64,000 nt of DNA from Albidovulum denitrificans (GTDB lineage: Bacteria > Pseudomonadota > Alphaproteobacteria > Rhodobacterales > Rhodobacteraceae): NCBI RefSeq assembly GCF_002973535.1, contig NZ_PVEP01000003.1, positions 1 through 64,000 of the forward strand, given 5' to 3'. The translations under genes were made by a program, and so were the position numbers. Of the stretch, positions 1-64,000 are shown piece after piece. The notes below the pieces were generated by a model, which was not told the origin of the DNA, ran no database searches, and saw only the letters and a list, made by a program, of their open reading frames with translations. Position 1 is the first letter of the stretch. Every line of letters starts with the position of its first letter.

Positions 1-6
1 TGCGGC

Positions 7-47
7 GCGACAATCAGGGTGAGATTCCGCGTCAATCAGGATGAGAC
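7..47 (+). repeat. IS21 left-end terminal repeats
   Basis: Two imperfect copies of (GCGA)CAATCAGGrTGAGA occur in direct orientation upstream of istA. They match, in inverted orientation, two copies at about 2593-2634 at the far end. In IS21 elements such blocks are the IstA binding sites. Confidence 0.7.
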
Positions 48-50
48 GCT

Positions 51-107
51 GCGGCGGGTGTGTGTCGGAGGGAGGGCGTAGCCCGACCGGAGGCACACAC
101 CCGCCGC
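51..107 (+). repeat. 14-bp perfect inverted repeat in the IS leader
   Basis: GCGGCGGGTGTGTG at 51-64 is the exact reverse complement of 94-107, with 29 nt between the arms. It sits between the left terminal repeats and istA. A transcript entering the IS from outside would fold here, so it may block read-through into the transposase genes; this role is inferred. Confidence 0.65.
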
Positions 108-131
108 TTCGCCCGGTTACGGGGTCTGTGA

Positions 132-2590
<2,459 letters not shown>

Positions 2591-2644
2591 AATCTCATCC
2601 AGATTGTCGCCCGCGTCTCACCCAGTTTGTCGCGCTATACGACA
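2591..2644 (-). repeat. IS21 right-end terminal repeats
   Basis: Read on the minus strand this contains GCGACAAACTGGGTGAGA and GCGACAATCTGGATGAGA, the inverted counterparts of the blocks at 7-47. The last element base is probably within 2637-2644. Confidence 0.65.
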
Positions 2645-2678
2645 CCCAGAACTTCGCCCAGCATGGCCGCTCCCCTAT

Positions 2679-2716
2679 AAGACACGTCGCAAACGACGCC
2701 GTTATGCACGTGTCTT
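2679..2716. repeat. 9-bp inverted repeat beyond the IS and downstream of the relaxase
   Basis: AAGACACGT at 2679-2687 pairs with ACGTGTCTT at 2708-2716, with a 20-nt loop that itself contains CGTCG and CGACG. It lies about 45 bp after the relaxase stop (relaxase on the minus strand). There is no T-run, so an ordinary terminator is unlikely; a transfer-related or recombination site is possible but unproven. Confidence 0.5.
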
Positions 2717-2759
2717 AGCTCGGAAACCCGCCGCTAGGCAGGCGGCTTCAATCGGGCGG

Positions 2760-3605
2760 TTACTGTTCGTCGGCCTGTTGTTCGGCATCCTGGATGAAGC
2801 CGCGCAGCTTGTCCGTCATGCGGCTGGCGATGAGTTCTTTCGCCTGATCCACCGAGGGGAGGTCTTTTGCATCGCCTAGTTTTTCCCGGACGGCTTTTGC
2901 TTTCTGTCCCGTCTGGCGGGAGATCGGATAGACTTCGCCGTGAAAATCCACGGCCACATGACCACGCTCCCCACAAGCTAGAACATAGCCCTGTTCTTCC
3001 AGAGCGCGGGCAAACGAGGCGCGATTGTCGGAAACCGACCAGCATTCGCGGAAGGTCATCTTCATCGCTTTGAGGTCTTGCTTGCAGCGCCCCGCCTGCT
3101 GCCACTCTGCCAGAGTGAAGTTCAGGGGGTTGCGCCTGGTCTTGTCCCGGTATCCATCCGGCAGCCGCCAGCCATGTTCCAGGAACAGTTCTTTGGAGAC
3201 TTCGTTCAGGCGGGTTTTGTAGAAGGGCAGGTTGATGGCCTTCATCTGTGACGGATCAATCCGCGACCACACGACATGAGCATGGCGGCGACCGTTCTTC
3301 TCATGAAAAACAATCGCGCGGGCATACCCGTCCAGACCGAGTCTGGTTTCGGCCTTCTCAATGGCAGCCTCAAAGTCTTTGACACTGACCCGTTCGGTTT
3401 CCGGCGGGTTGAAGCTGATCGAAAACAAATGGTTTGTGCAACGTGTTCCGGTTGCTATCGCGTCAGCTTCCCGGAAAGCCTCGATCAGATCGTCACTGAC
3501 AAACCCGCGCACCTCATGCAGTTCGACGTGATCGTTATCGCGCATGGCAAGCAGGTAGTGTGCCAGTTGTAGCGCGTCCCCCCGTTCTTTTCCGGTTACG
3601 AGCAT
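2760..3605 (-). CDS. MOBP/VirD2-type relaxase, short form
   Basis: This is a mobilization relaxase, the nuclease that nicks oriT and pilots a DNA strand during conjugation. The N-terminal pattern MLVTGKERGDALQLAHYLL with a following HEVRGF is that of the relaxase/mobilization nuclease family. The three-histidine metal site is seen as HEKNGRRHAHVVWSRID (H101, H108, H110). I chose the ATG at 3605 because it lies one base after the mobC stop and gives the canonical N-terminus; an upstream ATG at 3656 would overlap mobC by 50 bp. At 281 residues it lacks the long C-terminal region of many relaxases, so it may be a minimal or truncated form. No type IV secretion genes are in the window, so it could act only in trans with another system. 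Confidence 0.85.
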   Translation of the reverse strand: MLVTGKERGDALQLAHYLLAMRDNDHVELHEVRGFVSDDLIEAFREADAIATGTRCTNHLFSISFNPPETERVSVKDFEAAIEKAETRLGLDGYARAIVFHEKNGRRHAHVVWSRIDPSQMKAINLPFYKTRLNEVSKELFLEHGWRLPDGYRDKTRRNPLNFTLAEWQQAGRCKQDLKAMKMTFRECWSVSDNRASFARALEEQGYVLACGERGHVAVDFHGEVYPISRQTGQKAKAVREKLGDAKDLPSVDQAKELIASRMTDKLRGFIQDAEQQADEQ

Positions 3606-3606
3606 G

Positions 3607-4083
3607 TCACGTCTCCCCGGAATCGGTTCCGGCGGATTCGTGCAAACTTCCATCACGTCCGAGTGCCCGCATCAGTTCGGCTCTCATGGCGATGACGGCA
3701 GCGCAGGCGCGTTGCAGGTCTTCTTCCACCTCCGGTGTTAGGGGCAACGTGCCGATATTGGCCGCTTTCGCCAGTTGGTTGAGATTGCCGGCCAGACGCA
3801 TATTGCCAAGCATGCCGAGCACTTGCGCCAGTGCTGCATGGTCTTTGACAGGCGCTCTTCCGCGCGTTCGGCGGGGCGACAGGTCGCCGTCAAACAATCT
3901 GGCCTTGATGTAGCTGCCGAGCGGCATATCTGCCGCAGCAGCGTCCAGTTTTGCCCGTTCCTCATCGCTCAGGCGCAGGGAGAACGGCGGCGGTGTCTTC
4001 ACCTTCCGGCGAACAGGTTTGCGGGCTGACTCGGCGAAGACAGGCTGGGCGTTCTGGATGTTCTGGCGCGGGAGCTGGTTCAT
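3607..4083 (-). CDS. mobC: MobC-like relaxosome accessory protein
   Basis: The 158-residue protein has the features of plasmid mobilization proteins of the MobC type, which bind near oriT and help the relaxase open DNA. A ribbon-helix-helix-like segment PPFSLRLSDEERAKLDAAA (about residues 32-50) is followed by PLGSYIKARLF and by the family's NLNQLAKAANIG motif around residue 105. The N-terminus is basic. Its start codon overlaps the stop of a tiny upstream ORF (ATGA) and its stop is one base from the relaxase start, so all three are probably co-translated. Function is assigned by motif and neighbour, not by a strong catalytic signature. Confidence 0.8.
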   Translation of the reverse strand: MNQLPRQNIQNAQPVFAESARKPVRRKVKTPPPFSLRLSDEERAKLDAAAADMPLGSYIKARLFDGDLSPRRTRGRAPVKDHAALAQVLGMLGNMRLAGNLNQLAKAANIGTLPLTPEVEEDLQRACAAVIAMRAELMRALGRDGSLHESAGTDSGET

Positions 4084-4193
4084 GGTTCCAGCTCCGGCAG
4101 TATCGCTTCATGCGGCTTGAGCTGAGCTTCCCAGTCTTCCAAAACGTCGAACAGGGAGTTCGAACTCTCTCCCGTCAGGTCCGCCACAAACAT
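4080..4193 (-). CDS. 37-residue acidic ORF coupled to mobC
   Basis: A short reading frame begins at ATG 4193 (MFVADLTGESSNSLF...) and ends in ELEP with a TGA that overlaps the mobC ATG. The product is acidic (ten Asp/Glu in 37 residues) with one Trp and a likely amphipathic helix around LFDVLEDWEAQLK. No clear Shine-Dalgarno precedes the ATG; the region upstream is AT-rich (AATTAATTAATTG). An in-frame TAG lies two codons before the start, so it is not the end of a longer gene in the present sequence. I do not recognise it. It could be a real small relaxosome or regulatory peptide, or a leader that sets mobC translation by coupling. Confidence 0.55.
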   Translation of the reverse strand: MFVADLTGESSNSLFDVLEDWEAQLKPHEAILPELEP

Positions 4194-4262
4194 CAACTAA
4201 TTAATTGATTTAAAACGGTAAAGTTTCCATTTTTCCACCTAGTTCCCACATTTGTTCCCACA
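4194..4262 (-). promoter_or_regulatory. AT-rich upstream region of the mob genes
   Basis: This is the most AT-rich stretch for several kilobases (TTAATTAATTGATTTAAAACG) and lies directly upstream of the mob genes, so it probably holds their promoter and perhaps oriT. GTTCCCACA occurs twice (about 4242-4250 and 4254-4262). No exact sigma-70 boxes could be fixed. Confidence 0.4.
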
Positions 4263-4354
4263 CACAGCGCCGGTAAAGGCCCCGTCATTCCTCCAGCAAG
4301 TCATCGCCTGGCTCGCCTGTGATCAGCGCCCGCATCCGGTCGCGGTCATACATG

Positions 4355-4735
4355 CGCAAATCAGCCGGCATCGGCGTGCAACACATTCTCTATGATGAGG
4401 ACGACGTCGCACATATGACTCGATTGACGGCTGGCGGAGTCATCCCGACATCTGACCTAATGGCGCTGTTGGTGCTCGGCCGCTACACGACCGGCCAGAG
4501 GGCGGAACCCTCAAATCTGATCGCCCCGGCCGCATTGCTATCCAACCATTTCCCGGACATCGACTGGGCCGTCTGTGCTTTTGGCGGACTTGAAACCGCG
4601 TGCCTTCTTGCGGCGCACGACCTGGGGGCCAAGATGAGGATCGGATTTGAGAACAACCGCCCTGACTTGCGCCCTTTTCAACGCGGAACGGGTGCGCGAA
4701 CTGGTGTCCCTCTTGCGCTCGCGCTCGGGGTCCAA
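4355..4735 (+). pseudogene. BKACE (DUF849) gene fragment, 5' truncated and frameshifted
   Basis: The frame through about 4384-4675 reads ILYDEDDVAHMTRL, LLVLGRYTTGQ, WAVCAFGGLETACLLAAHDL and MRIGFENNR, the C-terminal part of a beta-keto acid cleavage enzyme (Kce/BKACE, DUF849). After FENNRPDLRP the homology jumps to another frame, which reads FNAERVRELVSLL, so there is a frameshift near 4670-4680. The N-terminal half with the HxH metal site is absent and the 3' end runs into transposase sequence. It is therefore a dead remnant. It belongs to the same broad family as the intact gene at 11409 but differs in detail, so it was a second member rather than a recent copy. The left junction is uncertain. 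Confidence 0.6.
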
Positions 4736-4744
4736 CCCCACGAC

Positions 4745-5003
4745 ATCGGTGGCTTGGCGCTGGACGTTGCAGATCGTCAAACGCTCCGATACCGTGCAGG
4801 GCTTCGAAGTCATCCCGCGGCGCTGGGTGGTCGAACGCACCCTCGCGTGGCTCGGACGGTGTCGCCGCATGGCCAAGGACTGGGAAAAAACCGTCGCGAG
4901 TGCAGAGGCATGGATCCTCATCGCCCACATCCGGCGCGTCACGAGGCTCCTCGCAAGGGCAGAACATCTCATAGGTAATTTCGAATCCGATTCTCAGATA
5001 TAG
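4745..5003 (+). pseudogene. IS5-family transposase 3' fragment
   Basis: Residues LQIVKRSDTVQGFEVIPRRW, VVERTLAWLGRCRRMAKD and ILIAHIRRVTRLL form the C-terminal end of an IS5-family (IS427/IS1031-like) DDE transposase. The glutamate of the DDE triad is in the VVERT segment. The N-terminal two thirds, including the first two aspartates, are missing and the open frame enters from the BKACE remnant. The fragment ends about 10 bp inside the 3' end of the convergent lysR gene, so the insertion or deletion that left it may have altered the last codons of lysR. Confidence 0.8.
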
Positions 5004-5953
5004 ATCCGCTCCTCCAGCGGCGTCTGTTCTATCGTTTCCAGAAGACGTTGCAGCATCGCCTGTTCGGCCCTGTTGGAGCGTGTCCTCGGATTCCATGCGA
5101 CGTGAACGTCAATTGCAGGCGGGTTCTCATAGGGCGGGAGTCTCCAGAGCCGTCCGGCGGCGACGTCCTCTGTCACGACATGGATGGGCAGCGGACCGAT
5201 GCCGAGCCCCGCGACGATCAGGCGGCGGACCTCTTCCAGATTGGCCGAGGTGCCGACGATCCGGTCGTCCAGCCCGGCAGAGTTGCGCATCAAGGTCACG
5301 GCGCGCAGGGCGTCGGTCATCCTGTCGGTGACGAAGCTGACCGAGGCCTGCCCGCTCAACTCGTTCAGCGTCAGGCCCTCGCGTCCGAAGAAAGGATGGG
5401 TGGGGCCGCAGAAGAGGCCGAAGAATTCGCGAAACAGGCGCCGGTACTGCAGGCCTGGGCTATGCTCGTTGACAAGGCAGACGGCAAATGAGGCGCGGCG
5501 CGCGTTGACGGCGTCGATCGCCTCGCGACTGGCCATGATGTCGATCGACAGCGTCGCCGCCGGATGCGCCCGGTGAAATTCGCTTAGCGCGGAATCGAGC
5601 AGCGGGGACACGACATGGCTTGCCATGGCGATGGAGACATGACCGCGCACTTCGTCCCCGATGTCGCGCATCACCGTGCCGAGGCGAAGGATCGCGCCGT
5701 GGATATCCGTCGCCTCGGCCTGAAGCAGGCGCCCCGCCGCGGTCAGCTCGAACCGCCCCGGACCGCGGTCGAACAACTTTTTGCCCAGCCGGTCCTCCAG
5801 CCGTTTCAGCGCGCTCGACACCGATGGCTGCTTGAGGCCGAGCCGGTTGGCGGCGTCGGTCACCGAGCGCGACTGCGCAAGCACCAGGAAGGTGCGCAGC
5901 AGGTTCCAGTCAAGATCGCGGGCAAGTCGTTCTGCCGAAGGTACGCCGGTCAT
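4994..5953 (-). CDS. LysR-family transcriptional regulator
   Basis: A 319-residue LysR regulator. The N-terminal winged helix-turn-helix (residues about 17-75, with VTDAANRLGLKQPSVSSALKRLEDRLG) is followed by a two-lobed ligand-binding domain. It is divergent from the importer/catabolic operon at 6059-13846, 105 bp away, and so is the probable regulator of that operon, sensing a pathway substrate or intermediate. The ATG at 5953 is the only good start. Its C-terminus (EERIYI) is encoded next to the end of an IS5 fragment and may have been changed by that event. Confidence 0.92.
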   Translation of the reverse strand: MTGVPSAERLARDLDWNLLRTFLVLAQSRSVTDAANRLGLKQPSVSSALKRLEDRLGKKLFDRGPGRFELTAAGRLLQAEATDIHGAILRLGTVMRDIGDEVRGHVSIAMASHVVSPLLDSALSEFHRAHPAATLSIDIMASREAIDAVNARRASFAVCLVNEHSPGLQYRRLFREFFGLFCGPTHPFFGREGLTLNELSGQASVSFVTDRMTDALRAVTLMRNSAGLDDRIVGTSANLEEVRRLIVAGLGIGPLPIHVVTEDVAAGRLWRLPPYENPPAIDVHVAWNPRTRSNRAEQAMLQRLLETIEQTPLEERIYI

Positions 5954-6058
5954 AGCTATAGCTTAGATCAATAATTGGAATTTTCATTATCTATTTGATT
6001 TATGCCCCCTCCGCCATGCACCCTGTTGCAAGGCTTCGCATGGGGGACCAATCAAGCG
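5954..6058. promoter_or_regulatory. Divergent promoter/operator region, lysR and importer operon
   Basis: This AT-rich interval contains the dyad ATAAT-N10-ATTAT at 5971-5990. It fits the T-N11-A style of LysR binding sites. It lies just upstream of lysR and about 70 bp before the first operon start, where autoregulation and activation of the divergent operon are usual. Confidence 0.55.
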
Positions 6059-6925
6059 ATGAGCATCGAGGCACGCGAAAGACGTCAGCCTTGGATCTTG
6101 CTGTCGCCTGCTTTGACGGCGGTGGTTCTTCTCTTGATCGTTCCGCTTCTGTTCATCGTCGTCTATTCGTTCTGGCTTCGCAGCGCGACGGGGGCCGACA
6201 CCGCGGGCTTTTATCTCGACAACTGGAAAAAGGTGCTGAGCGATCGCTTCTATCGCGACATCCTGTTCAGCACGCTCAGGATTGCCGCCATCACGACCGC
6301 CGCCTGCGCGCTTCTTGGCTATCCGGCCGCCTATTTCATCGCACGGTCAAGGGGCAACAAGCTGATCCTGCTGGTCCTGCTGATGCTGCCGTTCTGGATC
6401 AGCTACATCATCCGCACGATGAGCTGGATCAACATCCTCGGCACCTCCGGCGCCCTGAATTCGCTTCTGCTGATGCTGGGCGTCATCTCGGAGCCGATCC
6501 AGATGCTCTACAACGAAACGACCGTGATCCTCGGGCTGGTGCATTTCCTGCTGCCCTTCATGGTGCTGAACATCTATGTCAGCCTCGAAGGGATCGACAC
6601 CAATCTTGAAGATGCGGCGAATTCGCTGGGGGCGACCCGGTGGCAAAGCTTCCTTCAGGTGACGCTGCCGCTGTCGCTGCCCGGCCTCGCCGCCGGGGGG
6701 CTTTTGTGCTTTGTCCTTGGCGCCGGCACCTACATCACCCCGGTGATCCTGGGCGGGCCGCGCGATGCCATGTTTGCGAACCTCGTTTTCGAGGCGATCA
6801 TCCGGCAGCTGAACTGGCCGCTTGGGTCGGCTCTGTCGCTGCTTCTGCTGGCCGTCCTTGGCGCGCTGGTCCTGATCTACAACCGCTATCTTGGCATGTC
6901 GCAGCTTGCGAAGGGGTTGGGCTGA
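6059..6925 (+). CDS. ABC importer permease, PotB-like
   Basis: This is an inner-membrane permease of a spermidine/putrescine-type ABC importer. The 288-residue protein (from the ATG at 6059) has about six transmembrane segments, beginning ILLSPALTAVVLLLIVPLLF. The EAA loop that contacts the ATPase is LEDAANSLGATRWQSFLQV. I chose the ATG at 6059 because it gives the normal short cytoplasmic N-terminus (MSIEARERRQPW); an ATG at 6002 would add 19 unlikely residues inside the promoter region. It is the first gene of the operon, and its TGA overlaps the ATG of the second permease by one base. Confidence 0.9.
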   Translation: MSIEARERRQPWILLSPALTAVVLLLIVPLLFIVVYSFWLRSATGADTAGFYLDNWKKVLSDRFYRDILFSTLRIAAITTAACALLGYPAAYFIARSRGNKLILLVLLMLPFWISYIIRTMSWINILGTSGALNSLLLMLGVISEPIQMLYNETTVILGLVHFLLPFMVLNIYVSLEGIDTNLEDAANSLGATRWQSFLQVTLPLSLPGLAAGGLLCFVLGAGTYITPVILGGPRDAMFANLVFEAIIRQLNWPLGSALSLLLLAVLGALVLIYNRYLGMSQLAKGLG

Positions 6926-7728
6926 TGGGGGAAGGCAGAGGTTGGGGCTGGTCGGTCATCCGCGCCTATACGGTGCTGGTCTATCTCTTCATGTTCCTGC
7001 CGGTCGCGGTGGTGGTTCTGCTGTCTTTCAACGCCAGTCAGTTCGGCGCCTTTCCGATGACCGGGTTCTCGTTCCGCTGGTTCCAGGCATTGTGGGAGAA
7101 TGACGCGATCGTCCGGGCCTTTCGTACCTCGATCGCGCTGGGGCTGATGACGGCGCTGGTTTCAACCACGCTTGGTGTTCTCGCGGCGCTGGCGCTGGTC
7201 CGTTACAACGTTCCGGGCCGCGACATGATCACGACGCTGCTGATCGCCCCGATCCTCGTGCCAGAGGTGGTTCTGGCCGTGGCCTTGCTGCTTTTCCTGA
7301 ACTTTCTCAACATCAACAAAAGCTTCGGGCTTCTCCTGATGGGGCATGTGATCTTCACGCTGCCCTTCGTGATCCTCGTCGTGCAGGCGCGGCTCGTCTC
7401 GATCCGCAAGGATGTGGAGGAGGCAGCGCAAAGCCTTGGGGCCACGCCGCGGCAGACCTTCTTCGCCGTGACGCTGCCACTGTTGATGCCCGCCGTTGCA
7501 GCCGGTGCGCTTTTCGCCTTCACGATCAGTTTCGACGACATCACCGGCACGCTCTTCTGGAAGCCGGGCGGGGTTGAGACGGTCCCGACGCAGATCTTCT
7601 CGATGCTGCGCAACTCCATCTCGCCCGAGATCAACGCCCTCGGCACGGTGATGATCGTGATGACCGTGGGACTTCCCGTGATCGGCGCCGGGATCGCCCG
7701 GCTACTCGCAAGACGACGGGGCGCGTGA
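6925..7728 (+). CDS. ABC importer permease, PotC-like
   Basis: This is the second permease of the importer, 267 residues, with about six transmembrane helices. The EAA loop is VEEAAQSLGATPRQTFFAV and the first helix is around VLVYLFMFLPVAVVVLLSF. The start at 6925 forms TGATG with the previous stop, indicating coupled translation. Together with the first permease it forms the heterodimeric channel; the pair is of the type used for polyamines, other cationic amines and opines. Confidence 0.9.
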   Translation: MGEGRGWGWSVIRAYTVLVYLFMFLPVAVVVLLSFNASQFGAFPMTGFSFRWFQALWENDAIVRAFRTSIALGLMTALVSTTLGVLAALALVRYNVPGRDMITTLLIAPILVPEVVLAVALLLFLNFLNINKSFGLLLMGHVIFTLPFVILVVQARLVSIRKDVEEAAQSLGATPRQTFFAVTLPLLMPAVAAGALFAFTISFDDITGTLFWKPGGVETVPTQIFSMLRNSISPEINALGTVMIVMTVGLPVIGAGIARLLARRRGA

Positions 7729-7765
7729 CCGAAAGCGCCCTGCGAACACAACAAGGAGATACGAC

Positions 7766-8908
7766 ATGGACAATACGACACGCTACGAACGACTGCGCGA
7801 CCGCTACCGCAATGGCGACATCTCTCGCCGCAAGTTCTTTGGGCTGATCGGAGCGGCGGGCGCCGCCTACGGATTGCAGACCCCCTTCGCGAAATATGCG
7901 ATGGCGCAGGACGTTAAGCAGGTGCGCTTCGACGGTTGGGGTGGTGTCGTGTCGGAGGCATTCCGCAAGCATGCATTCGACCCCTTCACCGCAAAGACCG
8001 GCATCACCGTGGTCGATGGCACCTTCCCCGGCGGCGACGAATATCTGGCGCAGGTTCGCGCCTCGCAGCCCGGCGAATACAACATCGCCCACCTGTCCGG
8101 GGTCTTCGACTATGCCCGTTATCACAACTTCGATCTGACGAGCGAGCTGAACCTCGACAACATCCCGAACATGGCGAACGTCATGCCGGCGCTTATCAAC
8201 GCCTTCCACGCCGTGACGCCCGACAGCCTGAGCGCGGCCCCCTATGACTATGGCTCCACCGGGCTTGCCTATAACCGCAAGTACATCTCGGACGACGAGG
8301 CGAAGGAAAAGGGTGCCATGCTGCTGATCGACGATGCCTACAAGGGCAAGATCGGCGGGTGGAGCGACTGGCGCACACGGGTCTGGTACGGCGCGTTGCA
8401 GACCGGGCAGGACCCGAACGACATTCAGGACATCGAAGCGGTGTGGGACGCCGTGCGCAAACATCGCGACCTTGCGCTGAAATACTGGGCCTCGGGCGCG
8501 GAACTGATGAGCCTTCTGGCCGAGGAAGAGATCTACGTGACCGAAGCCTGGTCGGGTCGCGTCTATGCGCTTCAGGAACAGGGCCATGACATCGGCTATT
8601 ACGACCCGCCGAAGGGCTTTGGCTGGCAGGAATGCCTGTTCGTCATCAAGGGCAGCCCGATGGAGGCGTGCGAGGAACTGTTGAACTTCATGCTGGACAA
8701 GGAAACCTCGATCGCGGTCGCGGAAGGGCAGAACTATCCCCCCGCGCTTGACCCGACGAAGGTGGACCTCGGCAAGAAGATCCCGACCTTGCCGGCATTC
8801 GATCCGACGGGCACGCTGGCGGGCCTGACCTTCGCGAACCCGGAATACTGGAACGGGCACGAGGCCGACTGGTCCGAAACCTTCAGCCGCGTCCAGCGCG
8901 GGTACTGA
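7766..8908 (+). CDS. ABC importer substrate-binding protein, PotD-like, Tat-exported
   Basis: This is the periplasmic solute-binding protein that captures the substrate for the importer. The 380-residue precursor carries a twin-arginine signal (SRRKFFG, residues 20-26) and a hydrophobic stretch, with probable cleavage after KYAMA near residue 48. The mature part has the fold of extracellular solute-binding family 1 (PotD/PotF-like). A good Shine-Dalgarno AAGGAGA stands ahead of the ATG at 7766. Export by Tat is less common than Sec for PotD proteins. The ligand cannot be read from sequence; neighbours suggest an amine or diamino acid. Confidence 0.9.
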   Translation: MDNTTRYERLRDRYRNGDISRRKFFGLIGAAGAAYGLQTPFAKYAMAQDVKQVRFDGWGGVVSEAFRKHAFDPFTAKTGITVVDGTFPGGDEYLAQVRASQPGEYNIAHLSGVFDYARYHNFDLTSELNLDNIPNMANVMPALINAFHAVTPDSLSAAPYDYGSTGLAYNRKYISDDEAKEKGAMLLIDDAYKGKIGGWSDWRTRVWYGALQTGQDPNDIQDIEAVWDAVRKHRDLALKYWASGAELMSLLAEEEIYVTEAWSGRVYALQEQGHDIGYYDPPKGFGWQECLFVIKGSPMEACEELLNFMLDKETSIAVAEGQNYPPALDPTKVDLGKKIPTLPAFDPTGTLAGLTFANPEYWNGHEADWSETFSRVQRGY

Positions 8909-8967
8909 CAGCAACCCTGCCGGTCCCGCCTCGCGGGGCCGGCAACAGATGGATTGGACCTTACACC

Positions 8968-10053
8968 GTGAGCGCCGTCACCCTGACCGACATCGTCAAG
9001 CGATTTGGCAATTTCACCGCCGTCCACAGGATGTCGCTGGAGATCCCGCAAGGCAGCTTTGTCACGTTGCTGGGACCGTCCGGTTGCGGCAAGACGACGA
9101 CGTTGAGGATGATCGCGGGGCTTCTCGATCCGACCGAGGGCGATATCGCGATCGGCGGCAACAGGATGAACAACCTGCCGATCCACCGCCGCAACCTCGG
9201 CATTGTCTTTCAGAACTACGCTCTTTTTCCGCACAAGACGGTGGCCGACAACGTCGCCTTCGGCCTCAAGTACCGCAATGTCCCGAAGGACGAGGCGCGG
9301 CGGCGCGTCGCGGAGGCGCTGGAATTGGTGCAGCTTCCCAACCTTGGCTCGCGCTATCCCAAGGAATTGTCGGGCGGGCAGCAGCAGCGGGTGGCGCTGG
9401 CCAGGGCCATCGTGATCGAACCCGACGTTCTTCTGCTTGATGAACCGCTCTCGGCACTGGACGCGAACCTGCGTGAAGATATGCGGGTGGAACTGAAAAA
9501 CATTCAGCAGAGGATCGGCGTCACCACGGTTTTCGTGACCCATGACCAGACCGAGGCGCTGGCAATGTCCGACCTCATCATCGTGATGTCCGATGGTCGT
9601 GTCGAACAATTGGGCGCCCCGGAAGAGGTCTACAACACGCCCGCAACCGAATTCGTCGCCCGCTTCCTTGGCGCGTCCAACATCATCGAGGGGACCTGCA
9701 CAGGCATCGAGGGCGGAGAATTGTCGTTGGACGTGCCGGACTTTCCGAAACTGAGGGTCCCGCGCGCCCGCGCCCCGCACGTTACGGGCGCCGGTCCGGT
9801 CAAACTGGTCATCCGCGCGGAAAAGCTGACGGTCGCACCGCGCGCGGCCGCCGCCACGGATGGTTTCGCGCTGGATGCAACGGTTGAGACGGTGGATTAC
9901 CAGGGGCAGTCGGCGCGCTATTTCCTGCGTGCCGGTCGCCATCAATTGCAGGCGATCAACATGATCGACGACCATCTCTTCGCCGCCGGTGAAGAGGTTT
10001 CCGTGCGGTTCCGGGTCAAGGATTGTGCCGCACTTCCCCATGAGGGCCAATGA
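8968..10053 (+). CDS. ABC importer ATP-binding protein, PotA-like
   Basis: This is the ATPase of the importer. Walker A GPSGCGKT is at residues 36-43, the signature LSGGQQQR near 135, and Walker B VLLLDEP just after it. The H-loop lies in FVTHDQTEALA. A TOBE domain occupies the last 120 residues. The start is a GTG at 8968, with no in-frame ATG nearby. Order in the operon (permease, permease, binding protein, ATPase) differs from E. coli potABCD. The stop overlaps the aminotransferase start. Confidence 0.93.
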   Translation: MSAVTLTDIVKRFGNFTAVHRMSLEIPQGSFVTLLGPSGCGKTTTLRMIAGLLDPTEGDIAIGGNRMNNLPIHRRNLGIVFQNYALFPHKTVADNVAFGLKYRNVPKDEARRRVAEALELVQLPNLGSRYPKELSGGQQQRVALARAIVIEPDVLLLDEPLSALDANLREDMRVELKNIQQRIGVTTVFVTHDQTEALAMSDLIIVMSDGRVEQLGAPEEVYNTPATEFVARFLGASNIIEGTCTGIEGGELSLDVPDFPKLRVPRARAPHVTGAGPVKLVIRAEKLTVAPRAAAATDGFALDATVETVDYQGQSARYFLRAGRHQLQAINMIDDHLFAAGEEVSVRFRVKDCAALPHEGQ

Positions 10054-11399
10054 TGAGCAAGAGCCATCTTTTCTATCAAAGCGATACCAGCAGGCCGGTT
10101 CTGGCCGAAGCGCGTGGCATCTACATGTGGGACGTGGATGGCCGCAGGTATATCGACGGATCGTCCGGTGCGATGGTGTCGAATATCGGTCATTCCAACC
10201 CGAACGTCCTTGAGGCGATGCGCCGGCAGATGGAGAAGTCCACCTTTGGCTATCGTCTTCATTTCGAAACCGAGCCGGGCGAGCATCTGGCCGCGAAGGT
10301 GGCCTCGCTCACCCCCGAGGGTATGGAGAAGGTGTTCTTCGTGTCCGGCGGATCGGAGGCCGTGGAAAGCGCGATCAAGCTGGCGCGGCAATATGCCGTG
10401 ACGGTCGGACAGAGGAGCCGGTGGAAGGTCATCTCGCGCGCGCCCTCCTATCACGGGTCCACCCTCGGTGCGCTGGCACTGACCGGGTATGATCCCCTGA
10501 CCCGGCCCTTCGAACCGATGATGCAGGCGATGCCAAAGGTCCCGGCGCCGCGGGCCTATCTCGACGGGCTGGACATCGACGACCCGGCGACCGGCGCACA
10601 TTACGCCGCGATGCTTGAGGCGAAGATCCTTGAAGAAGGGCCGGAAAGCGTTCTGGCCTTCATCCATGAACCCGTCGGCGGCGCCTCGACCGGGGCGCTG
10701 GTCCCGCCTGCCGGATACATGCAGGCCGTGCGCGAGATCTGCGACCGCCACGGCGTTCTCCTGATCCATGATGAGGTGATGTCGGGCGGGGGGCGCACCG
10801 GCCTGTTCCTCGGCGCTGATCACTGGGGCGTGGCGCCCGACATCATCGCCATCTCGAAAGGGTTCGGCGCAGGCTATGCGCCTTTGGGCGCGATGATCGC
10901 CCATGACCGCCTGGTCGATCCGGTGCTGAAGGGGGGCGGCTTCATGCACGGGCATACCTATGCCGGCAACCCGCTTGCCTGCGCGGCCGGTCTTGCGGTT
11001 CTGGAAGAGATCGAGGCGGGCGCCATGATGGACAACGCGGCCAGGGTCGGCCAGCGGCTCAAGTCCCGGCTGGGCGATCTGATGCAGCGCTACAGCTTTA
11101 TCGGCGACGTGCGGGGCAAGGGGCTTTTGCTGGCGTTCGAATTCGTGTCCGACCGGCGCACGATGGCACCGCTGCCCAAGGCGCTGAACGCCTATCACCA
11201 CTTTGTCGAGATGGCCTATGCCGAGGGCCTGATCGTCTATTCGCGCCGAACGCGAAACGGGCTTGAAGGGGATCACATCCTTGTCTGCCCGCCGATGATC
11301 ACCACCGATGAACAGGTTGAGGAGATCCTCGAGATGCTGACGCGCGCGCTGGACCGCTTCGAAGCAAAGGTATCGCCCGCCCTGCCGCGAAGCGCCTGA
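10050..11399 (+). CDS. Class III PLP-dependent aminotransferase
   Basis: This 449-residue enzyme is a class III (omega/beta-amino acid type) aminotransferase. PLP-binding residues seen are D241 in LIHDEVMSGGGRTG and Lys270 in ISKGFGAGYAPLGA. The GGSEA and YHGST motifs fit the subgroup. Class III enzymes transfer amino groups from omega- or beta-amino acids or diamines to pyruvate or 2-oxoglutarate. Coming directly before a BKACE gene, it could supply the beta-keto acid by deaminating a 3-amino acid. Two ATGs in tandem (10050 and 10053) overlap the preceding stop. The true substrate is unknown. Confidence 0.92.
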   Translation: MMSKSHLFYQSDTSRPVLAEARGIYMWDVDGRRYIDGSSGAMVSNIGHSNPNVLEAMRRQMEKSTFGYRLHFETEPGEHLAAKVASLTPEGMEKVFFVSGGSEAVESAIKLARQYAVTVGQRSRWKVISRAPSYHGSTLGALALTGYDPLTRPFEPMMQAMPKVPAPRAYLDGLDIDDPATGAHYAAMLEAKILEEGPESVLAFIHEPVGGASTGALVPPAGYMQAVREICDRHGVLLIHDEVMSGGGRTGLFLGADHWGVAPDIIAISKGFGAGYAPLGAMIAHDRLVDPVLKGGGFMHGHTYAGNPLACAAGLAVLEEIEAGAMMDNAARVGQRLKSRLGDLMQRYSFIGDVRGKGLLLAFEFVSDRRTMAPLPKALNAYHHFVEMAYAEGLIVYSRRTRNGLEGDHILVCPPMITTDEQVEEILEMLTRALDRFEAKVSPALPRSA

Positions 11400-11408
11400 G
11401 GAGAGACA

Positions 11409-12335
11409 TTGTCGAAGATCATCATTACCTGCGCCGTCACCGGATCAATCCACACGCCGTCAATGTCGCCCTATCTGCCGGTCACGGCCGAAGAGATCGC
11501 AGGGCAGGCGATCGGCGCAGCCGGGGCGGGCGCCGCGATCCTCCACCTGCATGCCCGCGATCCGCTGACGGGTCAGCCTTCGGCCTCGGTCGATCACTAC
11601 CGCGCCTTCCTGCCCGCGATCGGCGCCGAAACCGATGCCGTGGTGAACCTGACGACCGGGGGCAGCGCAGTGATGAGCCTGGATGACCGTCTTGCGGCGC
11701 CGCTCGCGCTGCGGCCGGAAATGTGTTCGCTCAACATGGGGTCGATGAACTTTGCACTTTACCCGATGCTCGGCAAGCGAACCGAATGGCTGCACGACTG
11801 GGAGGAGCCGTTCCTGCGCAATTCCGATGACCTCGTCTTTAAGAATACCCCCCGCGACATCGAAGGAATCCTGAGCCGGATGGGTGCCGAACGCGGCGCC
11901 CGGTTCGAATTCGAATGCTACGATGTCGGTCACCTCTACATGCTGAAACACTTCGCTGACCGTGGCCTCGTCAAATCGCCGATTTTCATCCAGTTCGTGA
12001 TGGGCGTGCTTGGCGGCATTGCTGCCGATCCCGACCATCTGGACCATCTGAAGGCGACCGCCGACAAGCTGTTTGGCGATGGCTACGTCTTCTCGGTTCT
12101 CGCGGCGGGCCGGATGCAGATGCAGATGGCGGAAAAAGCAGCGTCGATGGGGGGGCATGTCCGCGTCGGGCTGGAGGACAACCTCTATATCGCCAGGGGC
12201 CAGCTTGCGAAATCCAATGCCGAGCAGGTCGAAAAGGTCAGGGACATCGTGGAAGCCGTCGGGCGGACCGTTGCGTCGCCTGACGAGGCGCGCGCCATGC
12301 TGGGGCTGAAGGGCCGGGACAAGGTAGGCTTCTGA
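11409..12335 (+). CDS. Beta-keto acid cleavage enzyme (BKACE/Kce family, DUF849)
   Basis: Members of this family condense a beta-keto acid with acetyl-CoA and split it into acetoacetate and a shortened acyl-CoA; the founder is 3-keto-5-aminohexanoate cleavage enzyme. The metal site is seen as H46 and H48 in LHLHARDP, with E256 in VGLEDNLY. Length (308 residues) is normal. The start is TTG at 11409, preceded by GAGGAGAG; no better ATG is in frame. Position right after an aminotransferase supports a keto acid made by deamination of a 3-amino acid. The next gene begins immediately after the stop. The exact keto acid cannot be told from sequence. Confidence 0.92.
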   Translation: MSKIIITCAVTGSIHTPSMSPYLPVTAEEIAGQAIGAAGAGAAILHLHARDPLTGQPSASVDHYRAFLPAIGAETDAVVNLTTGGSAVMSLDDRLAAPLALRPEMCSLNMGSMNFALYPMLGKRTEWLHDWEEPFLRNSDDLVFKNTPRDIEGILSRMGAERGARFEFECYDVGHLYMLKHFADRGLVKSPIFIQFVMGVLGGIAADPDHLDHLKATADKLFGDGYVFSVLAAGRMQMQMAEKAASMGGHVRVGLEDNLYIARGQLAKSNAEQVEKVRDIVEAVGRTVASPDEARAMLGLKGRDKVGF

Positions 12336-12821
12336 ATGCGGCAGTCTGTGACGATCCGGCTTGCCGGGCCTGCGGATACGGCCCTTCTTGACCGTGCGCT
12401 TCGGGCGCTGTCTGACCATCTTGGCGACACCCACAGGGCGACCGAGGCCTGTCTTGCCAAGGCGGGGTTCGGGGCAACACCCGCCTTCCGGGCGCAGATA
12501 GCCCTGGCGGCCGATACCGCCGTCGGGGTCGCGCTGTACTCTCCCCTTTATTCCACGACGCGGGCCATGCCGGGCGCCTATGTATCCGATCTCTGGGTCG
12601 CGCAAGAGGTGCGGGGCGGCGGGCTTGGGAACAGACTTCTGGCCGCGGTTCGGGATGATGCGGGCGCGCAATGGGGCGCCGGTTTCATCCGGCTTTCGGT
12701 CTATACCGACAACCCGCGCGCGGTCGCCTTCTACGAACGCAGCGGGTTCAGCCCGCGTAGGGATGAAATCGGCATGTTGCTGGAGGGCGAGGCGCTGGCG
12801 AGAATTGGAGAGACGACATGA
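12336..12821 (+). CDS. GNAT-family N-acetyltransferase
   Basis: The 161-residue protein has the GNAT fold. The acetyl-CoA loop is seen in VAQEVRGGGLGNRLLAAV (about residues 88-105), and VYTDNPRAVAFYERSGF is the usual C-terminal motif. It starts directly after the BKACE stop (TGAATG) and overlaps the deacetylase start by 4 bp, so it belongs to the operon. In this setting it may acetylate the terminal amino group of a diamino acid or polyamine before further breakdown; this is inferred. Confidence 0.88.
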   Translation: MRQSVTIRLAGPADTALLDRALRALSDHLGDTHRATEACLAKAGFGATPAFRAQIALAADTAVGVALYSPLYSTTRAMPGAYVSDLWVAQEVRGGGLGNRLLAAVRDDAGAQWGAGFIRLSVYTDNPRAVAFYERSGFSPRRDEIGMLLEGEALARIGETT

Positions 12822-13846
12822 AGGCCTTTTATGACGACCGCCAGCGCGTGCATGACCCGAAGATGTTCATGGCCAACGGCACGCGCCTGCCCAACCCCGA
12901 ACAGCCTGCCCGCATCGACGTGCTGCGCGCCGGGGCCGAGGCGGCAGGATGTGGCTTTGATCCGGTCACCGATCACGGAACGGGGCCGATCGCGGCCCTT
13001 CATACTGCCGAATACCTCGTCTTTCTTGAAACGATCCACAGCCGCTGGAGGCGGATCGAGAACGCGTCGGATGAGGTGATCCCGAACATCCACCCCGACC
13101 GCCGCACCGCGTCCTACCCGCGCTCTGCCGTAGGCCAAGCGGGCTTTCACCAGGCGGATACCTCCTGTCCCATTTCAGCCGGGACGTGGGAGGCGTCATA
13201 CTGGTCGGCCCAAACGGCCCTTTCGGCGCTTGACGCCGTTCTGGCAGGCGACAGTGCCGCCTATGCGCTCTGCCGCCCGCCGGGGCATCATGCCTTCAGC
13301 GACCTTGCCGGAGGGTTCTGTTTTCTGAACAACTCCGGCATCGTCGCGGAAGCCGCATTGAAGCTTGGCCGACGTCCGGCGATCTTGGATGTCGATGTCC
13401 ATCACGGCAACGGGACGCAGGGCATCTTCTACCATCGCCGCGACGTGCTGACGGTTTCGATACATGCCGATCCCGTCCGGTTCTACCCGTTCTTCTGGGG
13501 GCATGCCCATGAACGCGGCGCGGGGGAAGGGCTGGGCTACAACCTCAACCTTCCCTTGCCTCGGGGGACCGATGACGCGGGCTATCTGACCGCCCTCGAT
13601 AGCGCGCTCGACAGGGTCCGGGCCTTTGGCACCGATCTGCTGGTCGTGGCGCTGGGCCTTGATGCGCATGAGAATGACCCATTCCAGGGCTTCAAGGTAA
13701 CGACACCCGGTTTCGCGCGCATCGCCGAACGGATCGCGGCGGCAGGCATTCCGGCCGTCATCATGCAGGAGGGGGGCTATCTTCAGCCGGATCTGGGCGA
13801 CAACCTGACAAGTTTTCTAACGGGGTATCGGCACGGCTGTCGGTGA
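12818..13846 (+). CDS. HDAC-like amidohydrolase (acetylpolyamine amidohydrolase type)
   Basis: A zinc amidohydrolase of the arginase/deacetylase fold, the bacterial relatives of class II histone deacetylases that remove acetyl groups from small amines. The His pair is H157-H158 in RPPGHHAF; zinc ligands are D193 and H195 in DVDVHHGNGTQ and D282 in LGLDAHENDPF; the catalytic Tyr is Y321 in EGGY. All catalytic residues are present at normal length (342). It is the last gene of the operon, starting inside the GNAT stop (ATGA). It could deacetylate an acetylpolyamine, or 4-acetamidobutyrate made downstream of the BKACE step. Confidence 0.93.
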   Translation: MKAFYDDRQRVHDPKMFMANGTRLPNPEQPARIDVLRAGAEAAGCGFDPVTDHGTGPIAALHTAEYLVFLETIHSRWRRIENASDEVIPNIHPDRRTASYPRSAVGQAGFHQADTSCPISAGTWEASYWSAQTALSALDAVLAGDSAAYALCRPPGHHAFSDLAGGFCFLNNSGIVAEAALKLGRRPAILDVDVHHGNGTQGIFYHRRDVLTVSIHADPVRFYPFFWGHAHERGAGEGLGYNLNLPLPRGTDDAGYLTALDSALDRVRAFGTDLLVVALGLDAHENDPFQGFKVTTPGFARIAERIAAAGIPAVIMQEGGYLQPDLGDNLTSFLTGYRHGCR

Positions 13847-13971
13847 CCTGCGGTTGGGGTCAGGGGCAAGATCCTGCCCTTGTGGAGACTGGTTCGCATG
13901 CGTCTGCCAGCACCGCCACTTGCACATCGCAAACCCGAAAACGGGTCCCTCGCGGGGCCTTCTTTCTTTAT

Positions 13972-14042
13972 GTGACAAAGGGGTTTGCAGGGGCCATCCG
14001 CCCTTCGGAGACCGCCCCTGCAACTGGGGTTCAGCCTGTCAC
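13972..14042. ncRNA. Candidate structured RNA (nested hairpin with internal loop)
   Basis: Three stacked arms pair in order: GTGACA (13972-13977) with TGTCAC (14037-14042), TGCAGGGGC (13986-13994) with GCCCCTGCA (14014-14022), and an apical TCCG/CGGA. Between the outer and middle stems is a large asymmetric internal loop (8 against 14 nt). The shape suggests a functional RNA or a repeat. Strand is unknown and I recognise no family; 6S RNA was considered but not supported. Confidence 0.35.
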
Positions 14043-14088
14043 GCTGTGTGCGTTGGCTTGGTTAGTCAAACAGACGATCGCGCAAGAA

Positions 14089-14115
14089 AAGGGCGCGCCT
14101 CACGGGCGCGCCCTT
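14089..14115 (-). terminator. Terminator of hsp20
   Basis: An 11-bp perfect stem (AAGGGCGCGCC, 5-nt loop, GGCGCGCCCTT) read on the minus strand is followed by TTTTCTTG. It lies 20 bp after the hsp20 stop. Confidence 0.85.
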
Positions 14116-14135
14116 GGGTCAGCCGGAAACGGAGA

Positions 14136-14600
14136 TCAGGCTTCGACCGTCTCGACCGCCTTCGCCTCGACCGTCTCGCCCTTGGCGATCTCGATCCGGC
14201 GCGGTTTCAGGGCTTCGGGAACCTCGCGGACAAGGTCGATATGCAGCATCCCGTCGGCAGTCGTGGCCCCCGTCACCTTCACATGATCGGCCAGTGCAAA
14301 GCGGCGCTCGAACGCGCGGGTCGCAATGCCGCGGTGCAGATAGGTTTTCGCCTCGGCCTCATCGGCCTTGCGGGCCGCCACGATCAACCCGCCATCCTTG
14401 ACCTCGACATTCAGTTCATCGGCCGAAAACCCGGCGACGGCGACCGAGATGCGATAGGCATTCTCGTCGATCTTCTCGATGTTGTAGGGCGGATAGGTGG
14501 GCTGCGGCACGTCCGAGGACAGCACCCGGTCCATCAGGTCGGCGATACGGTCAAAGCCGACGGTGGCGCGGTACAGCGGGGAAAAGTCATAGGTTCGCAT
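14136..14600 (-). CDS. Small heat shock protein, Hsp20/IbpA family
   Basis: The product is an ATP-independent holdase that binds unfolding proteins in the cytoplasm until DnaK can refold them. The 154-residue protein starts MRTYDFSPLYRATVGFDR, the IbpA-type N-terminus, and has the alpha-crystallin domain at about residues 38-125 (YPPYNIEKIDENAYRISVAV through RREIE-like end). The C-terminal tail after residue 135 is rich in Glu, Ala and Val. GGAGGA sits 6 nt before the ATG at 14600. The leader carries a sigma-32-like promoter and a ROSE-type thermometer, so it is controlled at both transcription and translation. Confidence 0.95.
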   Translation of the reverse strand: MRTYDFSPLYRATVGFDRIADLMDRVLSSDVPQPTYPPYNIEKIDENAYRISVAVAGFSADELNVEVKDGGLIVAARKADEAEAKTYLHRGIATRAFERRFALADHVKVTGATTADGMLHIDLVREVPEALKPRRIEIAKGETVEAKAVETVEA

Positions 14601-14692
14601 GGATCATCCTCCAGTGAGCGATGTTCAGGGTCGCCCTCCCCGACTGGGGCAGGGCCGTTGACGTTCCGGGACCCGTCATGGCGCCCCGGTTC
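14601..14692 (-). promoter_or_regulatory. ROSE-type RNA thermometer in the hsp20 leader
   Basis: The last leader hairpin pairs the Shine-Dalgarno GGAGGAU (14612-14606) with AUCGCUC (14622-14616). The anti-SD strand contains UCGCU, which fits the UYGCU signature of ROSE elements, and leaves a G opposed to the SD as those elements do. The predicted leader is about 90 nt, in the normal range. ROSE elements melt on heating and expose the ribosome site. Confidence 0.75.
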
Positions 14693-14697
14693 GATTG

Positions 14698-14726
14698 AGA
14701 TGTGAACCCTCAGCATCGCTTTCAAG
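14698..14726 (-). promoter_or_regulatory. Sigma-32-type heat shock promoter of hsp20
   Basis: On the minus strand the -35 CTTGAAA (14726-14720) and -10 CACATCT (14704-14698) are separated by 15 nt. This is close to the RpoH consensus CTTGAAA / CCCATnT. Confidence 0.75.
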
Positions 14727-14742
14727 GGGGTGCGGCGGTCCC

Positions 14743-15588
14743 TCAGGGCTTGACGAACTTCGCCCCGCCCGCGCCGCGCGCGCCGAATTGCGGTGCCGGG
14801 CGGATACCAGCGCGCGCCTGTGCCTGATCGGCGGGCGCCTCCTGGCTTACCGCCGCGCCCTCGCCCCGGCGCAGCGCCGCCTTCAGATCGGCGACGACGC
14901 CGGGCAGTTCCATCCCGACGGCAAATTCCTTGCCCTGCCCGCTTATCCCGGCAGAGACCAGCGACACGATGGAAGCGCGGTTGCCCATGCGGTGAAAGAC
15001 CGGCGCGCCGGATGACCCGAAGGTCACGTCGCAGTCGAAGGCGATGAGGCCCTGCGCCCGGCCAAGCACGTTGCACTTGTCGTCCCAGGACAGCGCCTCG
15101 GACCGGCCGCGCCCGTAGGAGACGACCGAAAGGTCGCGCGCGTTGGCATTCAGCGCATCAACCTGGAACGGCGCCGCGACCGAAAGCGAAACCGGCGCGG
15201 CAAGCTGCATCAGGCCCGCGTCGTAACGGATCGTCTCCATCCTGTCGGGCGCGTCGGGATCATAGCGCGGATGCACCACCATGCGCGTCACGCCCGATTG
15301 CGCCAGCGCCTGCCCGTCGCTCAGGCCAGCACGGAAGGTCACTTTCGAGGGCTGGACGTAATGGTCGCTTCCACCAAACAGGCAATGCGCGGCGGTCAAG
15401 ACCAGATCGGGCGCGATCAGAACGCCGGTACAGAACCCCTTCTCCGCCATCTCGACGCGACCGACCGCTTCCCAGCCAAGAACATCCTGCCGAAGCGTCA
15501 GCCGTTTCAGCGGCGCATCGGCAAGGGCCGCCTGCGGCATCACTGCAAGGACGGCAAGCGCCCCGACCCATATCGCCCCGCGCCTCAT
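14743..15588 (-). CDS. Secreted trypsin-like serine protease (second of a tandem pair)
   Basis: An S1-family (trypsin-like) serine protease with an N-terminal signal peptide (MRRGAIWVGALAVLAVMPQA, cleavage near ALADA). The catalytic triad is visible: H68 in LTAAHC, D123 in YDAGLMQL and S193 in GSSGAP. It overlaps its upstream paralogue by 4 bp (ATGA), so the two are coupled. The C-terminus ends GGAKFVKP after a linker of about 40 residues rich in Ala, Gln and Pro; the paralogue ends in nearly the same motif. It probably acts in the periplasm or outside the cell; substrate unknown. Confidence 0.9.
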   Translation of the reverse strand: MRRGAIWVGALAVLAVMPQAALADAPLKRLTLRQDVLGWEAVGRVEMAEKGFCTGVLIAPDLVLTAAHCLFGGSDHYVQPSKVTFRAGLSDGQALAQSGVTRMVVHPRYDPDAPDRMETIRYDAGLMQLAAPVSLSVAAPFQVDALNANARDLSVVSYGRGRSEALSWDDKCNVLGRAQGLIAFDCDVTFGSSGAPVFHRMGNRASIVSLVSAGISGQGKEFAVGMELPGVVADLKAALRRGEGAAVSQEAPADQAQARAGIRPAPQFGARGAGGAKFVKP

Positions 15589-16394
15589 GGCTTGAGGAAC
15601 TTCGCCGCGCTCTTGGCGGTCGATCCGAAGACCTTGGTCCCGCCGCCGGGCGACACCTTGACGAAACCGGATTGGCCCGCCTGAAAGGCCGCCCGCAACT
15701 CCTCAAGCGGGCGTTCCATTTCCGAGCCGAGCGCGACCTTCTTGCCGCCCATTTCGGCCTTGGCCGACACGACGGAGACGATCTTCGGCTCCCCCCCGAT
15801 CATCTCGAAGACCGGCGCGCCGGAGGACCCGAAATCGACGTCGCAGGACAGGATCGTCATGCCCGGTTCATTGCCAAGCACATGGCAGAGGTCCTGGATC
15901 GACGGCGCCTCCGCCCGGTCGAGCGCATAGGAAACGATGCCGACCGAATCCCCCGTGACCGTGTCCGGCCCGGTCTCGAACGGGCGGATGGAGGGCAGGC
16001 GGATCGGGTGGTCAAGCTCAAGGAAGGCGATGTCGTAGGGGACCCGGTCGATCCGGTCGCGGCCCTCGAACACATAGTTCGGATGGGCGACGGCCCGGCG
16101 CACGCCGCGATAGGCCGCCGCCCGCCCGTTGCGCCAACCGGCGAGGAATTCGAATTCTTCGGCCGGGATCTGCGCGCGGGTTTCCTGGTCAAAGATGCAA
16201 TGCGCGGCCGTCAGCACGATGTCGGGCGCGATCAGCGTCCCGGTGCAGAAGCCGCGATTGCCGACGTCGATCCGGCCCACAGCTTCCCAGCCCCGCGTGG
16301 CATCCGCCGTCGCGAGCGAGCGCAGCGGCGCTTCTTCCGCCGCCGACATCAGCGGCCAGAGAACCGCAAGACCGAATAGAATGAGCGTCCGCAT
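15585..16394 (-). CDS. Secreted trypsin-like serine protease (first of a tandem pair)
   Basis: This S1-family serine protease is paralogous to the following gene. With the ATG at 16394 the protein has 269 residues and a clear signal peptide (MRTLILFGLAVLWPLMSAAE). Triad: H65 in LTAAHC, D121 in PYDIAFLEL, S191 in GSSGAP. The C-terminus ends SAAKFLKP. A GTG at 16418, directly behind GGAGG, is an alternative start but gives a poorer signal peptide. The DNA between the two genes overlaps by 4 bp. The pair looks like an old duplication, since outside the active-site blocks the sequences have diverged. Confidence 0.88.
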   Translation of the reverse strand: MRTLILFGLAVLWPLMSAAEEAPLRSLATADATRGWEAVGRIDVGNRGFCTGTLIAPDIVLTAAHCIFDQETRAQIPAEEFEFLAGWRNGRAAAYRGVRRAVAHPNYVFEGRDRIDRVPYDIAFLELDHPIRLPSIRPFETGPDTVTGDSVGIVSYALDRAEAPSIQDLCHVLGNEPGMTILSCDVDFGSSGAPVFEMIGGEPKIVSVVSAKAEMGGKKVALGSEMERPLEELRAAFQAGQSGFVKVSPGGGTKVFGSTAKSAAKFLKP

Positions 16395-16443
16395 GACCCG
16401 TCCCGAAACCTGCCCCACCTCCTATCGCAGGCTTGGGGCGAGA

Positions 16444-17757
16444 TTAAGGCCTTTCCCGCCCGGCGGCCGCCAGCCCCTCAAGCGCCCGTGGCTTCGGCCC
16501 GCCGGTCGCCCAGTCGATCAGTTCGACGGTATGGACCACCGGGATCGCGGTCCCCGACCCGATCTGCATCATGCAGCCGATATTCCCCGCCGCAATCACC
16601 TGCGGCTGGCGCGCCTCAAGCGTCGCGACCTTGCGCCGTTTCAACTCGCCCGAGATCTCCGGCTGAAGCAGGTTGTAGGTGCCAGCCGATCCGCAGCACA
16701 GATGCGGGTCCGCCGGTTCCACCACCTCGAACCCCGCCGCTTTCAGAAGCGCCTTGGGCGCCGCCGTCACCTTCTGCCCGTGTTGCAGCGAACAGGCCGC
16801 GTGATAGGCGACGCGCAGCGGTTCGGGTGCGCGCGCCTCGGGCTTCAGACGGGTGAGCAGTTCGGTCACGTCACAGGCCAGCCCCGCGATCTGGCCTGCG
16901 TCATCGGCAAGGTCGGTGGTGCGGAACATATGGCCGTAATCCTTCACCGTCGTCCCGCATCCGCTGGTGTTGATGACGATCGCATCAAGGCCCCCTGCCC
17001 GCGCCTCGGCCATCCAGGCGCGGATATTGGCCGCGGCAGAGGCATGGCTTTCCCCCTCCCGCCCCATGTGATGGGTCAGCGCCCCGCAACAGCCCGCGCC
17101 CTGCGCCACCACGACCTCACACCCCAGCCGCCGCAAGAGCCGGATCGTCGCGTCGTTGATGTCGGTGTTCAGCGCCTTTTGCGCGCAGCCGGTCATCAGC
17201 GCGACGCGCATCCGCCGTTCGCCGGTGGCCGGGAAAACCTGCGGATCGTCGTTGCGGCTGACGGGCGGCACCTGTTTCGGCGCCATCGCCACCATGGCGC
17301 GCAGCCGCGCATCCGGCAGGAGCCGTGCGAAAGGCCGCGCCATCTTCGCCCCCAGAAGTGCCAGCCGGAACCGGGTGGGATAGGGGATCACCCGCGCCAG
17401 AACCCAGCGCAAGGCCCGGTCGCGCCAGAGACGGCGATAGGTCTTTTCGATATGCGCGCGGGCATGGTCTACAAGGTGCATGTAATGCACACCCGACGGG
17501 CAGGTCGTCATGCAGGCAAGGCAGGACAGGCAGCGGTCGATATGCTTGACGGTCTTCTCATCCGCAGGCCGGTCATTCTCCAGCATGTCCTTGATAAGGT
17601 AGATCCGCCCCCGTGGGCTGTCGAGTTCGTCGCCCAGCACCTGATAGGTCGGGCAGGTCGCTGTGCAAAAGCCGCAATGGACGCAAGCGCGCAGGATCTC
17701 GTTGGCGCGGGCGATGCCGGGGTCGCGGAGCTGCGCTTCGGTGAAATTCGTCTGCAT
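16444..17757 (-). CDS. glcF: Glycolate oxidase iron-sulfur subunit GlcF
   Basis: This is the electron-transfer subunit of membrane-associated glycolate oxidase, passing electrons from GlcD to quinone. Two 4Fe-4S motifs are seen: CVHCGFCTATCP (residues 25-36) and CLSCLACMTTCP (about 76-87). Two CCG repeats follow (GAGCCGAL and HLCCGSAG), as in the heterodisulfide reductase-type C-terminal domain. Length (437) is normal. It is last in glcDEF, its ATG overlapping the last base of the glcE stop codon. Confidence 0.96.
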   Translation of the reverse strand: MQTNFTEAQLRDPGIARANEILRACVHCGFCTATCPTYQVLGDELDSPRGRIYLIKDMLENDRPADEKTVKHIDRCLSCLACMTTCPSGVHYMHLVDHARAHIEKTYRRLWRDRALRWVLARVIPYPTRFRLALLGAKMARPFARLLPDARLRAMVAMAPKQVPPVSRNDDPQVFPATGERRMRVALMTGCAQKALNTDINDATIRLLRRLGCEVVVAQGAGCCGALTHHMGREGESHASAAANIRAWMAEARAGGLDAIVINTSGCGTTVKDYGHMFRTTDLADDAGQIAGLACDVTELLTRLKPEARAPEPLRVAYHAACSLQHGQKVTAAPKALLKAAGFEVVEPADPHLCCGSAGTYNLLQPEISGELKRRKVATLEARQPQVIAAGNIGCMMQIGSGTAIPVVHTVELIDWATGGPKPRALEGLAAAGRERP

Positions 17758-18917
17758 CAGCCCATCAGCCCCGGATTGAGAATGCCCCTCGGATCGAAAC
17801 GCGCACGCAGGCCCGCCGACAGGGCCGCGACCGCCGCAGGCTCCGGCGGGAACGGCGCGACGCGCGCCCGCGTGCCGGCCGAGGCCCGCATCAGGGTCGC
17901 GTGGCCGCCACGGGCGCGGGTCTCGGCCCGGATGACGGCCTCACCCGCATCGCCCGTATCCGGCACGCGGGTCCAGACCAGCCCGCCGCCCCAGTCCATG
18001 ACCGCGTCGGCCCCGATCCCGTTCCGCCCCAGCGCGGCAAGAAACCCCGGGGCGTCGGAGGGCCGCAGCGAAACGCGCCAGACGGCCCCGTCCCCGCCAT
18101 GAAACGGCGCGACATCCCGCACCGCCCGCCAAAGCGCCGCAACCGCCGCACCGTCCCGCTCCACCCGGACCTCCCCGAACGGGGCCAGCACCCCTGCCAG
18201 CCTGCCCGCGCGATAGTCCACCGACCCCGCGAACCCCTCGATCCGCAGCAGCGTCCCCCAGGGGCCATGCGCCGCCCCCGTCACGTCGTAGGGCGACCGC
18301 AGCGCCGCCGTCATCGCACCCACCGCCGCCGCCGGGTCAAGACCCGCCAGCACCAGCACCGCCGCCGCCTCGGGCGCGGGCAGGACCTTCAGGCTGACCT
18401 CGCTCAGCACCCCCAGGGTCCCCCAGGACCCCGCCATCAGCTTCACGAGGTCATAGCCGGTGACGTTCTTCATCACCCGGCCACCATTCTTCACCACCGT
18501 CCCGCTGCCATCCACGAACCGCACCCCCAGAAGCGCATCGCGGCAGGCCCCCGCCTGCACCCGGCGCGGGCCGGAGACATTGGCGGCCACCATCCCGCCC
18601 AACGTTGGCGCCCCTCCCGTTCCCAGAAGCCCGCGCCAGTCCGCAGGCTCGAAGGCCAGGCGCTGCCCTTCCGCCGCCAGCGCCACTTCCACCTCTGCCA
18701 AGGGCGTCCCAGCCCCGGCCACAAGCGTCAGGGCGCCCGGCTCATAAAGCCCGATCCCGTTCAAACCCGAAACATCCAGGTCCACACCCTCGACCACGCG
18801 CCCCACAGTGCGCGTCCCGCCGCCGCGAATACGCAGCGGGCCGGTCGCTTCCCGGATCGCCTCGGCCAGTTCCCTCTCTTCCGTTACCTTCACGACCCTG
18901 CTTTCATTGTGGTCCAA
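17757..18917 (-). CDS. glcE: Glycolate oxidase FAD-binding subunit GlcE
   Basis: This is the second FAD-linked subunit of glycolate oxidase. A PCMH-type FAD domain covers residues about 10-170 (PLRIRGGGTRTVGR, GLLGTGGAPTLGGMVAANVSGP split over the loop, and KNVTGYDLVKLMAGSWGTLG). The C-terminal part is short, as in GlcE rather than GlcD. It has 386 residues, lies between glcD and glcF and overlaps glcF by one base. The 39-bp gap from glcD holds a strong hairpin. Confidence 0.95.
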   Translation of the reverse strand: MDHNESRVVKVTEERELAEAIREATGPLRIRGGGTRTVGRVVEGVDLDVSGLNGIGLYEPGALTLVAGAGTPLAEVEVALAAEGQRLAFEPADWRGLLGTGGAPTLGGMVAANVSGPRRVQAGACRDALLGVRFVDGSGTVVKNGGRVMKNVTGYDLVKLMAGSWGTLGVLSEVSLKVLPAPEAAAVLVLAGLDPAAAVGAMTAALRSPYDVTGAAHGPWGTLLRIEGFAGSVDYRAGRLAGVLAPFGEVRVERDGAAVAALWRAVRDVAPFHGGDGAVWRVSLRPSDAPGFLAALGRNGIGADAVMDWGGGLVWTRVPDTGDAGEAVIRAETRARGGHATLMRASAGTRARVAPFPPEPAAVAALSAGLRARFDPRGILNPGLMG

Positions 18918-18950
18918 GTACTCCGGGGGTCCGGGGGCTGGCCCCCGGCC
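18912..18950 (-). repeat. GC-rich hairpin and gene-end element between glcD and glcE
   Basis: CCGGGGGC (18931-18938) faces GCCCCCGG (18941-18948). On the minus strand this is followed by GACCCCCGGAGTACTTGGAC, resembling the common Rhodobacterales gene-end sequence GCCCCCGGACCCCCGAGGTATTTGG. It may reduce transcription into glcE or stabilise the glcD message. Confidence 0.55.
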
Positions 18951-18956
18951 GCCCTC

Positions 18957-20390
18957 TCAAACGCCGCGCCGCCCGGCACTGGCCGCCAGCGGAAAGACCT
19001 TCGCCGGGTTCAGAAGCCAGGCCGGATCGAACACGTCCTTCACCCGCATCTGCGCCTCAAGATCGGCGGGCGCATATTGCACCCCCATCAGGTCGCGCTT
19101 TTCGATGCCCACGCCATGCTCGCCGGTCAGACAGCCGCCCACCTCGACGCAAAGCTTCAGGATCTCGGCCCCGAAGGCCTCGCAACGCTCCAGATCGCCG
19201 GGGGTGTTGGCGTTGTAGAGGATCAGCGGGTGCATGTTGCCGTCACCCGCGTGAAAGACATTGCCGACGTCCAGCCCAAACTCCCGGCTCATCTCGCCGA
19301 TGCGGCGCAGCACATGGGGCAGGCTCGATACCGGGATTGTGCCATCAAGGCACATGTAATCGTTGATCTGCCCCATCGCGCCGAAGGCGGATTTGCGACC
19401 AAGCCAGATCTTTCTCGCCTCCTCCTCCGATGCCGCCTCGCGGAACTCCACCGGGTCGTGGCGCATGGCGATCTGGCGGATCAGGCCAAGCTGCTCGTCG
19501 ATCTCGGCCTCGGCGCCTTCGACCTCGACGATCAGAAGCGCCTCGCAATCGGGGTAACCGGCATGGGCGAAATCCTCGGTCGCGCGGATGCAGGGGCGGT
19601 CCATGAACTCGATCGCGACCGGCAGGACGCCCGCCTTGATGATGTCGGCGACACAGGCCCCCGCGACCTCGTTCGAGGTGAAACCGATCAGCACCGGGCG
19701 GGCGCCTTCGGGCTTTGGCAGGATGCGCAGCGTCGCCTCCGTCACCACGCCGAGCTGCCCTTCCGATCCGCAGATCAAGCCAAGAAGGTCAAGCCCGCCC
19801 GCATCCATATGCGCCCCGCCGATCTCGATCACCTCGCCTGCCATGGTCACCAGAGTGACCCCCAGCAGGTTGTTCGTCGTGACCCCGTATTTCAGGCAAT
19901 GTGCGCCGCCCGAATTCATCGCGACATTGCCCGCGATGGCGCAGGCAAGCTGGCTGGACGGGTCGGGGGCGTAAAAGAAGCCGTCCGCCTCGACCGCGCC
20001 GGTGACGGACAGGTTGGTCCGCCCCGCCTCGACCCGGATGAAGCGGTCATCGTAATCGACCTCGATCACCCGGTTCATCCGCGCCACACCAAGGATCACG
20101 CTGTCCGCCGTCGGCAGCGCCCCACCGGCCAAGGAGGTGCCGGAGCCGCGCGGCACGACGGGAACGCCGAGGTCGTGGCAGACCTTCAGCGCCGCCGCGA
20201 CCTCGGCCGTCGAACGCGGCAGGATCGCCGCCAGCGGCGGGCAGCGATAGGCGGTCAGCGCGTCGCATTCATAGGCGCGGGTTTCTGCCGGATCGTCGAT
20301 CACGGCATCGGCGGGCAGGACCGCGCGCAGGGCGGCCACGATTTCGGACGTCCGCGCCATGACGCGGGTATCGGCGGCCGGCATCTCCAT
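18957..20390 (-). CDS. glcD: Glycolate oxidase subunit GlcD
   Basis: The catalytic FAD subunit oxidises glycolate (and often D-lactate) to glyoxylate (or pyruvate). The 477-residue protein has the FAD-binding PCMH domain (VPRGSGTSLAGGALP near residues 76-90, DPSSQLACAIAGNVAMNSGG near 145-165) and the GlcD/D-lactate-type C-terminal domain ending with the conserved TGEHGVGIEKRD. It is first in glcDEF. The ATG at 20390 is followed by a second ATG two codons on. A 10-bp AT-rich palindrome about 30 bp upstream is a likely operator or part of the promoter. Confidence 0.96.
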   Translation of the reverse strand: MEMPAADTRVMARTSEIVAALRAVLPADAVIDDPAETRAYECDALTAYRCPPLAAILPRSTAEVAAALKVCHDLGVPVVPRGSGTSLAGGALPTADSVILGVARMNRVIEVDYDDRFIRVEAGRTNLSVTGAVEADGFFYAPDPSSQLACAIAGNVAMNSGGAHCLKYGVTTNNLLGVTLVTMAGEVIEIGGAHMDAGGLDLLGLICGSEGQLGVVTEATLRILPKPEGARPVLIGFTSNEVAGACVADIIKAGVLPVAIEFMDRPCIRATEDFAHAGYPDCEALLIVEVEGAEAEIDEQLGLIRQIAMRHDPVEFREAASEEEARKIWLGRKSAFGAMGQINDYMCLDGTIPVSSLPHVLRRIGEMSREFGLDVGNVFHAGDGNMHPLILYNANTPGDLERCEAFGAEILKLCVEVGGCLTGEHGVGIEKRDLMGVQYAPADLEAQMRVKDVFDPAWLLNPAKVFPLAASAGRRGV

Positions 20391-20410
20391 CGCGATCCTC
20401 CCGATGCTTT

Positions 20411-20430
20411 CGGTAAAGTAATATTACCAA
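20411..20430 (-). promoter_or_regulatory. Putative operator upstream of glcD
   Basis: GTAATATTAC (20418-20427) is a perfect 10-bp palindrome flanked by GGT and CC, giving TTGGTAATATTAC on the minus strand. The half-site TTGGT recalls FadR/GlcC-type GntR operators. It stands alone in GC-rich DNA just upstream of the operon start. Confidence 0.5.
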
Positions 20431-20526
20431 TTTGGCCTTGTGGCAAGATACGCACGACCGGCGCCCCGGCAGGCCAACACATCAAAGTGATTCCGCAAGA
20501 ACGGCCCCTGTGGCAGTCTTCCGCCC

Positions 20527-20898
20527 ATGCCCCATGCCGCCTGCATCGCCGGTCTTGCCATCCTTGCCATGACACGCATGGCCAGCGCCGATGCCCCGCG
20601 GGTCGAGACCGCGACCGCGACCCATGACCCCGACGGGACCTGGACCATCTCGGTCACCCTGTCCCATCCCGATACCGGCTGGGACCATTACGCCAGCGGT
20701 TGGCGCCTTCTGACGGCGGAAGGGACCGAAATCGCGGCGCGGGAGTTGAGCCACCCGCATGTCGATGAACAGCCTTTCACCCGCAGCCTGTCGGGCGTCA
20801 CGATCCCCGACGGCATGGCGGAAATCCTGATCCAGCCGCGCTGCACGATGGATGGCTGGGTGCCGATGCCCACAATTCTGGCGCTTCCGCAAAAATAG
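20527..20898 (+). CDS. Small secreted protein of unknown function
   Basis: The 123-residue protein has an N-terminal signal peptide (MPHAACIAGLAILAMTRMASA, cleavage near ASADA). The mature part looks like one beta-sandwich domain: VETATATHDPDGTWTISVTL, HPDTGWDHYASGWRLL and LSHPHVDEQPFTRSL alternate as strands. I do not recognise a named family. The frame has the coding bias of its neighbours and starts 136 bp from the divergent glcD. Probably periplasmic. Confidence 0.75.
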   Translation: MPHAACIAGLAILAMTRMASADAPRVETATATHDPDGTWTISVTLSHPDTGWDHYASGWRLLTAEGTEIAARELSHPHVDEQPFTRSLSGVTIPDGMAEILIQPRCTMDGWVPMPTILALPQK

Positions 20899-21025
20899 CG
20901 GGCGGTTCTTCGCCGCGAGGGGACGAATCGTGACTTCGTGACACGAACCTGTCGTCAATCCGTGCTAAGGTCGTAGACGCCACCACCGCGCGAGTCGCGC
21001 GCGGGGACGACACCGGGAGGATGCA

Positions 21026-21220
21026 ATGACCAAGTTCGAAAAGCGCATGTCTGCGCCCGATGCCGTGTTGCCTGCCAGGTACGATGTGAACGCGTCGGCG
21101 AAGATCTCCGCCACCCATTTCGGGCAAAAGCCGACCCAGACCCCCATGCGCCGGACCCAAAGGGTCGAAAGCCGGGTCGAGAAGGAGCTGGACGCCTTCT
21201 GGGATAACGTCCCGATTTGA
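21026..21220 (+). CDS. Small basic cytoplasmic protein, unknown
   Basis: This 64-residue protein (MTKFEKRMSAPDAVLPARYD...) has no signal peptide and is rich in Arg and Lys in the middle (MRRTQRVESRVEKELD). A GGGAGG Shine-Dalgarno stands before the ATG at 21026. Upstream lies a dyad, TCGTG-N9-CACGA (about 20929-20947). No family is recognised. The good ribosome site and own intergenic space argue that it is real. Confidence 0.7.
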   Translation: MTKFEKRMSAPDAVLPARYDVNASAKISATHFGQKPTQTPMRRTQRVESRVEKELDAFWDNVPI

Positions 21221-21244
21221 TCCGCGACGGGGTGCCGGTCTTCG

Positions 21245-23332
21245 TTACCGGCGCCCTTCCCGCAGCCAGGCCGCGAGGCTGAAAAGTGCGGCGATCAGCA
21301 GAAAGGCCCAGGCCGGCAGCAAAGGCGCGATCCTGAGGTCAAGCGTCTGGTAGGCGTTGCGCGGCGTGATCCCGATCCAGCCGCGCCCGGCCGCGGGGCG
21401 CCCCTCGCGCACCTGCCGCAGCGCAGGCACCCCGTTTTCAAGGTGCAGAAAGCCGCCACGGGTCGGCGTGACCAGCGGGGCCAACCGGTCTTCGGTGGCG
21501 ATCGTCTCCTCGAACTCCTTCGGGGCGGCGGGGCCAAGGGCGATCACCTGGTCCTGATCGCCGTCCTTCAGGCGATAGAGCCCGATATCGGGCGCGTCAT
21601 AGGTTGCCACATAGCGGCCCGGCCCCTGTTCTTTCATCGCCAGCGTGGTGTCACTGCCATCGGGGGCGGTCACGGTGACCTCATGCGCCGCCTCGCCCAG
21701 CGTGCGGCGGGTGATGGTCATCGCCTGCCCCTCGGCCGTGGCGGTCAGCGCCTCTTCCTCAAGCTCCGGCTCTTTCATCAGCCAGTGGGCGAGACGGCGG
21801 AGCAACTCCAGTTGCGGCCCGCCGCCCTCGAAGCCCCGCCCCCAAAGCCAGGCCTGATCCGAGGCCAGAAGCGCCACGCGCCCCTCGCCCTCGCGCTTCA
21901 GGATCAGCAGCGGACGCCCGGCGGGACCGTCCATCACCACCTGCCCCGCCGGATCGGCCAGATCGACCGCGCGCAGCCAGCGGCCCCAGCTCGGCGCGCC
22001 TTCCTTGCCCTGTTGCCCGCCTTCGGGCGCAAAGCCCGCCTCAAGCCCCTCGGTCACCGGATGTCGCTGGCCAAGGTCCGACACGCGCGGGGTAAAGCCG
22101 CCGTCCAGCACCCGCGCCGTCGGGCGCGCGGGAAGGATGTCGCCCAGCCCGGAATGGTAAAGGCTTTCGGCCGAGGCGAAATCCGGCCCGGCGGCGACAA
22201 GCACCGCACCACCGCCCAAGACATAGTCGCGGATATTGTCGAGATAGGATGACGGCAGGATGCCCCGCAGCCGGTAGCGGTCAAAGATGATCAGATCAAA
22301 TTCCGTGATCTTCTCGACGAACAGCTCCCGCGTCGGGAAGGCGATCAGCGACAGCTCGCTAACCGGCACCCCGTCCTGCTTGTCGGGCGGGCGCAGGATG
22401 GTGAAATGGACCAGATCGACGGAACTGTCGGATTTCAGGAGGTTGCGCCATGTCCGTTCGCCTGCATAAGGCTCCCCCGAGACCAGAAGCACCCGCAGCC
22501 GGTCGCGCACGCCGTTGATCTGCACCACGGCTTCATTGTTGCGGTCCGTCAGCTCCCCCGGCGCGGTTTCCAGCGACAGTTGCACAACGTTCTGCCCGCC
22601 GTGATCCAGCGTCAGCGGCAGTTCCAGATCCTGCCCCACCGGCACGGTGAAGACCTGCGCGGGGGCGCCGTCGATGGCGATGCTCAGCGCGACGGACCGG
22701 CCCGACAGGGCGGCAGGCATCGCGCCCTGCTCCTCGATCCGCAGCGTGAGGGAAAGCGGCTCTCCGATGATGCCGAAGGCGGGGGCGGTCTTGATCATCA
22801 GCCGCCGGTCCCAGTCCGCCGCGTGGCCGGTCAGCAACACGTTCAGCGGCGCGGGCATGTCCGTTCCGACATCGAGGTCATGCACCTGCCCGTCGCTGAC
22901 AAGGATCGCCCCCGCAACGCGCGCGCGCGGTTCCTCGGCCAGGGCCTGCGCCAGCGCGGTCATGGCAAGCGTCCCGGCATCCTCGGCCCCGTCGCCCACG
23001 ATGATCTTGCGCAACTCCGTATTGGGCAGCGCGGCCACCTCCGCCTCCACCCGCCGGACGGCCATGTCGGTCTGCGCGGCGCGGTCGGCGATCTTCTGGC
23101 TGGCGCTTTGATCGACCACCAGCAGGACGATGTCGGACAGCGGCCGCCGGTCTTCAGATTGCAGCGACGGCTGGGCCAGCGCCGCGATCACGCAAACCGC
23201 CGCCAGCGCCCGAAGCCACCAGCCCTTCAGCCCGCGCCAGGCGGCGAAGCCCACCAGCGCCGCGGCCAGCGCCGCCACGGCCCAGAGAAGCGTCCAGGGC
23301 AGAAGCGGGTCGAAGACGATCTGGCCGATCAT
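21245..23332 (-). CDS. Large membrane protein of the MoxR/DUF4159 operon, glutamine amidotransferase-like
   Basis: The 695-residue protein has two N-terminal transmembrane helices (PWTLLWAVAALAAALVGFAA and LRALAAVCVIAALAQ), a vWA-like region (IVLLVVDQSASQKIADRAAQ), a periplasmic segment, and a class I glutamine amidotransferase-like fold in the middle (FDRYRLRGILP, GGGAVLVAAGPDFA). A transmembrane helix lies near the C-terminus (LLPAWAFLLIAALFSLAAW). Its start overlaps the DUF4159 gene stop by 4 bp. It is the last gene of the operon. Such proteins accompany MoxR ATPases in alphaproteobacteria; the biochemical role is not established. Confidence 0.85.
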   Translation of the reverse strand: MIGQIVFDPLLPWTLLWAVAALAAALVGFAAWRGLKGWWLRALAAVCVIAALAQPSLQSEDRRPLSDIVLLVVDQSASQKIADRAAQTDMAVRRVEAEVAALPNTELRKIIVGDGAEDAGTLAMTALAQALAEEPRARVAGAILVSDGQVHDLDVGTDMPAPLNVLLTGHAADWDRRLMIKTAPAFGIIGEPLSLTLRIEEQGAMPAALSGRSVALSIAIDGAPAQVFTVPVGQDLELPLTLDHGGQNVVQLSLETAPGELTDRNNEAVVQINGVRDRLRVLLVSGEPYAGERTWRNLLKSDSSVDLVHFTILRPPDKQDGVPVSELSLIAFPTRELFVEKITEFDLIIFDRYRLRGILPSSYLDNIRDYVLGGGAVLVAAGPDFASAESLYHSGLGDILPARPTARVLDGGFTPRVSDLGQRHPVTEGLEAGFAPEGGQQGKEGAPSWGRWLRAVDLADPAGQVVMDGPAGRPLLILKREGEGRVALLASDQAWLWGRGFEGGGPQLELLRRLAHWLMKEPELEEEALTATAEGQAMTITRRTLGEAAHEVTVTAPDGSDTTLAMKEQGPGRYVATYDAPDIGLYRLKDGDQDQVIALGPAAPKEFEETIATEDRLAPLVTPTRGGFLHLENGVPALRQVREGRPAAGRGWIGITPRNAYQTLDLRIAPLLPAWAFLLIAALFSLAAWLREGRR

Positions 23333-26094
23333 TGCCCCAGCCTTTCCAGCAGCGCAGGCACATGGACCTGATCGGATTTGTAGTTCCCGGTCAGCACATG
23401 CATCACCAGATTGACGCCGAAGCGATAGGCGATCTCACGCTGTCTTTCGCCGCCAAGGCCACGCCCGACAGGGAACATCTGCCGCCCCTGATCGTCCACC
23501 GCCCAGGCAGCGGCCCAGTCATTGCCACCGATCACCACCGGGGTGACATTGTCATTGAGGTTGCGGAAGGGCATCCCTTCGACCTGCTCTGCATCGGCGG
23601 GCGCGGCCTCGACCCAGATCGGCGGACCGGCATAGCGGCCGGGGAAGTCCTGAAGCAGATAGAAGGCGCGGGTCAGGACGTGGTCCTTCGGGATCGGCTC
23701 CAGCGGCGGGATGTCCAGCGGGGCCGCCAGCGCCTGCAAGCGCTTGCCCTCGGGCGTGGAGGCACCGAAACCGGCCAGATCGGCGTCGCGGGTGTCGAAA
23801 AGGATCATGCCGCCGGAATGCAGATAGCGGTTCAGCTTCGCATAGGCCTGCGGTGAGGGGGCCGGTTGGTTCGGGGTGACGGGCCAGTAAAGGAACGTAA
23901 AGACCGACAGTTCATCGGTTTCAAGGTTGACGCCCACCGGCTCAACCGGCTCAACCGAGGTCCGGGCAAAGAGAACCTCCGACAGGCCCCAAAGCCCCGC
24001 CTCGGCGATCCGGTCCGTCTCGGCATCGCGGGTCATCACATGGGCCAGGACGACATTCCCGGCCTCGCGGACCAGCGCGGCGTCGTCCTGTTCCGCCCGC
24101 GCGCCCTGCGGCGCCAGCGCCAGCGCAACACCAAGCACCACGGCGGGCACCACGCCCGCGCGACTGCCCCTAAGCCGCCCGCCAAGGGCGAGTGCGGCGA
24201 GGATGTCGGCCATCAGCAGGATCAGCGCGACGGTCAGGAACCAGCCCTTGAGCGGCAGTTCCCGCGCCACCACAAGGCCCTCAACCCGGACCGGCGCGGG
24301 CCAGTTCGCCCGCTGAAGCGCCCGGTCGGGTGCCACCGCGTTCAAGGCCAGCCGCCGGTCGCCCGAGGCGTAAAGGCCCGGCAGCAGGTCCGGCCCGATC
24401 ACCGGATCGGCGAGCTTTTCCCCCGCCACACCGGGGCGGTCGTCGGCGGTGCCAAGGGTGCCGAACCCGTCCAGCACCTTCTCCGCCTGCCATGTCGTGC
24501 CTTCCAGATCGGCCGCCGCCGGACGTTCCGCCCGGCTGGTCACGGCAAGGCGTTCCAGCATCTGCACGAAAAGGCCCGACAGCGGCAGGCTTGACCATTC
24601 CGCATTGGCGGAGACGTGGAACAGCACGATCTGGCCGTCGCCCACCCGCCGCCGCGTCACCAGCGGCGTGTCGTCGGCCAGGGTCGCGATGGTCGCCTGC
24701 GCAAGGTCCGGGCCGGGCTGGGCAAGGATCTGCGCCGTCACCGTCACATCGGGGGGCAGCTTCAGGCCGTAGAAGGGGGACGCCTCGGAGAAGGGCGCAA
24801 GCGCCTTCGGCTCCCCCCAGCTCATCGTGCCGCCAACGGCGCGGCCACCGATCCTGAGCCGGACGGGCAAAAGCGGGTCAAGGCTGTCGCGGCCCACATC
24901 GGATGAGGCAAGGTGCGGCCCCGCGAAACGCACCAGCAGCCCGCCTTCGTCGATCCAGTCGAGCAGCGCGTCGGTTTCCGGCACCCGCCCCGCATCGGCC
25001 ATGATGATCACATCCGGCGCGGCCATCAGCACGTCGGTCACCGTACCTTCGATCAGGTCGGCGGTGGGCGCCAATGCCTCGCGCAGGTAGTGGTCGGGGG
25101 ACAGAAGCTCCAACCCCTCCTGCCCGGTGCCGGCGCTGACGATGGCGACCTTGCGGCGTTTCAGGGCGTCGTCGGTCAGGGCGACGGCGCCTGCGGTACT
25201 TTCGCCCGCGATCTCAAGCCGCGTGACGCGGTTGCGCAGTTCCGGCGGCAGGTCGAACCGCGCCTCGGCCCGGTCGGCATCGGCCGCGAAGGACGCCGTC
25301 GCGCGGGCCAGCACACGTTCGATCCCCGTCGGGTCAAGGCCATGGGCGACGACGCTTGCCTCCCCCGCAATCTCGGGCCGGGCGCGCAGGACGGTGGCGG
25401 TCAGCGTGCCATCGACGATCCCCGCGCCGGCCAGCGCCCGCACGTCGCGCGGGCTTTCGACGGCGGTCACCTGACCGTGGGCAGCAAGCGCCTCGGCCAG
25501 ATCGGCCCGGCCATCGCGCGCAAGGCCATCCGACAGCCAGAGCGTGTCGAAGCCTTCATCAGGCAGGGTATCGGCCAGGCCCACCATGGCCGCCTGATCC
25601 GGCTCCCACGGTTTCGGGTGCAGGGAGGGCAGCCGCACGGTCAGCGCATCGGCGGCCACGAAGACAGGCCCATCCGGCGGCAGGTCGGTCAGCGAGACCA
25701 GCGCGACGGTGCGCCCGGCGCGGCCCGCCTCGGTCAGCGCCTCGGCGATGCGGCCGGTCCGCGTCGGCCAGTCGCGCGCATCGGCCCAGCTTCCGTCGGT
25801 CAGGATCAGAAGCGGCCCCTGCCCGGCCGGTTTCTGTTCCGGGTTCAGGACCGGCCCGGCAAAGCCGAGGATCAGCGCGGCGACCGCCAGCATGCGGATC
25901 AGCAACAGCCACCAGGGGGTGCGGTCGGCCTGAACGTCCTCATCCGCCAGACCCAGCAGCAGCGCGACACCGGGAAAGCGCCGCCGGATCGGCGCCGGTG
26001 GCACGGCGCGCAGCAAAAGCCACAGCACCGGCAGCACGACGAGGCCCCAGAGAAGCCATGGCAGCGTGAAGCCGATGGGACCCAGAACCAGCAT
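23329..26094 (-). CDS. BatA/DUF4159 membrane protein
   Basis: The N-terminal part (two helices beginning FTLPWLLWGLVVLPVLWLLL, then IRRRFPGVALLLGLADED) is the BatA-type domain, followed by a vWA-like region (LLILTDGSWADARDWPTR). A helix near residue 650 (LTVALILLMADILAALALG) and a signal-like stretch precede the C-terminal DUF4159 domain, about 220 residues, with LIFDTRDADLAG-type and GMPFRNLNDNVTPVVIGGND motifs. I place the start at the ATG 26094, which forms TGATG with the DUF58 stop, rather than at 26127. Product 921 residues. Confidence 0.88.
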   Translation of the reverse strand: MLVLGPIGFTLPWLLWGLVVLPVLWLLLRAVPPAPIRRRFPGVALLLGLADEDVQADRTPWWLLLIRMLAVAALILGFAGPVLNPEQKPAGQGPLLILTDGSWADARDWPTRTGRIAEALTEAGRAGRTVALVSLTDLPPDGPVFVAADALTVRLPSLHPKPWEPDQAAMVGLADTLPDEGFDTLWLSDGLARDGRADLAEALAAHGQVTAVESPRDVRALAGAGIVDGTLTATVLRARPEIAGEASVVAHGLDPTGIERVLARATASFAADADRAEARFDLPPELRNRVTRLEIAGESTAGAVALTDDALKRRKVAIVSAGTGQEGLELLSPDHYLREALAPTADLIEGTVTDVLMAAPDVIIMADAGRVPETDALLDWIDEGGLLVRFAGPHLASSDVGRDSLDPLLPVRLRIGGRAVGGTMSWGEPKALAPFSEASPFYGLKLPPDVTVTAQILAQPGPDLAQATIATLADDTPLVTRRRVGDGQIVLFHVSANAEWSSLPLSGLFVQMLERLAVTSRAERPAAADLEGTTWQAEKVLDGFGTLGTADDRPGVAGEKLADPVIGPDLLPGLYASGDRRLALNAVAPDRALQRANWPAPVRVEGLVVARELPLKGWFLTVALILLMADILAALALGGRLRGSRAGVVPAVVLGVALALAPQGARAEQDDAALVREAGNVVLAHVMTRDAETDRIAEAGLWGLSEVLFARTSVEPVEPVGVNLETDELSVFTFLYWPVTPNQPAPSPQAYAKLNRYLHSGGMILFDTRDADLAGFGASTPEGKRLQALAAPLDIPPLEPIPKDHVLTRAFYLLQDFPGRYAGPPIWVEAAPADAEQVEGMPFRNLNDNVTPVVIGGNDWAAAWAVDDQGRQMFPVGRGLGGERQREIAYRFGVNLVMHVLTGNYKSDQVHVPALLERLGQ

Positions 26095-26999
26095 CAGCGC
26101 GGCGTCCCGAGCGCGCCGTAAAGCCACAAAAGCGCCCCTTGCGCCGGGGTGCCGGTGTGATGCGTGCTGAAGAGCCAGCCTGCCTCTGCCGCCAGATCGG
26201 CAAGCCGGGCGCGGCGTTCGGCCAGCCGGTCAAGATAGCGCGCGCGCAGGTCGCCCGCCTTGCGCGTCTCATGCCGCAGGCTCCCGCCCATGCTTTCGAA
26301 GATCGTCCGCCCATCGAAGGGAAACTCCTCCTCCACCGGGTCGAGAACCTGAAGCAGCACGCCCTTCACGCCACGGTCGGCGGCATGGCCCAGCGCCGTC
26401 TCCACCCGCGCCGGATCGCCCATGAAATCCGACAGGAACACCGCCCGCGCACCGGGCAGGATCGCACGCGCCTCGGGCGCGCCGAAATCCGCCTCGCCCG
26501 CGGCGCGGGTCAGGATCTGCGCCAGCCTGAGAAGCTGCACCTCGCCCGAACGCGGCGGGGCGACGGGGTCGGCAAGGCCCACCCTTTCCCCGGCATGGAT
26601 CAGCAGCACCGCGATGGCCAGCGCCAGAAGCCGCGCACGGTCGGCCTTGGACTGGCGCCCGGCATCGCCGGTGAACTCCATGGACCGCGCATCGTCGACC
26701 CAGAGGTGAACCGACTGCGCCGCCTGCCATTCCTTTTCGCGCACAAATTGCTGATCGGCGCGGCCCGACCGGCGCCAGTCGATCGCGCGCGCCTCATCCC
26801 CGCCATGGGCCGGGCGGTATTGCCAGAACTCATCCCCCATGCCCGACCGCCGCCGTCCGTGTTCGCCAAGCTGCACCGTCGCCGCCAGATGCCGTGCCTC
26901 GGCCATCAGGGGCGGCAGGGCAGAGGCCAGCGCCTCGGCCTGTCGCCTCAGCCCGGCGGGGCGGGCGGAGACCTCGGAAGGGGCGGCGCCTGCGGTCAT
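26094..26999 (-). CDS. DUF58 domain protein
   Basis: The 301-residue protein carries the DUF58 signature near residues 55-75 (RRSGMGDEFWQYRPAHGGDE followed by RAIDWRRSGRADQQFVREKE) and a vWA-like fold after it (HLWVDDARSMEF). DUF58 proteins are partners of MoxR AAA+ ATPases. Both ends overlap neighbouring genes (moxR by 4 bp, DUF4159 by 1 bp), indicating coupled synthesis and probably a complex. Confidence 0.93.
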   Translation of the reverse strand: MTAGAAPSEVSARPAGLRRQAEALASALPPLMAEARHLAATVQLGEHGRRRSGMGDEFWQYRPAHGGDEARAIDWRRSGRADQQFVREKEWQAAQSVHLWVDDARSMEFTGDAGRQSKADRARLLALAIAVLLIHAGERVGLADPVAPPRSGEVQLLRLAQILTRAAGEADFGAPEARAILPGARAVFLSDFMGDPARVETALGHAADRGVKGVLLQVLDPVEEEFPFDGRTIFESMGGSLRHETRKAGDLRARYLDRLAERRARLADLAAEAGWLFSTHHTGTPAQGALLWLYGALGTPR

Positions 27000-28000
27000 G
27001 CCGCCTCGGCGCGCGTCACGTCGCGGGCGACGCCGTCGATGATCCCGGCCAGGCTTTCGCCCCGCGCGCGCGCCGCGAAGCTTAGCGCCATCCGGTGCGA
27101 CAGGATCGGGCGCGCAAGTGCCACAACATCGTCGGACGAGGGCGCCAGCCGCCCGTCCAGAAGCGCCCGCGCCCGAACCGCCAGCATCAGCGCCTGCGCC
27201 GCGCGCGGCCCCGGCCCCCAGCTGACGCTCTGGTTGACGGCCGCGCCTGCCTCCCCCTCACCCGGACGGCAGGCTCGGACGAGGTCGAGGATCAGTTCCA
27301 CCACCTTCTCGCCCACCGGCATCCGCCGCACCGTGACCTGCGCGGCGCGCAGATCGTCGGCGGTGAAAACCTGCGGCGCCGTCGCCTCATCAACCCCGGT
27401 CGTGGCCAGAAGCACATCGCGTTCGGTCGCGCGGTCGGGATAGTCGACGTCGATCTGGACGAGGAAACGGTCAAGCTGCGCCTCGGGCAGGGGATAGGTC
27501 CCTTCCTGCTCGATCGGGTTTTGCGTCGCCAGCACATGAAAGGGCGCGGGCAGCGCGCGGTGCTGGCCCGCCACGGTCACCTGCCGTTCCTGCATCGCCT
27601 GCAACAGCGCCGACTGGGTGCGGGGACTGGCGCGGTTGATCTCATCGGCCATCAGAAGCTGACAAAAGACCGGGCCTTCGATGAAGCGGAAGGCGCGGCT
27701 GCCATCGGCCGAGGTTTCAAGCACTTCGGAGCCAAGGATGTCGGCGGGCATCAGGTCGGGCGTGAACTGCACCCGGCCCGTGGAAAGCCCCATGACGGTG
27801 CCAAGCGTATCGACCAGCAGCGTCTTGCCCATCCCCGGCAGGCCGACCAGCAACCCATGCCCGCCGCACAGAAGCGCCGTCAGCGACAGGTCCACGACCT
27901 TCTCCTGCCCGATGAACCGCTGCGCGACGGCCGCCCGCGCCTGGGCGATCTTTTCGCCCAACGCCTCGATTTCGGCGACAAGTTCGGCGGCCTCGGTCAT
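26996..28000 (-). CDS. MoxR-family AAA+ ATPase
   Basis: MoxR ATPases act as chaperones that insert cofactors or remodel vWA-domain partners, here presumably the three downstream proteins. Walker A is GLPGMGKT (about residues 52-59), Walker B MADEINRASP, and sensor motif ATQNPIEQEGTYPLPEAQLD follows. I chose the ATG at 28000, preceded by GGGAGA at good distance, giving 334 residues; ATG 28024 is possible, and 28141 would overlap the divergent gene. First gene of a four-gene operon. Confidence 0.94.
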   Translation of the reverse strand: MTEAAELVAEIEALGEKIAQARAAVAQRFIGQEKVVDLSLTALLCGGHGLLVGLPGMGKTLLVDTLGTVMGLSTGRVQFTPDLMPADILGSEVLETSADGSRAFRFIEGPVFCQLLMADEINRASPRTQSALLQAMQERQVTVAGQHRALPAPFHVLATQNPIEQEGTYPLPEAQLDRFLVQIDVDYPDRATERDVLLATTGVDEATAPQVFTADDLRAAQVTVRRMPVGEKVVELILDLVRACRPGEGEAGAAVNQSVSWGPGPRAAQALMLAVRARALLDGRLAPSSDDVVALARPILSHRMALSFAARARGESLAGIIDGVARDVTRAEAA

Positions 28001-28061
28001 GACAATTTCTCCCGCTTGGGTCATAGTGGAAGCATAAAGGCAGAAAACCGGCCCGGCACCA

Positions 28062-28661
28062 ATGGCAAAACCCGAGAAGGAACAATTGATCGTGAAGCCA
28101 TCGGCGGAAAATCTCGCCTCGGCGGCCAAAGCGGCCGGCAAGAAGGGGCCACCCCCTGTTCATCTGTGGAATCCGCCCTTTTGCGGTGATCTCGACATGG
28201 AAATCCGCCGCGACGGGACGTGGTTCTACCTTGGCACGCCCATCGGCCGACATGCGCTGGTCAAGCTCTTCAGTTCGATCCTGCGCAAGGATGGTGAGGA
28301 TTATTTTCTGGTCACGCCGGTCGAAAAAGTCGGCATTCGCGTGGTCGATGCCCCCTTTGTCGCCGTCGATGCCGAGGTGTCGGGCGAGGATGCCCATCAG
28401 GCCATCACCTTCACCACCAATGTCGAGGATGTCGTGACCGCCGGTCCCGATCACCCGATCCGGGTGGAGCGTGACCCCGCGACGGGCGAGCCCTCCCCCT
28501 ACGTCCTGATCCGCCGCAACCTTGAGGCGCTGATCGACCGCAAGACCTTTTACCGGCTGGTGGAGATCGGCCAGCAGCGCGAACATGAAGGGCGCGACTG
28601 GTTCGGGCTTTGGTCGGGGGGGCAGTTCTTTCCGGTCATTCCCTCGGCCGAACTCGTCTGA
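28062..28661 (+). CDS. DUF1285 family protein
   Basis: The 199-residue cytoplasmic protein matches the DUF1285 pattern: PVHLWNPPFCGDLDMEIRRD, GTWFYLGTPIGRHALVKLF, then FSSILRKDGEDYFLVTPVEK. No enzymatic function is known for the family. It is divergent from moxR with 61 bp between the start codons, an arrangement that suggests shared regulation. The ATG at 28062 has only a weak ribosome site. Confidence 0.9.
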   Translation: MAKPEKEQLIVKPSAENLASAAKAAGKKGPPPVHLWNPPFCGDLDMEIRRDGTWFYLGTPIGRHALVKLFSSILRKDGEDYFLVTPVEKVGIRVVDAPFVAVDAEVSGEDAHQAITFTTNVEDVVTAGPDHPIRVERDPATGEPSPYVLIRRNLEALIDRKTFYRLVEIGQQREHEGRDWFGLWSGGQFFPVIPSAELV

Positions 28662-28669
28662 CGGGCGCG

Positions 28670-29581
28670 TCAGGCCGCATCCGGCGGGCAGACCGGCCCG
28701 GCGCAACCTGAACCTTGCGTCTCTGTCTCAAGCGTGACGTGGCGGATGCCAAAGTCGCGTTCGACCCGCGCCTTCACCCGCCGCACGATCCGGGCGGAAT
28801 CGGCATCCTCCGCCACGACCAGATGCGCCTCGACGGAGACACGGTGTTCGTCCATCTGCCACAGGTGCAGGTGGTGAACGCCCTCGATCCCCTCTTCGCC
28901 CTCGATGGCGCGGCGCAGCGCGTCCTGTTCGACCTCTGGCGGGGCGGCCAGCATCAGGATACGGATCACCGGCCTTATCTCCACCAGCGCATGGGCCGCG
29001 ATCCACACCGAAATCAGCAGCGTGATGACCGGATCGGCCCATTGCCAGCCAAAGGCCCAGATCAGCGCGCCCCCGGCCAGAACCGCGACCGAGGACCCGG
29101 CATCGGCAAGGTTGTGCAGAAAGGCCGCGCGGATATTCGTGCTGTCCTTCGCCAGCCTCCAGGTCAGAAGCGCTGTCGCAAGGTCGATCACCAGCGCCAG
29201 AAGTGCCAGCGCCATCACGATCCCGCCCGCGACCGGCGGCGGATCGAGAAGCCGCATCACCGCTTCCGACCCAAGCCAGAGCGAGATCACGATCAGGACG
29301 GTATAGTTGATCAGCGCCGCGACCACCTCGGCCCGCGCATAGCCGAAGGACATCTGCGCATCCGCCGGGCGCCGCGCGATCCGCCGGGCGGCGAAGGCGA
29401 TGACAAGGGCCGCCGCGTCCGACAGGTTATGGACCGCATCCGCGATCAGCGCGACCGAGCCTGAAAAGACGCCGCCGACGATCTGCGCCACGGTCAGAAG
29501 GACGTTGACCACGACGGCCAGAACCAGCCCGCGTTCCCCGGCAGGGGCATGGTGATGGTGGTGGTGGTGATCGTGCGGCAT
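28670..29581 (-). CDS. Cation diffusion facilitator (zinc) transporter
   Basis: A CDF-family metal/proton antiporter, 303 residues from the ATG at 29581. Six transmembrane helices start with LVLAVVVNVLLTVAQIVGG. The metal site in helices II and V is HNLSDAAAL (HxxxD) and HNLADAGSS (HxxxD), which favours zinc. The N-terminus is a run of seven histidines after MPHD, a usual zinc-sensing tail, and the cytoplasmic C-terminal domain has HHLHLWQMDEHRVSVEAHLV. It exports zinc from the cytoplasm. A His/Asp-rich secreted protein lies 1 kb upstream on the same strand. Confidence 0.94.
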   Translation of the reverse strand: MPHDHHHHHHHAPAGERGLVLAVVVNVLLTVAQIVGGVFSGSVALIADAVHNLSDAAALVIAFAARRIARRPADAQMSFGYARAEVVAALINYTVLIVISLWLGSEAVMRLLDPPPVAGGIVMALALLALVIDLATALLTWRLAKDSTNIRAAFLHNLADAGSSVAVLAGGALIWAFGWQWADPVITLLISVWIAAHALVEIRPVIRILMLAAPPEVEQDALRRAIEGEEGIEGVHHLHLWQMDEHRVSVEAHLVVAEDADSARIVRRVKARVERDFGIRHVTLETETQGSGCAGPVCPPDAA

Positions 29582-29645
29582 GACATCCCCTGCCCAGGCT
29601 TGCACCCGGCAGGCTAATCCAGCGCGGGCGGAATGGAAACCGCGC

Positions 29646-30206
29646 TCAGGCCGCTTGTCGCAGCGGGGCGACGGCGGGTTGGGGCAGATCACCCTCCATC
29701 AGGTCCTCGATAAAGAGGCTGAGGAGTTGCGTGCGCCCGTTCACGCCCGCCTTGCGGTAGATCGCGTTGGTCTGCGCCTTGACCGTCCCTTCCGAGGTGC
29801 GGCGCATATCGGCGATTTCCTGCGTCCTGAGGCCCTTGATCGCGAAAATCGCCACATCGGCCTCGGCCGGGGTCAGGCCCCAGGTCCCGAATCGCGCCTC
29901 CAGATGCTCGCGGAAATCGCCGCGCGCGCGGTTCAGGCGTTCCTCGGCCCGGCGCCGGGCCTTCAGCGCGCGGATCAGGATAACGGTCCCCAGCGCCACC
30001 CCGCAGGAGAGGCCCAGCGCTGCGCCGATTTCGAGGTATTCGCGCAAGGCCCAAGGGATCGGCGCGACCGGAATTTCCAGAAACGCCAGCAGGATATGGG
30101 CCACGAAGAAGAACCCGCAGACGCCCTGCAAGGCCAGCGCAGCGCCGATCAGCACGCCGTGTCGCAGCGCCCTGCGCCGGTCAGGGGGTGTTGGGGTCGT
30201 CTGCAT
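29646..30206 (-). CDS. Membrane-anchored LuxR-type HTH protein
   Basis: The 186-residue protein has two predicted transmembrane helices (GVLIGAALALQGVCGFFFVA and LEIGAALGLSCGVALGTVIL) and a C-terminal LuxR/GerE helix-turn-helix (LTPAEADVAIFAIKGLRTQEIADMR split over the domain, then TSEGTVKAQTNAIYRKAGV). It lacks a receiver or autoinducer domain. I chose the ATG at 30206, which has GAGGA seven bases upstream and overlaps the previous gene by 26 bp; ATG 30263 and 30233 are alternatives. It may regulate the adjacent CDF gene or the secreted proteins, but no binding site is evident. Confidence 0.82.
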   Translation of the reverse strand: MQTTPTPPDRRRALRHGVLIGAALALQGVCGFFFVAHILLAFLEIPVAPIPWALREYLEIGAALGLSCGVALGTVILIRALKARRRAEERLNRARGDFREHLEARFGTWGLTPAEADVAIFAIKGLRTQEIADMRRTSEGTVKAQTNAIYRKAGVNGRTQLLSLFIEDLMEGDLPQPAVAPLRQAA

Positions 30207-30549
30207 CGCTGTCCTCGGGCGCTTCACGCTCATGGTGGCGGGGTCCATCGGGTCCGGCGTCACCTTCCCTCTCTCCCGTGCCGATTATGGCATCGGAGCC
30301 GGGCGCCGACACCTCACCATTCCGTTCCCGGCTGTAATCGCGCAAGACTTCGCCGGTGCGCGGGTCGATGACGATCTCTCGCCGTTCACCGGCACGCCCG
30401 GCGATAACGCGGATGCGGTTCAGGAGGGTGCGTTCGGTGCGGATCTGGTCATAGCCGTTCGCGCGCAGGGCCGAGACGAGGCGCGCGAGAAGATCGCGGT
30501 CCTGCGCCGGGGCCGCCCCGGCCGCAAGGATCGTCAGCAGCGCTGCCAC
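30181..30549 (-). CDS. Small secreted protein, unknown
   Basis: The 122-residue protein begins at a GTG (30549) with a short hydrophobic stretch (MAALLTILAAGAAPAQ) that looks like the end of a signal peptide. The upstream frame, FPRGRKPFAV, would supply the missing positive residues but contains no start codon that I can see. The middle (LRANGYDQIRTERTLLNRIRVIAGR) resembles the YdbQ-like/PepSY-type segment of many Rhodobacterales periplasmic proteins. The last 40 residues are acidic and disordered. Confidence 0.65.
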   Translation of the reverse strand: MAALLTILAAGAAPAQDRDLLARLVSALRANGYDQIRTERTLLNRIRVIAGRAGERREIVIDPRTGEVLRDYSRERNGEVSAPGSDAIIGTGEREGDAGPDGPRHHEREAPEDSDADDPNTP

Positions 30550-30641
30550 GGCAAAGGGCTTGCGCCCCCTCGGGAACGCAAGCGCGGCATTCCCGGCGGC
30601 GGGGAGGACCGCCGGGACATGCCTGTTATGCCAGAGGACGA

Positions 30642-31040
30642 TCAGTCGTCGTCACCCGAATGGTCGCCGCCGGAGTGGTCACCACCCGAATGATCACCAC
30701 CCGAATGATCGCCGTCCGAGTGTTCGCCATGCGATTCACCGCCACCTTCGGAATGCTCGCCCTCGGACGCGCCTTCGCCGGCATGGTCGCCTTCGCCGTC
30801 CTCGATGATCGCCTGTTCGCCCGAGTCGTCCCCTTCACCCTCGACGGCTTCGGAGCCTTCGGTTTCGTCCACGGCCGAAGCGCCCTCGGCCACGGCCTGT
30901 TCGGCGCCGGTTTCCGGCGACAGGCTCGTGCCTTCCACCTCGCCCGCCGTGGTGCCGCTGTCGCCCGTCATCTGCGTTTCCGCCTGGGCGATGCCCGATG
31001 CCAGCGCGAGCGCTGCGGCGACGATGATCGAATATTTCAT
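30642..31040 (-). CDS. Secreted acidic His/Asp-repeat protein
   Basis: The 132-residue precursor has a clear signal peptide (MKYSIIVAAALALASGIAQA). The mature chain is very acidic and low in complexity, ending in GDHSG units (GDHSGGDHSGGDHSG) before DDD, with further GEH and SHGEH motifs. Histidines spaced among aspartates could bind zinc or other metals, and a CDF zinc exporter lies downstream on the same strand. The C-terminal repeats come from five 15-bp DNA units. No family name is known to me. Confidence 0.75.
   Translation of the reverse strand: MKYSIIVAAALALASGIAQAETQMTGDSGTTAGEVEGTSLSPETGAEQAVAEGASAVDETEGSEAVEGEGDDSGEQAIIEDGEGDHAGEGASEGEHSEGGGESHGEHSDGDHSGGDHSGGDHSGGDHSGDDD
30652..30726. 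repeat. Five 15-bp tandem repeats inside the acidic protein gene
   Basis: Units of about CCACCCGAATGATCA repeat five times in phase, encoding GDHSG (variants SDDD/GDHS). In-frame repeats of this length can expand or shrink by slippage. Confidence 0.8.
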
Positions 31041-31298
31041 GACTTTGCCTCTCGGTCAGATTTTCATTCCGCGCCACCGAAGAACGGTGCCACGCGCCGA
31101 GAGAAAGCCAATCGAAGGCTTGCTGGCCATATAACAGGCGCTTAGGCGGAAAATTCGCGCAGCCTTCCGCCGCGCTAAACAATGGTTTAGGGGAAGGTCC
31201 AGCAATTCCAGATAGTTGGAACCCGGCAGATTACCGCGTACAACCGGCGCCCCGACGCCGTCAGCATCCGCTTAGGGGGGTATCCCGCTTGCGGCCCT
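31041..31298. other. 258-bp intergenic region before the acidic protein gene
   Basis: No gene is seen. It should contain the promoter of the acidic protein gene (minus strand) and the polA end. A small dyad CTAAAC-AATG-GTTTAG lies at 31175-31190. Confidence 0.5.
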
Positions 31299-34121
31299 TC
31301 AATGCGCCTCGGCCCAGTTCGCGCCCTGCCCGGCATCGACGACCAGCGGCACGTCCAGATGGGCGGCGGGGCGGGCCGCGCCTTCCATCACCTCGCGCGC
31401 GGCGGCGATCAGGGAATCGACGGCGCCTTCGTCCACCTCAAAGAGCAGTTCGTCATGCACCTGAAGCAGCATCGTCGCGGGCAGCCCGTCGATCGCGGCG
31501 GGCATGCGGATCATCGCCCTGCGGATGATGTCCGCCGCCGCGCCCTGGATCGGCGCGTTGATCGCGGCGCGGCGGGCGAAACCGGCATGTGGACCCTTGG
31601 CGTTGATCTCGGGCGTGTGGATCTTGCGCCCGAACAGTGTCTGCACGAAGCCATGGTCCTTTGCGAAGGCAACGGTTGCGTCCATGTAGGTCTTGATGCC
31701 CGGAAAACGTTCAAAATAGCGGTCGATGAAGCCCTGCGCCTCGGCCCGCGGGATGCGCAGGTTGCGGGCGAGGCCAAAGCCGGAAATCCCGTAGATGACG
31801 CCGAAATTGATCGCCTTGGCGCGGCGGCGCACCTCTGGTGTCATCTCCTCCAGCGGGACGCTGAACATTTCGGACGCGGTGAGGGCGTGAATGTCGATCC
31901 CGTCGCGGAAGGCCTGCTTCAGTTCTGGGATATCCGCGACGTGGGCAAGAATGCGTAATTCGATCTGGCTGTAATCGAGGCTGACCAGCCGCATGCCAGG
32001 CCCGGCAACGAAAGCCTCGCGGATGCGGCGGCCCTCTTCGGTGCGCACGGGGATGTTTTGTAGGTTCGGGTCGGTCGAGGCCAGCCGTCCGGTATTCGCC
32101 CCCGCGATGGAATAGGACGTATGCACCCGCCCGGTCTCGGGGTTCACATGGGTCTGAAGCGCGTCGGTATAGGTCGATTTCAGCTTCGAGAGCTGCCGCC
32201 AGTCCAGCACCGAAGACGCAAGGCGCGCCGCCTGTGGGGCCACATCCTCAAGCGTGGTAATGTCTTCCAGCACATCGGCGCCGGTCGCGTAGGCGCCTGT
32301 CTTGCCCTTCTTGCCGCCCTCGACCCCCATCCGGTCAAAGAGGATCTCCCCCAACTGCTTGGGGCTGCCGACGTTGAAAGGCTCCCCCGCGAGGTCCTGT
32401 ATCTCCGCCTCAAGCCCCGCCATCTTCTGCGCGAAGGCGTTCGACATGCGGCTAAGCACCTGCCCGTCGACAAGGATGCCCGCCATCTCCATCCGCGCCA
32501 GAACCGGCACCAGCGGGCGTTCCAATGTCTCGTAAACCGTCGTCACCTGCGCCCGGTGCAGGTTGGGCTTGAACCTCTGCCACAGGCGCAGCGTGATGTC
32601 GGCATCCTCGGCGGCGTATTTCACCGCATCGTCCACGGCGACCTGATCGAAGGTGATCTGGCTTTTACCAGTGCCAAGAAGCGTCTTGATCTCGATCGGG
32701 CGGTGGTCGAGGTAGCGTTCGCTCAGCAAATCCATGCCGTGATTGTGCAGGCCCGAATGCATCGCGTAGGACATCAGCATCGTGTCGTCGATGGGCGCGA
32801 CATTGATCCCGTGGCGGGCAAATATCTTCCAGTCGTATTTCATGTTCTGGCCGATCTTGAGGATTGCATCATCCTCAAGCACGGGTTTCAGCGCGGAAAG
32901 GACATCGTCCAGCGCCATCTGCCCCCCGACCAGTTCGCTGGAACCAAAGAGATCGCCGCCGCCCTGCCGGTGACCGACGGGGATGTAGCAGGCCTGCCCC
33001 GGTTCGACCGAGAGCGAAATCCCGACAAGCTCCGCCCGCATCTCATCCAGGCTGGTGGTTTCGGTATCGACGGCGACATGGCCGCGTTCACGGATCAGCG
33101 CGATCCAGCGGTTCAGCGCCTCTGCATCGCGGACATGCTCATAGGCGGCGTGATCGAAGGGCGCCTGCGGAACCTCGGCGGCCGCCTCTGCAGCAGCGGC
33201 GGAAACCGGCGCGTCGGGGATGGCGGGCGCCTCGACCTTCAGGCTGTCGGCCACCCGTTTGCTGAGCGTTCGGAACTCCATCTGGCCAAGGAAGCCCAGA
33301 ACCGTCTCAGGCTCCGGCTCCTTCACCTCGAACTCATCCAGCGACCAGGTCAGCGGCACATGATCGTCCAGCGTGACGAGGCGCTTGGAAATGCGGATCA
33401 GCTCGGCATTCTCCACCAGCGCGGCGCGGCGCTTGGGTTGCTTGATCTCCTCGGCGCGCGCCAGAAGCGTTTCCAGATCGCCGTATTCGTTGATGAGAAG
33501 GGCGGCCGTCTTGATGCCGATCCCCGGCGCGCCCGGCACGTTATCGACGCTGTCCCCGGCAAGGGCCTGCACGTCCACCACCCTCTCCGGCCCGACGCCG
33601 AATTTCTCCTCCACCTCCTCGACACCGATGCGCTTGGACTTCATCGCGTCATACATATCGACGCCGTTGCCGACCAACTGCATCAGGTCCTTGTCGGAAG
33701 AGATGATCGTGACATCGCCGCCCGCCTCGGTCGCCTGACGGGCAAGGGTCGCGATGATGTCGTCGGCCTCGTAATTCTCCATCTCAAGGCAGGCGACGTT
33801 GAAGGCCCGCGTCGCCTCGCGCGTCAGGGGGAACTGGGGGCGCAGTTCCTCGGGCGGTTCGGGGCGGTTGGCCTTGTACTGATCGTAGATCGCGTCGCGG
33901 AAGGTCTTTGAGGAATAGTCGAACACCACCGCGATATGGGTCGGGCCGTCCTTGGTGCGGTTGGCGGAAAGCTGGCTCCACAACATGTTGCAGAACCCCG
34001 CGACAGCGCCGATAGGCAGCCCGTCGGATTTTCGCGTCAGCGGTGGCAGCGCGTGATAGGCGCGGAAGATATAGGCCGAGCCATCGACCAGATGCAGGTG
34101 GTTGCCCTTGCCGAACCCCAT
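31299..34121 (-). CDS. polA: DNA polymerase I
   Basis: DNA polymerase I fills gaps and removes primers and damaged stretches. With the ATG at 34121 (GGGAGG just upstream) the protein has 940 residues. Three domains are present: the 5'-3' exonuclease (HLHLVDGSAYIFRAYHAL onward), the 3'-5' proofreading exonuclease with intact VAVDTETTSLDE, and the polymerase with LVSLDYSQIELRILAH and the VHDELLFEV motif. The proofreading acidic residues are kept, unlike in some homologues. No obvious operon partner. Confidence 0.97.
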   Translation of the reverse strand: MGFGKGNHLHLVDGSAYIFRAYHALPPLTRKSDGLPIGAVAGFCNMLWSQLSANRTKDGPTHIAVVFDYSSKTFRDAIYDQYKANRPEPPEELRPQFPLTREATRAFNVACLEMENYEADDIIATLARQATEAGGDVTIISSDKDLMQLVGNGVDMYDAMKSKRIGVEEVEEKFGVGPERVVDVQALAGDSVDNVPGAPGIGIKTAALLINEYGDLETLLARAEEIKQPKRRAALVENAELIRISKRLVTLDDHVPLTWSLDEFEVKEPEPETVLGFLGQMEFRTLSKRVADSLKVEAPAIPDAPVSAAAAEAAAEVPQAPFDHAAYEHVRDAEALNRWIALIRERGHVAVDTETTSLDEMRAELVGISLSVEPGQACYIPVGHRQGGGDLFGSSELVGGQMALDDVLSALKPVLEDDAILKIGQNMKYDWKIFARHGINVAPIDDTMLMSYAMHSGLHNHGMDLLSERYLDHRPIEIKTLLGTGKSQITFDQVAVDDAVKYAAEDADITLRLWQRFKPNLHRAQVTTVYETLERPLVPVLARMEMAGILVDGQVLSRMSNAFAQKMAGLEAEIQDLAGEPFNVGSPKQLGEILFDRMGVEGGKKGKTGAYATGADVLEDITTLEDVAPQAARLASSVLDWRQLSKLKSTYTDALQTHVNPETGRVHTSYSIAGANTGRLASTDPNLQNIPVRTEEGRRIREAFVAGPGMRLVSLDYSQIELRILAHVADIPELKQAFRDGIDIHALTASEMFSVPLEEMTPEVRRRAKAINFGVIYGISGFGLARNLRIPRAEAQGFIDRYFERFPGIKTYMDATVAFAKDHGFVQTLFGRKIHTPEINAKGPHAGFARRAAINAPIQGAAADIIRRAMIRMPAAIDGLPATMLLQVHDELLFEVDEGAVDSLIAAAREVMEGAARPAAHLDVPLVVDAGQGANWAEAH

Positions 34122-34200
34122 GATGCCCTCCCCCTTCGCGCCGGATGCTGGGGGAGTATTGTCACGTTCCGGCGGGGCGTACCACCCTGCCCGGCGGGGA

Positions 34201-35187
34201 TCAGGCCGTGAACCCCGGTCCCTGATGCCAGCGCCAGGCATCGGAGATCATCGTCGCCATGTCGGACCGCTTTGGCCGCCAGCCCAGCGCCCGGATCGCA
34301 TGTTCGCTGCCGCAGACCAGGCTGACCGCATCGCCCGCGCGGCGCGGGCCATAGACCACCGGCACGTCGCGGTTCGTCACCCGGCCCGACTGGGCGATGA
34401 CGTCGCGCACGGAAAAGCCCGATCCGGTGCCAAGGCAGAAGACCTCGCTTCCCTTGCCATCGCCAAGCCATTTCAGGCCAAGAACATGGGCATCGACCAG
34501 ATCGCTGACATGGACGTAATCGCGGATGCAGGTGCCGTCGGGGGTCGGGTAATCCGTCCCGAAGACGGTCAGCGCGTCGCGCTTGCCCGCGATGGCGTCC
34601 AGCATCAGCGGGATCAGGTGGGTTTCAGGTTGATGAAACTCGCCCACCTCGCCCTCCGGGTCGGCCCCGGCGACGTTGAAATAGCGGAAGATGACGCTGT
34701 TCAGCCCGTCGCTGGCGCCGAAGTCGCCCAGCATCTGCTCGATGGCGAGCTTCGATTTGCCGTAGGCGTTCAGCGGCTCTTGCGGGGTGTGTTCGTTCAG
34801 CAGAACGCCGTCCTGATCGCCATAGGTCGCGCAGGTTGAGGAGAAGACGAAATCGCGGCACCCGGCGGCAAGGGACGCCTCGATCAGGTTCAGCGCGCCA
34901 TTGACGTTCTTGCGCCAGTAGGTGCCGGGGTCGCGCATCGCGTCGCCCACAAGGCTCAGCGCCGCGAAATGCATCACCGCCTCGGGCGCGTAGCGGGCAA
35001 AGACCTCATCCAGCCGCGCGCGGTCGAGAAGATCGCCCTCTTCCAACGGCCCGAAGCGGACGGCATCGCGCCAGCCGGTTGCGAAATTGTCGAAGGTGAC
35101 CGGCACATAACCGGCCTTGCTCAGCGCCTTGCAGGCATGGGCGCCGATATAACCGGCGCCGCCCGTAACCAGGATATGTCGTGGCAT
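34201..35187 (-). CDS. galE: UDP-glucose 4-epimerase
   Basis: GalE interconverts UDP-glucose and UDP-galactose with bound NAD. The 328-residue protein has the GGAGYIGAH nucleotide motif at residues 8-16, the catalytic S/T and YxxxK as SSTCATYGD and YGKSKLAIE, and the usual DYPTPDGTCIRDYVHVSDL segment. It follows galU by 7 bp on the same strand, so the two likely form one transcript supplying sugar nucleotides for surface polysaccharides. Confidence 0.96.
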   Translation of the reverse strand: MPRHILVTGGAGYIGAHACKALSKAGYVPVTFDNFATGWRDAVRFGPLEEGDLLDRARLDEVFARYAPEAVMHFAALSLVGDAMRDPGTYWRKNVNGALNLIEASLAAGCRDFVFSSTCATYGDQDGVLLNEHTPQEPLNAYGKSKLAIEQMLGDFGASDGLNSVIFRYFNVAGADPEGEVGEFHQPETHLIPLMLDAIAGKRDALTVFGTDYPTPDGTCIRDYVHVSDLVDAHVLGLKWLGDGKGSEVFCLGTGSGFSVRDVIAQSGRVTNRDVPVVYGPRRAGDAVSLVCGSEHAIRALGWRPKRSDMATMISDAWRWHQGPGFTA

Positions 35188-35194
35188 TGCGGCG

Positions 35195-36088
35195 TTACTC
35201 GGCCGCCTTGCGCATCGCCGTCATACCCATCAGGAACTGGTTGAATTCGTCATGCAGTTCCTCGCGCGCAAGGCCGAAGGCCACCGTCGCCTGCAGGAAC
35301 CCGGCCTTCGATCCGCAGTCGAAACGCTGGCCGCGGAAGCGATAGCCATAGACGTTGTTGGACTTGCGGATCTCCTCGGCGATCGCGTCGGTCAGCTGGA
35401 TCTCTCCGCCCGCGCCCTTCTTGCGCTGGTTGAGGTTTTCCATCACCTGCGGGGTCAGGATGTAACGGCCGATCACCGCAAGGTTCGACGGCGCCTCGGC
35501 CGCCTTGGGCTTTTCCACCATCCCCTGCACGGAGACGAGCGAGCCCATGTCGTCGCGAATATCCAGCACGCCATAGGAGGACGCCTTTTCCGGCGAAACC
35601 TCCATCGCCGCCACCATGTTGCCGCCGGTTTCGGCATGCGCCTCGACCATCTGTTGCAGGCAGGGCTTTTCGGCGGCGATCACGTCATCGGGCAAGAGAA
35701 CCGCAAAGGGTTCATCCCCCAGAAGACGGCGCGCGCACCAGACGGCGTGGCCAAGGCCCTGCGGCTTTTGCTGGCGCACATAGGCGATGGCGCCGGAATC
35801 CATGTTGGTTTCCTTCAGAAGCTTCAAAAGGTCCTTCTTGCCCTTCCGCTTCAGTTCCGCCTCGACCACGGGGGCGTGATCGAAATAATCCTCAAGCGCG
35901 GACTTCCCGCGCGAGGTCACGAAGATGAATTCCTTGATCCCGGCGGCGCGCGCCTCGTCGATGGCGTACTGGATCAGCGGGCGATCGACGAGTGTCATAA
36001 TCTCTTTCGGGATCGACTTGGTCGCCGGGAGGAACCGCGTCCCAAGACCTGCCACAGGGAAAATGGCCTTCGTGACTTTCCGCTTCAT
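35195..36088 (-). CDS. galU: UTP-glucose-1-phosphate uridylyltransferase
   Basis: GalU makes UDP-glucose from UTP and glucose-1-phosphate. The N-terminal GLGTRFLPATKSIPKE motif (residues about 13-28) is diagnostic, as is VDRPLIQYAIDEA. I use the ATG at 36088 (MKRKVTKAIFPVAG), giving 297 residues; an ATG at 36115 would add nine residues not typical of the family. Paired with galE downstream. Upstream is a 248-bp gene-free region that should hold the promoter. Confidence 0.95.
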   Translation of the reverse strand: MKRKVTKAIFPVAGLGTRFLPATKSIPKEIMTLVDRPLIQYAIDEARAAGIKEFIFVTSRGKSALEDYFDHAPVVEAELKRKGKKDLLKLLKETNMDSGAIAYVRQQKPQGLGHAVWCARRLLGDEPFAVLLPDDVIAAEKPCLQQMVEAHAETGGNMVAAMEVSPEKASSYGVLDIRDDMGSLVSVQGMVEKPKAAEAPSNLAVIGRYILTPQVMENLNQRKKGAGGEIQLTDAIAEEIRKSNNVYGYRFRGQRFDCGSKAGFLQATVAFGLAREELHDEFNQFLMGMTAMRKAAE

Positions 36089-36336
36089 CTCTACACCGTC
36101 TCGCTCATTCCGCACGCCGCTGCCATGAGGGCAGCCGGTTCGGCGGTATCATTTAATTTCTGCGCGCCCAATGGGACAACCTTATGACATTTCCCACCAC
36201 GCCCGGCGCGGAAATTGCCCGAAAAAGAATCCATTTGGCAACGATACGCCCCATTTATACCAGATTGTAGTCGGGTATTCCGCAGCCTTTGCGCGACTCT
36301 CTGCCGCCCGATCCTGCCGGACCCGCTCCTTTCCGC
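36089..36336. other. Intergenic region between galU and kdsB
   Basis: It is relatively AT-rich in the middle (36140-36270) and should hold the galU promoter on the minus strand and the kdsB end. I see no gene, RNA family or strong hairpin. Confidence 0.5.
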
Positions 36337-37137
36337 CTACACCATTCCCATCCGGGCCATCATGGCCTCGATTCGGGGAACGTCTTCGGGGTTGTTCAGT
36401 TCCCAGAATTGTCGTCCGCGCGATTCGACCTCGACGCACAGGACCGGGCTGCGGCGTTCGAGAAAGCGCAACTGCTCCAGCCCTTCGAGGGTTTCGAGAT
36501 GCCCCGGCTCCCATTCGGGATAAGCCGACAGCGCGTCGGGGCGGTAGGCGTAGACGCCGACATGGTGAAAGACCGGCGTCTCGTCATCGTCTGCATAGGT
36601 ATGCGAGGTGAAGGGGATCACCTCCTTTGAGAAGTAAAGCGCCAGCCGGTCATGGTCGAAGACGGCGGTGGTGCCGCCGACGCGGCCCGCGCGGCGATCC
36701 TCAAGGAACCCGTTCAGCGCGGCGCCGTCGCAGCGCAAGACCGGGGTCGCGACGCGGGCTTCGGGATGGGCATCCAGCCCCTCGACCAGTTCCTCGACGA
36801 ACCAGGAGGGCGTCAGCGGCGCATCGCCTTGCAGGTTGACGATCATGTCATAGCCGCCGCCCAGCCGCTCATGCGCCTCGGCGCAGCGTTCGGTCCCGTT
36901 GCGGCAGGTGTCAGAGGTCATCACGACCTCGGCCCCGAAGCCTTCGGCGGCCGTCTTGATCCGCACATCATCCGTCGCCACCACGACCCGGTCGATCCCG
37001 CGCACCGCCTGCGCCGCGATCCAGCTGCGTTCGATCAAGGTGCGCGACATGCCGTCGGCGCCGCGCAGTTCGGACAAGGGCTTGCCGGGATAGCGGGTGG
37101 AAGCGTAGCGCGCCGGAATGACCAGAAGAACGCTCAT
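36337..37137 (-). CDS. kdsB: 3-deoxy-manno-octulosonate cytidylyltransferase
   Basis: KdsB activates Kdo as CMP-Kdo for lipopolysaccharide or capsule. The start MSVLLVIPARYASTRYPGKPL is typical, with VVMTSDTCRNGTERCAEA and VNLQGDAPL as further family motifs. The ATG at 37137 overlaps the cysQ stop in ATGA. Product 266 residues. Some alphaproteobacteria carry two kdsB-type genes, one for capsule; nearby polysaccharide-export and cysQ genes would fit that, but this is inferred. Confidence 0.93.
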   Translation of the reverse strand: MSVLLVIPARYASTRYPGKPLSELRGADGMSRTLIERSWIAAQAVRGIDRVVVATDDVRIKTAAEGFGAEVVMTSDTCRNGTERCAEAHERLGGGYDMIVNLQGDAPLTPSWFVEELVEGLDAHPEARVATPVLRCDGAALNGFLEDRRAGRVGGTTAVFDHDRLALYFSKEVIPFTSHTYADDDETPVFHHVGVYAYRPDALSAYPEWEPGHLETLEGLEQLRFLERRSPVLCVEVESRGRQFWELNNPEDVPRIEAMMARMGMV

Positions 37138-37931
37138 TCCTTCACCAGCAGCACACCCGGCGCATAGGCGATGAAGAACGGGTTCTCGAACCCGGTCTTG
37201 CCATAGGTAAAGGGCGTGTGGTCGTCGAAGCGCACCATCTCGCCGCCCGCGCCGCGCAGCACGGCGTCCCCGGCGGCGGTATCCCATTCCATCGTCCGGC
37301 CAAGGCGCGGGTAAAGGTCGGCCTCGCCGGTGGCGACAAGGCAGAACTTCAGGCTCGACCCGGCCGAGGTCATGTCGCGCACGGCGTAGCGGCCGATATA
37401 GTCGTCCGTCGCCTGATCACGGTGCGATTTCGACGCCACGACCATAAGCCCCCGGTTGTCGGGGACCGAAACCGTGATCGCCTTCGTCGCGCCCGGCGCA
37501 TCCTTGTCGAAGGGACCGGCCTCCTCGACGGAACGTCCGTCGGGCAGGGTGTAGAAAAGCCGCCCCTTCGCCGGGGCATAGACGACGCCACGCAGCGGAA
37601 CGCCGTTTTCGACATAGGCGATGTTGACGGTGAAATCGCCGCGCCGCTGGACGAATTCCTTGGTCCCGTCCAGGGGATCGACGATCAGGAAGGTGGAAAC
37701 CTCCTGCCCGTGGCTTGCCGCCTGCTCCTCGGTCACCAGCGCGACCTGCGGGAAGGCCTCGGCCAGCCCTTCGGAGATCAGCGCATCGGCGGCTTCATCG
37801 GCGGCGGTCACGGGGCTGTCATCGGATTTGGCCCGCACCTCGAAATCGGCGCTGTCGTAGATTTCCATGATGCGGTCCCCCGCCTCAAGCGCCAGGCGAC
37901 GGATCACGGGTGTCAGGCGTTCGAGATCCAC
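37134..37931 (-). CDS. cysQ: 3'(2'),5'-bisphosphate nucleotidase CysQ
   Basis: CysQ dephosphorylates PAP, the by-product of PAPS-dependent sulfation, to AMP. The 265-residue inositol-monophosphatase-fold protein has TEEQAASHG (metal ligand E), IVDPLDGTKEFV (D, D) and the C-terminal EWDTAAGDAVLRGAGG motif. It is translationally coupled to kdsB. A sulfotransferase gene at 45323 would generate its substrate. Confidence 0.94.
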   Translation of the reverse strand: MDLERLTPVIRRLALEAGDRIMEIYDSADFEVRAKSDDSPVTAADEAADALISEGLAEAFPQVALVTEEQAASHGQEVSTFLIVDPLDGTKEFVQRRGDFTVNIAYVENGVPLRGVVYAPAKGRLFYTLPDGRSVEEAGPFDKDAPGATKAITVSVPDNRGLMVVASKSHRDQATDDYIGRYAVRDMTSAGSSLKFCLVATGEADLYPRLGRTMEWDTAAGDAVLRGAGGEMVRFDDHTPFTYGKTGFENPFFIAYAPGVLLVKE

Positions 37932-38040
37932 TTCACTCTCCTCGTCTTGCGCCCGTTGTACGGACCTTCGCGGCCCCTTATGATGCGCCGTTAAGATAAC
38001 GGCAAGGACTCCATGCGACGCAGGGGCAGGCCTGTCTCAT

Positions 38041-38886
38041 ATGGCCGGAAGGCGGCAAAAGGGCATGTTCAGGGTTGAAACGCGGCAAAACGGCTTTCAG
38101 GCGGCCCTTCGGACCGTCGACCTGATCTATCACAACACCGTCCGCGCGGTCCGCCGGGGGCATTCGAACGCCGTCATCGGCCTTCTGATGAACATCTTCC
38201 AGATGCTGGTGATGATCGCGGTCTTCTACGCGCTGTTTCAGATCATGGGGATGCGCGGGGCGGCGATCCGGGGCGATTATTTCGTCTACCTGATGACCGG
38301 GATCTTCACCTTCATGACGAATGTGAAGACGATGGGCGCCGTCGCCGGGGCAGAGGGGCCGACATCGGCCATGATGCTTCACGCGCCGATGACCACAGCC
38401 ATCGCCATCACCTCGGCCGCGCTGGCGGCACTTTACACGCAGATCCTGTCGCTGGTCGCGATCCTTGGCATCTATCACCTCGCCGTCACCCCGATCGAGA
38501 TCTACGATCCGATCGGCGTCATGGCCATGATCATCCTCGCCTGGTTCAGCGGCGCCTGTGTCGGCCTGGTGGTTCTGGCGGCAAAGCCCTGGGCGCCCGG
38601 CGTCGTCGGCATCGCGACGACGATCTATTCCCGCGTCAACCTGATCTTTTCCGGCAAGATGTTCGTGGGCAACGCGCTTGGCTACACGATGCTGAAGTTC
38701 TTTGACTGGAACCCCTTGTTTCACATCATCGACCAGGGGCGTGGCTATGCCTTCATCGACTACTACCCCCACAATTCCTCGATCGCCTATCCGGTCTATG
38801 TCTCGCTGGCATTGCTGATGCTTGGGCTGATGGGGGAATTCTACGGCCGCCGCCACGTTTCCCTCAGCTGGTTCGCGGGCAAGTAG
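38041..38886 (+). CDS. ABC-2 type permease of polysaccharide export (KpsM-like)
   Basis: The 281-residue protein has six hydrophobic segments (VIGLLMNIFQMLVMIAVFYA, YFVYLMTGIFTFMT, and others) and the late FDWNPLFHIIDQGRGYAF stretch common in ABC-2 permeases exporting capsule or O-antigen. No ATPase gene is adjacent, so its partner must be elsewhere. ATG 38041 is used; ATG 38065 (MFRVETRQNG) with GGAAGG upstream is equally possible. Neighbouring cysQ, kdsB, galU and galE suggest a surface glycan role. Confidence 0.85.
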   Translation: MAGRRQKGMFRVETRQNGFQAALRTVDLIYHNTVRAVRRGHSNAVIGLLMNIFQMLVMIAVFYALFQIMGMRGAAIRGDYFVYLMTGIFTFMTNVKTMGAVAGAEGPTSAMMLHAPMTTAIAITSAALAALYTQILSLVAILGIYHLAVTPIEIYDPIGVMAMIILAWFSGACVGLVVLAAKPWAPGVVGIATTIYSRVNLIFSGKMFVGNALGYTMLKFFDWNPLFHIIDQGRGYAFIDYYPHNSSIAYPVYVSLALLMLGLMGEFYGRRHVSLSWFAGK

Positions 38887-38892
38887 CCCGGT

Positions 38893-39561
38893 TCAGTCCA
38901 CCACCCGCAGCGTCAGGTTGATCCGCCCGCCCTTCGGCAGCAGGGTCGAACTGCCCGGCACGATCCGGTCGATGCCGTGATAGGCCAGCCGCGCGGCCCC
39001 GCCGAGGATCAACACATCGCCCGAGTGCAGCCAGGCCGACACCGTCTTGCCGCCCCGCTCCGTCCCACCGATGCGAAAGCGGGCATCGTCGCCCAGGCTG
39101 ACCGACAGCACCGGCCGGGAAAAATCGGCCTCATCCCGGTCCTGATGCAGGCCCATGCGCGCGCCTTCGCCATAGAAGTTGACCAGACAGCAATCGGGCA
39201 GCCGTTCGGGGCCGACCAGATCGCGCCAGATCGCCAGAACGCTGGCGGGGATCGGCGGCCAGTCGCCGCCCGCAGGATGGCGGTCGGCATAGCGATAGCC
39301 GCGCCGGTCGGTGACCCAGCCATAGCGCCCGGCCGAGGTCATGCGGACCGACATCGGCTTGCCCCATGGCGTGACCGGCGCGAAAAGCGGCGCCGCCGCC
39401 ACGACGACGCGCAGATCGCCCACCAGGGCGACCTGTTCGTCAGGCCCGAGATAACCGGGATAAAGCGCCGCCCCGTGCAGATCGACCGCCGCCGGGCGGC
39501 CCGCGGGGCGGCCCGTGGGATCATCCGGCGACGGGCGCCCGTTTTCGAAGATTTTCACCAC
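38893..39561 (-). CDS. alkB: AlkB-like Fe(II)/2-oxoglutarate DNA repair dioxygenase
   Basis: AlkB removes methyl lesions from bases (1-methyladenine, 3-methylcytosine) by oxidation. The 222-residue protein shows the iron ligands H139 and D141 in GLHQDRDE and H195 in AYHGIDRI, plus the 2-oxoglutarate-binding arginines in GGRINLTLR. Length and motifs are normal. It is convergent with the permease gene and divergent from dnaK. Confidence 0.93.
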   Translation of the reverse strand: MVKIFENGRPSPDDPTGRPAGRPAAVDLHGAALYPGYLGPDEQVALVGDLRVVVAAAPLFAPVTPWGKPMSVRMTSAGRYGWVTDRRGYRYADRHPAGGDWPPIPASVLAIWRDLVGPERLPDCCLVNFYGEGARMGLHQDRDEADFSRPVLSVSLGDDARFRIGGTERGGKTVSAWLHSGDVLILGGAARLAYHGIDRIVPGSSTLLPKGGRINLTLRVVD

Positions 39562-39580
39562 TTTTCCTGACCCGGCGATG

Positions 39581-39610
39581 CTTGCAGCACAAAACCTCCC
39601 TCCTTATATA
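39581..39610 (+). promoter_or_regulatory. dnaK: Sigma-32-type promoter of dnaK
   Basis: CTTGCAG at 39581-39587 and CCTTATATA at 39602-39610, 14 nt apart, match the -35 and -10 of RpoH promoters. The dnaK ATG follows 105 bp later, so the leader is about 95 nt. Confidence 0.65.
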
Positions 39611-39714
39611 CCGCTCGAAGCTGGTCGGGCAGACCCGGCCGAATTCTTGGGATCGGCGTCGGAGGCCGCAATCGGATCCGGTGCCAGAATATCGCCGAAA
39701 GAAAGGGAATACAT

Positions 39715-41637
<1,923 letters not shown>

Positions 41638-41708
41638 CGCGACCTGAACCGACGGGGCCGGTCTGATGCATATCGGACCGGCCTGCGCGTTCACCGGAAG
41701 GAACTGGA

Positions 41709-42860
41709 ATGGCGAAACGCGACTATTACGAGGTTCTGGGCGTGTCGCGCGGCGCTTCGGCCGACGAGATCAAGAAGGCCTATCGCGGCAAGGCGAAGGA
41801 ACTTCACCCCGACCGCAACAAGGACAAGCCCGATTGCGAAGCCCAGTTCAAGGAAGTGAACGAGGCTTATGACGTCCTGAAGGACGACACCAAGAAGGCT
41901 GCCTATGACCGCTTTGGCCATGGCGCTTTCGACGGCAGCATGGGCGGCGGTCCGCGCGGCGGCGGCGCCTATGGCAATGGCGATTTCGCTTCGGCCTTCT
42001 CGGACGTGTTCGAGGACCTCTTTGGCGATTTCATGGGCGGGCGCGGCGGCGGCCCCGGCGGGCGTCAGCGCGCCAGCCGCGGGTCAGACCTGCGCTACAA
42101 CCTGCGTGTCACGCTGGAAGAGGCGTTCAAGGGCGCGCAGAAGACGATCAATGTCCCCACCTCGGTCGCCTGCGGCACCTGCAACGGCACCGGGGCCGAG
42201 GGCGGCGCCGAACCGCAGGCCTGCCCCACCTGTTCGGGCATGGGCAAGGTTCGCGCGCAGCAGGGCTTCTTCACGGTCGAGCGGACCTGCCCGACCTGCG
42301 GCGGCCTTGGCCAGATCATCAAGAACCCCTGCAAGGTCTGCCACGGCGCGGGCCGGGTTGAGAAAGACCGCTCTCTCTCCGTCAACATCCCCGCCGGGGT
42401 GGAAACCGGCACCCGCATTCGTCTGGCGGGCGAAGGGGAGGCCGGGATGCGCGGCGGGCCTGCGGGCGACCTTTATATCTTCATCGAGGTCAAGGAACAT
42501 CCGCTCTTCCAGCGCGACGGTGTCCACCTTTACTGCCGCGTTCCGGTCGCCATGACGGCGGCCGCGATGGGCGGTGAGGTAGAGGTCCCGACGATCGACG
42601 GCGGCCGCAGCCGAGTGAAGGTCCCGGCCGGAACCCAGACCGGCAAGCAGTTGCGCCTGCGCGGCAAGGGCATGCCCGCCCTTCGCGGCGGCGGGTCGGG
42701 CGACATGCTGATCGAGATCGCGGTGGAAACGCCGGTGAACCTGACCTCGCGCCAGAAGGACCTGCTGCGTGAGTTTCAGGAGCTGAGCAAGGACAACAAC
42801 CCGGAGGAATCGTCCTTCTTTTCAAAGGTGCGCAGCTTCTGGGACGGGATGAAGGGATAG
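41709..42860 (+). CDS. dnaJ: Co-chaperone DnaJ
   Basis: DnaJ stimulates DnaK ATPase and delivers substrates. The 383-residue protein has the J domain (residues 1-70, with HPDRNKD), the Gly-rich linker ([15 protein letters not shown]), four CxxCxG zinc motifs ([32 protein letters not shown]) and the C-terminal substrate domains. Type I DnaJ, full length. A hairpin after the stop may end the operon. Confidence 0.98.
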
Positions 42861-42877
42861 GCGTCGCGCAGACGCCT
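42859..42877 (+). terminator. Hairpin after dnaJ
   Basis: AGGCGTC-GCGCA-GACGCCT directly follows the dnaJ stop. The tail is not T-rich (GTCCCGACC), so intrinsic termination would be weak. Confidence 0.5.
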
Positions 42878-42887
42878 GTCCCGACCC

Positions 42888-43073
42888 TCAGTGATCGTCG
42901 TGGGCATGGGCCCGGTCGATCTCATACTTCTTGTCGCAATAGCCGCATTCGACAAAGCCCGTGTCATGCGGGATCGTCAGCCAGACGCGCGGATGGCCCA
43001 GCGCGCCGTCACCCCCGTCGCAGGCGACTTTCCAGGTCGTCACAACCTCGGTCTCGGGCGCGGGGATCGTCAT
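42888..43073 (-). CDS. CHCC-type zinc-finger protein (NDUFS6-like)
   Basis: The 61-residue protein has the pattern C-X8-H-X14-C-X2-[20 protein letters not shown] then [14 protein letters not shown]. This is the zf-CHCC domain, whose mitochondrial relative is the complex I subunit NDUFS6. In alphaproteobacteria it is a small conserved protein thought to be linked to complex I, but that link is from family knowledge. The His-rich end AHAHDDH is unusual. Confidence 0.88.
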
Positions 43074-43148
43074 CGGGCTACTCCGTTCTGTAACTGCGGG
43101 CGCATGATACGCATTGGGTCAGCGGGGACAAGCGCGCTTGAGCATGTT

Positions 43149-43175
43149 GCACAAAAGTGGGAACCAGTTTTGTGC
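43149..43175. repeat. REP-like palindrome between HIT and zinc-finger genes
   Basis: GCACAAAA (43149-43156) pairs with TTTTGTGC (43168-43175) around GTGGGAACCAG, which itself pairs TGG/CCA. The preceding GAGCATGTT makes the whole resemble repeats in rhizobial genomes of the type AGCATGTTGCGCAAAAGTG. It lies between the convergent ends... of two minus-strand genes and has no coding role. Confidence 0.6.
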
Positions 43176-43200
43176 TTCTCGAACACGCGACATCAAAAGC

Positions 43201-43584
43201 TTAATCCGCGCGCGGCAACATCCGCCCCAGAACCCGGCCGCCAAGGATATGCAGGTGGTAATGCGGCACCTCCTGCACGCCATGGGTGCCAGAATTGGCG
43301 ATGGCGCGGTAGCCCTCCCCCTCCTGCCCCGGCGCGACGCCCTGCATCCGGCAGACCTCGGCCGCAGTGCGCATGAAATCGAGGATCTCGGCATCCGGCG
43401 CCTCGGCGGCAAAATGGTCGAAGTTGACGTATCTGCCCTTGGGGATCACCAGCACATGCACCGGCGCCTGCGGCCCGATGTCGTGAAAGGCAAGCGTATG
43501 CTCGGTCTCCTTCACGGTCTTGTTCGGGATCTCGCCGCGCAGGATGCGGGCGAAGACGTTGGTGTCGTCGTAGCTGTAGGCCAT
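43201..43584 (-). CDS. HIT-family nucleotide hydrolase/transferase
   Basis: The 127-residue protein carries the histidine triad PHYHLHILGGR near its C-terminus and FARILRGEIPNKTVKETEHT near the N-terminus, both typical of the HINT/PKCI branch. These enzymes cleave nucleoside phosphoramidates and similar compounds. It follows the glycosyltransferase gene by 8 bp on the same strand, so it is probably co-transcribed. Confidence 0.94.
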   Translation of the reverse strand: MAYSYDDTNVFARILRGEIPNKTVKETEHTLAFHDIGPQAPVHVLVIPKGRYVNFDHFAAEAPDAEILDFMRTAAEVCRMQGVAPGQEGEGYRAIANSGTHGVQEVPHYHLHILGGRVLGRMLPRAD

Positions 43585-43592
43585 GTCGTTAC

Positions 43593-45170
43593 TCAGTCCG
43601 AAAAGAGATGGTCGATAGAGGCAAGGGCGCGTGCCTTGTCGTCAGGGATAGCGGCAAACGCGGCCAGAGGCACGGCATTTTCGGCAGCCCCGGCACTTTC
43701 CCGCAGGATCGAGAAATGCGCGAAAGCGGCATCGCGCAGGATGTCGCTTTCATGGCGAATGTCATAGCGGATCGTCGGCAGGAGCCGGGCCAGCGTCTCG
43801 GCCCCGGTATGGTCGCCCGCAAGGCCGGTGCGCCGCGCATGGCCCACCAGATAGTCGTCGCTGAAGGCGCATTCGATTTCCAGCATGCGGATGGTGGCCC
43901 GGTCGGCGGCAAAATCGCGCAGCGTCGCGATCCCCGCCGGATCGACGCAGATGATCAGGCGGTCGCTTTGCATCTGGTCGAACAGCATCCTGAGCAGCGC
44001 GCGGCGATGGCGGTTGCGCTTGGCCAGCGTCGTCTGGATGCCGCCGAGGTCCGGCAGCGGCGTGGCGGCTTCGTCGAAGAGGTATTCGATGGCCGGGATG
44101 CCCGTCTCTTCCGACAGTCGCGCGGCCAGACGTTTCGCAACATGCCATTTCTTGCAGATCAGGACGAGGAGTTCGCGTTCCCGGCCCAAGGTCGATTCCG
44201 TTTCCCAGAAGCGACGGGCGAAGCGGCGGCCGATCCGGCCCCGTCCGGTGAGGAAGCGGTACAGGTTACGGCCTTCGTTGGAGATACGGAAATCGACGCC
44301 CGTCTCGGCGTAAAGATCGCCCAGCCGCGCCTTCAGTTCCGCCGCCTCGGTGCTGATCTTGCGGGCGAAAAGCGCGTCCTGCCCCAAAAGCATGTCGTGG
44401 TGATCGTTATAGAAGGTCACCGGCATCCCGTAATCGGAAAACATCAGGAAGGTCAGCGTGCGGGACCGGATTTCCCCCTCTGGCACAACATGGCGGACGA
44501 GGGTCTGAAAGAAGGTCTCATCGGGGATCCAGGTCGTGCGGAAGAAGCGCACGATGTCGCGGCGGCGCGCGATCAGCTCAAGCACCCATTCGACCGTCCG
44601 GCGGCGCAGGCACCACCACTGGCTGCCGATCATGATGCGCAGGTCGGCGGGGATGTCGCGCTTCAGGCCAAGCCGTTTTTGCAGGTTATAGGCCCCGTAG
44701 AACAGGCCCTTGCGCAGGCGTTCGTTGAAATAGTGACGATAGATCAGGCGATCTTCGCGCATCCCGGTCTTGATCCAGTCAGAGCGGAAGAAATCGAAGC
44801 TTTCGATATAATCCACATCGTCGCGGTCAAGGAATTCGTGGACGTATTCGGCCGACTTGATCGGCATGCAGTCGCCCGACAGCATGTAGAAATGGCTGGC
44901 GCTGGGAAAGGCGGCCTCGGCGGCCTCGACCGCGCGGAGCGTGGCGGCGACAAGGCTCCATTCGCCCCAGCCGCATTTGACGCGGCGCTTGACGAAGACC
45001 ACGCCCGGATTGTCCTTCAGGGCGGTGCGGATCCTCGCGTAGTCCGCCGGGTTGGCGCGGGCATCGAAGTGAATCGCCATGAAATCGCCCACCGCCGTCA
45101 ACCGCCGCGCCTGGGCGATAACCCCTTCGGGGTCCTTGTGACAGAGCAGGATGAAAGCGATTTTTGCCAT
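43593..45170 (-). CDS. Core-2/I-branching-type glycosyltransferase with extra C-terminal domain
   Basis: The N-terminal 260 residues match the branching beta-1,6-N-acetylglucosaminyltransferase family: MAKIAFILLCHKDPEGVIAQ, FMAIHFDARANPADYARI, HFYMLSGDCMPIKSAEYVHEF, and IMIGSQWWCLRRRTVEWVLE. The remaining 260 residues form a second domain of unknown role with many Arg and Asp. I chose ATG 45170 over 45320 since it begins with the family's N-terminus. Product 525 residues, cytoplasmic. Divergent from a sulfotransferase, with which it may build or modify a surface glycan. Confidence 0.85.
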   Translation of the reverse strand: MAKIAFILLCHKDPEGVIAQARRLTAVGDFMAIHFDARANPADYARIRTALKDNPGVVFVKRRVKCGWGEWSLVAATLRAVEAAEAAFPSASHFYMLSGDCMPIKSAEYVHEFLDRDDVDYIESFDFFRSDWIKTGMREDRLIYRHYFNERLRKGLFYGAYNLQKRLGLKRDIPADLRIMIGSQWWCLRRRTVEWVLELIARRRDIVRFFRTTWIPDETFFQTLVRHVVPEGEIRSRTLTFLMFSDYGMPVTFYNDHHDMLLGQDALFARKISTEAAELKARLGDLYAETGVDFRISNEGRNLYRFLTGRGRIGRRFARRFWETESTLGRERELLVLICKKWHVAKRLAARLSEETGIPAIEYLFDEAATPLPDLGGIQTTLAKRNRHRRALLRMLFDQMQSDRLIICVDPAGIATLRDFAADRATIRMLEIECAFSDDYLVGHARRTGLAGDHTGAETLARLLPTIRYDIRHESDILRDAAFAHFSILRESAGAAENAVPLAAFAAIPDDKARALASIDHLFSD

Positions 45171-45322
45171 ACGGGATACCGACCACGCGCCTTTGTGGCT
45201 ATTGTTGGGCCAGATAGCTATATCGGCCGTTGAAAAGACAGAGTCTTTTTGCTCTTTAGGCCGTAATTGTTGCCTAATGTCACGACCGGACCGGCCCTCC
45301 GGTATTTTAGGAATGGACATAG
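45171..45322. promoter_or_regulatory. Divergent promoter region, glycosyltransferase and sulfotransferase
   Basis: This 152-bp interval is AT-richer than its surroundings (GCTATATCGG, GTTGAAAAGACAGAGTCTTT) and contains AAAGACAGAGTCTTT, an imperfect dyad near 45235-45251. It should hold promoters for both genes. Confidence 0.5.
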
Positions 45323-46138
45323 ATGGGATTTCCCGGAACCTGGATGACCGAGAGCGGCAGCATGGTCTACCGCGTGGTGCCGAAATGCGCCTGTTCGACC
45401 ATCGGTCAGATCATGTTCTATTCCGATCACGGGCGTTTCTTCGACGGCGATATCCATGACGCGGCCGAAGGCCTGCACAAATGGGCGCGTGAGGACAGCC
45501 AGCCGATCATTGAAAAGGCCGTGAAGGAACGGCAGGCCTATACCTATACCTGCGTGCGCAACCCCTATACCCGCATCCTGTCGTCCTTCTTCGACAAGAT
45601 CGCCGGGATTCAGCGCAACGGCCAGCGCTATCGCGGCAACCTGGTGCCGACGCTGATCCAGAAATACGGGATCGAAGTCGGCAGCCCCGAGGACGGGTTC
45701 GACTTCGATCAGATCGCCTCATTCCGGCGCTTCCTTCTGTTCGCGCGCGACACGATCCGCTGGAAAAAGCCGATGGAGCCGGACATCCACTGGTCGGCGA
45801 TGTCGGGCCATATCTCGACCTTCATCGCGAATGGCGGGCGCTACGACCAGATCTTCTTTACCGAGACATTCAACGACGGCATGCAGGTCGTGCTGGATCA
45901 TATCGAGACGCCGCACAAGGTGGACCTTGCCACGATCCCGCGCTTCAATGAAAGCGAAGGGCATGGGCCGAAGCGCGCCCATCCGGTCGAGGATTATTTC
46001 GACGACCTGTCCCGGCACCTGATCTGGGAAATCTATCACAAGGACTTCCAGCTCTTCCGCTATGACTTCGACGATCCGTCGAACAAGATGCCGCTGGGCG
46101 AAGTCGATCTGGATGAAATCCACGCCAAGCTTGGGTAA
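45323..46138 (+). CDS. Sulfotransferase family 2 protein
   Basis: The 271-residue protein has the PAPS-binding 5'-phosphosulfate loop VPKCACSTIGQIMF (residues about 19-32) and the 3'-phosphate motif CVRNPYTRILSSFFDK (about 77-92), as in carbohydrate sulfotransferases. It would transfer sulfate from PAPS to a sugar, releasing PAP for CysQ. No membrane anchor or signal peptide is seen. The glycosyltransferase is divergent from it. Confidence 0.9.
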   Translation: MGFPGTWMTESGSMVYRVVPKCACSTIGQIMFYSDHGRFFDGDIHDAAEGLHKWAREDSQPIIEKAVKERQAYTYTCVRNPYTRILSSFFDKIAGIQRNGQRYRGNLVPTLIQKYGIEVGSPEDGFDFDQIASFRRFLLFARDTIRWKKPMEPDIHWSAMSGHISTFIANGGRYDQIFFTETFNDGMQVVLDHIETPHKVDLATIPRFNESEGHGPKRAHPVEDYFDDLSRHLIWEIYHKDFQLFRYDFDDPSNKMPLGEVDLDEIHAKLG

Positions 46139-46171
46139 CCCACCCCGCCTATGGCCGAGGAGAGACGCGCC

Positions 46172-46885
46172 ATGACCGCCCCGCCCGCCCGCTTTCTGCG
46201 ATGGCTGTCCGGTCACATGGAGCTTGGGCTGGCCGCGCTTCTGGCGCTGGCGGCGGCGGGGGGCTGGGCCTTTGCCCTGATCGCGGATGAGGTGGCCGAG
46301 GGCGAAACCCATGCCTTCGACGAAGCGGTGCTGCTGTCGCTGCGCGCGCCCGGCAACCCGGCCGACCCGCTGGGACCGCCCTGGGTGGAGGAACTGGCGC
46401 GCGACATGACCGCACTTGGCGGGACCGCCGTCCTGGCCTTCCTGACGGTGGCCGTCTTCGGCCTTCTCTGGCTTCAGCGGCGGCGGCTGACGGCGCTGTT
46501 TCTGGTGGCGGCGGTGGGCGGGGGCCTTACGCTCAGCTCCGCCGCCAAGGCGCTGTTCGACCGGCCGCGCCCGGACCTTGTCCCGCACGGATCGCATGTC
46601 TACACGGCGTCCTTCCCCTCGGGCCATTCGATGATGTCGGCCATCGTCTACCTGACGCTGGCCTTGCTGGTCGCCCGGACCCTGCCCGACCGGCGGCTGA
46701 AGATCTATGTCGTCACCCTTGCCGCCGCCGTCACCCTGTCGGTCGGCGTCAGCCGCGTCTATCTTGGTGTTCACTGGCCGACCGACGTTCTGGCCGGTTG
46801 GGCGGCAGGCGGCGGCTGGGCGCTTGGCTGTGCGGCGCTTGCGCGTTACCTGTCGCGCCGGGGCGCGATCGAGGATGAGGACTGA
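46172..46885 (+). CDS. PAP2-family membrane phosphatase
   Basis: The 237-residue protein has about six transmembrane segments and the three acid-phosphatase motifs: KALFDRPRP, PSGHS and SRVYLGVHWPTDV. Such proteins dephosphorylate undecaprenyl pyrophosphate or lipid phosphates at the outer face of the inner membrane. I chose ATG 46172, preceded by GAGGAGAGA, instead of 46151. Follows the sulfotransferase by 33 bp. Confidence 0.92.
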   Translation: MTAPPARFLRWLSGHMELGLAALLALAAAGGWAFALIADEVAEGETHAFDEAVLLSLRAPGNPADPLGPPWVEELARDMTALGGTAVLAFLTVAVFGLLWLQRRRLTALFLVAAVGGGLTLSSAAKALFDRPRPDLVPHGSHVYTASFPSGHSMMSAIVYLTLALLVARTLPDRRLKIYVVTLAAAVTLSVGVSRVYLGVHWPTDVLAGWAAGGGWALGCAALARYLSRRGAIEDED

Positions 46886-47872
46886 TCAGATCAGGTCGTG
46901 ATCGCGGAACAGCGCCTTGACGTCGGTTTCGGGCCGCGCGCCGAAATGGCTGATGACCTCGGCCGCCGCGACACAGCCCATGCGGCCCGACACGGCCAGC
47001 GACTGGCCGGTCGCAAGGCCATAGAGGAAGCCTGCGGCGAACTGATCGCCCGCGCCCGTCGCATCCACCGGCACCACGCGATGCACCGGCACCTCCACCC
47101 GCTCGTCCCCGCGCAGGATCACCACATCGGCGCCCGACCGGGTGCAGACCACCACGCCGCATTCTTCCCGCGCCTGCGCCAGCGCGCCGTCAAGATCGGT
47201 CTGGTAGAGCGATTCCCATTCGTGCTGGTTGCCGATGACATAGTCCATCTCGTCCTTCACCAGCCGACGGAAGTCGGCGCGGTGGCGGTCGACACAGAAC
47301 GGGTCGGACAGCGCGATCCCCGCCTTGCCACCCCCGGCATGGGCCGCGGCGGCGGCCTTGCGGAAGGCGGCCTTGCCCTGATCCTTGTCGAAAAGATAGC
47401 CCTCAAGGAACAGGTAGGCGCTGTTCTTCACCACCTCTTCGTCCAGATCGTCGGGGCCGAAATCGGCGCCCGCGCCAAGATAGGTGTTCATCGACCTTTC
47501 GCCATCCGGCGTCACGAAGATCATCGAGCGTGAGGTCGGATGGTCCGCCGAAGCCACCGGCGGGTTGGGGAAATCCGTCCCCTCCACCTCAAGCGACTTG
47601 GCGTAGAAGCGGCCCAGCGCATCGTCCTTGACCCGGCCGATAAAGGCCGTGCGCAGCCCCATGTTGCCCAGCCCCGCCATGGTGTTGCCGACCGACCCGC
47701 CCGGCGCCTCGGTCCGTTCCTTCATCGCGGCATAAAGCATCTCGCCCCGCTCGCGGTCGACAAGCTGCATGATGCCCTTTTCGATCCCCATCCAGTCGAG
47801 GAACTTGTCGTCGCATTGGGTCAGCACGTCGACCATGGCATTCCCGATGCCGACAACGTCATAGCTCTTCAC
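46886..47872 (-). CDS. PfkB-family kinase, adenosine kinase-like
   Basis: The 328-residue protein carries both PfkB signatures: GGSVGNTMAGLGNMG-type near the N-terminus and VDATGAGDQFAAGFLYGL at the C-terminus (catalytic D in GAGD). Homologues annotated as adenosine kinase or sugar kinase occur throughout the order. It overlaps the nth stop by 4 bp (ATGA). Substrate not certain. Confidence 0.9.
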   Translation of the reverse strand: MKSYDVVGIGNAMVDVLTQCDDKFLDWMGIEKGIMQLVDRERGEMLYAAMKERTEAPGGSVGNTMAGLGNMGLRTAFIGRVKDDALGRFYAKSLEVEGTDFPNPPVASADHPTSRSMIFVTPDGERSMNTYLGAGADFGPDDLDEEVVKNSAYLFLEGYLFDKDQGKAAFRKAAAAAHAGGGKAGIALSDPFCVDRHRADFRRLVKDEMDYVIGNQHEWESLYQTDLDGALAQAREECGVVVCTRSGADVVILRGDERVEVPVHRVVPVDATGAGDQFAAGFLYGLATGQSLAVSGRMGCVAAAEVISHFGARPETDVKALFRDHDLI

Positions 47873-48513
47873 AGGGTCTTCTCCTCATAGGAACACAGAT
47901 CGCGGATCAGGCAGGCCCCGCATTTGGGCTTGCGCGCCACGCAGATATAGCGGCCGTGCAGGATCAGCCAATGATGGGCATGCTGCTGGTATTCGGCCGG
48001 CACGTTATCCTCGATCGCGCGCTCGACTGTTTCCACGTCTTTGCCCGGTGCGATGCCGCTGCGGTTGCCGACGCGGAAGATATGGGTATCGACCGCCTGC
48101 GCCGGCTGATGAAACCACATGTTCAGCACCACATTCGCCGTCTTGCGCCCGACGCCCGGCAGCGATTGGAGTGCGGCGCGCGAGGACGGGACTTCGCCGC
48201 CATATTCTTCGACAAGGATACGGCTCAGCTTGATGACGTTCTTCGCCTTCTGGCGGAAAAGGCCGATGGTCTTGATATGCCCGGTCAGCCCCTCTTCGCC
48301 GAGGGCGAGCATCTTTTCCGGGGTATCGGCCACCTTGAACAGCGACCGGGTCGCCTTGTTCACCCCGGCATCGGTCGCCTGCGCCGACAGCGCCACGGCG
48401 ACGACAAGGGTGAAGGCGTTCACATGCTCCAACTCACCCTTCGGCTCTGCCTCCGCCTCGTGAAAGCGGCGGAAGATCTCCTTCATCGTCAGGTAGTCGA
48501 GTTGCTTGGCCAT
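47869..48513 (-). CDS. nth: Endonuclease III
   Basis: Nth removes oxidised pyrimidines and nicks the abasic site. The helix-hairpin-helix is LPGVGRKTANVVL, the catalytic Asp is in VDTHIFRVGNR, and the iron-sulfur cluster is C-X6-C-X2-C-X5-C (CVARKPKCGACLIRDLC). I chose ATG 48513 (MAKQLDYLTMKEIFRRF), giving 214 residues, the normal length; ATG 48666 would add 51 residues unlike the family. Confidence 0.95.
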   Translation of the reverse strand: MAKQLDYLTMKEIFRRFHEAEAEPKGELEHVNAFTLVVAVALSAQATDAGVNKATRSLFKVADTPEKMLALGEEGLTGHIKTIGLFRQKAKNVIKLSRILVEEYGGEVPSSRAALQSLPGVGRKTANVVLNMWFHQPAQAVDTHIFRVGNRSGIAPGKDVETVERAIEDNVPAEYQQHAHHWLILHGRYICVARKPKCGACLIRDLCSYEEKTL

Positions 48514-48643
48514 GGGAACGGCGATAGCGGGCGCGCTGCCGGACGGCAAGCCCTTCGGGGAACGAATGCGGCGCGCATCGGCGTTAACGGTGTTTTCGCG
48601 CATTTGATGCAGTCTGGCCGCGCAGGCTTGCAGGGAACCGCGC

Positions 48644-49147
48644 ATGGGACGGCCGATCCGTGACATCGCATTTTGGGACGGCAGCGGTCAGGGGACCCGG
48701 ACCGGCGGCCTTGCCGCAACGGTGCGCATCGCCACCCGCCGCGGCCTTCTGCCCGTCGCGACGCTCAGGCCGGGGGACCTTGTCCTGACGCGGGACAGCG
48801 GCTACCGCCCGCTGCGCGCGCTCTGCCCGCTCGGGCCGCTGCCCTGCCTTCAGGTGGCGGGCCTCTGGCTTCGCCCCGGACAGGGCCTTCTCGACCGCGG
48901 CCCCGAGGGTGAGGAGGTGCTGATCCCCGCCCACCACCTTGCCACCGGCGCCCCGCCCCTGACGCGGCGCCTTGTCTTCGCGCTGCGGTTCGACCGGCAT
49001 GAGATCCTTCTGGCGGACGGTCAGTGGACCGAAAGCGCCCCCGCCCCCGGCCTGCCGGCGCGGCGGCGCATCGGCGGGGCCGGGCCGGTGGACGTCTTCC
49101 CGCAAAACCGCAAAATCCGGGTCGCGGCGGTGCGCAGGCTCGCCTAG
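48644..49147 (+). CDS. Hint (Hedgehog/intein-type) domain protein
   Basis: The 167-residue protein has the Rhodobacterales Hint-type domain: VATLRPGDLVLTRDSGYRPL and LRFDRHEILLADGQWTES. The usual N-terminal catalytic Cys of self-splicing domains is not evident; TGGLAATVRIATRRG starts the domain instead. No repeats or secretion signal are seen. Such proteins often end large secreted proteins; this one stands alone. Function unknown. Confidence 0.85.
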   Translation: MGRPIRDIAFWDGSGQGTRTGGLAATVRIATRRGLLPVATLRPGDLVLTRDSGYRPLRALCPLGPLPCLQVAGLWLRPGQGLLDRGPEGEEVLIPAHHLATGAPPLTRRLVFALRFDRHEILLADGQWTESAPAPGLPARRRIGGAGPVDVFPQNRKIRVAAVRRLA

Positions 49148-49176
49148 TCTTTCCCAGGACGAAGGAGAGACGCGCC

Positions 49177-50025
49177 ATGACCGAAATGACCGAACCCGAG
49201 GGCTATCACTACGCCGTCATCGCCCGCGCGCTTCGCCTGATCGACGCCGAGGGCGGCACCGCGATGCCGCTTGACGACCTCGCCCGCGCCCTGAACATGA
49301 GCCCCGCGCATTTTCAGCGTGTCTTCACCCGCTGGGTCGGCGTCAGCCCGAAGCGCTATCAGCAATACCTGACGCTCGACCTCGCCAAGCGGCTTCTGGA
49401 GGAACGGCACACGGTCCTTGACGCCGCCGATGGCGCGGGGCTGTCCGGTGGCGGGCGGCTGCACGACCTTTTCATCCGCTGGGAGGCGATGAGCCCCGGT
49501 GAATTCGCCCGCGCGGGCGAGGGGTTGAGGATCCATTGGGGGTGGAGCGACAGCCCCTTCGGCCCCGCGCTTCTGATGGCGACGGATCGCGGCATCTGCG
49601 GCATCGGTTTCGCGGCCGAGACCGGGGCCGAGGCGACGATGGCCGACCTTCTTGGTCGCTGGCCCAAGGCCGATTTCGTCGAGGACCCGATGATGCTGCG
49701 CCCGCTGGCCCTGTCCGCCTTCGGCGCCAGCGCCGATCCCGCGCCGGTCTTCGCCATCGGCGCGCCGTTCCAGATCAAGGTGTGGGAGGCGCTTCTGGCG
49801 ATCCCGTCGGGCCATGTGACGACCTATACCGACCTTGCCACCGCGATCGGCAACCCGCGCGCCGTCCGCGCCGTCGGCACCGCCGTCGGGCGCAACCCGG
49901 TCAGCTGGCTGATCCCCTGCCACCGCGCGCTGCGCAAGACGGGGGAGCTTGGCGGCTATCACTGGGGCCTGCCGATCAAGCGCGCCCTTCTCGCGTGGGA
50001 GGCAGCCCGCAGCGACGCGGGCTGA
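49177..50025 (+). CDS. Ada-like O6-alkylguanine-DNA methyltransferase with AraC domain
   Basis: The 282-residue protein fuses an AraC helix-turn-helix (residues about 15-95, LDDLARALNMSPAHFQRVFTR) to the MGMT suicide repair domain with the acceptor cysteine in VSWLIPCHRAL and the ARxVGxAVGRNP motif. The N-terminal zinc phosphotriester domain of full Ada is missing. It repairs O6-methylguanine and may regulate the adaptive response. ATG 49177 follows GAAGGAGA. Confidence 0.93.
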   Translation: MTEMTEPEGYHYAVIARALRLIDAEGGTAMPLDDLARALNMSPAHFQRVFTRWVGVSPKRYQQYLTLDLAKRLLEERHTVLDAADGAGLSGGGRLHDLFIRWEAMSPGEFARAGEGLRIHWGWSDSPFGPALLMATDRGICGIGFAAETGAEATMADLLGRWPKADFVEDPMMLRPLALSAFGASADPAPVFAIGAPFQIKVWEALLAIPSGHVTTYTDLATAIGNPRAVRAVGTAVGRNPVSWLIPCHRALRKTGELGGYHWGLPIKRALLAWEAARSDAG

Positions 50026-50044
50026 CCCCGAAGCGCGGGCCGCC

Positions 50045-50308
50045 TCAGCCGCGCATCTTCTTGACGATCAGCCCGACGACGACCTGCACGATCAGTCCCG
50101 CGACACCGCCGCCGACAAGGTTGCCCGCCATAGCCGCGATCCCGCCGGCATCGCCCAGCATCCCGCCCAGAAGCTGACCCCCGCCAAGCCCGCCGACGGC
50201 CCCGGCGATGAGGTTACCGATATTGCCCATATCGGCGCCCTTCACGGCCTTGCCGCCGCCGACGCCACCCAAGGCCCCGCCGATCACCTGCGCAATGATC
50301 TGTTCCAT
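50045..50308 (-). CDS. Gly-rich hydrophobic small protein
   Basis: The 87-residue protein is almost all Gly, Ala, Val and Ile with repeated GG pairs (VIGGALGGVGGGKAVKG, GAVGGLGGGQLLGGMLG) and ends VVVGLIVKKMRG. It resembles glycine-zipper membrane proteins. ATG 50308 (GGGGGA upstream) is preferred to 50374. Convergent with the Ada-like gene. Confidence 0.7.
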   Translation of the reverse strand: MEQIIAQVIGGALGGVGGGKAVKGADMGNIGNLIAGAVGGLGGGQLLGGMLGDAGGIAAMAGNLVGGGVAGLIVQVVVGLIVKKMRG

Positions 50309-50420
50309 TCCGATTGTCCCCCTGGTCCATGGCAAAGCGCCATGCGACCAGCCTCCTGCGACATCCTGCCGCATGTCAAGCCGCAGGGGGCCTGCCTGCC
50401 CCTACGTCAGCATGGGCGGT

Positions 50421-51191
50421 TCAGCCGCGCTCCGCCTCTTGCGCCAGGCGCAGGCGGGCCAGTTTCTCATTCGACCGGGCGCGGCGATCCTCGCTCAGCG
50501 CGGTCCTGACAAAGCCCATATGCGCCGCGACGGCCGCCCGCGCCGCTTCGGGGTCGCGCTGCTGAAGGGCGGTGTTGATCGCCCGGTGCTGGTCGAGGAG
50601 AAGGTCGCGGGTGTTCTTTTGCCGGAACATGATCTGACGGTTGTAGAACACGCCTTCGCGCAGCAACTCGTACATCGACCGCATCATGTGCAGCATGATG
50701 ACGTTGTGGCTGGCCTCGATGATGGCCATGTGGAACTGCGCGTCCAGCGCCGCCTCATCCTCGGGGTTCCGCTTCTGATGCGCGGCCTCCATCTTGGCAA
50801 AGATCGCGGCGATAACGGCGAGGTCGGTGTCGCTGCCCAGACGCGCGGCGCGCTCGGCGGCCAGCCCCTCCATGTCGCTGCGGAAATCGAGGTAGTCAAA
50901 GACCGCCTCGTCATGGCTTCCGAAAAGCCGGATCAGCGCAGGCGCGAAAGCAGAGCCCAGAACCTCGGCCACATAGATCCCGGCACCGGGGCGCGCGGTC
51001 AAAAGCCCCGCCGCCTGCAATTCAGACACTGCCTCGCGCAGCGAGGGGCGCGAGACGCCAAGCCGCTCGGACAGTTCGCGTTCGGCCGGAAGGCGTTCGC
51101 CCGGACGCAGGATGCCTTGCAGGATCAGCCGCTCGATCTGGCGGACGACGGCATGGGACAGCTTCTCGGGCGCGATTTCCTGATAGGGCAT
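50421..51191 (-). CDS. GntR-family regulator, FadR/FCD subgroup
   Basis: The 256-residue regulator has the winged helix (residues about 10-75, GERLPAERELSERLGVSRPSLREAVSELQ) and an FCD ligand domain with metal-binding His and Asp. Such regulators of the PdhR/LldR/GlcC type sense small organic acids. ATG 51191 is preceded by AAGG; upstream is a dyad GGTCA-N7-TGACC that fits an operator. Target genes are unknown; glcDEF is 30 kb away. Confidence 0.9.
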   Translation of the reverse strand: MPYQEIAPEKLSHAVVRQIERLILQGILRPGERLPAERELSERLGVSRPSLREAVSELQAAGLLTARPGAGIYVAEVLGSAFAPALIRLFGSHDEAVFDYLDFRSDMEGLAAERAARLGSDTDLAVIAAIFAKMEAAHQKRNPEDEAALDAQFHMAIIEASHNVIMLHMMRSMYELLREGVFYNRQIMFRQKNTRDLLLDQHRAINTALQQRDPEAARAAVAAHMGFVRTALSEDRRARSNEKLARLRLAQEAERG

Positions 51192-51206
51192 GGTCCACCT
51201 TGGATT

Positions 51207-51223
51207 GGTCAAGTCTTATGACC
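51207..51223 (-). promoter_or_regulatory. Putative GntR operator
   Basis: GGTCA at 51207-51211 and TGACC at 51219-51223 form a 5-bp inverted repeat 7 nt apart, within TTGGTCAAGTCTTATGACC. It lies about 16-32 bp upstream of the gntR start, so autoregulation is likely. Confidence 0.55.
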
Positions 51224-51254
51224 GCATCGGGGTTGGCACAACCGAAAAGCCGTG

Positions 51255-51923
51255 TCAGCGCGGCCGGAGGCTGAAGAGATCGACGAAGCGCTGGCCAAGG
51301 GCCGGGTCGCCGGTGAAGGCAATCGCGCCGCTGTCGATCCAGTGACGCAGCGGGGCGGGGCCGTAGATCACCGGCGCCAGCGCATTGGCGCTGCCGGTAA
51401 AGGCGATGTCGCCCTCCGCCGCCCCGCGCCGCGCCTGCCAGCGCCCCGCCTCGATGCCGCCGATGAAGGTTTCACGCCCAAGGTCAAAGCCCGCGCGGAC
51501 GGTCATCCCCGCCGCCTTCGCGCCATCTATCATTGCGCCCATGGAGATCATCAGGGCCGAGGGGCTGATGAATTTCGTCGGGTCGTGGCCCGGCACCTGC
51601 ACCGCCCATTGGCACATCGCCTCAAGCAGCGGCAGCGCCGCCTGACCGGCCTCTGTCAGTTCGTAGACCTGCACCTCCGCCGGGTCGGGCAGCATCCGCC
51701 GCCGCACGATCCCGCCCGCCTCAAGCCCCTGAAGCCGCTGCGTCAGGACCGAGGCGCTGATCCCCGGCAGGCCCGCGCGCAACAGGCCGAAGCGCTTCGG
51801 CCCGAAGATCAGTTCGCGGATCACGAGGAACGACCACCGCTCCCCCAGAAGGTCGAGCGCATGGGCGGCAAGGCACCCTTCATTATAGACGCTGCGCGGG
51901 GTCTCCGGCCTGATCTCGCTCAT
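51255..51923 (-). CDS. HxlR-family regulator
   Basis: The 222-residue protein has the HxlR winged helix in its first 110 residues (LGERWSFLVIRELIFGPKRF, ISASVLTQRLQGLEAGGIV, VYELTEAGQAALPLL). The extra C-terminal 100 residues resemble the SCP2-like tail found in longer HxlR proteins. It is divergent from DUF1428 and dioxygenase-fold genes, and an 18-bp direct repeat in the gap is its likely operator. Confidence 0.92.
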   Translation of the reverse strand: MSEIRPETPRSVYNEGCLAAHALDLLGERWSFLVIRELIFGPKRFGLLRAGLPGISASVLTQRLQGLEAGGIVRRRMLPDPAEVQVYELTEAGQAALPLLEAMCQWAVQVPGHDPTKFISPSALMISMGAMIDGAKAAGMTVRAGFDLGRETFIGGIEAGRWQARRGAAEGDIAFTGSANALAPVIYGPAPLRHWIDSGAIAFTGDPALGQRFVDLFSLRPR

Positions 51924-51924
51924 T

Positions 51925-51962
51925 TAGTAGCTTTTTCCAACTGATAGTTGCTTTTTACAACT
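51925..51962. promoter_or_regulatory. Tandem 18-bp direct repeat, HxlR operator
   Basis: TAGTAGCTTTTTCCAACT (51925-51942) and TAGTTGCTTTTTACAACT (51945-51962) are near identical and spaced by 20 bp, two helical turns. Each copy also has the dyad AGTTG-N7-CAACT. The first begins two bases from the hxlR start codon. Confidence 0.8.
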
Positions 51963-52001
51963 TATCGCCTCACCCTGCCCCTTGCAACAGGAGGATTCGC
52001 C

Positions 52002-52361
52002 ATGAGCTATATCGACGGATTTGTGATCCCCGTCCCCACCGCCCGGCGCGAGGACTATCGCGCGCATGAGGCGAAGTGGTGGCCGACCTTCCGCGGGATG
52101 GGCGCGCAGACGCTCGTCGTCGGCTGGGGGGATGAGGTTCCGCCCGGAAAGCAGACCGATTTCCTGCGCGCCGTCGCCGCGACGCCGGATGAGACGGTCG
52201 TCTTCGCCTGGATGATCTGGCCCGACAAGGCCACCCGCGACGCCGCCTACAAGAAGATGATGGAGGACCCGAACATGGAGGGGGTGGAGATGCCCTTCGA
52301 CGGCAAGCGCATGATCTATGGCGGCTTCGAACCGATCCTGATGGAAGGAGAAGGCGCATGA
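52002..52361 (+). CDS. DUF1428 family protein
   Basis: The 119-residue protein (MSYIDGFVIPVPTARREDYR) is of the DUF1428 family, a small ferredoxin-like dimeric fold of unknown function. Motifs KWWPTFRGMGAQTLVVGWGDE and MPFDGKRMIYGGFEPI are typical. AGGAGG stands before ATG 52002. First gene of a three-gene unit controlled by the HxlR repressor; its stop overlaps the next start. Confidence 0.92.
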   Translation: MSYIDGFVIPVPTARREDYRAHEAKWWPTFRGMGAQTLVVGWGDEVPPGKQTDFLRAVAATPDETVVFAWMIWPDKATRDAAYKKMMEDPNMEGVEMPFDGKRMIYGGFEPILMEGEGA

Positions 52362-53161
52362 CCGCCCCCCGCAAGACCTCGACCCTCGCCGCGCAGCACG
52401 GCAGCCCCTGCTGGTATGAGCTTTCGACCGCCCCCGGCGCCCTTCCCGCCGCCGAGGCGTTCTATGGCAAGGTCCTTGGCTGGTCCGTCGCCGATTCCGG
52501 GATGCCCGGCTTCGACTACCGGCTGGCGAAACGCGGCGATGACATGGTCGCGGGCATGATGGTCATGCCGGATGAGGCGAAGGGGATGCCGCCGATGTGG
52601 ATGGTCTATTTCGCCGTCGAGGATGCCGACAAGGCGGTGGCGCGGATGAAGAAGGCGGGCGCGCGCGTCCATGTGCCGGTGACGCCGATCCCCAATACCG
52701 GACGCTTTGCCATTCTCGGCGACCCGATGGGCAGCGGCTTTGGCATCCTGGAGCCGCTGGACGGGCAAACCGGCACCGCCTTCAACCAGAAGAAAGCGGG
52801 CCACGGCAACTGGCATGAGCTGAACAGCCCCGACCCCAGGGCCGCGATGAAGTTCTACGGCGATCAGTTCGGCTGGACCCCCTCGACCAGCATGGATATG
52901 GGCGATCTCGGCTCTTACGACCTCTTCTCCCGCGACGGCACCGACATCGGCGGGATGCAGCGGCTGCGCCCAGAGACGGGTCAGGGCAGCGGCTTCTGGC
53001 TGCCCTATTTCGGCGTCGATGGCACCGAGGCGGCGATGGGGCGGATCACGGCGGCGGGCGGGACGGTCAGGCATGGCCCGTCCGAGGTGCCGGGCGGCGC
53101 CTGGATCGCCATCGCCGACGATCCGCAGGGCGCCAGCTTCGCCGTCGTCGGTCCGAAATAG
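52358..53161 (+). CDS. VOC-superfamily protein, two-domain
   Basis: The 267-residue protein has two vicinal-oxygen-chelate domains: HGSPCWYELSTAPGALPAAE to about residue 130, then GNWHELNSPDPRAAMKFY to the end. Each repeat has the His/Glu metal ligand pattern of the glyoxalase fold. The family includes enzymes and resistance proteins; no specific substrate is assigned. Confidence 0.9.
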   Translation: MTAPRKTSTLAAQHGSPCWYELSTAPGALPAAEAFYGKVLGWSVADSGMPGFDYRLAKRGDDMVAGMMVMPDEAKGMPPMWMVYFAVEDADKAVARMKKAGARVHVPVTPIPNTGRFAILGDPMGSGFGILEPLDGQTGTAFNQKKAGHGNWHELNSPDPRAAMKFYGDQFGWTPSTSMDMGDLGSYDLFSRDGTDIGGMQRLRPETGQGSGFWLPYFGVDGTEAAMGRITAAGGTVRHGPSEVPGGAWIAIADDPQGASFAVVGPK

Positions 53162-53170
53162 GGGCGCGCC

Positions 53171-53653
53171 ATGACACGGGATCGCATCGTCACCTGTCTC
53201 TGGTTCGACGGCAACGCGCGGGAGGCGGCGGAATTCTACGCCGCCACCTTCCCCGACAGCCATGTCGGGCGCGCGCTGGCCTCCCCCGCCGACAACCCCT
53301 CGACGCCTGCGGGGCAGGAGATCACGGTGGAGTTCACCGTGCTTGGCCAGCCCTTCGTCGGCCTGAACGGCGGGCCGCAGTTCAAGTTCGATCAGGCCGT
53401 GTCGTTTCAGGTGATGACCGACACGCAGGAGGAAACCGACCGCTACTGGAACGCGCTTGTCGCCAATGGCGGCGCGGAAAATGCGTGCAGTTGGTGCCGC
53501 GACCGGTTCGGCCTTTTCTGGCAGATCGTTCCCCGCGCCCTGATCGCCGCGATGAACGACCCCGACCGGGCGGCGGCGAAACGGGCGATGGAGGCGATGA
53601 TGACGATGAAGAAGATCGACATCGCCGCGATCGAGGCCGCGCGGCGCGGCTGA
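53171..53653 (+). CDS. VOC-superfamily protein, PhnB-like
   Basis: The 160-residue protein starts RIVTCLWFDGNAREAAEFYA, with FTVLGQPFVGLNGGPQFKF and SWCRDRFGLFWQIVPRAL, the PhnB/3-demethylubiquinone methyltransferase-like form of the VOC fold. Third gene of the HxlR-controlled unit. A strong terminator follows. Confidence 0.9.
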   Translation: MTRDRIVTCLWFDGNAREAAEFYAATFPDSHVGRALASPADNPSTPAGQEITVEFTVLGQPFVGLNGGPQFKFDQAVSFQVMTDTQEETDRYWNALVANGGAENACSWCRDRFGLFWQIVPRALIAAMNDPDRAAAKRAMEAMMTMKKIDIAAIEAARRG

Positions 53654-53670
53654 CCCGCCCGCCAACGAAA

Positions 53671-53698
53671 AAGGCCGGACCCCCAGGGGTCCGGCCTT
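53671..53698. terminator. Bidirectional terminator
   Basis: A 13-bp perfect stem (AAGGCCGGACCCC, loop CA, GGGGTCCGGCCTT) lies between the PhnB-like gene and the convergent OmpA gene. A preceding AAAAA gives a U-run for the minus strand transcript. Confidence 0.9.
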
Positions 53699-53720
53699 CC
53701 TGTCATCCGGCGGCGAGGGA

Positions 53721-54383
53721 TCAGCCGGTCGGAATGATAAGGATTTCCACGCGGCGGTTCTGCGCCTGACCGTCCGCCGTCAGGTTCGACGCAACCGGCG
53801 CGCTTTCGCCGCGCCCGTAGGACGCGATCCGCCCGCCCGAGACACCGGCGCTGCGCAGGATCGACGCAACCGCCGCGGCACGACGTTCGGACAGGTCCTG
53901 ATTATAGGTGGCAGAGCCGGTGTTGTCGGTGTGACCCACGACCTCAACCCGCGTGTTCGGGTAGCGGTTGAGGTTGTCGGCGACGGTGTAAAGATCGTTC
54001 TGGATCGACCCTTGGACCGCGGCGCTGTCGGTGGCGAAGAGGATGCCGTTCGGCATCACGACGCGCAGTTGGTTGCCTTCGTTCACGACCCGGATGCGGC
54101 TGTCGTTCAGTTGCGCCTGAAGCTCCGCCGCCTGCCGGTCCAGGTTGTGGCCGATGAGACCGCCCGCCGCCGCGCCGATGGCGCCGCCGACGACCGCCCG
54201 GTCAAGCTTGTCCTTGCCACCCTTGCCCGTCAGGATGCCAAGGCCCGCACCAATGGCCGCGCCGGTCAGCGCGCCTTCCTTGGTCCGCTGGTTCGGGTTG
54301 GCCGAATACTGATCGACCGGGGTACAGGCCGTCAGGGCAATCGCCGAAACCGAGCCGGCGATGAGAAGGGCTTTGATGCGCAT
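53721..54383 (-). CDS. OmpA-family outer membrane lipoprotein (YiaD-like)
   Basis: The 220-residue precursor has a lipobox AIALTAC at residues 14-20. Residues 35-85 form a glycine-zipper segment (GAAIGAGLGILTGKGGKD). The C-terminal OmpA-like peptidoglycan domain has VVGHTDNTGSATYNQDLSERR. It anchors the outer membrane to the cell wall. Confidence 0.94.
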   Translation of the reverse strand: MRIKALLIAGSVSAIALTACTPVDQYSANPNQRTKEGALTGAAIGAGLGILTGKGGKDKLDRAVVGGAIGAAAGGLIGHNLDRQAAELQAQLNDSRIRVVNEGNQLRVVMPNGILFATDSAAVQGSIQNDLYTVADNLNRYPNTRVEVVGHTDNTGSATYNQDLSERRAAAVASILRSAGVSGGRIASYGRGESAPVASNLTADGQAQNRRVEILIIPTG

Positions 54384-54533
54384 GTGTAACTGCTCCGCAT
54401 GATTTTCTTTCGCCGATATCTCGGATTTTAGGCGCTGTTAAGCAATAACGCCGTGAACGCTGCTCGGTTCCGGCGGGTTTCCGCGCATCGGCGAATATTT
54501 CTTCGCCGCCGCAATGCCCCGGCGCGCAAAAGA

Positions 54534-54560
54534 AAAACCCGGCCGCGCGGGCCGGGTTTT
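54534..54560. terminator. Terminator after atpF
   Basis: AAAACCCGGCC-GCGCG-GGCCGGGTTTT is an 11-bp perfect stem with A and T tails, located 25 bp after the atpF stop. It ends the F0 operon on the minus strand. Confidence 0.92.
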
Positions 54561-54584
54561 CGGGGTCCGTTCGGACGGCCGCGA

Positions 54585-55148
54585 TCAGTGCAGCTTGGTC
54601 TCCACCTCGCCGATGGCGGCGTCGATCAGGCCGTTCTTGTCGGCCTTCGACATCTTCTCGGCGATCAGCTCACCCGCAGCGGCCACGGCGATGTTCACCG
54701 CGCGGTCGCGCACTTCGCGCACGGCGGCGGCCTCGGCCGACGCGATCTGATCCTCGGCCGCGGCCAGACGCCGCGTGATCGAGGCTTTCAGATCGGCCTT
54801 CGCCTGATCGGCGGCGGCCATCGCCTCGCGCTTGGCGGTCTCCACGATCTTGGCGGCCTGCTCCTGCACTTCCTTCTGCTTGCGCTCATAGGAAGACAGG
54901 ATCGAGCGTGCCTCATCGTGCAGCGCGCGGGCATCGTCGAGGTCCTTCTTGATCCCGGCGGCGCGCTTGTCGAGCTGCGCGCCGATCAGGCCCGGCACCT
55001 TGAAATAGATCAGGACGCCGATGAACAGAAGGAATGCGACGGTGACGACGAATTCCGTGCTGCGGAGCGAGAAGAACGCTTCCCCTCCCGCCGCGAAGGC
55101 GGGGGTGGCCAGCATGAGGGCTGCGGTTGCGGTCAGGATACGGTTCAT
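54585..55148 (-). CDS. atpF: ATP synthase F0 subunit b
   Basis: Subunit b forms half of the peripheral stalk linking F0 to F1. The 187-residue protein has a membrane helix at about residues 30-48 ([17 protein letters not shown]) and a long charged coiled coil after it. The N-terminal [19 protein letters not shown] looks like a signal peptide, common for alphaproteobacterial b. Last gene of the F0 operon, 4 bp after b'. Confidence 0.95.
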
Positions 55149-55152
55149 GGCC

Positions 55153-55728
55153 TCACCCCTTCAGCCGTGCGGTGACGGCGCCTGCAACGGTCTTGGCATC
55201 CGCCTTGACGCCCATCGTGTCGACGATCGCCGCCGCGGCATCGCGCGCGACCTCTTCGACGTTCTTCGCGGCCCCGGCCCGGATCTCTTCGATCCGCTTG
55301 GCGGATTCGGCGGTCTTCGCGGCGATCTCGGCATCGGCCTTGGCCGTCGCCTTGTCGAGGTCTTTCTGGATCTCGGCCCGCGCCTCGGCGACGATCTTGT
55401 TCGCCTCTTCGCGCGCGTCGATCAGCGCCTGATTATAGGCCTTCTCGGCCTCGACGGCCTTGGCCTTAAGCTCTTCGGCGGCGGCGATGTCATTGGTGAT
55501 CGCGCCCTGACGGTCGGCAAGGATGCCGCCGATACGGGGCAGCGCGACCTTGCTGAGGATCAGGTAGATCAGGACAAGCGCCACCACGAGCCAGAAAATC
55601 TGGTTCGGGAAGGTTTCCCAGTTGAGCTGGGGCATACCGGCGCTTTGCGCCGCATGTCCGCCCGCCTCGGCGGCGTGGCCCGCGACCTCGGTCACGGCCC
55701 CGGCGGCTTCTGTCGTTGTGTTTGCCAT
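55153..55728 (-). CDS. ATP synthase F0 subunit b'
   Basis: Subunit b' is the second peripheral-stalk subunit in alphaproteobacteria and phototrophs. The 191-residue protein has one helix ([20 protein letters not shown]) and a coiled coil ([20 protein letters not shown]). The N-terminus is Ala/Gly-rich. It lies between c and b. Confidence 0.95.
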
Positions 55729-55808
55729 CTCGGCCCCCTCGAAACCTTGATTACAACCCGGATGGGCGCGCCTGCACCCATCCGGCCGTAAGGATGGTCA
55801 GTCGAGGC

Positions 55809-56048
55809 TCAGACGGCGAACATCAGCAGAAGCGCGACGAGGAACGAGAAGATCCCGAGCGCTTCGGCGAAGGCGATGCCGATGAAGAGCGTGGCGGTCT
55901 GGCCGGCAGCCGCCGACGGGTTGCGAAGCGCACCGGCGAGGAAGTTGCCGGCGACGTTGCCCACACCCATGGCCGAGCCGCCCATGCCGATGCAGGCGAG
56001 GCCCGCGCCGATGAACTTGCCGAGAGCTGCTGCTGCTGCGATTTCCAT
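55809..56048 (-). CDS. atpE: ATP synthase F0 subunit c
   Basis: The 79-residue proteolipid forms the proton-driven ring. Helix 1 contains [17 protein letters not shown] and helix 2 carries the proton-binding Glu62 in [12 protein letters not shown] use the ATG at 56048 ([12 protein letters not shown]), preceded by AAGGAG, rather than 56135. Confidence 0.97.
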
Positions 56049-56095
56049 GTTGATCTCCTTACGGTTGGAAGAGTTGCAGAGGTTTCTGACGTCCC

Positions 56096-56866
56096 TCAGT
56101 GCGAGGGATGCAGCGCGTCCTTCAGATAGACGCAAGTCAGGATGGTGAAGACATAGGCCTGGATGAAGGCCACGAGGATTTCCAGCGCGTACATCGCGAC
56201 GATCGCCAGGATCGACAGCGGCGTCACCGCGATGCCGATGCCCGACATCAGGATCAGCGGCGCGAAGGCGGCAAAGACCTTGATGACCGCGTGACCGGCC
56301 ATCATGTTGCCCGCAAGTCGGATGGAGTGGCTGACCGGGCGCACGAAGTAGGAAATCACCTCGATCAGCGCCAGCACCGGGCGCAGCGGCAGCGGCGCCG
56401 ACTTGACCCAGAACAGCTCAAGGAAATGCGCGCCGTTCTTGATAAAGCCGAAGATCGTCACGGTCAGGAAAACGGCCATGGCAAGGATGCCGGTGACGGC
56501 GATATGGCTCGTCGTGGTCAGCGCGCCGGGGATCAGGCCCAGGAAGTTCGAGAAGACGATGAAGCAGAACAGCGTGAAGACATAAGGAAAGAACTTCAGC
56601 CCTTCCTTGCCGGTCACGTCCTCGACCATCTTGTGAACGAAGCCATAGCCAAGCTCGGCGATCGACTGGATGCGGCTCGGGATGGTGGCGCGGCCACGGG
56701 TACCGATCACGAAAAGACCGATGATGCAGAGGATCGCGATACCCATCCAGAGCGTCGCGTTGGTCGGCGTGTACCAATGGATCGGCCCGTCGCCGAACAG
56801 CGGCTGGATCTTGAACTGATCCATCGGGTGAAAGACCAGACCTTCGCTTTGCCCTTCAGTCGCCAC
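56096..56866 (-). CDS. atpB: ATP synthase F0 subunit a
   Basis: Subunit a conducts protons to the c ring. The 256-residue protein has five or six helices and the essential Arg in [14 protein letters not shown]. It starts 2 bp after the atpI stop. Order atpI-B-E-F'-F without the F1 genes is the split arrangement of this order. Confidence 0.97.
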
Positions 56867-56868
56867 GG

Positions 56869-57198
56869 CTATTCCCCTTCGTCCCTGGCGGGCGCGCCCG
56901 CCGCATTTTTCGCCTGGATCTCGGTCGCGGTGCGAAGCATCGTCTTCACCCCGGCCGCGAAGCCCAGAAGTATGAACAGCACCAGGAAGATCGGCATGGT
57001 CCCGAAAAGGGAATCCAGCCCGTACCCGATACCGAAACCGATGGCGAGGCCCGCCACCAGCTCAATCACCATCCGCCAGCCCTGGCTCGCGGCCGAGTAA
57101 TGATCCTCCACCGTCGGCTTCGGAGCACGGACCTTCCTCGCCGCCGCCAACCGCTCCTCGAGCGCCTTGAGGCGGTCGGGATCGGGCGCGTCGGACAT
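56869..57198 (-). CDS. atpI: ATP synthase protein I (AtpI)
   Basis: A 109-residue protein with two helices ([20 protein letters not shown] and [19 protein letters not shown]). In other bacteria AtpI assists c-ring assembly and perhaps magnesium entry. First gene of the F0 operon. The N-terminus is charged ([19 protein letters not shown]). Confidence 0.93.
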
Positions 57199-57347
57199 GG
57201 CGAAAGGCCCCCTCGGACAGTCGCGCGATAGCTAGCCGCCGCGGCGGCCTGAGTCAATGCGGCTGCGCGGCGGGCGCAAGCGCCGCAACCGCCTGAAACA
57301 AAAAGACTTTCCGAATCCCGCCCGGCGCCGCCCGCCGCCCGCCCTCA

Positions 57348-57370
57348 CGCCGGATCACGAAATCCGGCGT
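57348..57370 (+). terminator. Hairpin with T-tract without an upstream plus-strand gene
   Basis: CGCCGGAT-CACGAAA-ATCCGGCG is an 8-bp stem followed by TTTTCGC on the plus strand. No plus-strand gene ends here, since atpI is on the other strand and arsR starts downstream. It may shield arsR from read-through or be part of the atpI leader on the minus strand. Confidence 0.55.
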
Positions 57371-57381
57371 TTTCGCATATT

Positions 57382-57397
57382 CAACCTTCCGGTTGAC
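57382..57397 (+). promoter_or_regulatory. ArsR operator
   Basis: TCAACC-TTCC-GGTTGA is a perfect dyad 31 bp upstream of the arsR ATG, in the form TTCAACCnnnnGGTTGA typical of sites for ArsR proteins lacking a metal motif. Confidence 0.75.
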
Positions 57398-57427
57398 GAT
57401 TTTCCCGGCCCGTAGCAGAGAAGGGCC

Positions 57428-57769
57428 ATGATCCCGGCCCGGCCGCCCTCACTCGACGCGATCTTCGCCGCCCTCGCCGACCCCACGCGGCGGGCGATCC
57501 TGACCATGCTTCTGGAAGACGACATGGCCGTGACCGACGTCGCCGAACCGTTCGAGATGTCGCTGGCCGCGATCTCCAAACACCTCGCCGCGCTGGCCGA
57601 GGCGGGGCTCATCAGCCAGGAAAAGCGCGGAAGGGTGAAATGGTGCAAGCTCGAACCCGACGCGATGCGCGCGGCCACGGTCTGGATTCAGGGCTTCGGC
57701 CAGTTCGACCCGGTGGATTTCGACGCCTTCGAACGGTTTCTCGATCAGGAACTCGGCGACCCGGCCTGA
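57428..57769 (+). CDS. ArsR-family regulator, non-metal type
   Basis: The 113-residue winged-helix protein (FAALADPTRRAILTMLLEDD, MSLAAISKHLAALAEAGLI) has no CxC metal motif. This subgroup commonly accompanies an SRPBCC/Aha1-like gene, but none is adjacent here, so its target may be itself or elsewhere. An operator dyad precedes it. Confidence 0.92.
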   Translation: MIPARPPSLDAIFAALADPTRRAILTMLLEDDMAVTDVAEPFEMSLAAISKHLAALAEAGLISQEKRGRVKWCKLEPDAMRAATVWIQGFGQFDPVDFDAFERFLDQELGDPA

Positions 57770-57777
57770 GCTTCATC

Positions 57778-57804
57778 TTGCCCGAAATACCTCCGCCGGA
57801 GGCG
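57778..57804 (-). repeat. Gene-end element GGAGGTATTTCGGGCAAG
   Basis: Between the convergent arsR and VOC genes, the minus strand reads CCTCCGGCGGAGGTATTTCG then GGCAAGATGAAG, a known type of gene-end sequence in this order. CCTCC/GGAGG can pair. Confidence 0.55.
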
Positions 57805-57814
57805 TCCCGCCCCC

Positions 57815-58198
57815 TCAGCCCTCGTAAAGCTCGATGGGCAGCCCGTCGGGGTCAGGCAGGAAGGTGAACTTCCGCCCGGTATATTCATCCACCCGCACCG
57901 GTTCCACCGCCTGCCCCTTGGCCTCAAGCGCGGCCTTCGCGGCCTCGACATCATCGACGGCAAAGCACAGATGCCGCGCGCCGCAGGCCTCGGGCCGCGA
58001 CGGGCGCAAAGGCGGGGCAGGAAAGGAAAACAGCTCGATCTGCCCGCCATCGGGCAGCCCAAGGTCCAGCTTCCAGCTTTCCCGCGCGGCGCGGTGGTTC
58101 TCGGCCAGCACCGGCAGGCCCAGCACTTCGGTATAGAACCGTTTCGACGCCGCATAATCGGAACAGATCACCGCGACATGGTGAATACGCTTCAGCAT
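57815..58198 (-). CDS. VOC-family glyoxalase-like protein
   Basis: The 127-residue protein starts MLKRIHHVAVICSDYAASKR, with HLCFAVDDVEAAKAAL and LPDPDGLPIELYEG, resembling glyoxalase I and the YaeR type. The two His/Glu metal positions are present (HHVAV, ELF, HLCF, ELYE). Start ATG 58198 forms TGATG with the stop of the EamA transporter. Confidence 0.93.
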   Translation of the reverse strand: MLKRIHHVAVICSDYAASKRFYTEVLGLPVLAENHRAARESWKLDLGLPDGGQIELFSFPAPPLRPSRPEACGARHLCFAVDDVEAAKAALEAKGQAVEPVRVDEYTGRKFTFLPDPDGLPIELYEG

Positions 58199-59079
58199 CA
58201 GTGTTCGTCCTTCAACAAAAGCCAGAGCGCGATCATCACCGCGACGACGCCCAGTATAACCCGCCCCGCCGGTGCGCCATGGCCCAGCGCGATCTGCCAC
58301 AGGATCACCCAGGCGGGCGTCAGGTAGGTATAGGCCATGACCTTGGCCGAGGGCAGGCGGAGTGCGGCGTATTGGGTCAGCACGAAGGACCCCGCCGTGG
58401 CGAAGACGACCGTATAGGCCAGCGTCACCCAGACGATGCCCGGCAGCGCCGCCCAGTCCGTCGCCCGGATCGCACTCCAGCCCAGCACCGTCAGGACCAG
58501 CGTCCCCGCCACGACCATGCCGAAGGTGAAGACCAGCGGCCGCTCGCCCCGGTTCATCAGGCGGACGAAGGGAACATAGGCCGCATGGACCATGCAGCCG
58601 ACGAAATAGATCGCCTCCCCCCGCCCGATGTCGAACCGCAGAAGCGCACCAAGATCGGCGCGGAAGATCACCCACAGCGCCCCCGCCGCCCCCACGGCCA
58701 GCGCCAGCGCCATCCGCGCCGTCGTCACCTGCCGCAGCAGGACCCAGCCGAAAAGCGCCGAGAGGATCGGCGTCAGGGTAAAGACCGCCGCCGCGGAAAC
58801 CGGGGGCGCGGTCTTCAACCCCTCGAACATCAGCACGAAATAGCTGCTGAACAGCCCGCCCAGCAGAAGATAGCGCCAGGGGGCCGCGGCATCGCGCGCG
58901 GCGATCCCGCCCGTGGCCATCGCCGCGATGCCAAGCAGCACCGCCGCCAGGGCAAAGCGCAGCGCCGTGAAGGCTATCGGCGCCACCTCATTGGCCATCA
59001 TCGCGCCCAGCGCGAAGGACCCCGCGACCAGCGCCGAAAAGACCAGCATCGCCAGATGGCCCTTCGCCGCCTCGCTCAT
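58198..59079 (-). CDS. EamA/DMT-family transporter
   Basis: A 293-residue membrane protein with ten predicted helices in two EamA halves. It starts MSEAAKGHLAMLVFSALVAG at ATG 59079, immediately after the stop of the lysR gene. Members export amino acids or metabolites. Co-transcribed with the glyoxalase-like gene; substrate unknown. Confidence 0.9.
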   Translation of the reverse strand: MSEAAKGHLAMLVFSALVAGSFALGAMMANEVAPIAFTALRFALAAVLLGIAAMATGGIAARDAAAPWRYLLLGGLFSSYFVLMFEGLKTAPPVSAAAVFTLTPILSALFGWVLLRQVTTARMALALAVGAAGALWVIFRADLGALLRFDIGRGEAIYFVGCMVHAAYVPFVRLMNRGERPLVFTFGMVVAGTLVLTVLGWSAIRATDWAALPGIVWVTLAYTVVFATAGSFVLTQYAALRLPSAKVMAYTYLTPAWVILWQIALGHGAPAGRVILGVVAVMIALWLLLKDEH

Positions 59080-59080
59080 C

Positions 59081-59971
59081 TCAGTCCAGCGTGCATTGCA
59101 CCCGCGCATCCTCGCGCAGCGCCTTGACGAAGGTCTGGACGCGCGGCGTGCGGTGCAGGTCGACATGGGTGACAAGCCACAGGGTCGAATCCCAGTCCGG
59201 CCGGTGCGCCAGCGCCTCGACCAGATCCGGGTCGCGCTTTGCCGACAGGACCGAGACGAAGCCAAGCCCCACCCCCGCCCCGATCGCGTCGCGCAGCGCC
59301 ACGGCTTCGTTGCTGCGGAAGGTGACGGCATCCTCATCGACCCGCGACCTGAGCCAGACCATATAGGGCGCGCGGCTGTCCAGATCGACCGGCCCGACGA
59401 AACGGTGGGCCTTCAGATCCTCCTCACCCTTCGGCAGGCCATGGCGGTCGACATAGGCGGCCGAGGCGTAAAGTCCGACATGATAGGTGCAAAGCGGCTG
59501 GACCACGTTGTCCGGCTCCTGCGGCCGCCCGCCGGCCCGGATCGCCACATGCGCCTCGCCATATTCCAGCCGGAAAAGCCGCGAGTCCGAGACATAGCGC
59601 ACCCTCAGATCGGGATAGTCCACCTGAAGCCGCGCCAGCGTCGGCAGGACCACATCGGTCAGGCCGGGCAGCGAGGTGACGACAAGTTCGCCCGACACTT
59701 CCGTCGTCGCCCCGGTGATCCGCGCGGCGAGATGGGCGAACTGATCCTCTGTCGTCTGCGCGACCTTCAAAAGCTCCTGCCCCGCCTCGGTCGGCGTGTA
59801 GCCGCGCGGGTGGCGCTGAAACAGCTTCGCGCCCAGCCGCTGCTCCAGCGCGTCGATATGGCGGATGACGGTCGCATGATGAACGCCCAACACCTCGGCC
59901 GCGCCGCTGACCGTCCCGATCCGCGCCACCTGATAGGCGGTGCGTACCTCGTCCCAGTTCTCGAAAGCCAT
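59081..59971 (-). CDS. LysR-family regulator
   Basis: The 296-residue LysR protein has the HTH at residues 8-65 (GTVSGAAEVLGVHHATVIRHIDALEQ) and a ligand domain. ATG 59971 (MAFENWDEVRTAYQVARIG) is preferred to 60031, which overlaps the divergent gene's promoter. It is divergent from the azoreductase gene, which it probably regulates; TGCAT occurs twice in the gap. Confidence 0.92.
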   Translation of the reverse strand: MAFENWDEVRTAYQVARIGTVSGAAEVLGVHHATVIRHIDALEQRLGAKLFQRHPRGYTPTEAGQELLKVAQTTEDQFAHLAARITGATTEVSGELVVTSLPGLTDVVLPTLARLQVDYPDLRVRYVSDSRLFRLEYGEAHVAIRAGGRPQEPDNVVQPLCTYHVGLYASAAYVDRHGLPKGEEDLKAHRFVGPVDLDSRAPYMVWLRSRVDEDAVTFRSNEAVALRDAIGAGVGLGFVSVLSAKRDPDLVEALAHRPDWDSTLWLVTHVDLHRTPRVQTFVKALREDARVQCTLD

Positions 59972-60078
59972 TCTTATGTGCATCCATTCACAGTTCAGGT
60001 GCATCAAATCGCGTTGTGTTTGCCAGCGCAAGGCTCATCTTCTGCGAAACGCAACCACTCCCCGCAAGGACCCCTGAC

Positions 60079-60669
60079 ATGACCAACATCCTCCGCGTCG
60101 AAAGCTCCATCAAGGGCGAGGCTTCGGTCTCGCGCAAGCTGACCGACCGTATCATCGCCCGCCTCACCGCCGCCGATCCCGACGCCACCGTCACGCTGCG
60201 CGACCTTTCCACCGGCGTCCCGCATATCGACGGCGCCTGGATGGGTGCCGTCTTCACCCCGGCCGGGACCCGGACCCCCGAGCAGGCCGACCGCGCCGCC
60301 TATTCCGACGCGCTTCTTGCCGAGGTGCGCGCCGCCGACACGCTCGTCATCGCGCTGCCGGTCTACAATTTCGGCGTCCCCGCGCCGTTGAAGGGCTGGA
60401 TCGACCACCTCGCCCGCAAGGGGGAGACGTTCCAGTATACCGAAGCCGGGCCGGAGGGCCTTCTGAAAGGCAAGCGCGCCATCGTCGCGCTGTCCTCCGA
60501 CGGCACAAAGATCGGGTCCGAGATCGACTTCGCCTCGGGCTATATCCGCCACATGCTCGGCTTCTTCGGCATCACGGACGTGGATTTCATTGCCGCCGAC
60601 CAGATGGTCTTCGGCCCCGAAGAAACGCTGCAAAAGGCCGAGGCGCAGATCGACGCGCTGGCCGCCTGA
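60079..60669 (+). CDS. azoR: FMN-dependent NADH-azoreductase
   Basis: The 196-residue flavodoxin-fold quinone/azo reductase has MTNILRVESSIKGEASVSRKL at the start (phosphate loop SSIKGEAS), PVYNFGVPAPLKGWIDHLAR and the FMN-contact GPEGLLKGKRAIVALSSDG. It uses NADH for two-electron reduction of quinones, protecting against oxidative stress. ATG 60079 follows AAGGA. Divergent from a LysR regulator. Confidence 0.94.
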   Translation: MTNILRVESSIKGEASVSRKLTDRIIARLTAADPDATVTLRDLSTGVPHIDGAWMGAVFTPAGTRTPEQADRAAYSDALLAEVRAADTLVIALPVYNFGVPAPLKGWIDHLARKGETFQYTEAGPEGLLKGKRAIVALSSDGTKIGSEIDFASGYIRHMLGFFGITDVDFIAADQMVFGPEETLQKAEAQIDALAA

Positions 60670-60898
60670 CCCCCGGCGCGGCCCCGCCCGCCGGGGCCGC
60701 CCCTTCCCCGCCCGCGCTTGACTCGCGCGGCCCTCTCCCCTAAACGACCCCGGATTCCCGGAGGTGTCACAGCTTCCGGTCCCGGCGCCCCAGCCGGGAT
60801 CGCCATCCGTCAGCGCGTTGCGCCCACGGGTGCGTTTGTCGTTTGGACGTCCGCTGACTATCTTGCGGGCAAAGGTAACCGGCCAAGGAGGGCCTGCG

Positions 60899-62419
60899 AT
60901 GTTCGAAACCCTGTCAGAACGCCTTGGCGGCGTCTTCGACCGGCTGACGAAGCAGGGCGCCCTGTCCGAAGACGATGTGCGCGTCGCGCTGCGCGAGGTG
61001 CGCGTGGCGCTTCTTGAGGCCGACGTCTCCCTCCCCGTCGCGCGCGACTTCGTGAAGGCGGTCGAAACCAAGGCCACCGGCCAGGCCGTCACCCGCTCTG
61101 TCACGCCCGGCCAGCAGGTCGTGAAGATCGTCCATGACGAGCTGGTCAAGGTCCTTTCCGGCGACACCGACCCCGGCACGCTGAAGATCGACAACCCGCC
61201 CGCGCCGATCCTGATGGTCGGCCTCCAGGGCTCGGGCAAGACCACCACCACCGCCAAGCTCGCCCGCCGCCTGAAGGAGCGCGAGAAAAAGCGCGTCCTC
61301 ATGGCCTCGCTCGACACCAACCGCCCGGCGGCGATGGAACAGCTTGCCATCCTCGGCACCCAGATCGGCGTCGATACCCTGCCGATCGTGAAGGGCGAAA
61401 GCGCCGTCCAGATCGCGAAACGCGCGAAGCAGCAGGCGACGCTGGGCGGTTACGACGTCTACATGCTCGACACCGCCGGGCGCCTCCATATCGACGAAGT
61501 CCTGATGGATGAGGTGCAGGCGGTCCGCGATGTCGCCAGCCCGCGCGAAACGCTTCTGGTCGTCGATGGCCTGACGGGTCAGGACGCCGTGAACGTCGCC
61601 ACCGAATTCGACGGCAAGGTCGGCATCACCGGCGTCGTGCTGACCCGGATGGACGGCGACGGGCGCGGCGGTGCTGCGCTTTCCATGCGCGCCGTCACCG
61701 GCAAGCCGATCCGCTTCGTCGGCCTGGGCGAGAAGATGGACGCGCTTGAGACGTTCGAGGCCTCCCGCGTCGCGGGCCGCATTCTCGGCATGGGCGACAT
61801 CGTGGCGCTGGTCGAAAAGGCCCAGGAAACGCTCGAGATGGAGCAGGCCGAGCGCATGATGAAGCGGTTCCAGAAGGGCCTCTTCAACATGAACGACCTG
61901 AAATCCCAGCTTGAGCAGATGCTGAAGATGGGCGGCATGCAGGGGCTGATGGGCATGATGCCCGGCATGGGCAAGATGCAGAAGCAGGCCGAAGAGGCCG
62001 GTTTCGACGACGGCGTCCTGCGCCGCCAGATCGCCCTCATCAACTCGATGACCAAGAAGGAACGCGCCAACCCCGACCTGCTGCAAGCCAGCCGCAAGAA
62101 ACGCATCGCGGCGGGCGCGGGGCTTGAGGTGTCCGATCTCAACAAGCTTCTCAAGATGCACCGCCAGATGGCGGACATGATGAAGAAGATGGGCAAGATG
62201 GGCAAAGGCGGAATGCTGAAACAGGCCATGAAGGGCATGTTCGGCAAGGGTGGCATGCCCGACCCGTCGAAGATGTCGCCCGCCGAACTGGAAGCCATGT
62301 CCAAGGGCATGCAGGAAAGCCTTGGCGCGGGCGGCAAGCTGCCGGGCCTTGGCGGCCTTGGCGGCATGAACCTTCCCGGCGGGCTTTCGGGTCTTGGCGG
62401 CTTCGGGAAGAAGAAGTAG
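60899..62419 (+). CDS. ffh: Signal recognition particle protein Ffh
   Basis: Ffh with the 4.5S RNA targets membrane proteins to FtsY. The 506-residue GTPase has the N domain, G domain with GLQGSGKTTT (108-117) and DTAGRL, TRMDGDGRGG, and a Met-rich M domain (MLKMGGMQGLMGMMPGMGKM). The C-terminal 100 residues are Gly-rich. ATG 60899 has AAGGAGG upstream, so the longer frame from 60764 is rejected. Confidence 0.97.
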   Translation: MFETLSERLGGVFDRLTKQGALSEDDVRVALREVRVALLEADVSLPVARDFVKAVETKATGQAVTRSVTPGQQVVKIVHDELVKVLSGDTDPGTLKIDNPPAPILMVGLQGSGKTTTTAKLARRLKEREKKRVLMASLDTNRPAAMEQLAILGTQIGVDTLPIVKGESAVQIAKRAKQQATLGGYDVYMLDTAGRLHIDEVLMDEVQAVRDVASPRETLLVVDGLTGQDAVNVATEFDGKVGITGVVLTRMDGDGRGGAALSMRAVTGKPIRFVGLGEKMDALETFEASRVAGRILGMGDIVALVEKAQETLEMEQAERMMKRFQKGLFNMNDLKSQLEQMLKMGGMQGLMGMMPGMGKMQKQAEEAGFDDGVLRRQIALINSMTKKERANPDLLQASRKKRIAAGAGLEVSDLNKLLKMHRQMADMMKKMGKMGKGGMLKQAMKGMFGKGGMPDPSKMSPAELEAMSKGMQESLGAGGKLPGLGGLGGMNLPGGLSGLGGFGKKK

Positions 62420-62458
62420 CCGCATGCGGTCACCCTGGTCCAGAATCGCCCGCAATAA

Positions 62459-62485
62459 GCACGATCCCGCACCCGCGGATCGTGC
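62459..62485. repeat. 9-bp inverted repeat between ffh and the GNAT gene
   Basis: GCACGATCC (62459-62467) and GGATCGTGC (62477-62485) pair around CGCACCCGC, 40 bp after the ffh stop. No T-run follows, so it may be a weak attenuator or message-stabilising hairpin. Confidence 0.6.
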
Positions 62486-62495
62486 GGCAGCGGGC

Positions 62496-63005
62496 ATGGG
62501 CCGCGCCCCCGATCTGATGACCGACCGGCTGCGCCTGCGCATGCCCCGGCTTGAGGATTTCGAACACCGCGCCGCCTTCTATGCCAGCCCCCGCGCCGCG
62601 CATGAGGACGGGCCGGTGAACCGCGCGATGGCCTGGCGGATCTGGGCCTCCGAGGTCGGCCAATGGCCGCTTCTGGGCTACGGCCCCTTCTCGGTCGAGG
62701 ATCGCAAGACCGCCGCCTATCTGGGCGAGGTCGGGATCTACAACCCCGTCGGCTTCCCCGAACCCGAACTCGGCTGGTTCGTGACGCCGGAGGCAGAGGG
62801 CAAGGGTTATGCGGCCGAGGCCGCGCTGGCCGTCATGCGCTGGGCGCGCGCGCGTTTCGGCTGGGACCACATCATCAACATCATCGCCCCCGCCAACACC
62901 CGCTCCATCGCGCTGGCCCGCCGCCTCGGCGGCGTCCATTCCAACCGCCCCGGCCTCGACGAAGGCGACGTGGTGATCCTGCATGACCTGAGGGCGCTGG
63001 CATGA
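62496..63005 (+). CDS. GNAT-family acetyltransferase (RimJ/RimL-like)
   Basis: The 169-residue protein has MTDRLRLRMPRLEDFEHRAA, LGWFVTPEAEGKGYAAEAAL (acetyl-CoA loop) and HIINIIAPANTRSIALARRL, typical of the RimJ/L group that acetylates protein N-termini or small amines. Starts at 62496 and 62517 are both possible; the ATG at 62424 would overlap a strong hairpin. Substrate unknown. Confidence 0.88.
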   Translation: MGRAPDLMTDRLRLRMPRLEDFEHRAAFYASPRAAHEDGPVNRAMAWRIWASEVGQWPLLGYGPFSVEDRKTAAYLGEVGIYNPVGFPEPELGWFVTPEAEGKGYAAEAALAVMRWARARFGWDHIINIIAPANTRSIALARRLGGVHSNRPGLDEGDVVILHDLRALA

Positions 63006-63022
63006 TCGTCCCGGCTTCTTCG

Positions 63023-63043
63023 TTGCCCAAATACTCAAACGGC
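63023..63043 (-). repeat. Gene-end element GAGTATTTGGGCAA
   Basis: The minus strand reads GCCGTTTGAGTATTTGGGCA followed by ACGAAG, a third copy of the element at 57778 and 18912, here just after the GNAT gene. Confidence 0.55.
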
Positions 63044-63135
63044 ACCGCCCCCGCCGCAGCCCGCCGGTCGGTGGCATGTCGCTACAGATACCCTACGCGA
63101 ACCCGACGCATCCCCTACGGTTTCAGGAGGTCCGA

Positions 63136-63432
63136 ATGACTGACGCAACGACCCGCGCCGCGGCCCTTCTCAAGGGCCACCGGGAGTCGATCGACCGCCT
63201 CGACGCCATCCTCGTCTTCACGCTTGCCGAACGGTTCAAGCACACCCAGGCGGTCGGCCGGCTCAAGGCCGAACACGATCTTCCGCCCTCCGACCCGGCG
63301 CGTGAGGCAAGCCAGATCGAGCGTCTGGAAAAGCTTTCGGATGAGGCCGATCTCGACCCCGAATTCGCCAGGAAATTCCTGAACTTCGTCATCAGCGAAG
63401 TCATCAGGCATCACGAGAAACTGCAAAAATGA
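63136..63432 (+). CDS. Chorismate mutase
   Basis: The 98-residue AroQ-type chorismate mutase converts chorismate to prephenate. The all-helical fold is seen in HRESIDRLDAILVFTLAERF, HTQAVGRLKAEHDLPPSD and PEFARKFLNFVISEVIRHHE, which include the arginine and lysine that bind the substrate. ATG 63136 has AGGAGG at ideal distance. Upstream of rpsP. Confidence 0.92.
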   Translation: MTDATTRAAALLKGHRESIDRLDAILVFTLAERFKHTQAVGRLKAEHDLPPSDPAREASQIERLEKLSDEADLDPEFARKFLNFVISEVIRHHEKLQK

Positions 63433-63437
63433 AACGC

Positions 63438-63467
63438 CGTAGGATGGGCAATATTGCCCATCCTACG
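63438..63467. repeat. Perfect 30-bp palindrome before rpsP
   Basis: CGTAGGATGGGCAAT is followed by its exact reverse complement. It folds into a 13-bp or longer stem and sits 24 bp before the rpsP start. Similar GTAGGGTGGGC...GCCCACC palindromes are scattered in many genomes, so it is probably a mobile REP-like repeat. Confidence 0.75.
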
Positions 63468-63491
63468 CAGCCATAAATAGGAGAAACTGAC

Positions 63492-63896
63492 ATGGCTATG
63501 AAGATCCGTCTCGCCCGTGGGGGTTCCAAGAAGCGCCCGCATTATTCGATCGTCGCCTCCGACTCGCGCATGCCGCGCGACGGCCGCTTCATCGAAAAGC
63601 TCGGCACCTACAACCCGCTCTTGCCGAAAGACAGCGAGGATCGCGTCAAGATGAACATGGAGCGCGTGCAATACTGGCTTTCCCAGGGCGCCCAGCCGAC
63701 CGACCGCATCGCCCGCATGCTTGAGGCCGCCGGCGTCCGCGAGAAGGCCACGCGCGCCAACATGAAGAAGGCCGAGCCGGGCGACAAGGCCAAGAAGCGG
63801 GCCGAGGAAAAGGCCGCGAAATCGGCCCAGGCCAGCGAAGCCGCTGCCGCCCCAGCCGAGGAAGCGCCCGCTGCCGAAGAAGCGGCCTCCGAATAA
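63492..63896 (+). CDS. rpsP: 30S ribosomal protein S16
   Basis: S16 is an assembly protein of the small subunit. Residues 1-80 ([35 protein letters not shown]) are the conserved part; the 50-residue C-terminal extension is rich in Ala, Glu and Lys. AGGAG precedes the ATG at 63492. Usually followed by rimM, trmD and rplS, which lie beyond the window. Confidence 0.97.
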
Positions 63897-63910
63897 GGCT
63901 TTGAAAACAC

Positions 63911-64000
63911 ATGCTGGTCGGCTTCTTCCTGCGCCGGATCGTCACCGTCACGCTGTGTGCGGGATCGTTCTGGCTGGGGATCAAGACCGACCGGCTGTTC
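63911..64000 (+). CDS. Start of a small membrane protein, cut by window end
   Basis: From ATG 63911 thirty codons are visible (MLVGFFLRRIVTVTLCAGSF, then WLGIKTDRLF), a signal or membrane helix with a basic start. Small proteins of this type often lie between rpsP and rimM in Rhodobacterales. The end is not in the window. Confidence 0.6.
   Translation, partial: MLVGFFLRRIVTVTLCAGSFWLGIKTDRLF

Follow-up and report, generated by a model that had tools for sequence, protein, structure and literature searches.

The window, a 64,000-nucleotide stretch of the genome of Albidovulum denitrificans, a bacterium of marine type, carries eight co-directed genes at positions 6059–13846. The first-pass annotation had assigned them to an ABC importer, a class III aminotransferase (AT), a beta-keto acid cleavage enzyme (BKACE), a GNAT acetyltransferase and an HDAC-fold amidohydrolase, and open reading frames and Pfam matches bear this out, as they do the tight junctions described from the AT on. 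A divergent LysR gene and an operator lying between it and the operon are added here. All nine proteins, LysR included, match a Pfam family above the curated cut-off. The features are as follows.

4994–5953, minus strand: divergent LysR-type regulator (Pfam HTH_1 and LysR_substrate)
5951–6004, no strand: LysR operator region, core 5986–6004, outer limits approximate (conserved upstream consensus)
6059–6925, plus strand: ABC permease 1, PotB-like (PF00528; best NCBIfam match PotB, 203.2 bits, cut-off 348)
6925–7728, plus strand: ABC permease 2, PotC-like, 1-nt overlap with permease 1 (PF00528; best NCBIfam match PotC, 213.8 bits, cut-off 326)
7766–8908, plus strand: binding protein, Tat-type RR signal recognized by eye (SBP_bac_8; structural model, pLDDT 80.6)
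8918–8944, plus strand: GC-rich 12-bp hairpin between the binding protein and ATPase genes (RNA fold)
8968–10053, plus strand: ABC ATPase with TOBE domain, GTG start (ABC_tran, TOBE_2)
10050–11399, plus strand: class III aminotransferase (AT), 4-nt overlap with the ATPase gene (Aminotran_3, 345.1 bits)
11409–12335, plus strand: BKACE, TTG start, 9-nt gap after AT (PF05853, 366.7 bits)
12336–12821, plus strand: GNAT acetyltransferase, 0-nt gap after BKACE (Acetyltransf_1, 52.3 bits)
12818–13846, plus strand: HDAC-fold amidohydrolase, 4-nt overlap with GNAT (Hist_deacetyl, 227.7 bits)

The hairpin folds at -30.2 kcal/mol over 68 nt (z -2.37), a value equalled by 3 of 200 shuffled sequences. LysR homologues were found in 44 of 61 loci inspected over a wide span, the window counted. 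The operator consensus, CATAGATnnnATCTATAn5AATn4ATTATCTATTTGATCTATG, marks 93 of 100 LysR upstream regions, and occurs at one place only in the Albidovulum genome (mean chance expectation in the window, 0.01). The outer arm reaches as far as the start codon of LysR. The operon would be a dedicated catabolic unit controlled by LysR through this putative operator.

Importer components all miss the NCBIfam equivalog cut-offs for spermidine/putrescine transport, the two permeases as listed, the PotA and PotD matches scoring 351.6 (cut-off 482) and 38.8 (cut-off 582). Top Foldseek matches of the modelled binding protein include PotD, MotA, PotF and the Atu4243 GABA receptor. Among relatives the importer type varies (Pot, HisJ, Liv), while the enzymes stay constant.

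Conservation and module exchange

A search of 390 genomes of the order gave GNAT homologues (E ≤ 1e-15) in 61, spread over 40 of 139 genera. The genome search for the gene set that had been suggested along with the first-pass annotation found it conserved: in 23 of the 30 best-scoring GNAT loci, the window counted, flanks of about 1.5 kb take in AT, BKACE, GNAT and HDAC together. Such recurrence across genera argues that the genes are not grouped by chance. Other families of the class contributed 40 GNAT-homologue loci. Eight (L181–L188) feature an AT plus genes for cleavage or deacylation; in the remaining 32, some of them on short contigs, none of these appears beyond weak single matches. 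At such distance from the window, GNAT homology by itself marks the operon poorly.

Modules were counted in 180 loci (the window segment, L033–L092, L101–L192 and L248–L274); L001–L032, L093–L100 and L193–L247 lie outside the counts. Removal of 27 loci, L150 among them, that lack an AT of at least 400 bits and 85% of the length left 153 AT loci, reduced to 143 for the AT tree as some places had been fetched twice. In L260 and L271 the AT homologue (about 50%) sits in a different gene context, and these loci yielded nothing further. Bit thresholds and the 8.5-kb limit applied below were chosen by us; the HDAC of L259 (47%) fell under threshold and was scored as none. Loci were drawn from GNAT, HDAC and AT searches, one using the best 80 of 574 relatives, and the counts describe a biased sample.

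The cleavage module is BKACE in 126 of the 153 loci, the A and B subunits of a 3-oxoacid CoA-transferase in 15, neither in 12, and never both. A thiolase match lies within 8.5 kb in 10 of the 15 CoA-transferase loci (L149, L259, L266 and L273 are examples). On the AT tree the swap requires four changes, at least two of which are forced by starred branches. Mutual exclusion supports an AT that makes a beta-keto acid, which is then cleaved; the replacement of the thiolase by BKACE, already proposed for the window, is seen as an exchange between loci. The HDAC may in turn be replaced by an ArgE/DapE-type (M20) deacylase, as in L184, L185 and L187, which keep BKACE, so that the two exchanges are independent. 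The latter supports the removal of an N-acyl group.

GNAT is present in 127 of the 153 AT loci. In 15 loci devoid of it, BKACE and HDAC are spaced by about 20–81 nt, and no close GNAT was found in 10 of the 13 genomes of such loci that were searched, some being metagenome-assembled; the substrate may thus arrive already acetylated. Of the clusters present in at least 9 of 141 loci, those annotated (all but 12 and 17) include no aldehyde dehydrogenase, as expected if the AT product is a ketone. They include no thioesterase either, a point against the pathway proposed below, although one lies near the operon in L267.

Enzymes and proposed pathway

The nearest NCBIfam model of the AT is PRK07483 (464.7 bits, below the cut-off of 485). 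BKACE passes both the PF05853 (366.7 vs 24.8) and the NF053538 (499.7 vs 430 bits) cut-offs, and its closest PDB entries are 3e49, 3e02 and 8rio. GNAT is closest to 12jc, a thialysine acetyltransferase (8.7e-13), its nearest relatives being thialysine, SSAT2 and ornithine-N5 acetyltransferases. The HDAC-fold protein passes its domain cut-off (227.7 vs 27.9 bits) and is closest to the acetylpolyamine amidohydrolases 3men, 9gkz and 3q9b. Gene families for acetyltransferase, aminotransferase, C2-cleavage and deacetylase steps are present and co-conserved, the roles that follow being putative.

The gene set probably serves to take up an amino acid resembling beta-lysine, to shield its terminal amine with an acetyl group, to shorten the chain and to free the amine again. 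The substrate would enter by the ABC transporter, and GNAT would acetylate the omega-amine when free, which would keep the later 3-oxo acid from cyclising. The AT would take off the 3-amino group to give 6-acetamido-3-oxohexanoate, a beta-keto acid as the module exchange suggests. BKACE would convert this and acetyl-CoA to acetoacetate and 4-acetamidobutyryl-CoA; CoA would be lost, the HDAC-fold enzyme would remove the acetyl group, and GABA and acetoacetate would enter ordinary metabolism. The GABA-consuming and acetoacetate-activating genes expected of such a route occur in the same genome (GabT, 603.7 vs a cut-off of 506.65; ScoA, 237.4 vs 128.5). KamA (TIGR00238) was not found in a search of this genome, where beta-lysine is probably not made and would be imported. 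A BKACE paralogue (C1:263424, 42%) has no other marker genes of the operon nearby.

We place at slightly under even chances the reading of the operon as a catabolic set for a beta-amino acid that is omega-N-acetylated (or bears an omega-amine), with beta-lysine or N6-acetyl-beta-lysine as best candidate. Locus comparison strengthens several parts of the beta-lysine/BKACE pathway first proposed from the window: the passage from AT through a beta-keto acid to BKACE, the action of GNAT and HDAC on an N-acyl group, and a BKACE belonging to a neutral-substrate group. Beta-lysine or its N-acetyl derivative is the best named substrate, as an unproven candidate. A plain conversion of beta-lysine to GABA leaves unexplained the D-amino-acid genes described below, HDAC loci lacking AT or BKACE, and the 12 AT loci lacking a cleavage module nearby.

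D-amino-acid genes and alternative substrates

D-amino-acid modules lie within 8.5 kb of 79 of the 153 AT loci, and never two together: a DauA-like dehydrogenase (DAO, 62 loci), a lysine-racemase-like gene (Alr-like, 8) or a DgcA/DgcN-like pair (Dgc, 9). In many relatives DAO follows HDAC, and its nearest solved relative is D-arginine dehydrogenase; the L106 DAO keeps, by alignment, the DauA residues that we take to bind basic D-amino acids. The options are that both enantiomers are handled, or that the substrate is a different compound. If the former, the other enantiomer may, speculatively, enter in relatives via the DauA-like dehydrogenase and RidA, or via the racemase.

If the latter, the HDAC-fold enzyme (or M20) could act on an omega-acyl conjugate and release a basic D-amino acid from it, the acyl part being a beta-amino acid that goes to AT and BKACE, and the D-amino acid going to DauA/DadA plus RidA or a racemase. 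Recurrence and mutual exclusion of the D-amino-acid genes fit this, as do the kinship of DAO with D-arginine dehydrogenase and of the L177 racemase with lysine racemase (4dza). An HDAC-DAO unit stands alone in L240; L150 shares the LysR type and the operator and carries only a TRAP importer, HDAC, RidA and a protein resembling D-amino-acid dehydrogenase, its genome holding no close AT (best, 43%); at the end of L259 stand genes for a P2C/Pip2C reductase and for another protein of the D-amino-acid-dehydrogenase kind. Yet GNAT would be left without a clear job, and we know of no natural omega-acyl D-amino acid conjugate with a beta-amino acyl part. DauA-like genes are also located elsewhere in 19 of 21 searched genomes, so their placement at the operon may be loose, and the L177 racemase passes the alanine racemase model too (178.4 vs 168) and need not act on lysine. 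This conjugate is unlikely. Genome G140 features GNAT-HDAC at L084, and a close AT was not found in it (best, 42%), which, like L150 and L259, speaks against the main reading. In the Albidovulum genome a 53% DauA-like homologue resides away from the operon, at C11; ORFs resembling peptidases and methyltransferases, and an importer of amino-acid type, were noticed by eye near it.

The same chemistry might serve a different beta-amino acid that carries a further amine open to acylation (3,5-diaminopentanoate, 3,4-diaminobutanoate, 3,5-diaminohexanoate or similar), the end product not being GABA. The module exchanges fit any such compound, and chain length is fixed by no measurement. We hold this improbable, as GNAT is nearest to enzymes working on a lysine- or ornithine-like end amine and acetylation is, on chemical reasoning, most useful where the free keto-amine would cyclise to a ring of five or six members, beta-lysine being such a case. 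Catabolism of polyamines or acetylpolyamines, to which a Pot-type importer and an acetylpolyamine-amidohydrolase-type HDAC could point, is very unlikely: it would leave BKACE or CoA-transferase without a beta-keto acid to act on, the importer scores under the Pot equivalog cut-offs and is of an exchangeable type, and the glutamates E106 and E117 of 3q9b, which presumably bind the polyamine ammonium, align with V105 and S116 (judged from sequence, the neighbouring invariant D114 could stand in for them). Scarcely credible as substrate is a beta-keto acid that is nitrogen-free or of aromatic origin, such as 3,5-dioxohexanoate, which gives NF053538 its NCBIfam name (no amino-keto acid is named): the match is above cut-off, but AT, GNAT, HDAC and the amino-acid-type importers would have no role, and the accessible part of PMC4922564 describes the BKACE group as promiscuous.

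More broadly, and doubtfully, a widespread alphaproteobacterial regulon may degrade a basic amino compound unrecognised as a nutrient, whose breakdown gives a beta-keto acid as well as an amino centre of D configuration, with an HDAC-fold metabolic amidohydrolase and with BKACE standing in for CoA-transferase plus thiolase. Examples would be acetylated beta-lysine in both enantiomeric forms, or a conjugate in which a D-amino acid is omega-acylated.

Comparison with known systems

The acetylated beta-lysine route is known to us from old biochemistry only, and a literature search found no operon paper of this kind. If the proposed pathway is true, genes, a regulator and an operator could be assigned to that route, a BKACE subgroup so far named from in vitro activities would gain a natural function, and bacterial proteins of HDAC fold, whose annotation stops at the histone deacetylase family, a metabolic role. 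If the D-amino-acid link holds, an overlooked nutrient of marine and rhizosphere habitats would be involved. The module exchanges make the steps testable enzyme by enzyme.

Kce of lysine fermentation, an anaerobic process, acts on a substrate with a free amine. It has the BKACE fold and reaction type in common with the window enzyme, which misses the Kce equivalog cut-off (NF052387, 253.8 vs 382 bits), and fermentation of this type was rejected on that ground. Acetylpolyamine amidohydrolases (3men, 3q9b) share the HDAC fold and are the nearest solved relatives of the window HDAC, which differs by the absence of the two glutamates in the alignment and by its residence in an operon of beta-amino acid type. 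Pseudomonas DauA, acting with RidA, is the nearest solved relative of the DAO of other loci; the window operon has no DAO.

Pseudomonas B4 reportedly degrades beta-lysine via N6-acetyl-beta-lysine. Omega-amine acetylation, 3-amino removal, C2 cleavage and deacetylation are shared with the proposed pathway, and CoA-transferase/thiolase variants of the operon match the Pseudomonas route in gene families. The window differs by BKACE (acetyl-CoA in, acetoacetate out) and the HDAC-fold deacetylase, its relatives by the D-amino-acid genes. One of the closest solved relatives of the window BKACE is BKACE15 of Paracoccus denitrificans (8RIO/8RIP). It takes neutral beta-keto acids according to the accessible part of PMC11961710, which fits an acetylated amine as substrate; its genetic context was interpreted there as aromatic degradation, whereas the window BKACE is flanked by AT, GNAT and HDAC.

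Layout and local regulation

This is a genuine operon, conserved and under local regulation. Re-derived ORFs place its eight genes at 6059-13846, as the first-pass annotation had it, and Pfam upholds the gene families named there, NCBIfam adding further detail: an importer (two permeases, binding protein, ATPase), a class III aminotransferase (AT), a beta-keto acid cleavage enzyme (BKACE), a GNAT acetyltransferase, and an amidohydrolase of HDAC fold (HDAC). From the AT onward genes overlap or touch, again as annotated. ATPase and AT overlap at 10050 (ATGATGA), AT and BKACE are 9 nt apart, BKACE and GNAT 0 nt, and GNAT and HDAC overlap by 4 nt. A 12-bp GC-rich hairpin separates the binding-protein and ATPase genes. 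Flanking features are:

183-2590, adjacent ORFs of 505 and 297 aa, like IS21-type transposase and helper ATPase (by eye)
2760-4083, minus strand, ORFs of 298 and 158 aa, like mobilisation relaxase and accessory protein (by eye)
4994-5953, LysR gene, reading away from the operon
5986-6004, operator, one mismatch (shuffles expect 0.01)
14743-16418, minus strand, tandem pair of trypsin-like serine protease ORFs with export signals (by eye)
16444-20390, minus strand, three ORFs like glycolate oxidase GlcF, GlcE, GlcD (by eye)

The relaxase-like ORFs suggest mobile DNA beside the operon.

The operator is shared, being matched upstream of LysR in 93 of 100 loci (≤5 mismatches in 18, counted without shuffled control). 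Its 19-base core, searched at ≤3 mismatches in 20 genomes, gave 24 matches in 16 genomes vs 4 for the reversed control; some of the 24, mainly those with 3 mismatches, will be due to chance. The core occurs once in the own genome, at the operon alone, and at this threshold was not matched in G379 and G074, despite the presence of the operon. The operator also precedes variants carrying a CoA-transferase, such as locus L056, and the reduced locus L150, which makes the variants look like one regulatory system.

Conservation and exchange of modules

Within the order, 61 of 390 genomes and 40 of 139 genera have a GNAT homologue (E ≤ 1e-15). AT, BKACE, GNAT and HDAC adjoin in 23 of the 30 best-scoring short GNAT loci, window included; the 61 wide loci, again including the window, feature AT (54), HDAC (45), BKACE (44) and LysR (44). 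When named genomes were scanned with the HDAC alignment, the best 80 of 574 relatives were largely Rhodobacterales, with Stappia, Roseibium, Hoeflea, Mesorhizobium and Kiloniella also among them.

Within 8.5 kb of an operon-type AT (153 loci), the cleavage module is BKACE in 126, CoA-transferase A+B in 15, neither in 12, and never both; removal of near-copies leaves 143 loci (118, 14, 11 and 0). CoA-transferases of both loci tested, L056 and L259, pass the TIGR02429 and TIGR02428 cut-offs, and 10 of the 15 CoA-transferase loci have a thiolase match. On the AT tree, a quick tree in which the long branches L259, L260 and L271 are placed unsurely, changes between BKACE and CoA-transferase take at least 4 steps; starred branches force at least 2 of these. 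The deacylase in the 153 loci is HDAC in 130, an ArgE/DapE-type M20 enzyme in 18 (that of L056 above the PRK06837 cut-off), and both in 3. The two exchanges are independent, because L184, L185 and L187 combine BKACE with M20. In L259, distant and of another class, one run holds AT, CoA-transferase A and B, thiolase, HisJ-type importer, HDAC and RidA. The simplest chemistry common to the variants is conversion of an amine to a beta-keto acid, C2 cleavage, and N-deacylation. The comparison of loci supports well, and makes quite probable, that the AT product is a beta-keto acid destined for cleavage and that the operon also removes an N-acyl group.

Other contexts were seen as well. In L268:9662-10606 (Azospirillum plasmid) HDAC (51%), an acetolactate-synthase-like protein, BKACE, a Zn-dependent hydrolase and a multi-gene ABC importer lie together, a further HDAC-BKACE context with no operon-type AT in the stretch shown. 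In L265:9026-11468 (Comamonadaceae plasmid) an HDAC homologue (56%) is followed by a phosphotransferase and a class III enzyme, matching the two halves of PRK06148, a layout reminiscent of hydroxylysine kinase and phospholyase. The first gene is N,N-dimethylformamidase-beta-like in L163:5507-7147 (Mesorhizobium) and L270:3515-5152 (Pararhizobium), and a creatininase-family protein resides among the importer genes in some Rhodobacterales versions; initial amide or lactam hydrolysis by these proteins is possible.

D-amino-acid genes

Many relatives carry a FAD enzyme 3' of HDAC, and many carry RidA there. The L106 FAD enzyme is nearest to D-arginine dehydrogenase and retains by alignment its key residues. 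Other relatives have M20 and a racemase, which in L177 is nearest to lysine racemase and passes the alanine racemase model too; still others have a DgcA/DgcN-like pair, below the cut-offs of those models (L051). In the 153 AT loci a DauA-like dehydrogenase occurs in 62, an Alr-like racemase in 8, the Dgc pair in 9, none in 74, and never two together. Of 21 genomes checked, 19 have DauA-like genes at other places too. At its end L259 has a P2C/Pip2C reductase gene whose product passes the cut-off, as well as a gene resembling D-amino-acid dehydrogenase that the stretch end truncates. L150 keeps only a TRAP importer, HDAC, RidA and a D-amino-acid-dehydrogenase-like protein, next to a LysR of 56% identity, and no close AT was found in its genome. 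In L240 the HDAC-dehydrogenase pair is separate from the main operon.

The D-amino-acid genes, L259, L150, L240 and the 12 of 153 AT loci with neither cleavage module nearby all count against a plain route from beta-lysine to GABA. They leave two readings. In one, a single beta-amino acid would be used in both enantiomers, the second being handled by the flavoenzyme or racemase; in the other, HDAC would release a D-amino acid.

Candidate substrate and enzyme specificity

A classical beta-lysine route is known, and breakdown of beta-lysine or N-acetyl-beta-lysine to GABA and acetoacetate via BKACE had been proposed for the operon. These compounds are the best single substrate candidate, with roughly even chances of being right. 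GABA transaminase and 3-oxoacid CoA-transferase A are above cut-offs in the own genome, so the assumed end products could be used; KamA was absent in a model search of that genome, so beta-lysine would need an outside source. In the open-access literature no paper was found on a beta-lysine catabolic operon, or joining BKACE with beta-lysine. For Phaeobacter inhibens, lysine is described as being broken down through cadaverine and pipecolate; the main text of that paper contains neither the word beta-lysine nor acetamido (PMC5653290).

The predicted binding-protein structure (pLDDT 80.6) matches PotD, PotF, MotA and the GABA receptor Atu4243, binding proteins of a family whose ligands are amines, amino acids and opines. 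In relatives HisJ- or Liv-type importers take the place of this one, and in L150 a TRAP importer, so the substrate cannot be read from the importer type.

The closest matches of GNAT are acetyltransferases for thialysine, diamines (SSAT2) and ornithine N5 (E about 1e-12 to 1e-7), those of HDAC acetylpolyamine amidohydrolases; two polyamine-binding glutamates of the latter are absent from HDAC by alignment. No GNAT lies within 1.5 kb in 22 of 124 HDAC-bearing loci. In 15 of the 22 the BKACE-HDAC spacing is only about 20-81 nt, and GNAT was not seen in these loci except for one weak match. A close GNAT resides elsewhere in 3 of 13 genomes of GNAT-less loci (G773, G777, G778) and was not found in 10 (best E 4e-9 to 4.5e-26), several being MAGs in which absence is uncertain. 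GNAT-less strains may import a compound acetylated beforehand.

BKACE passes NF053538 (499.7, cut-off 430) and misses the model for Kce, the 3-keto-5-aminohexanoate cleavage enzyme of lysine fermentation (253.8, cut-off 382). The DUF849 study, as retold in PMC4922564, sorts these enzymes into groups by substrate (hydrophobic/uncharged polar, KAH, negative, positive) and describes them as highly promiscuous. Among the nearest solved chains is BKACE15 of P. denitrificans, whose tested substrates are neutral (PMC11961710); an uncharged keto acid carrying an acetyl group would suit the window BKACE better than one with a free amine.
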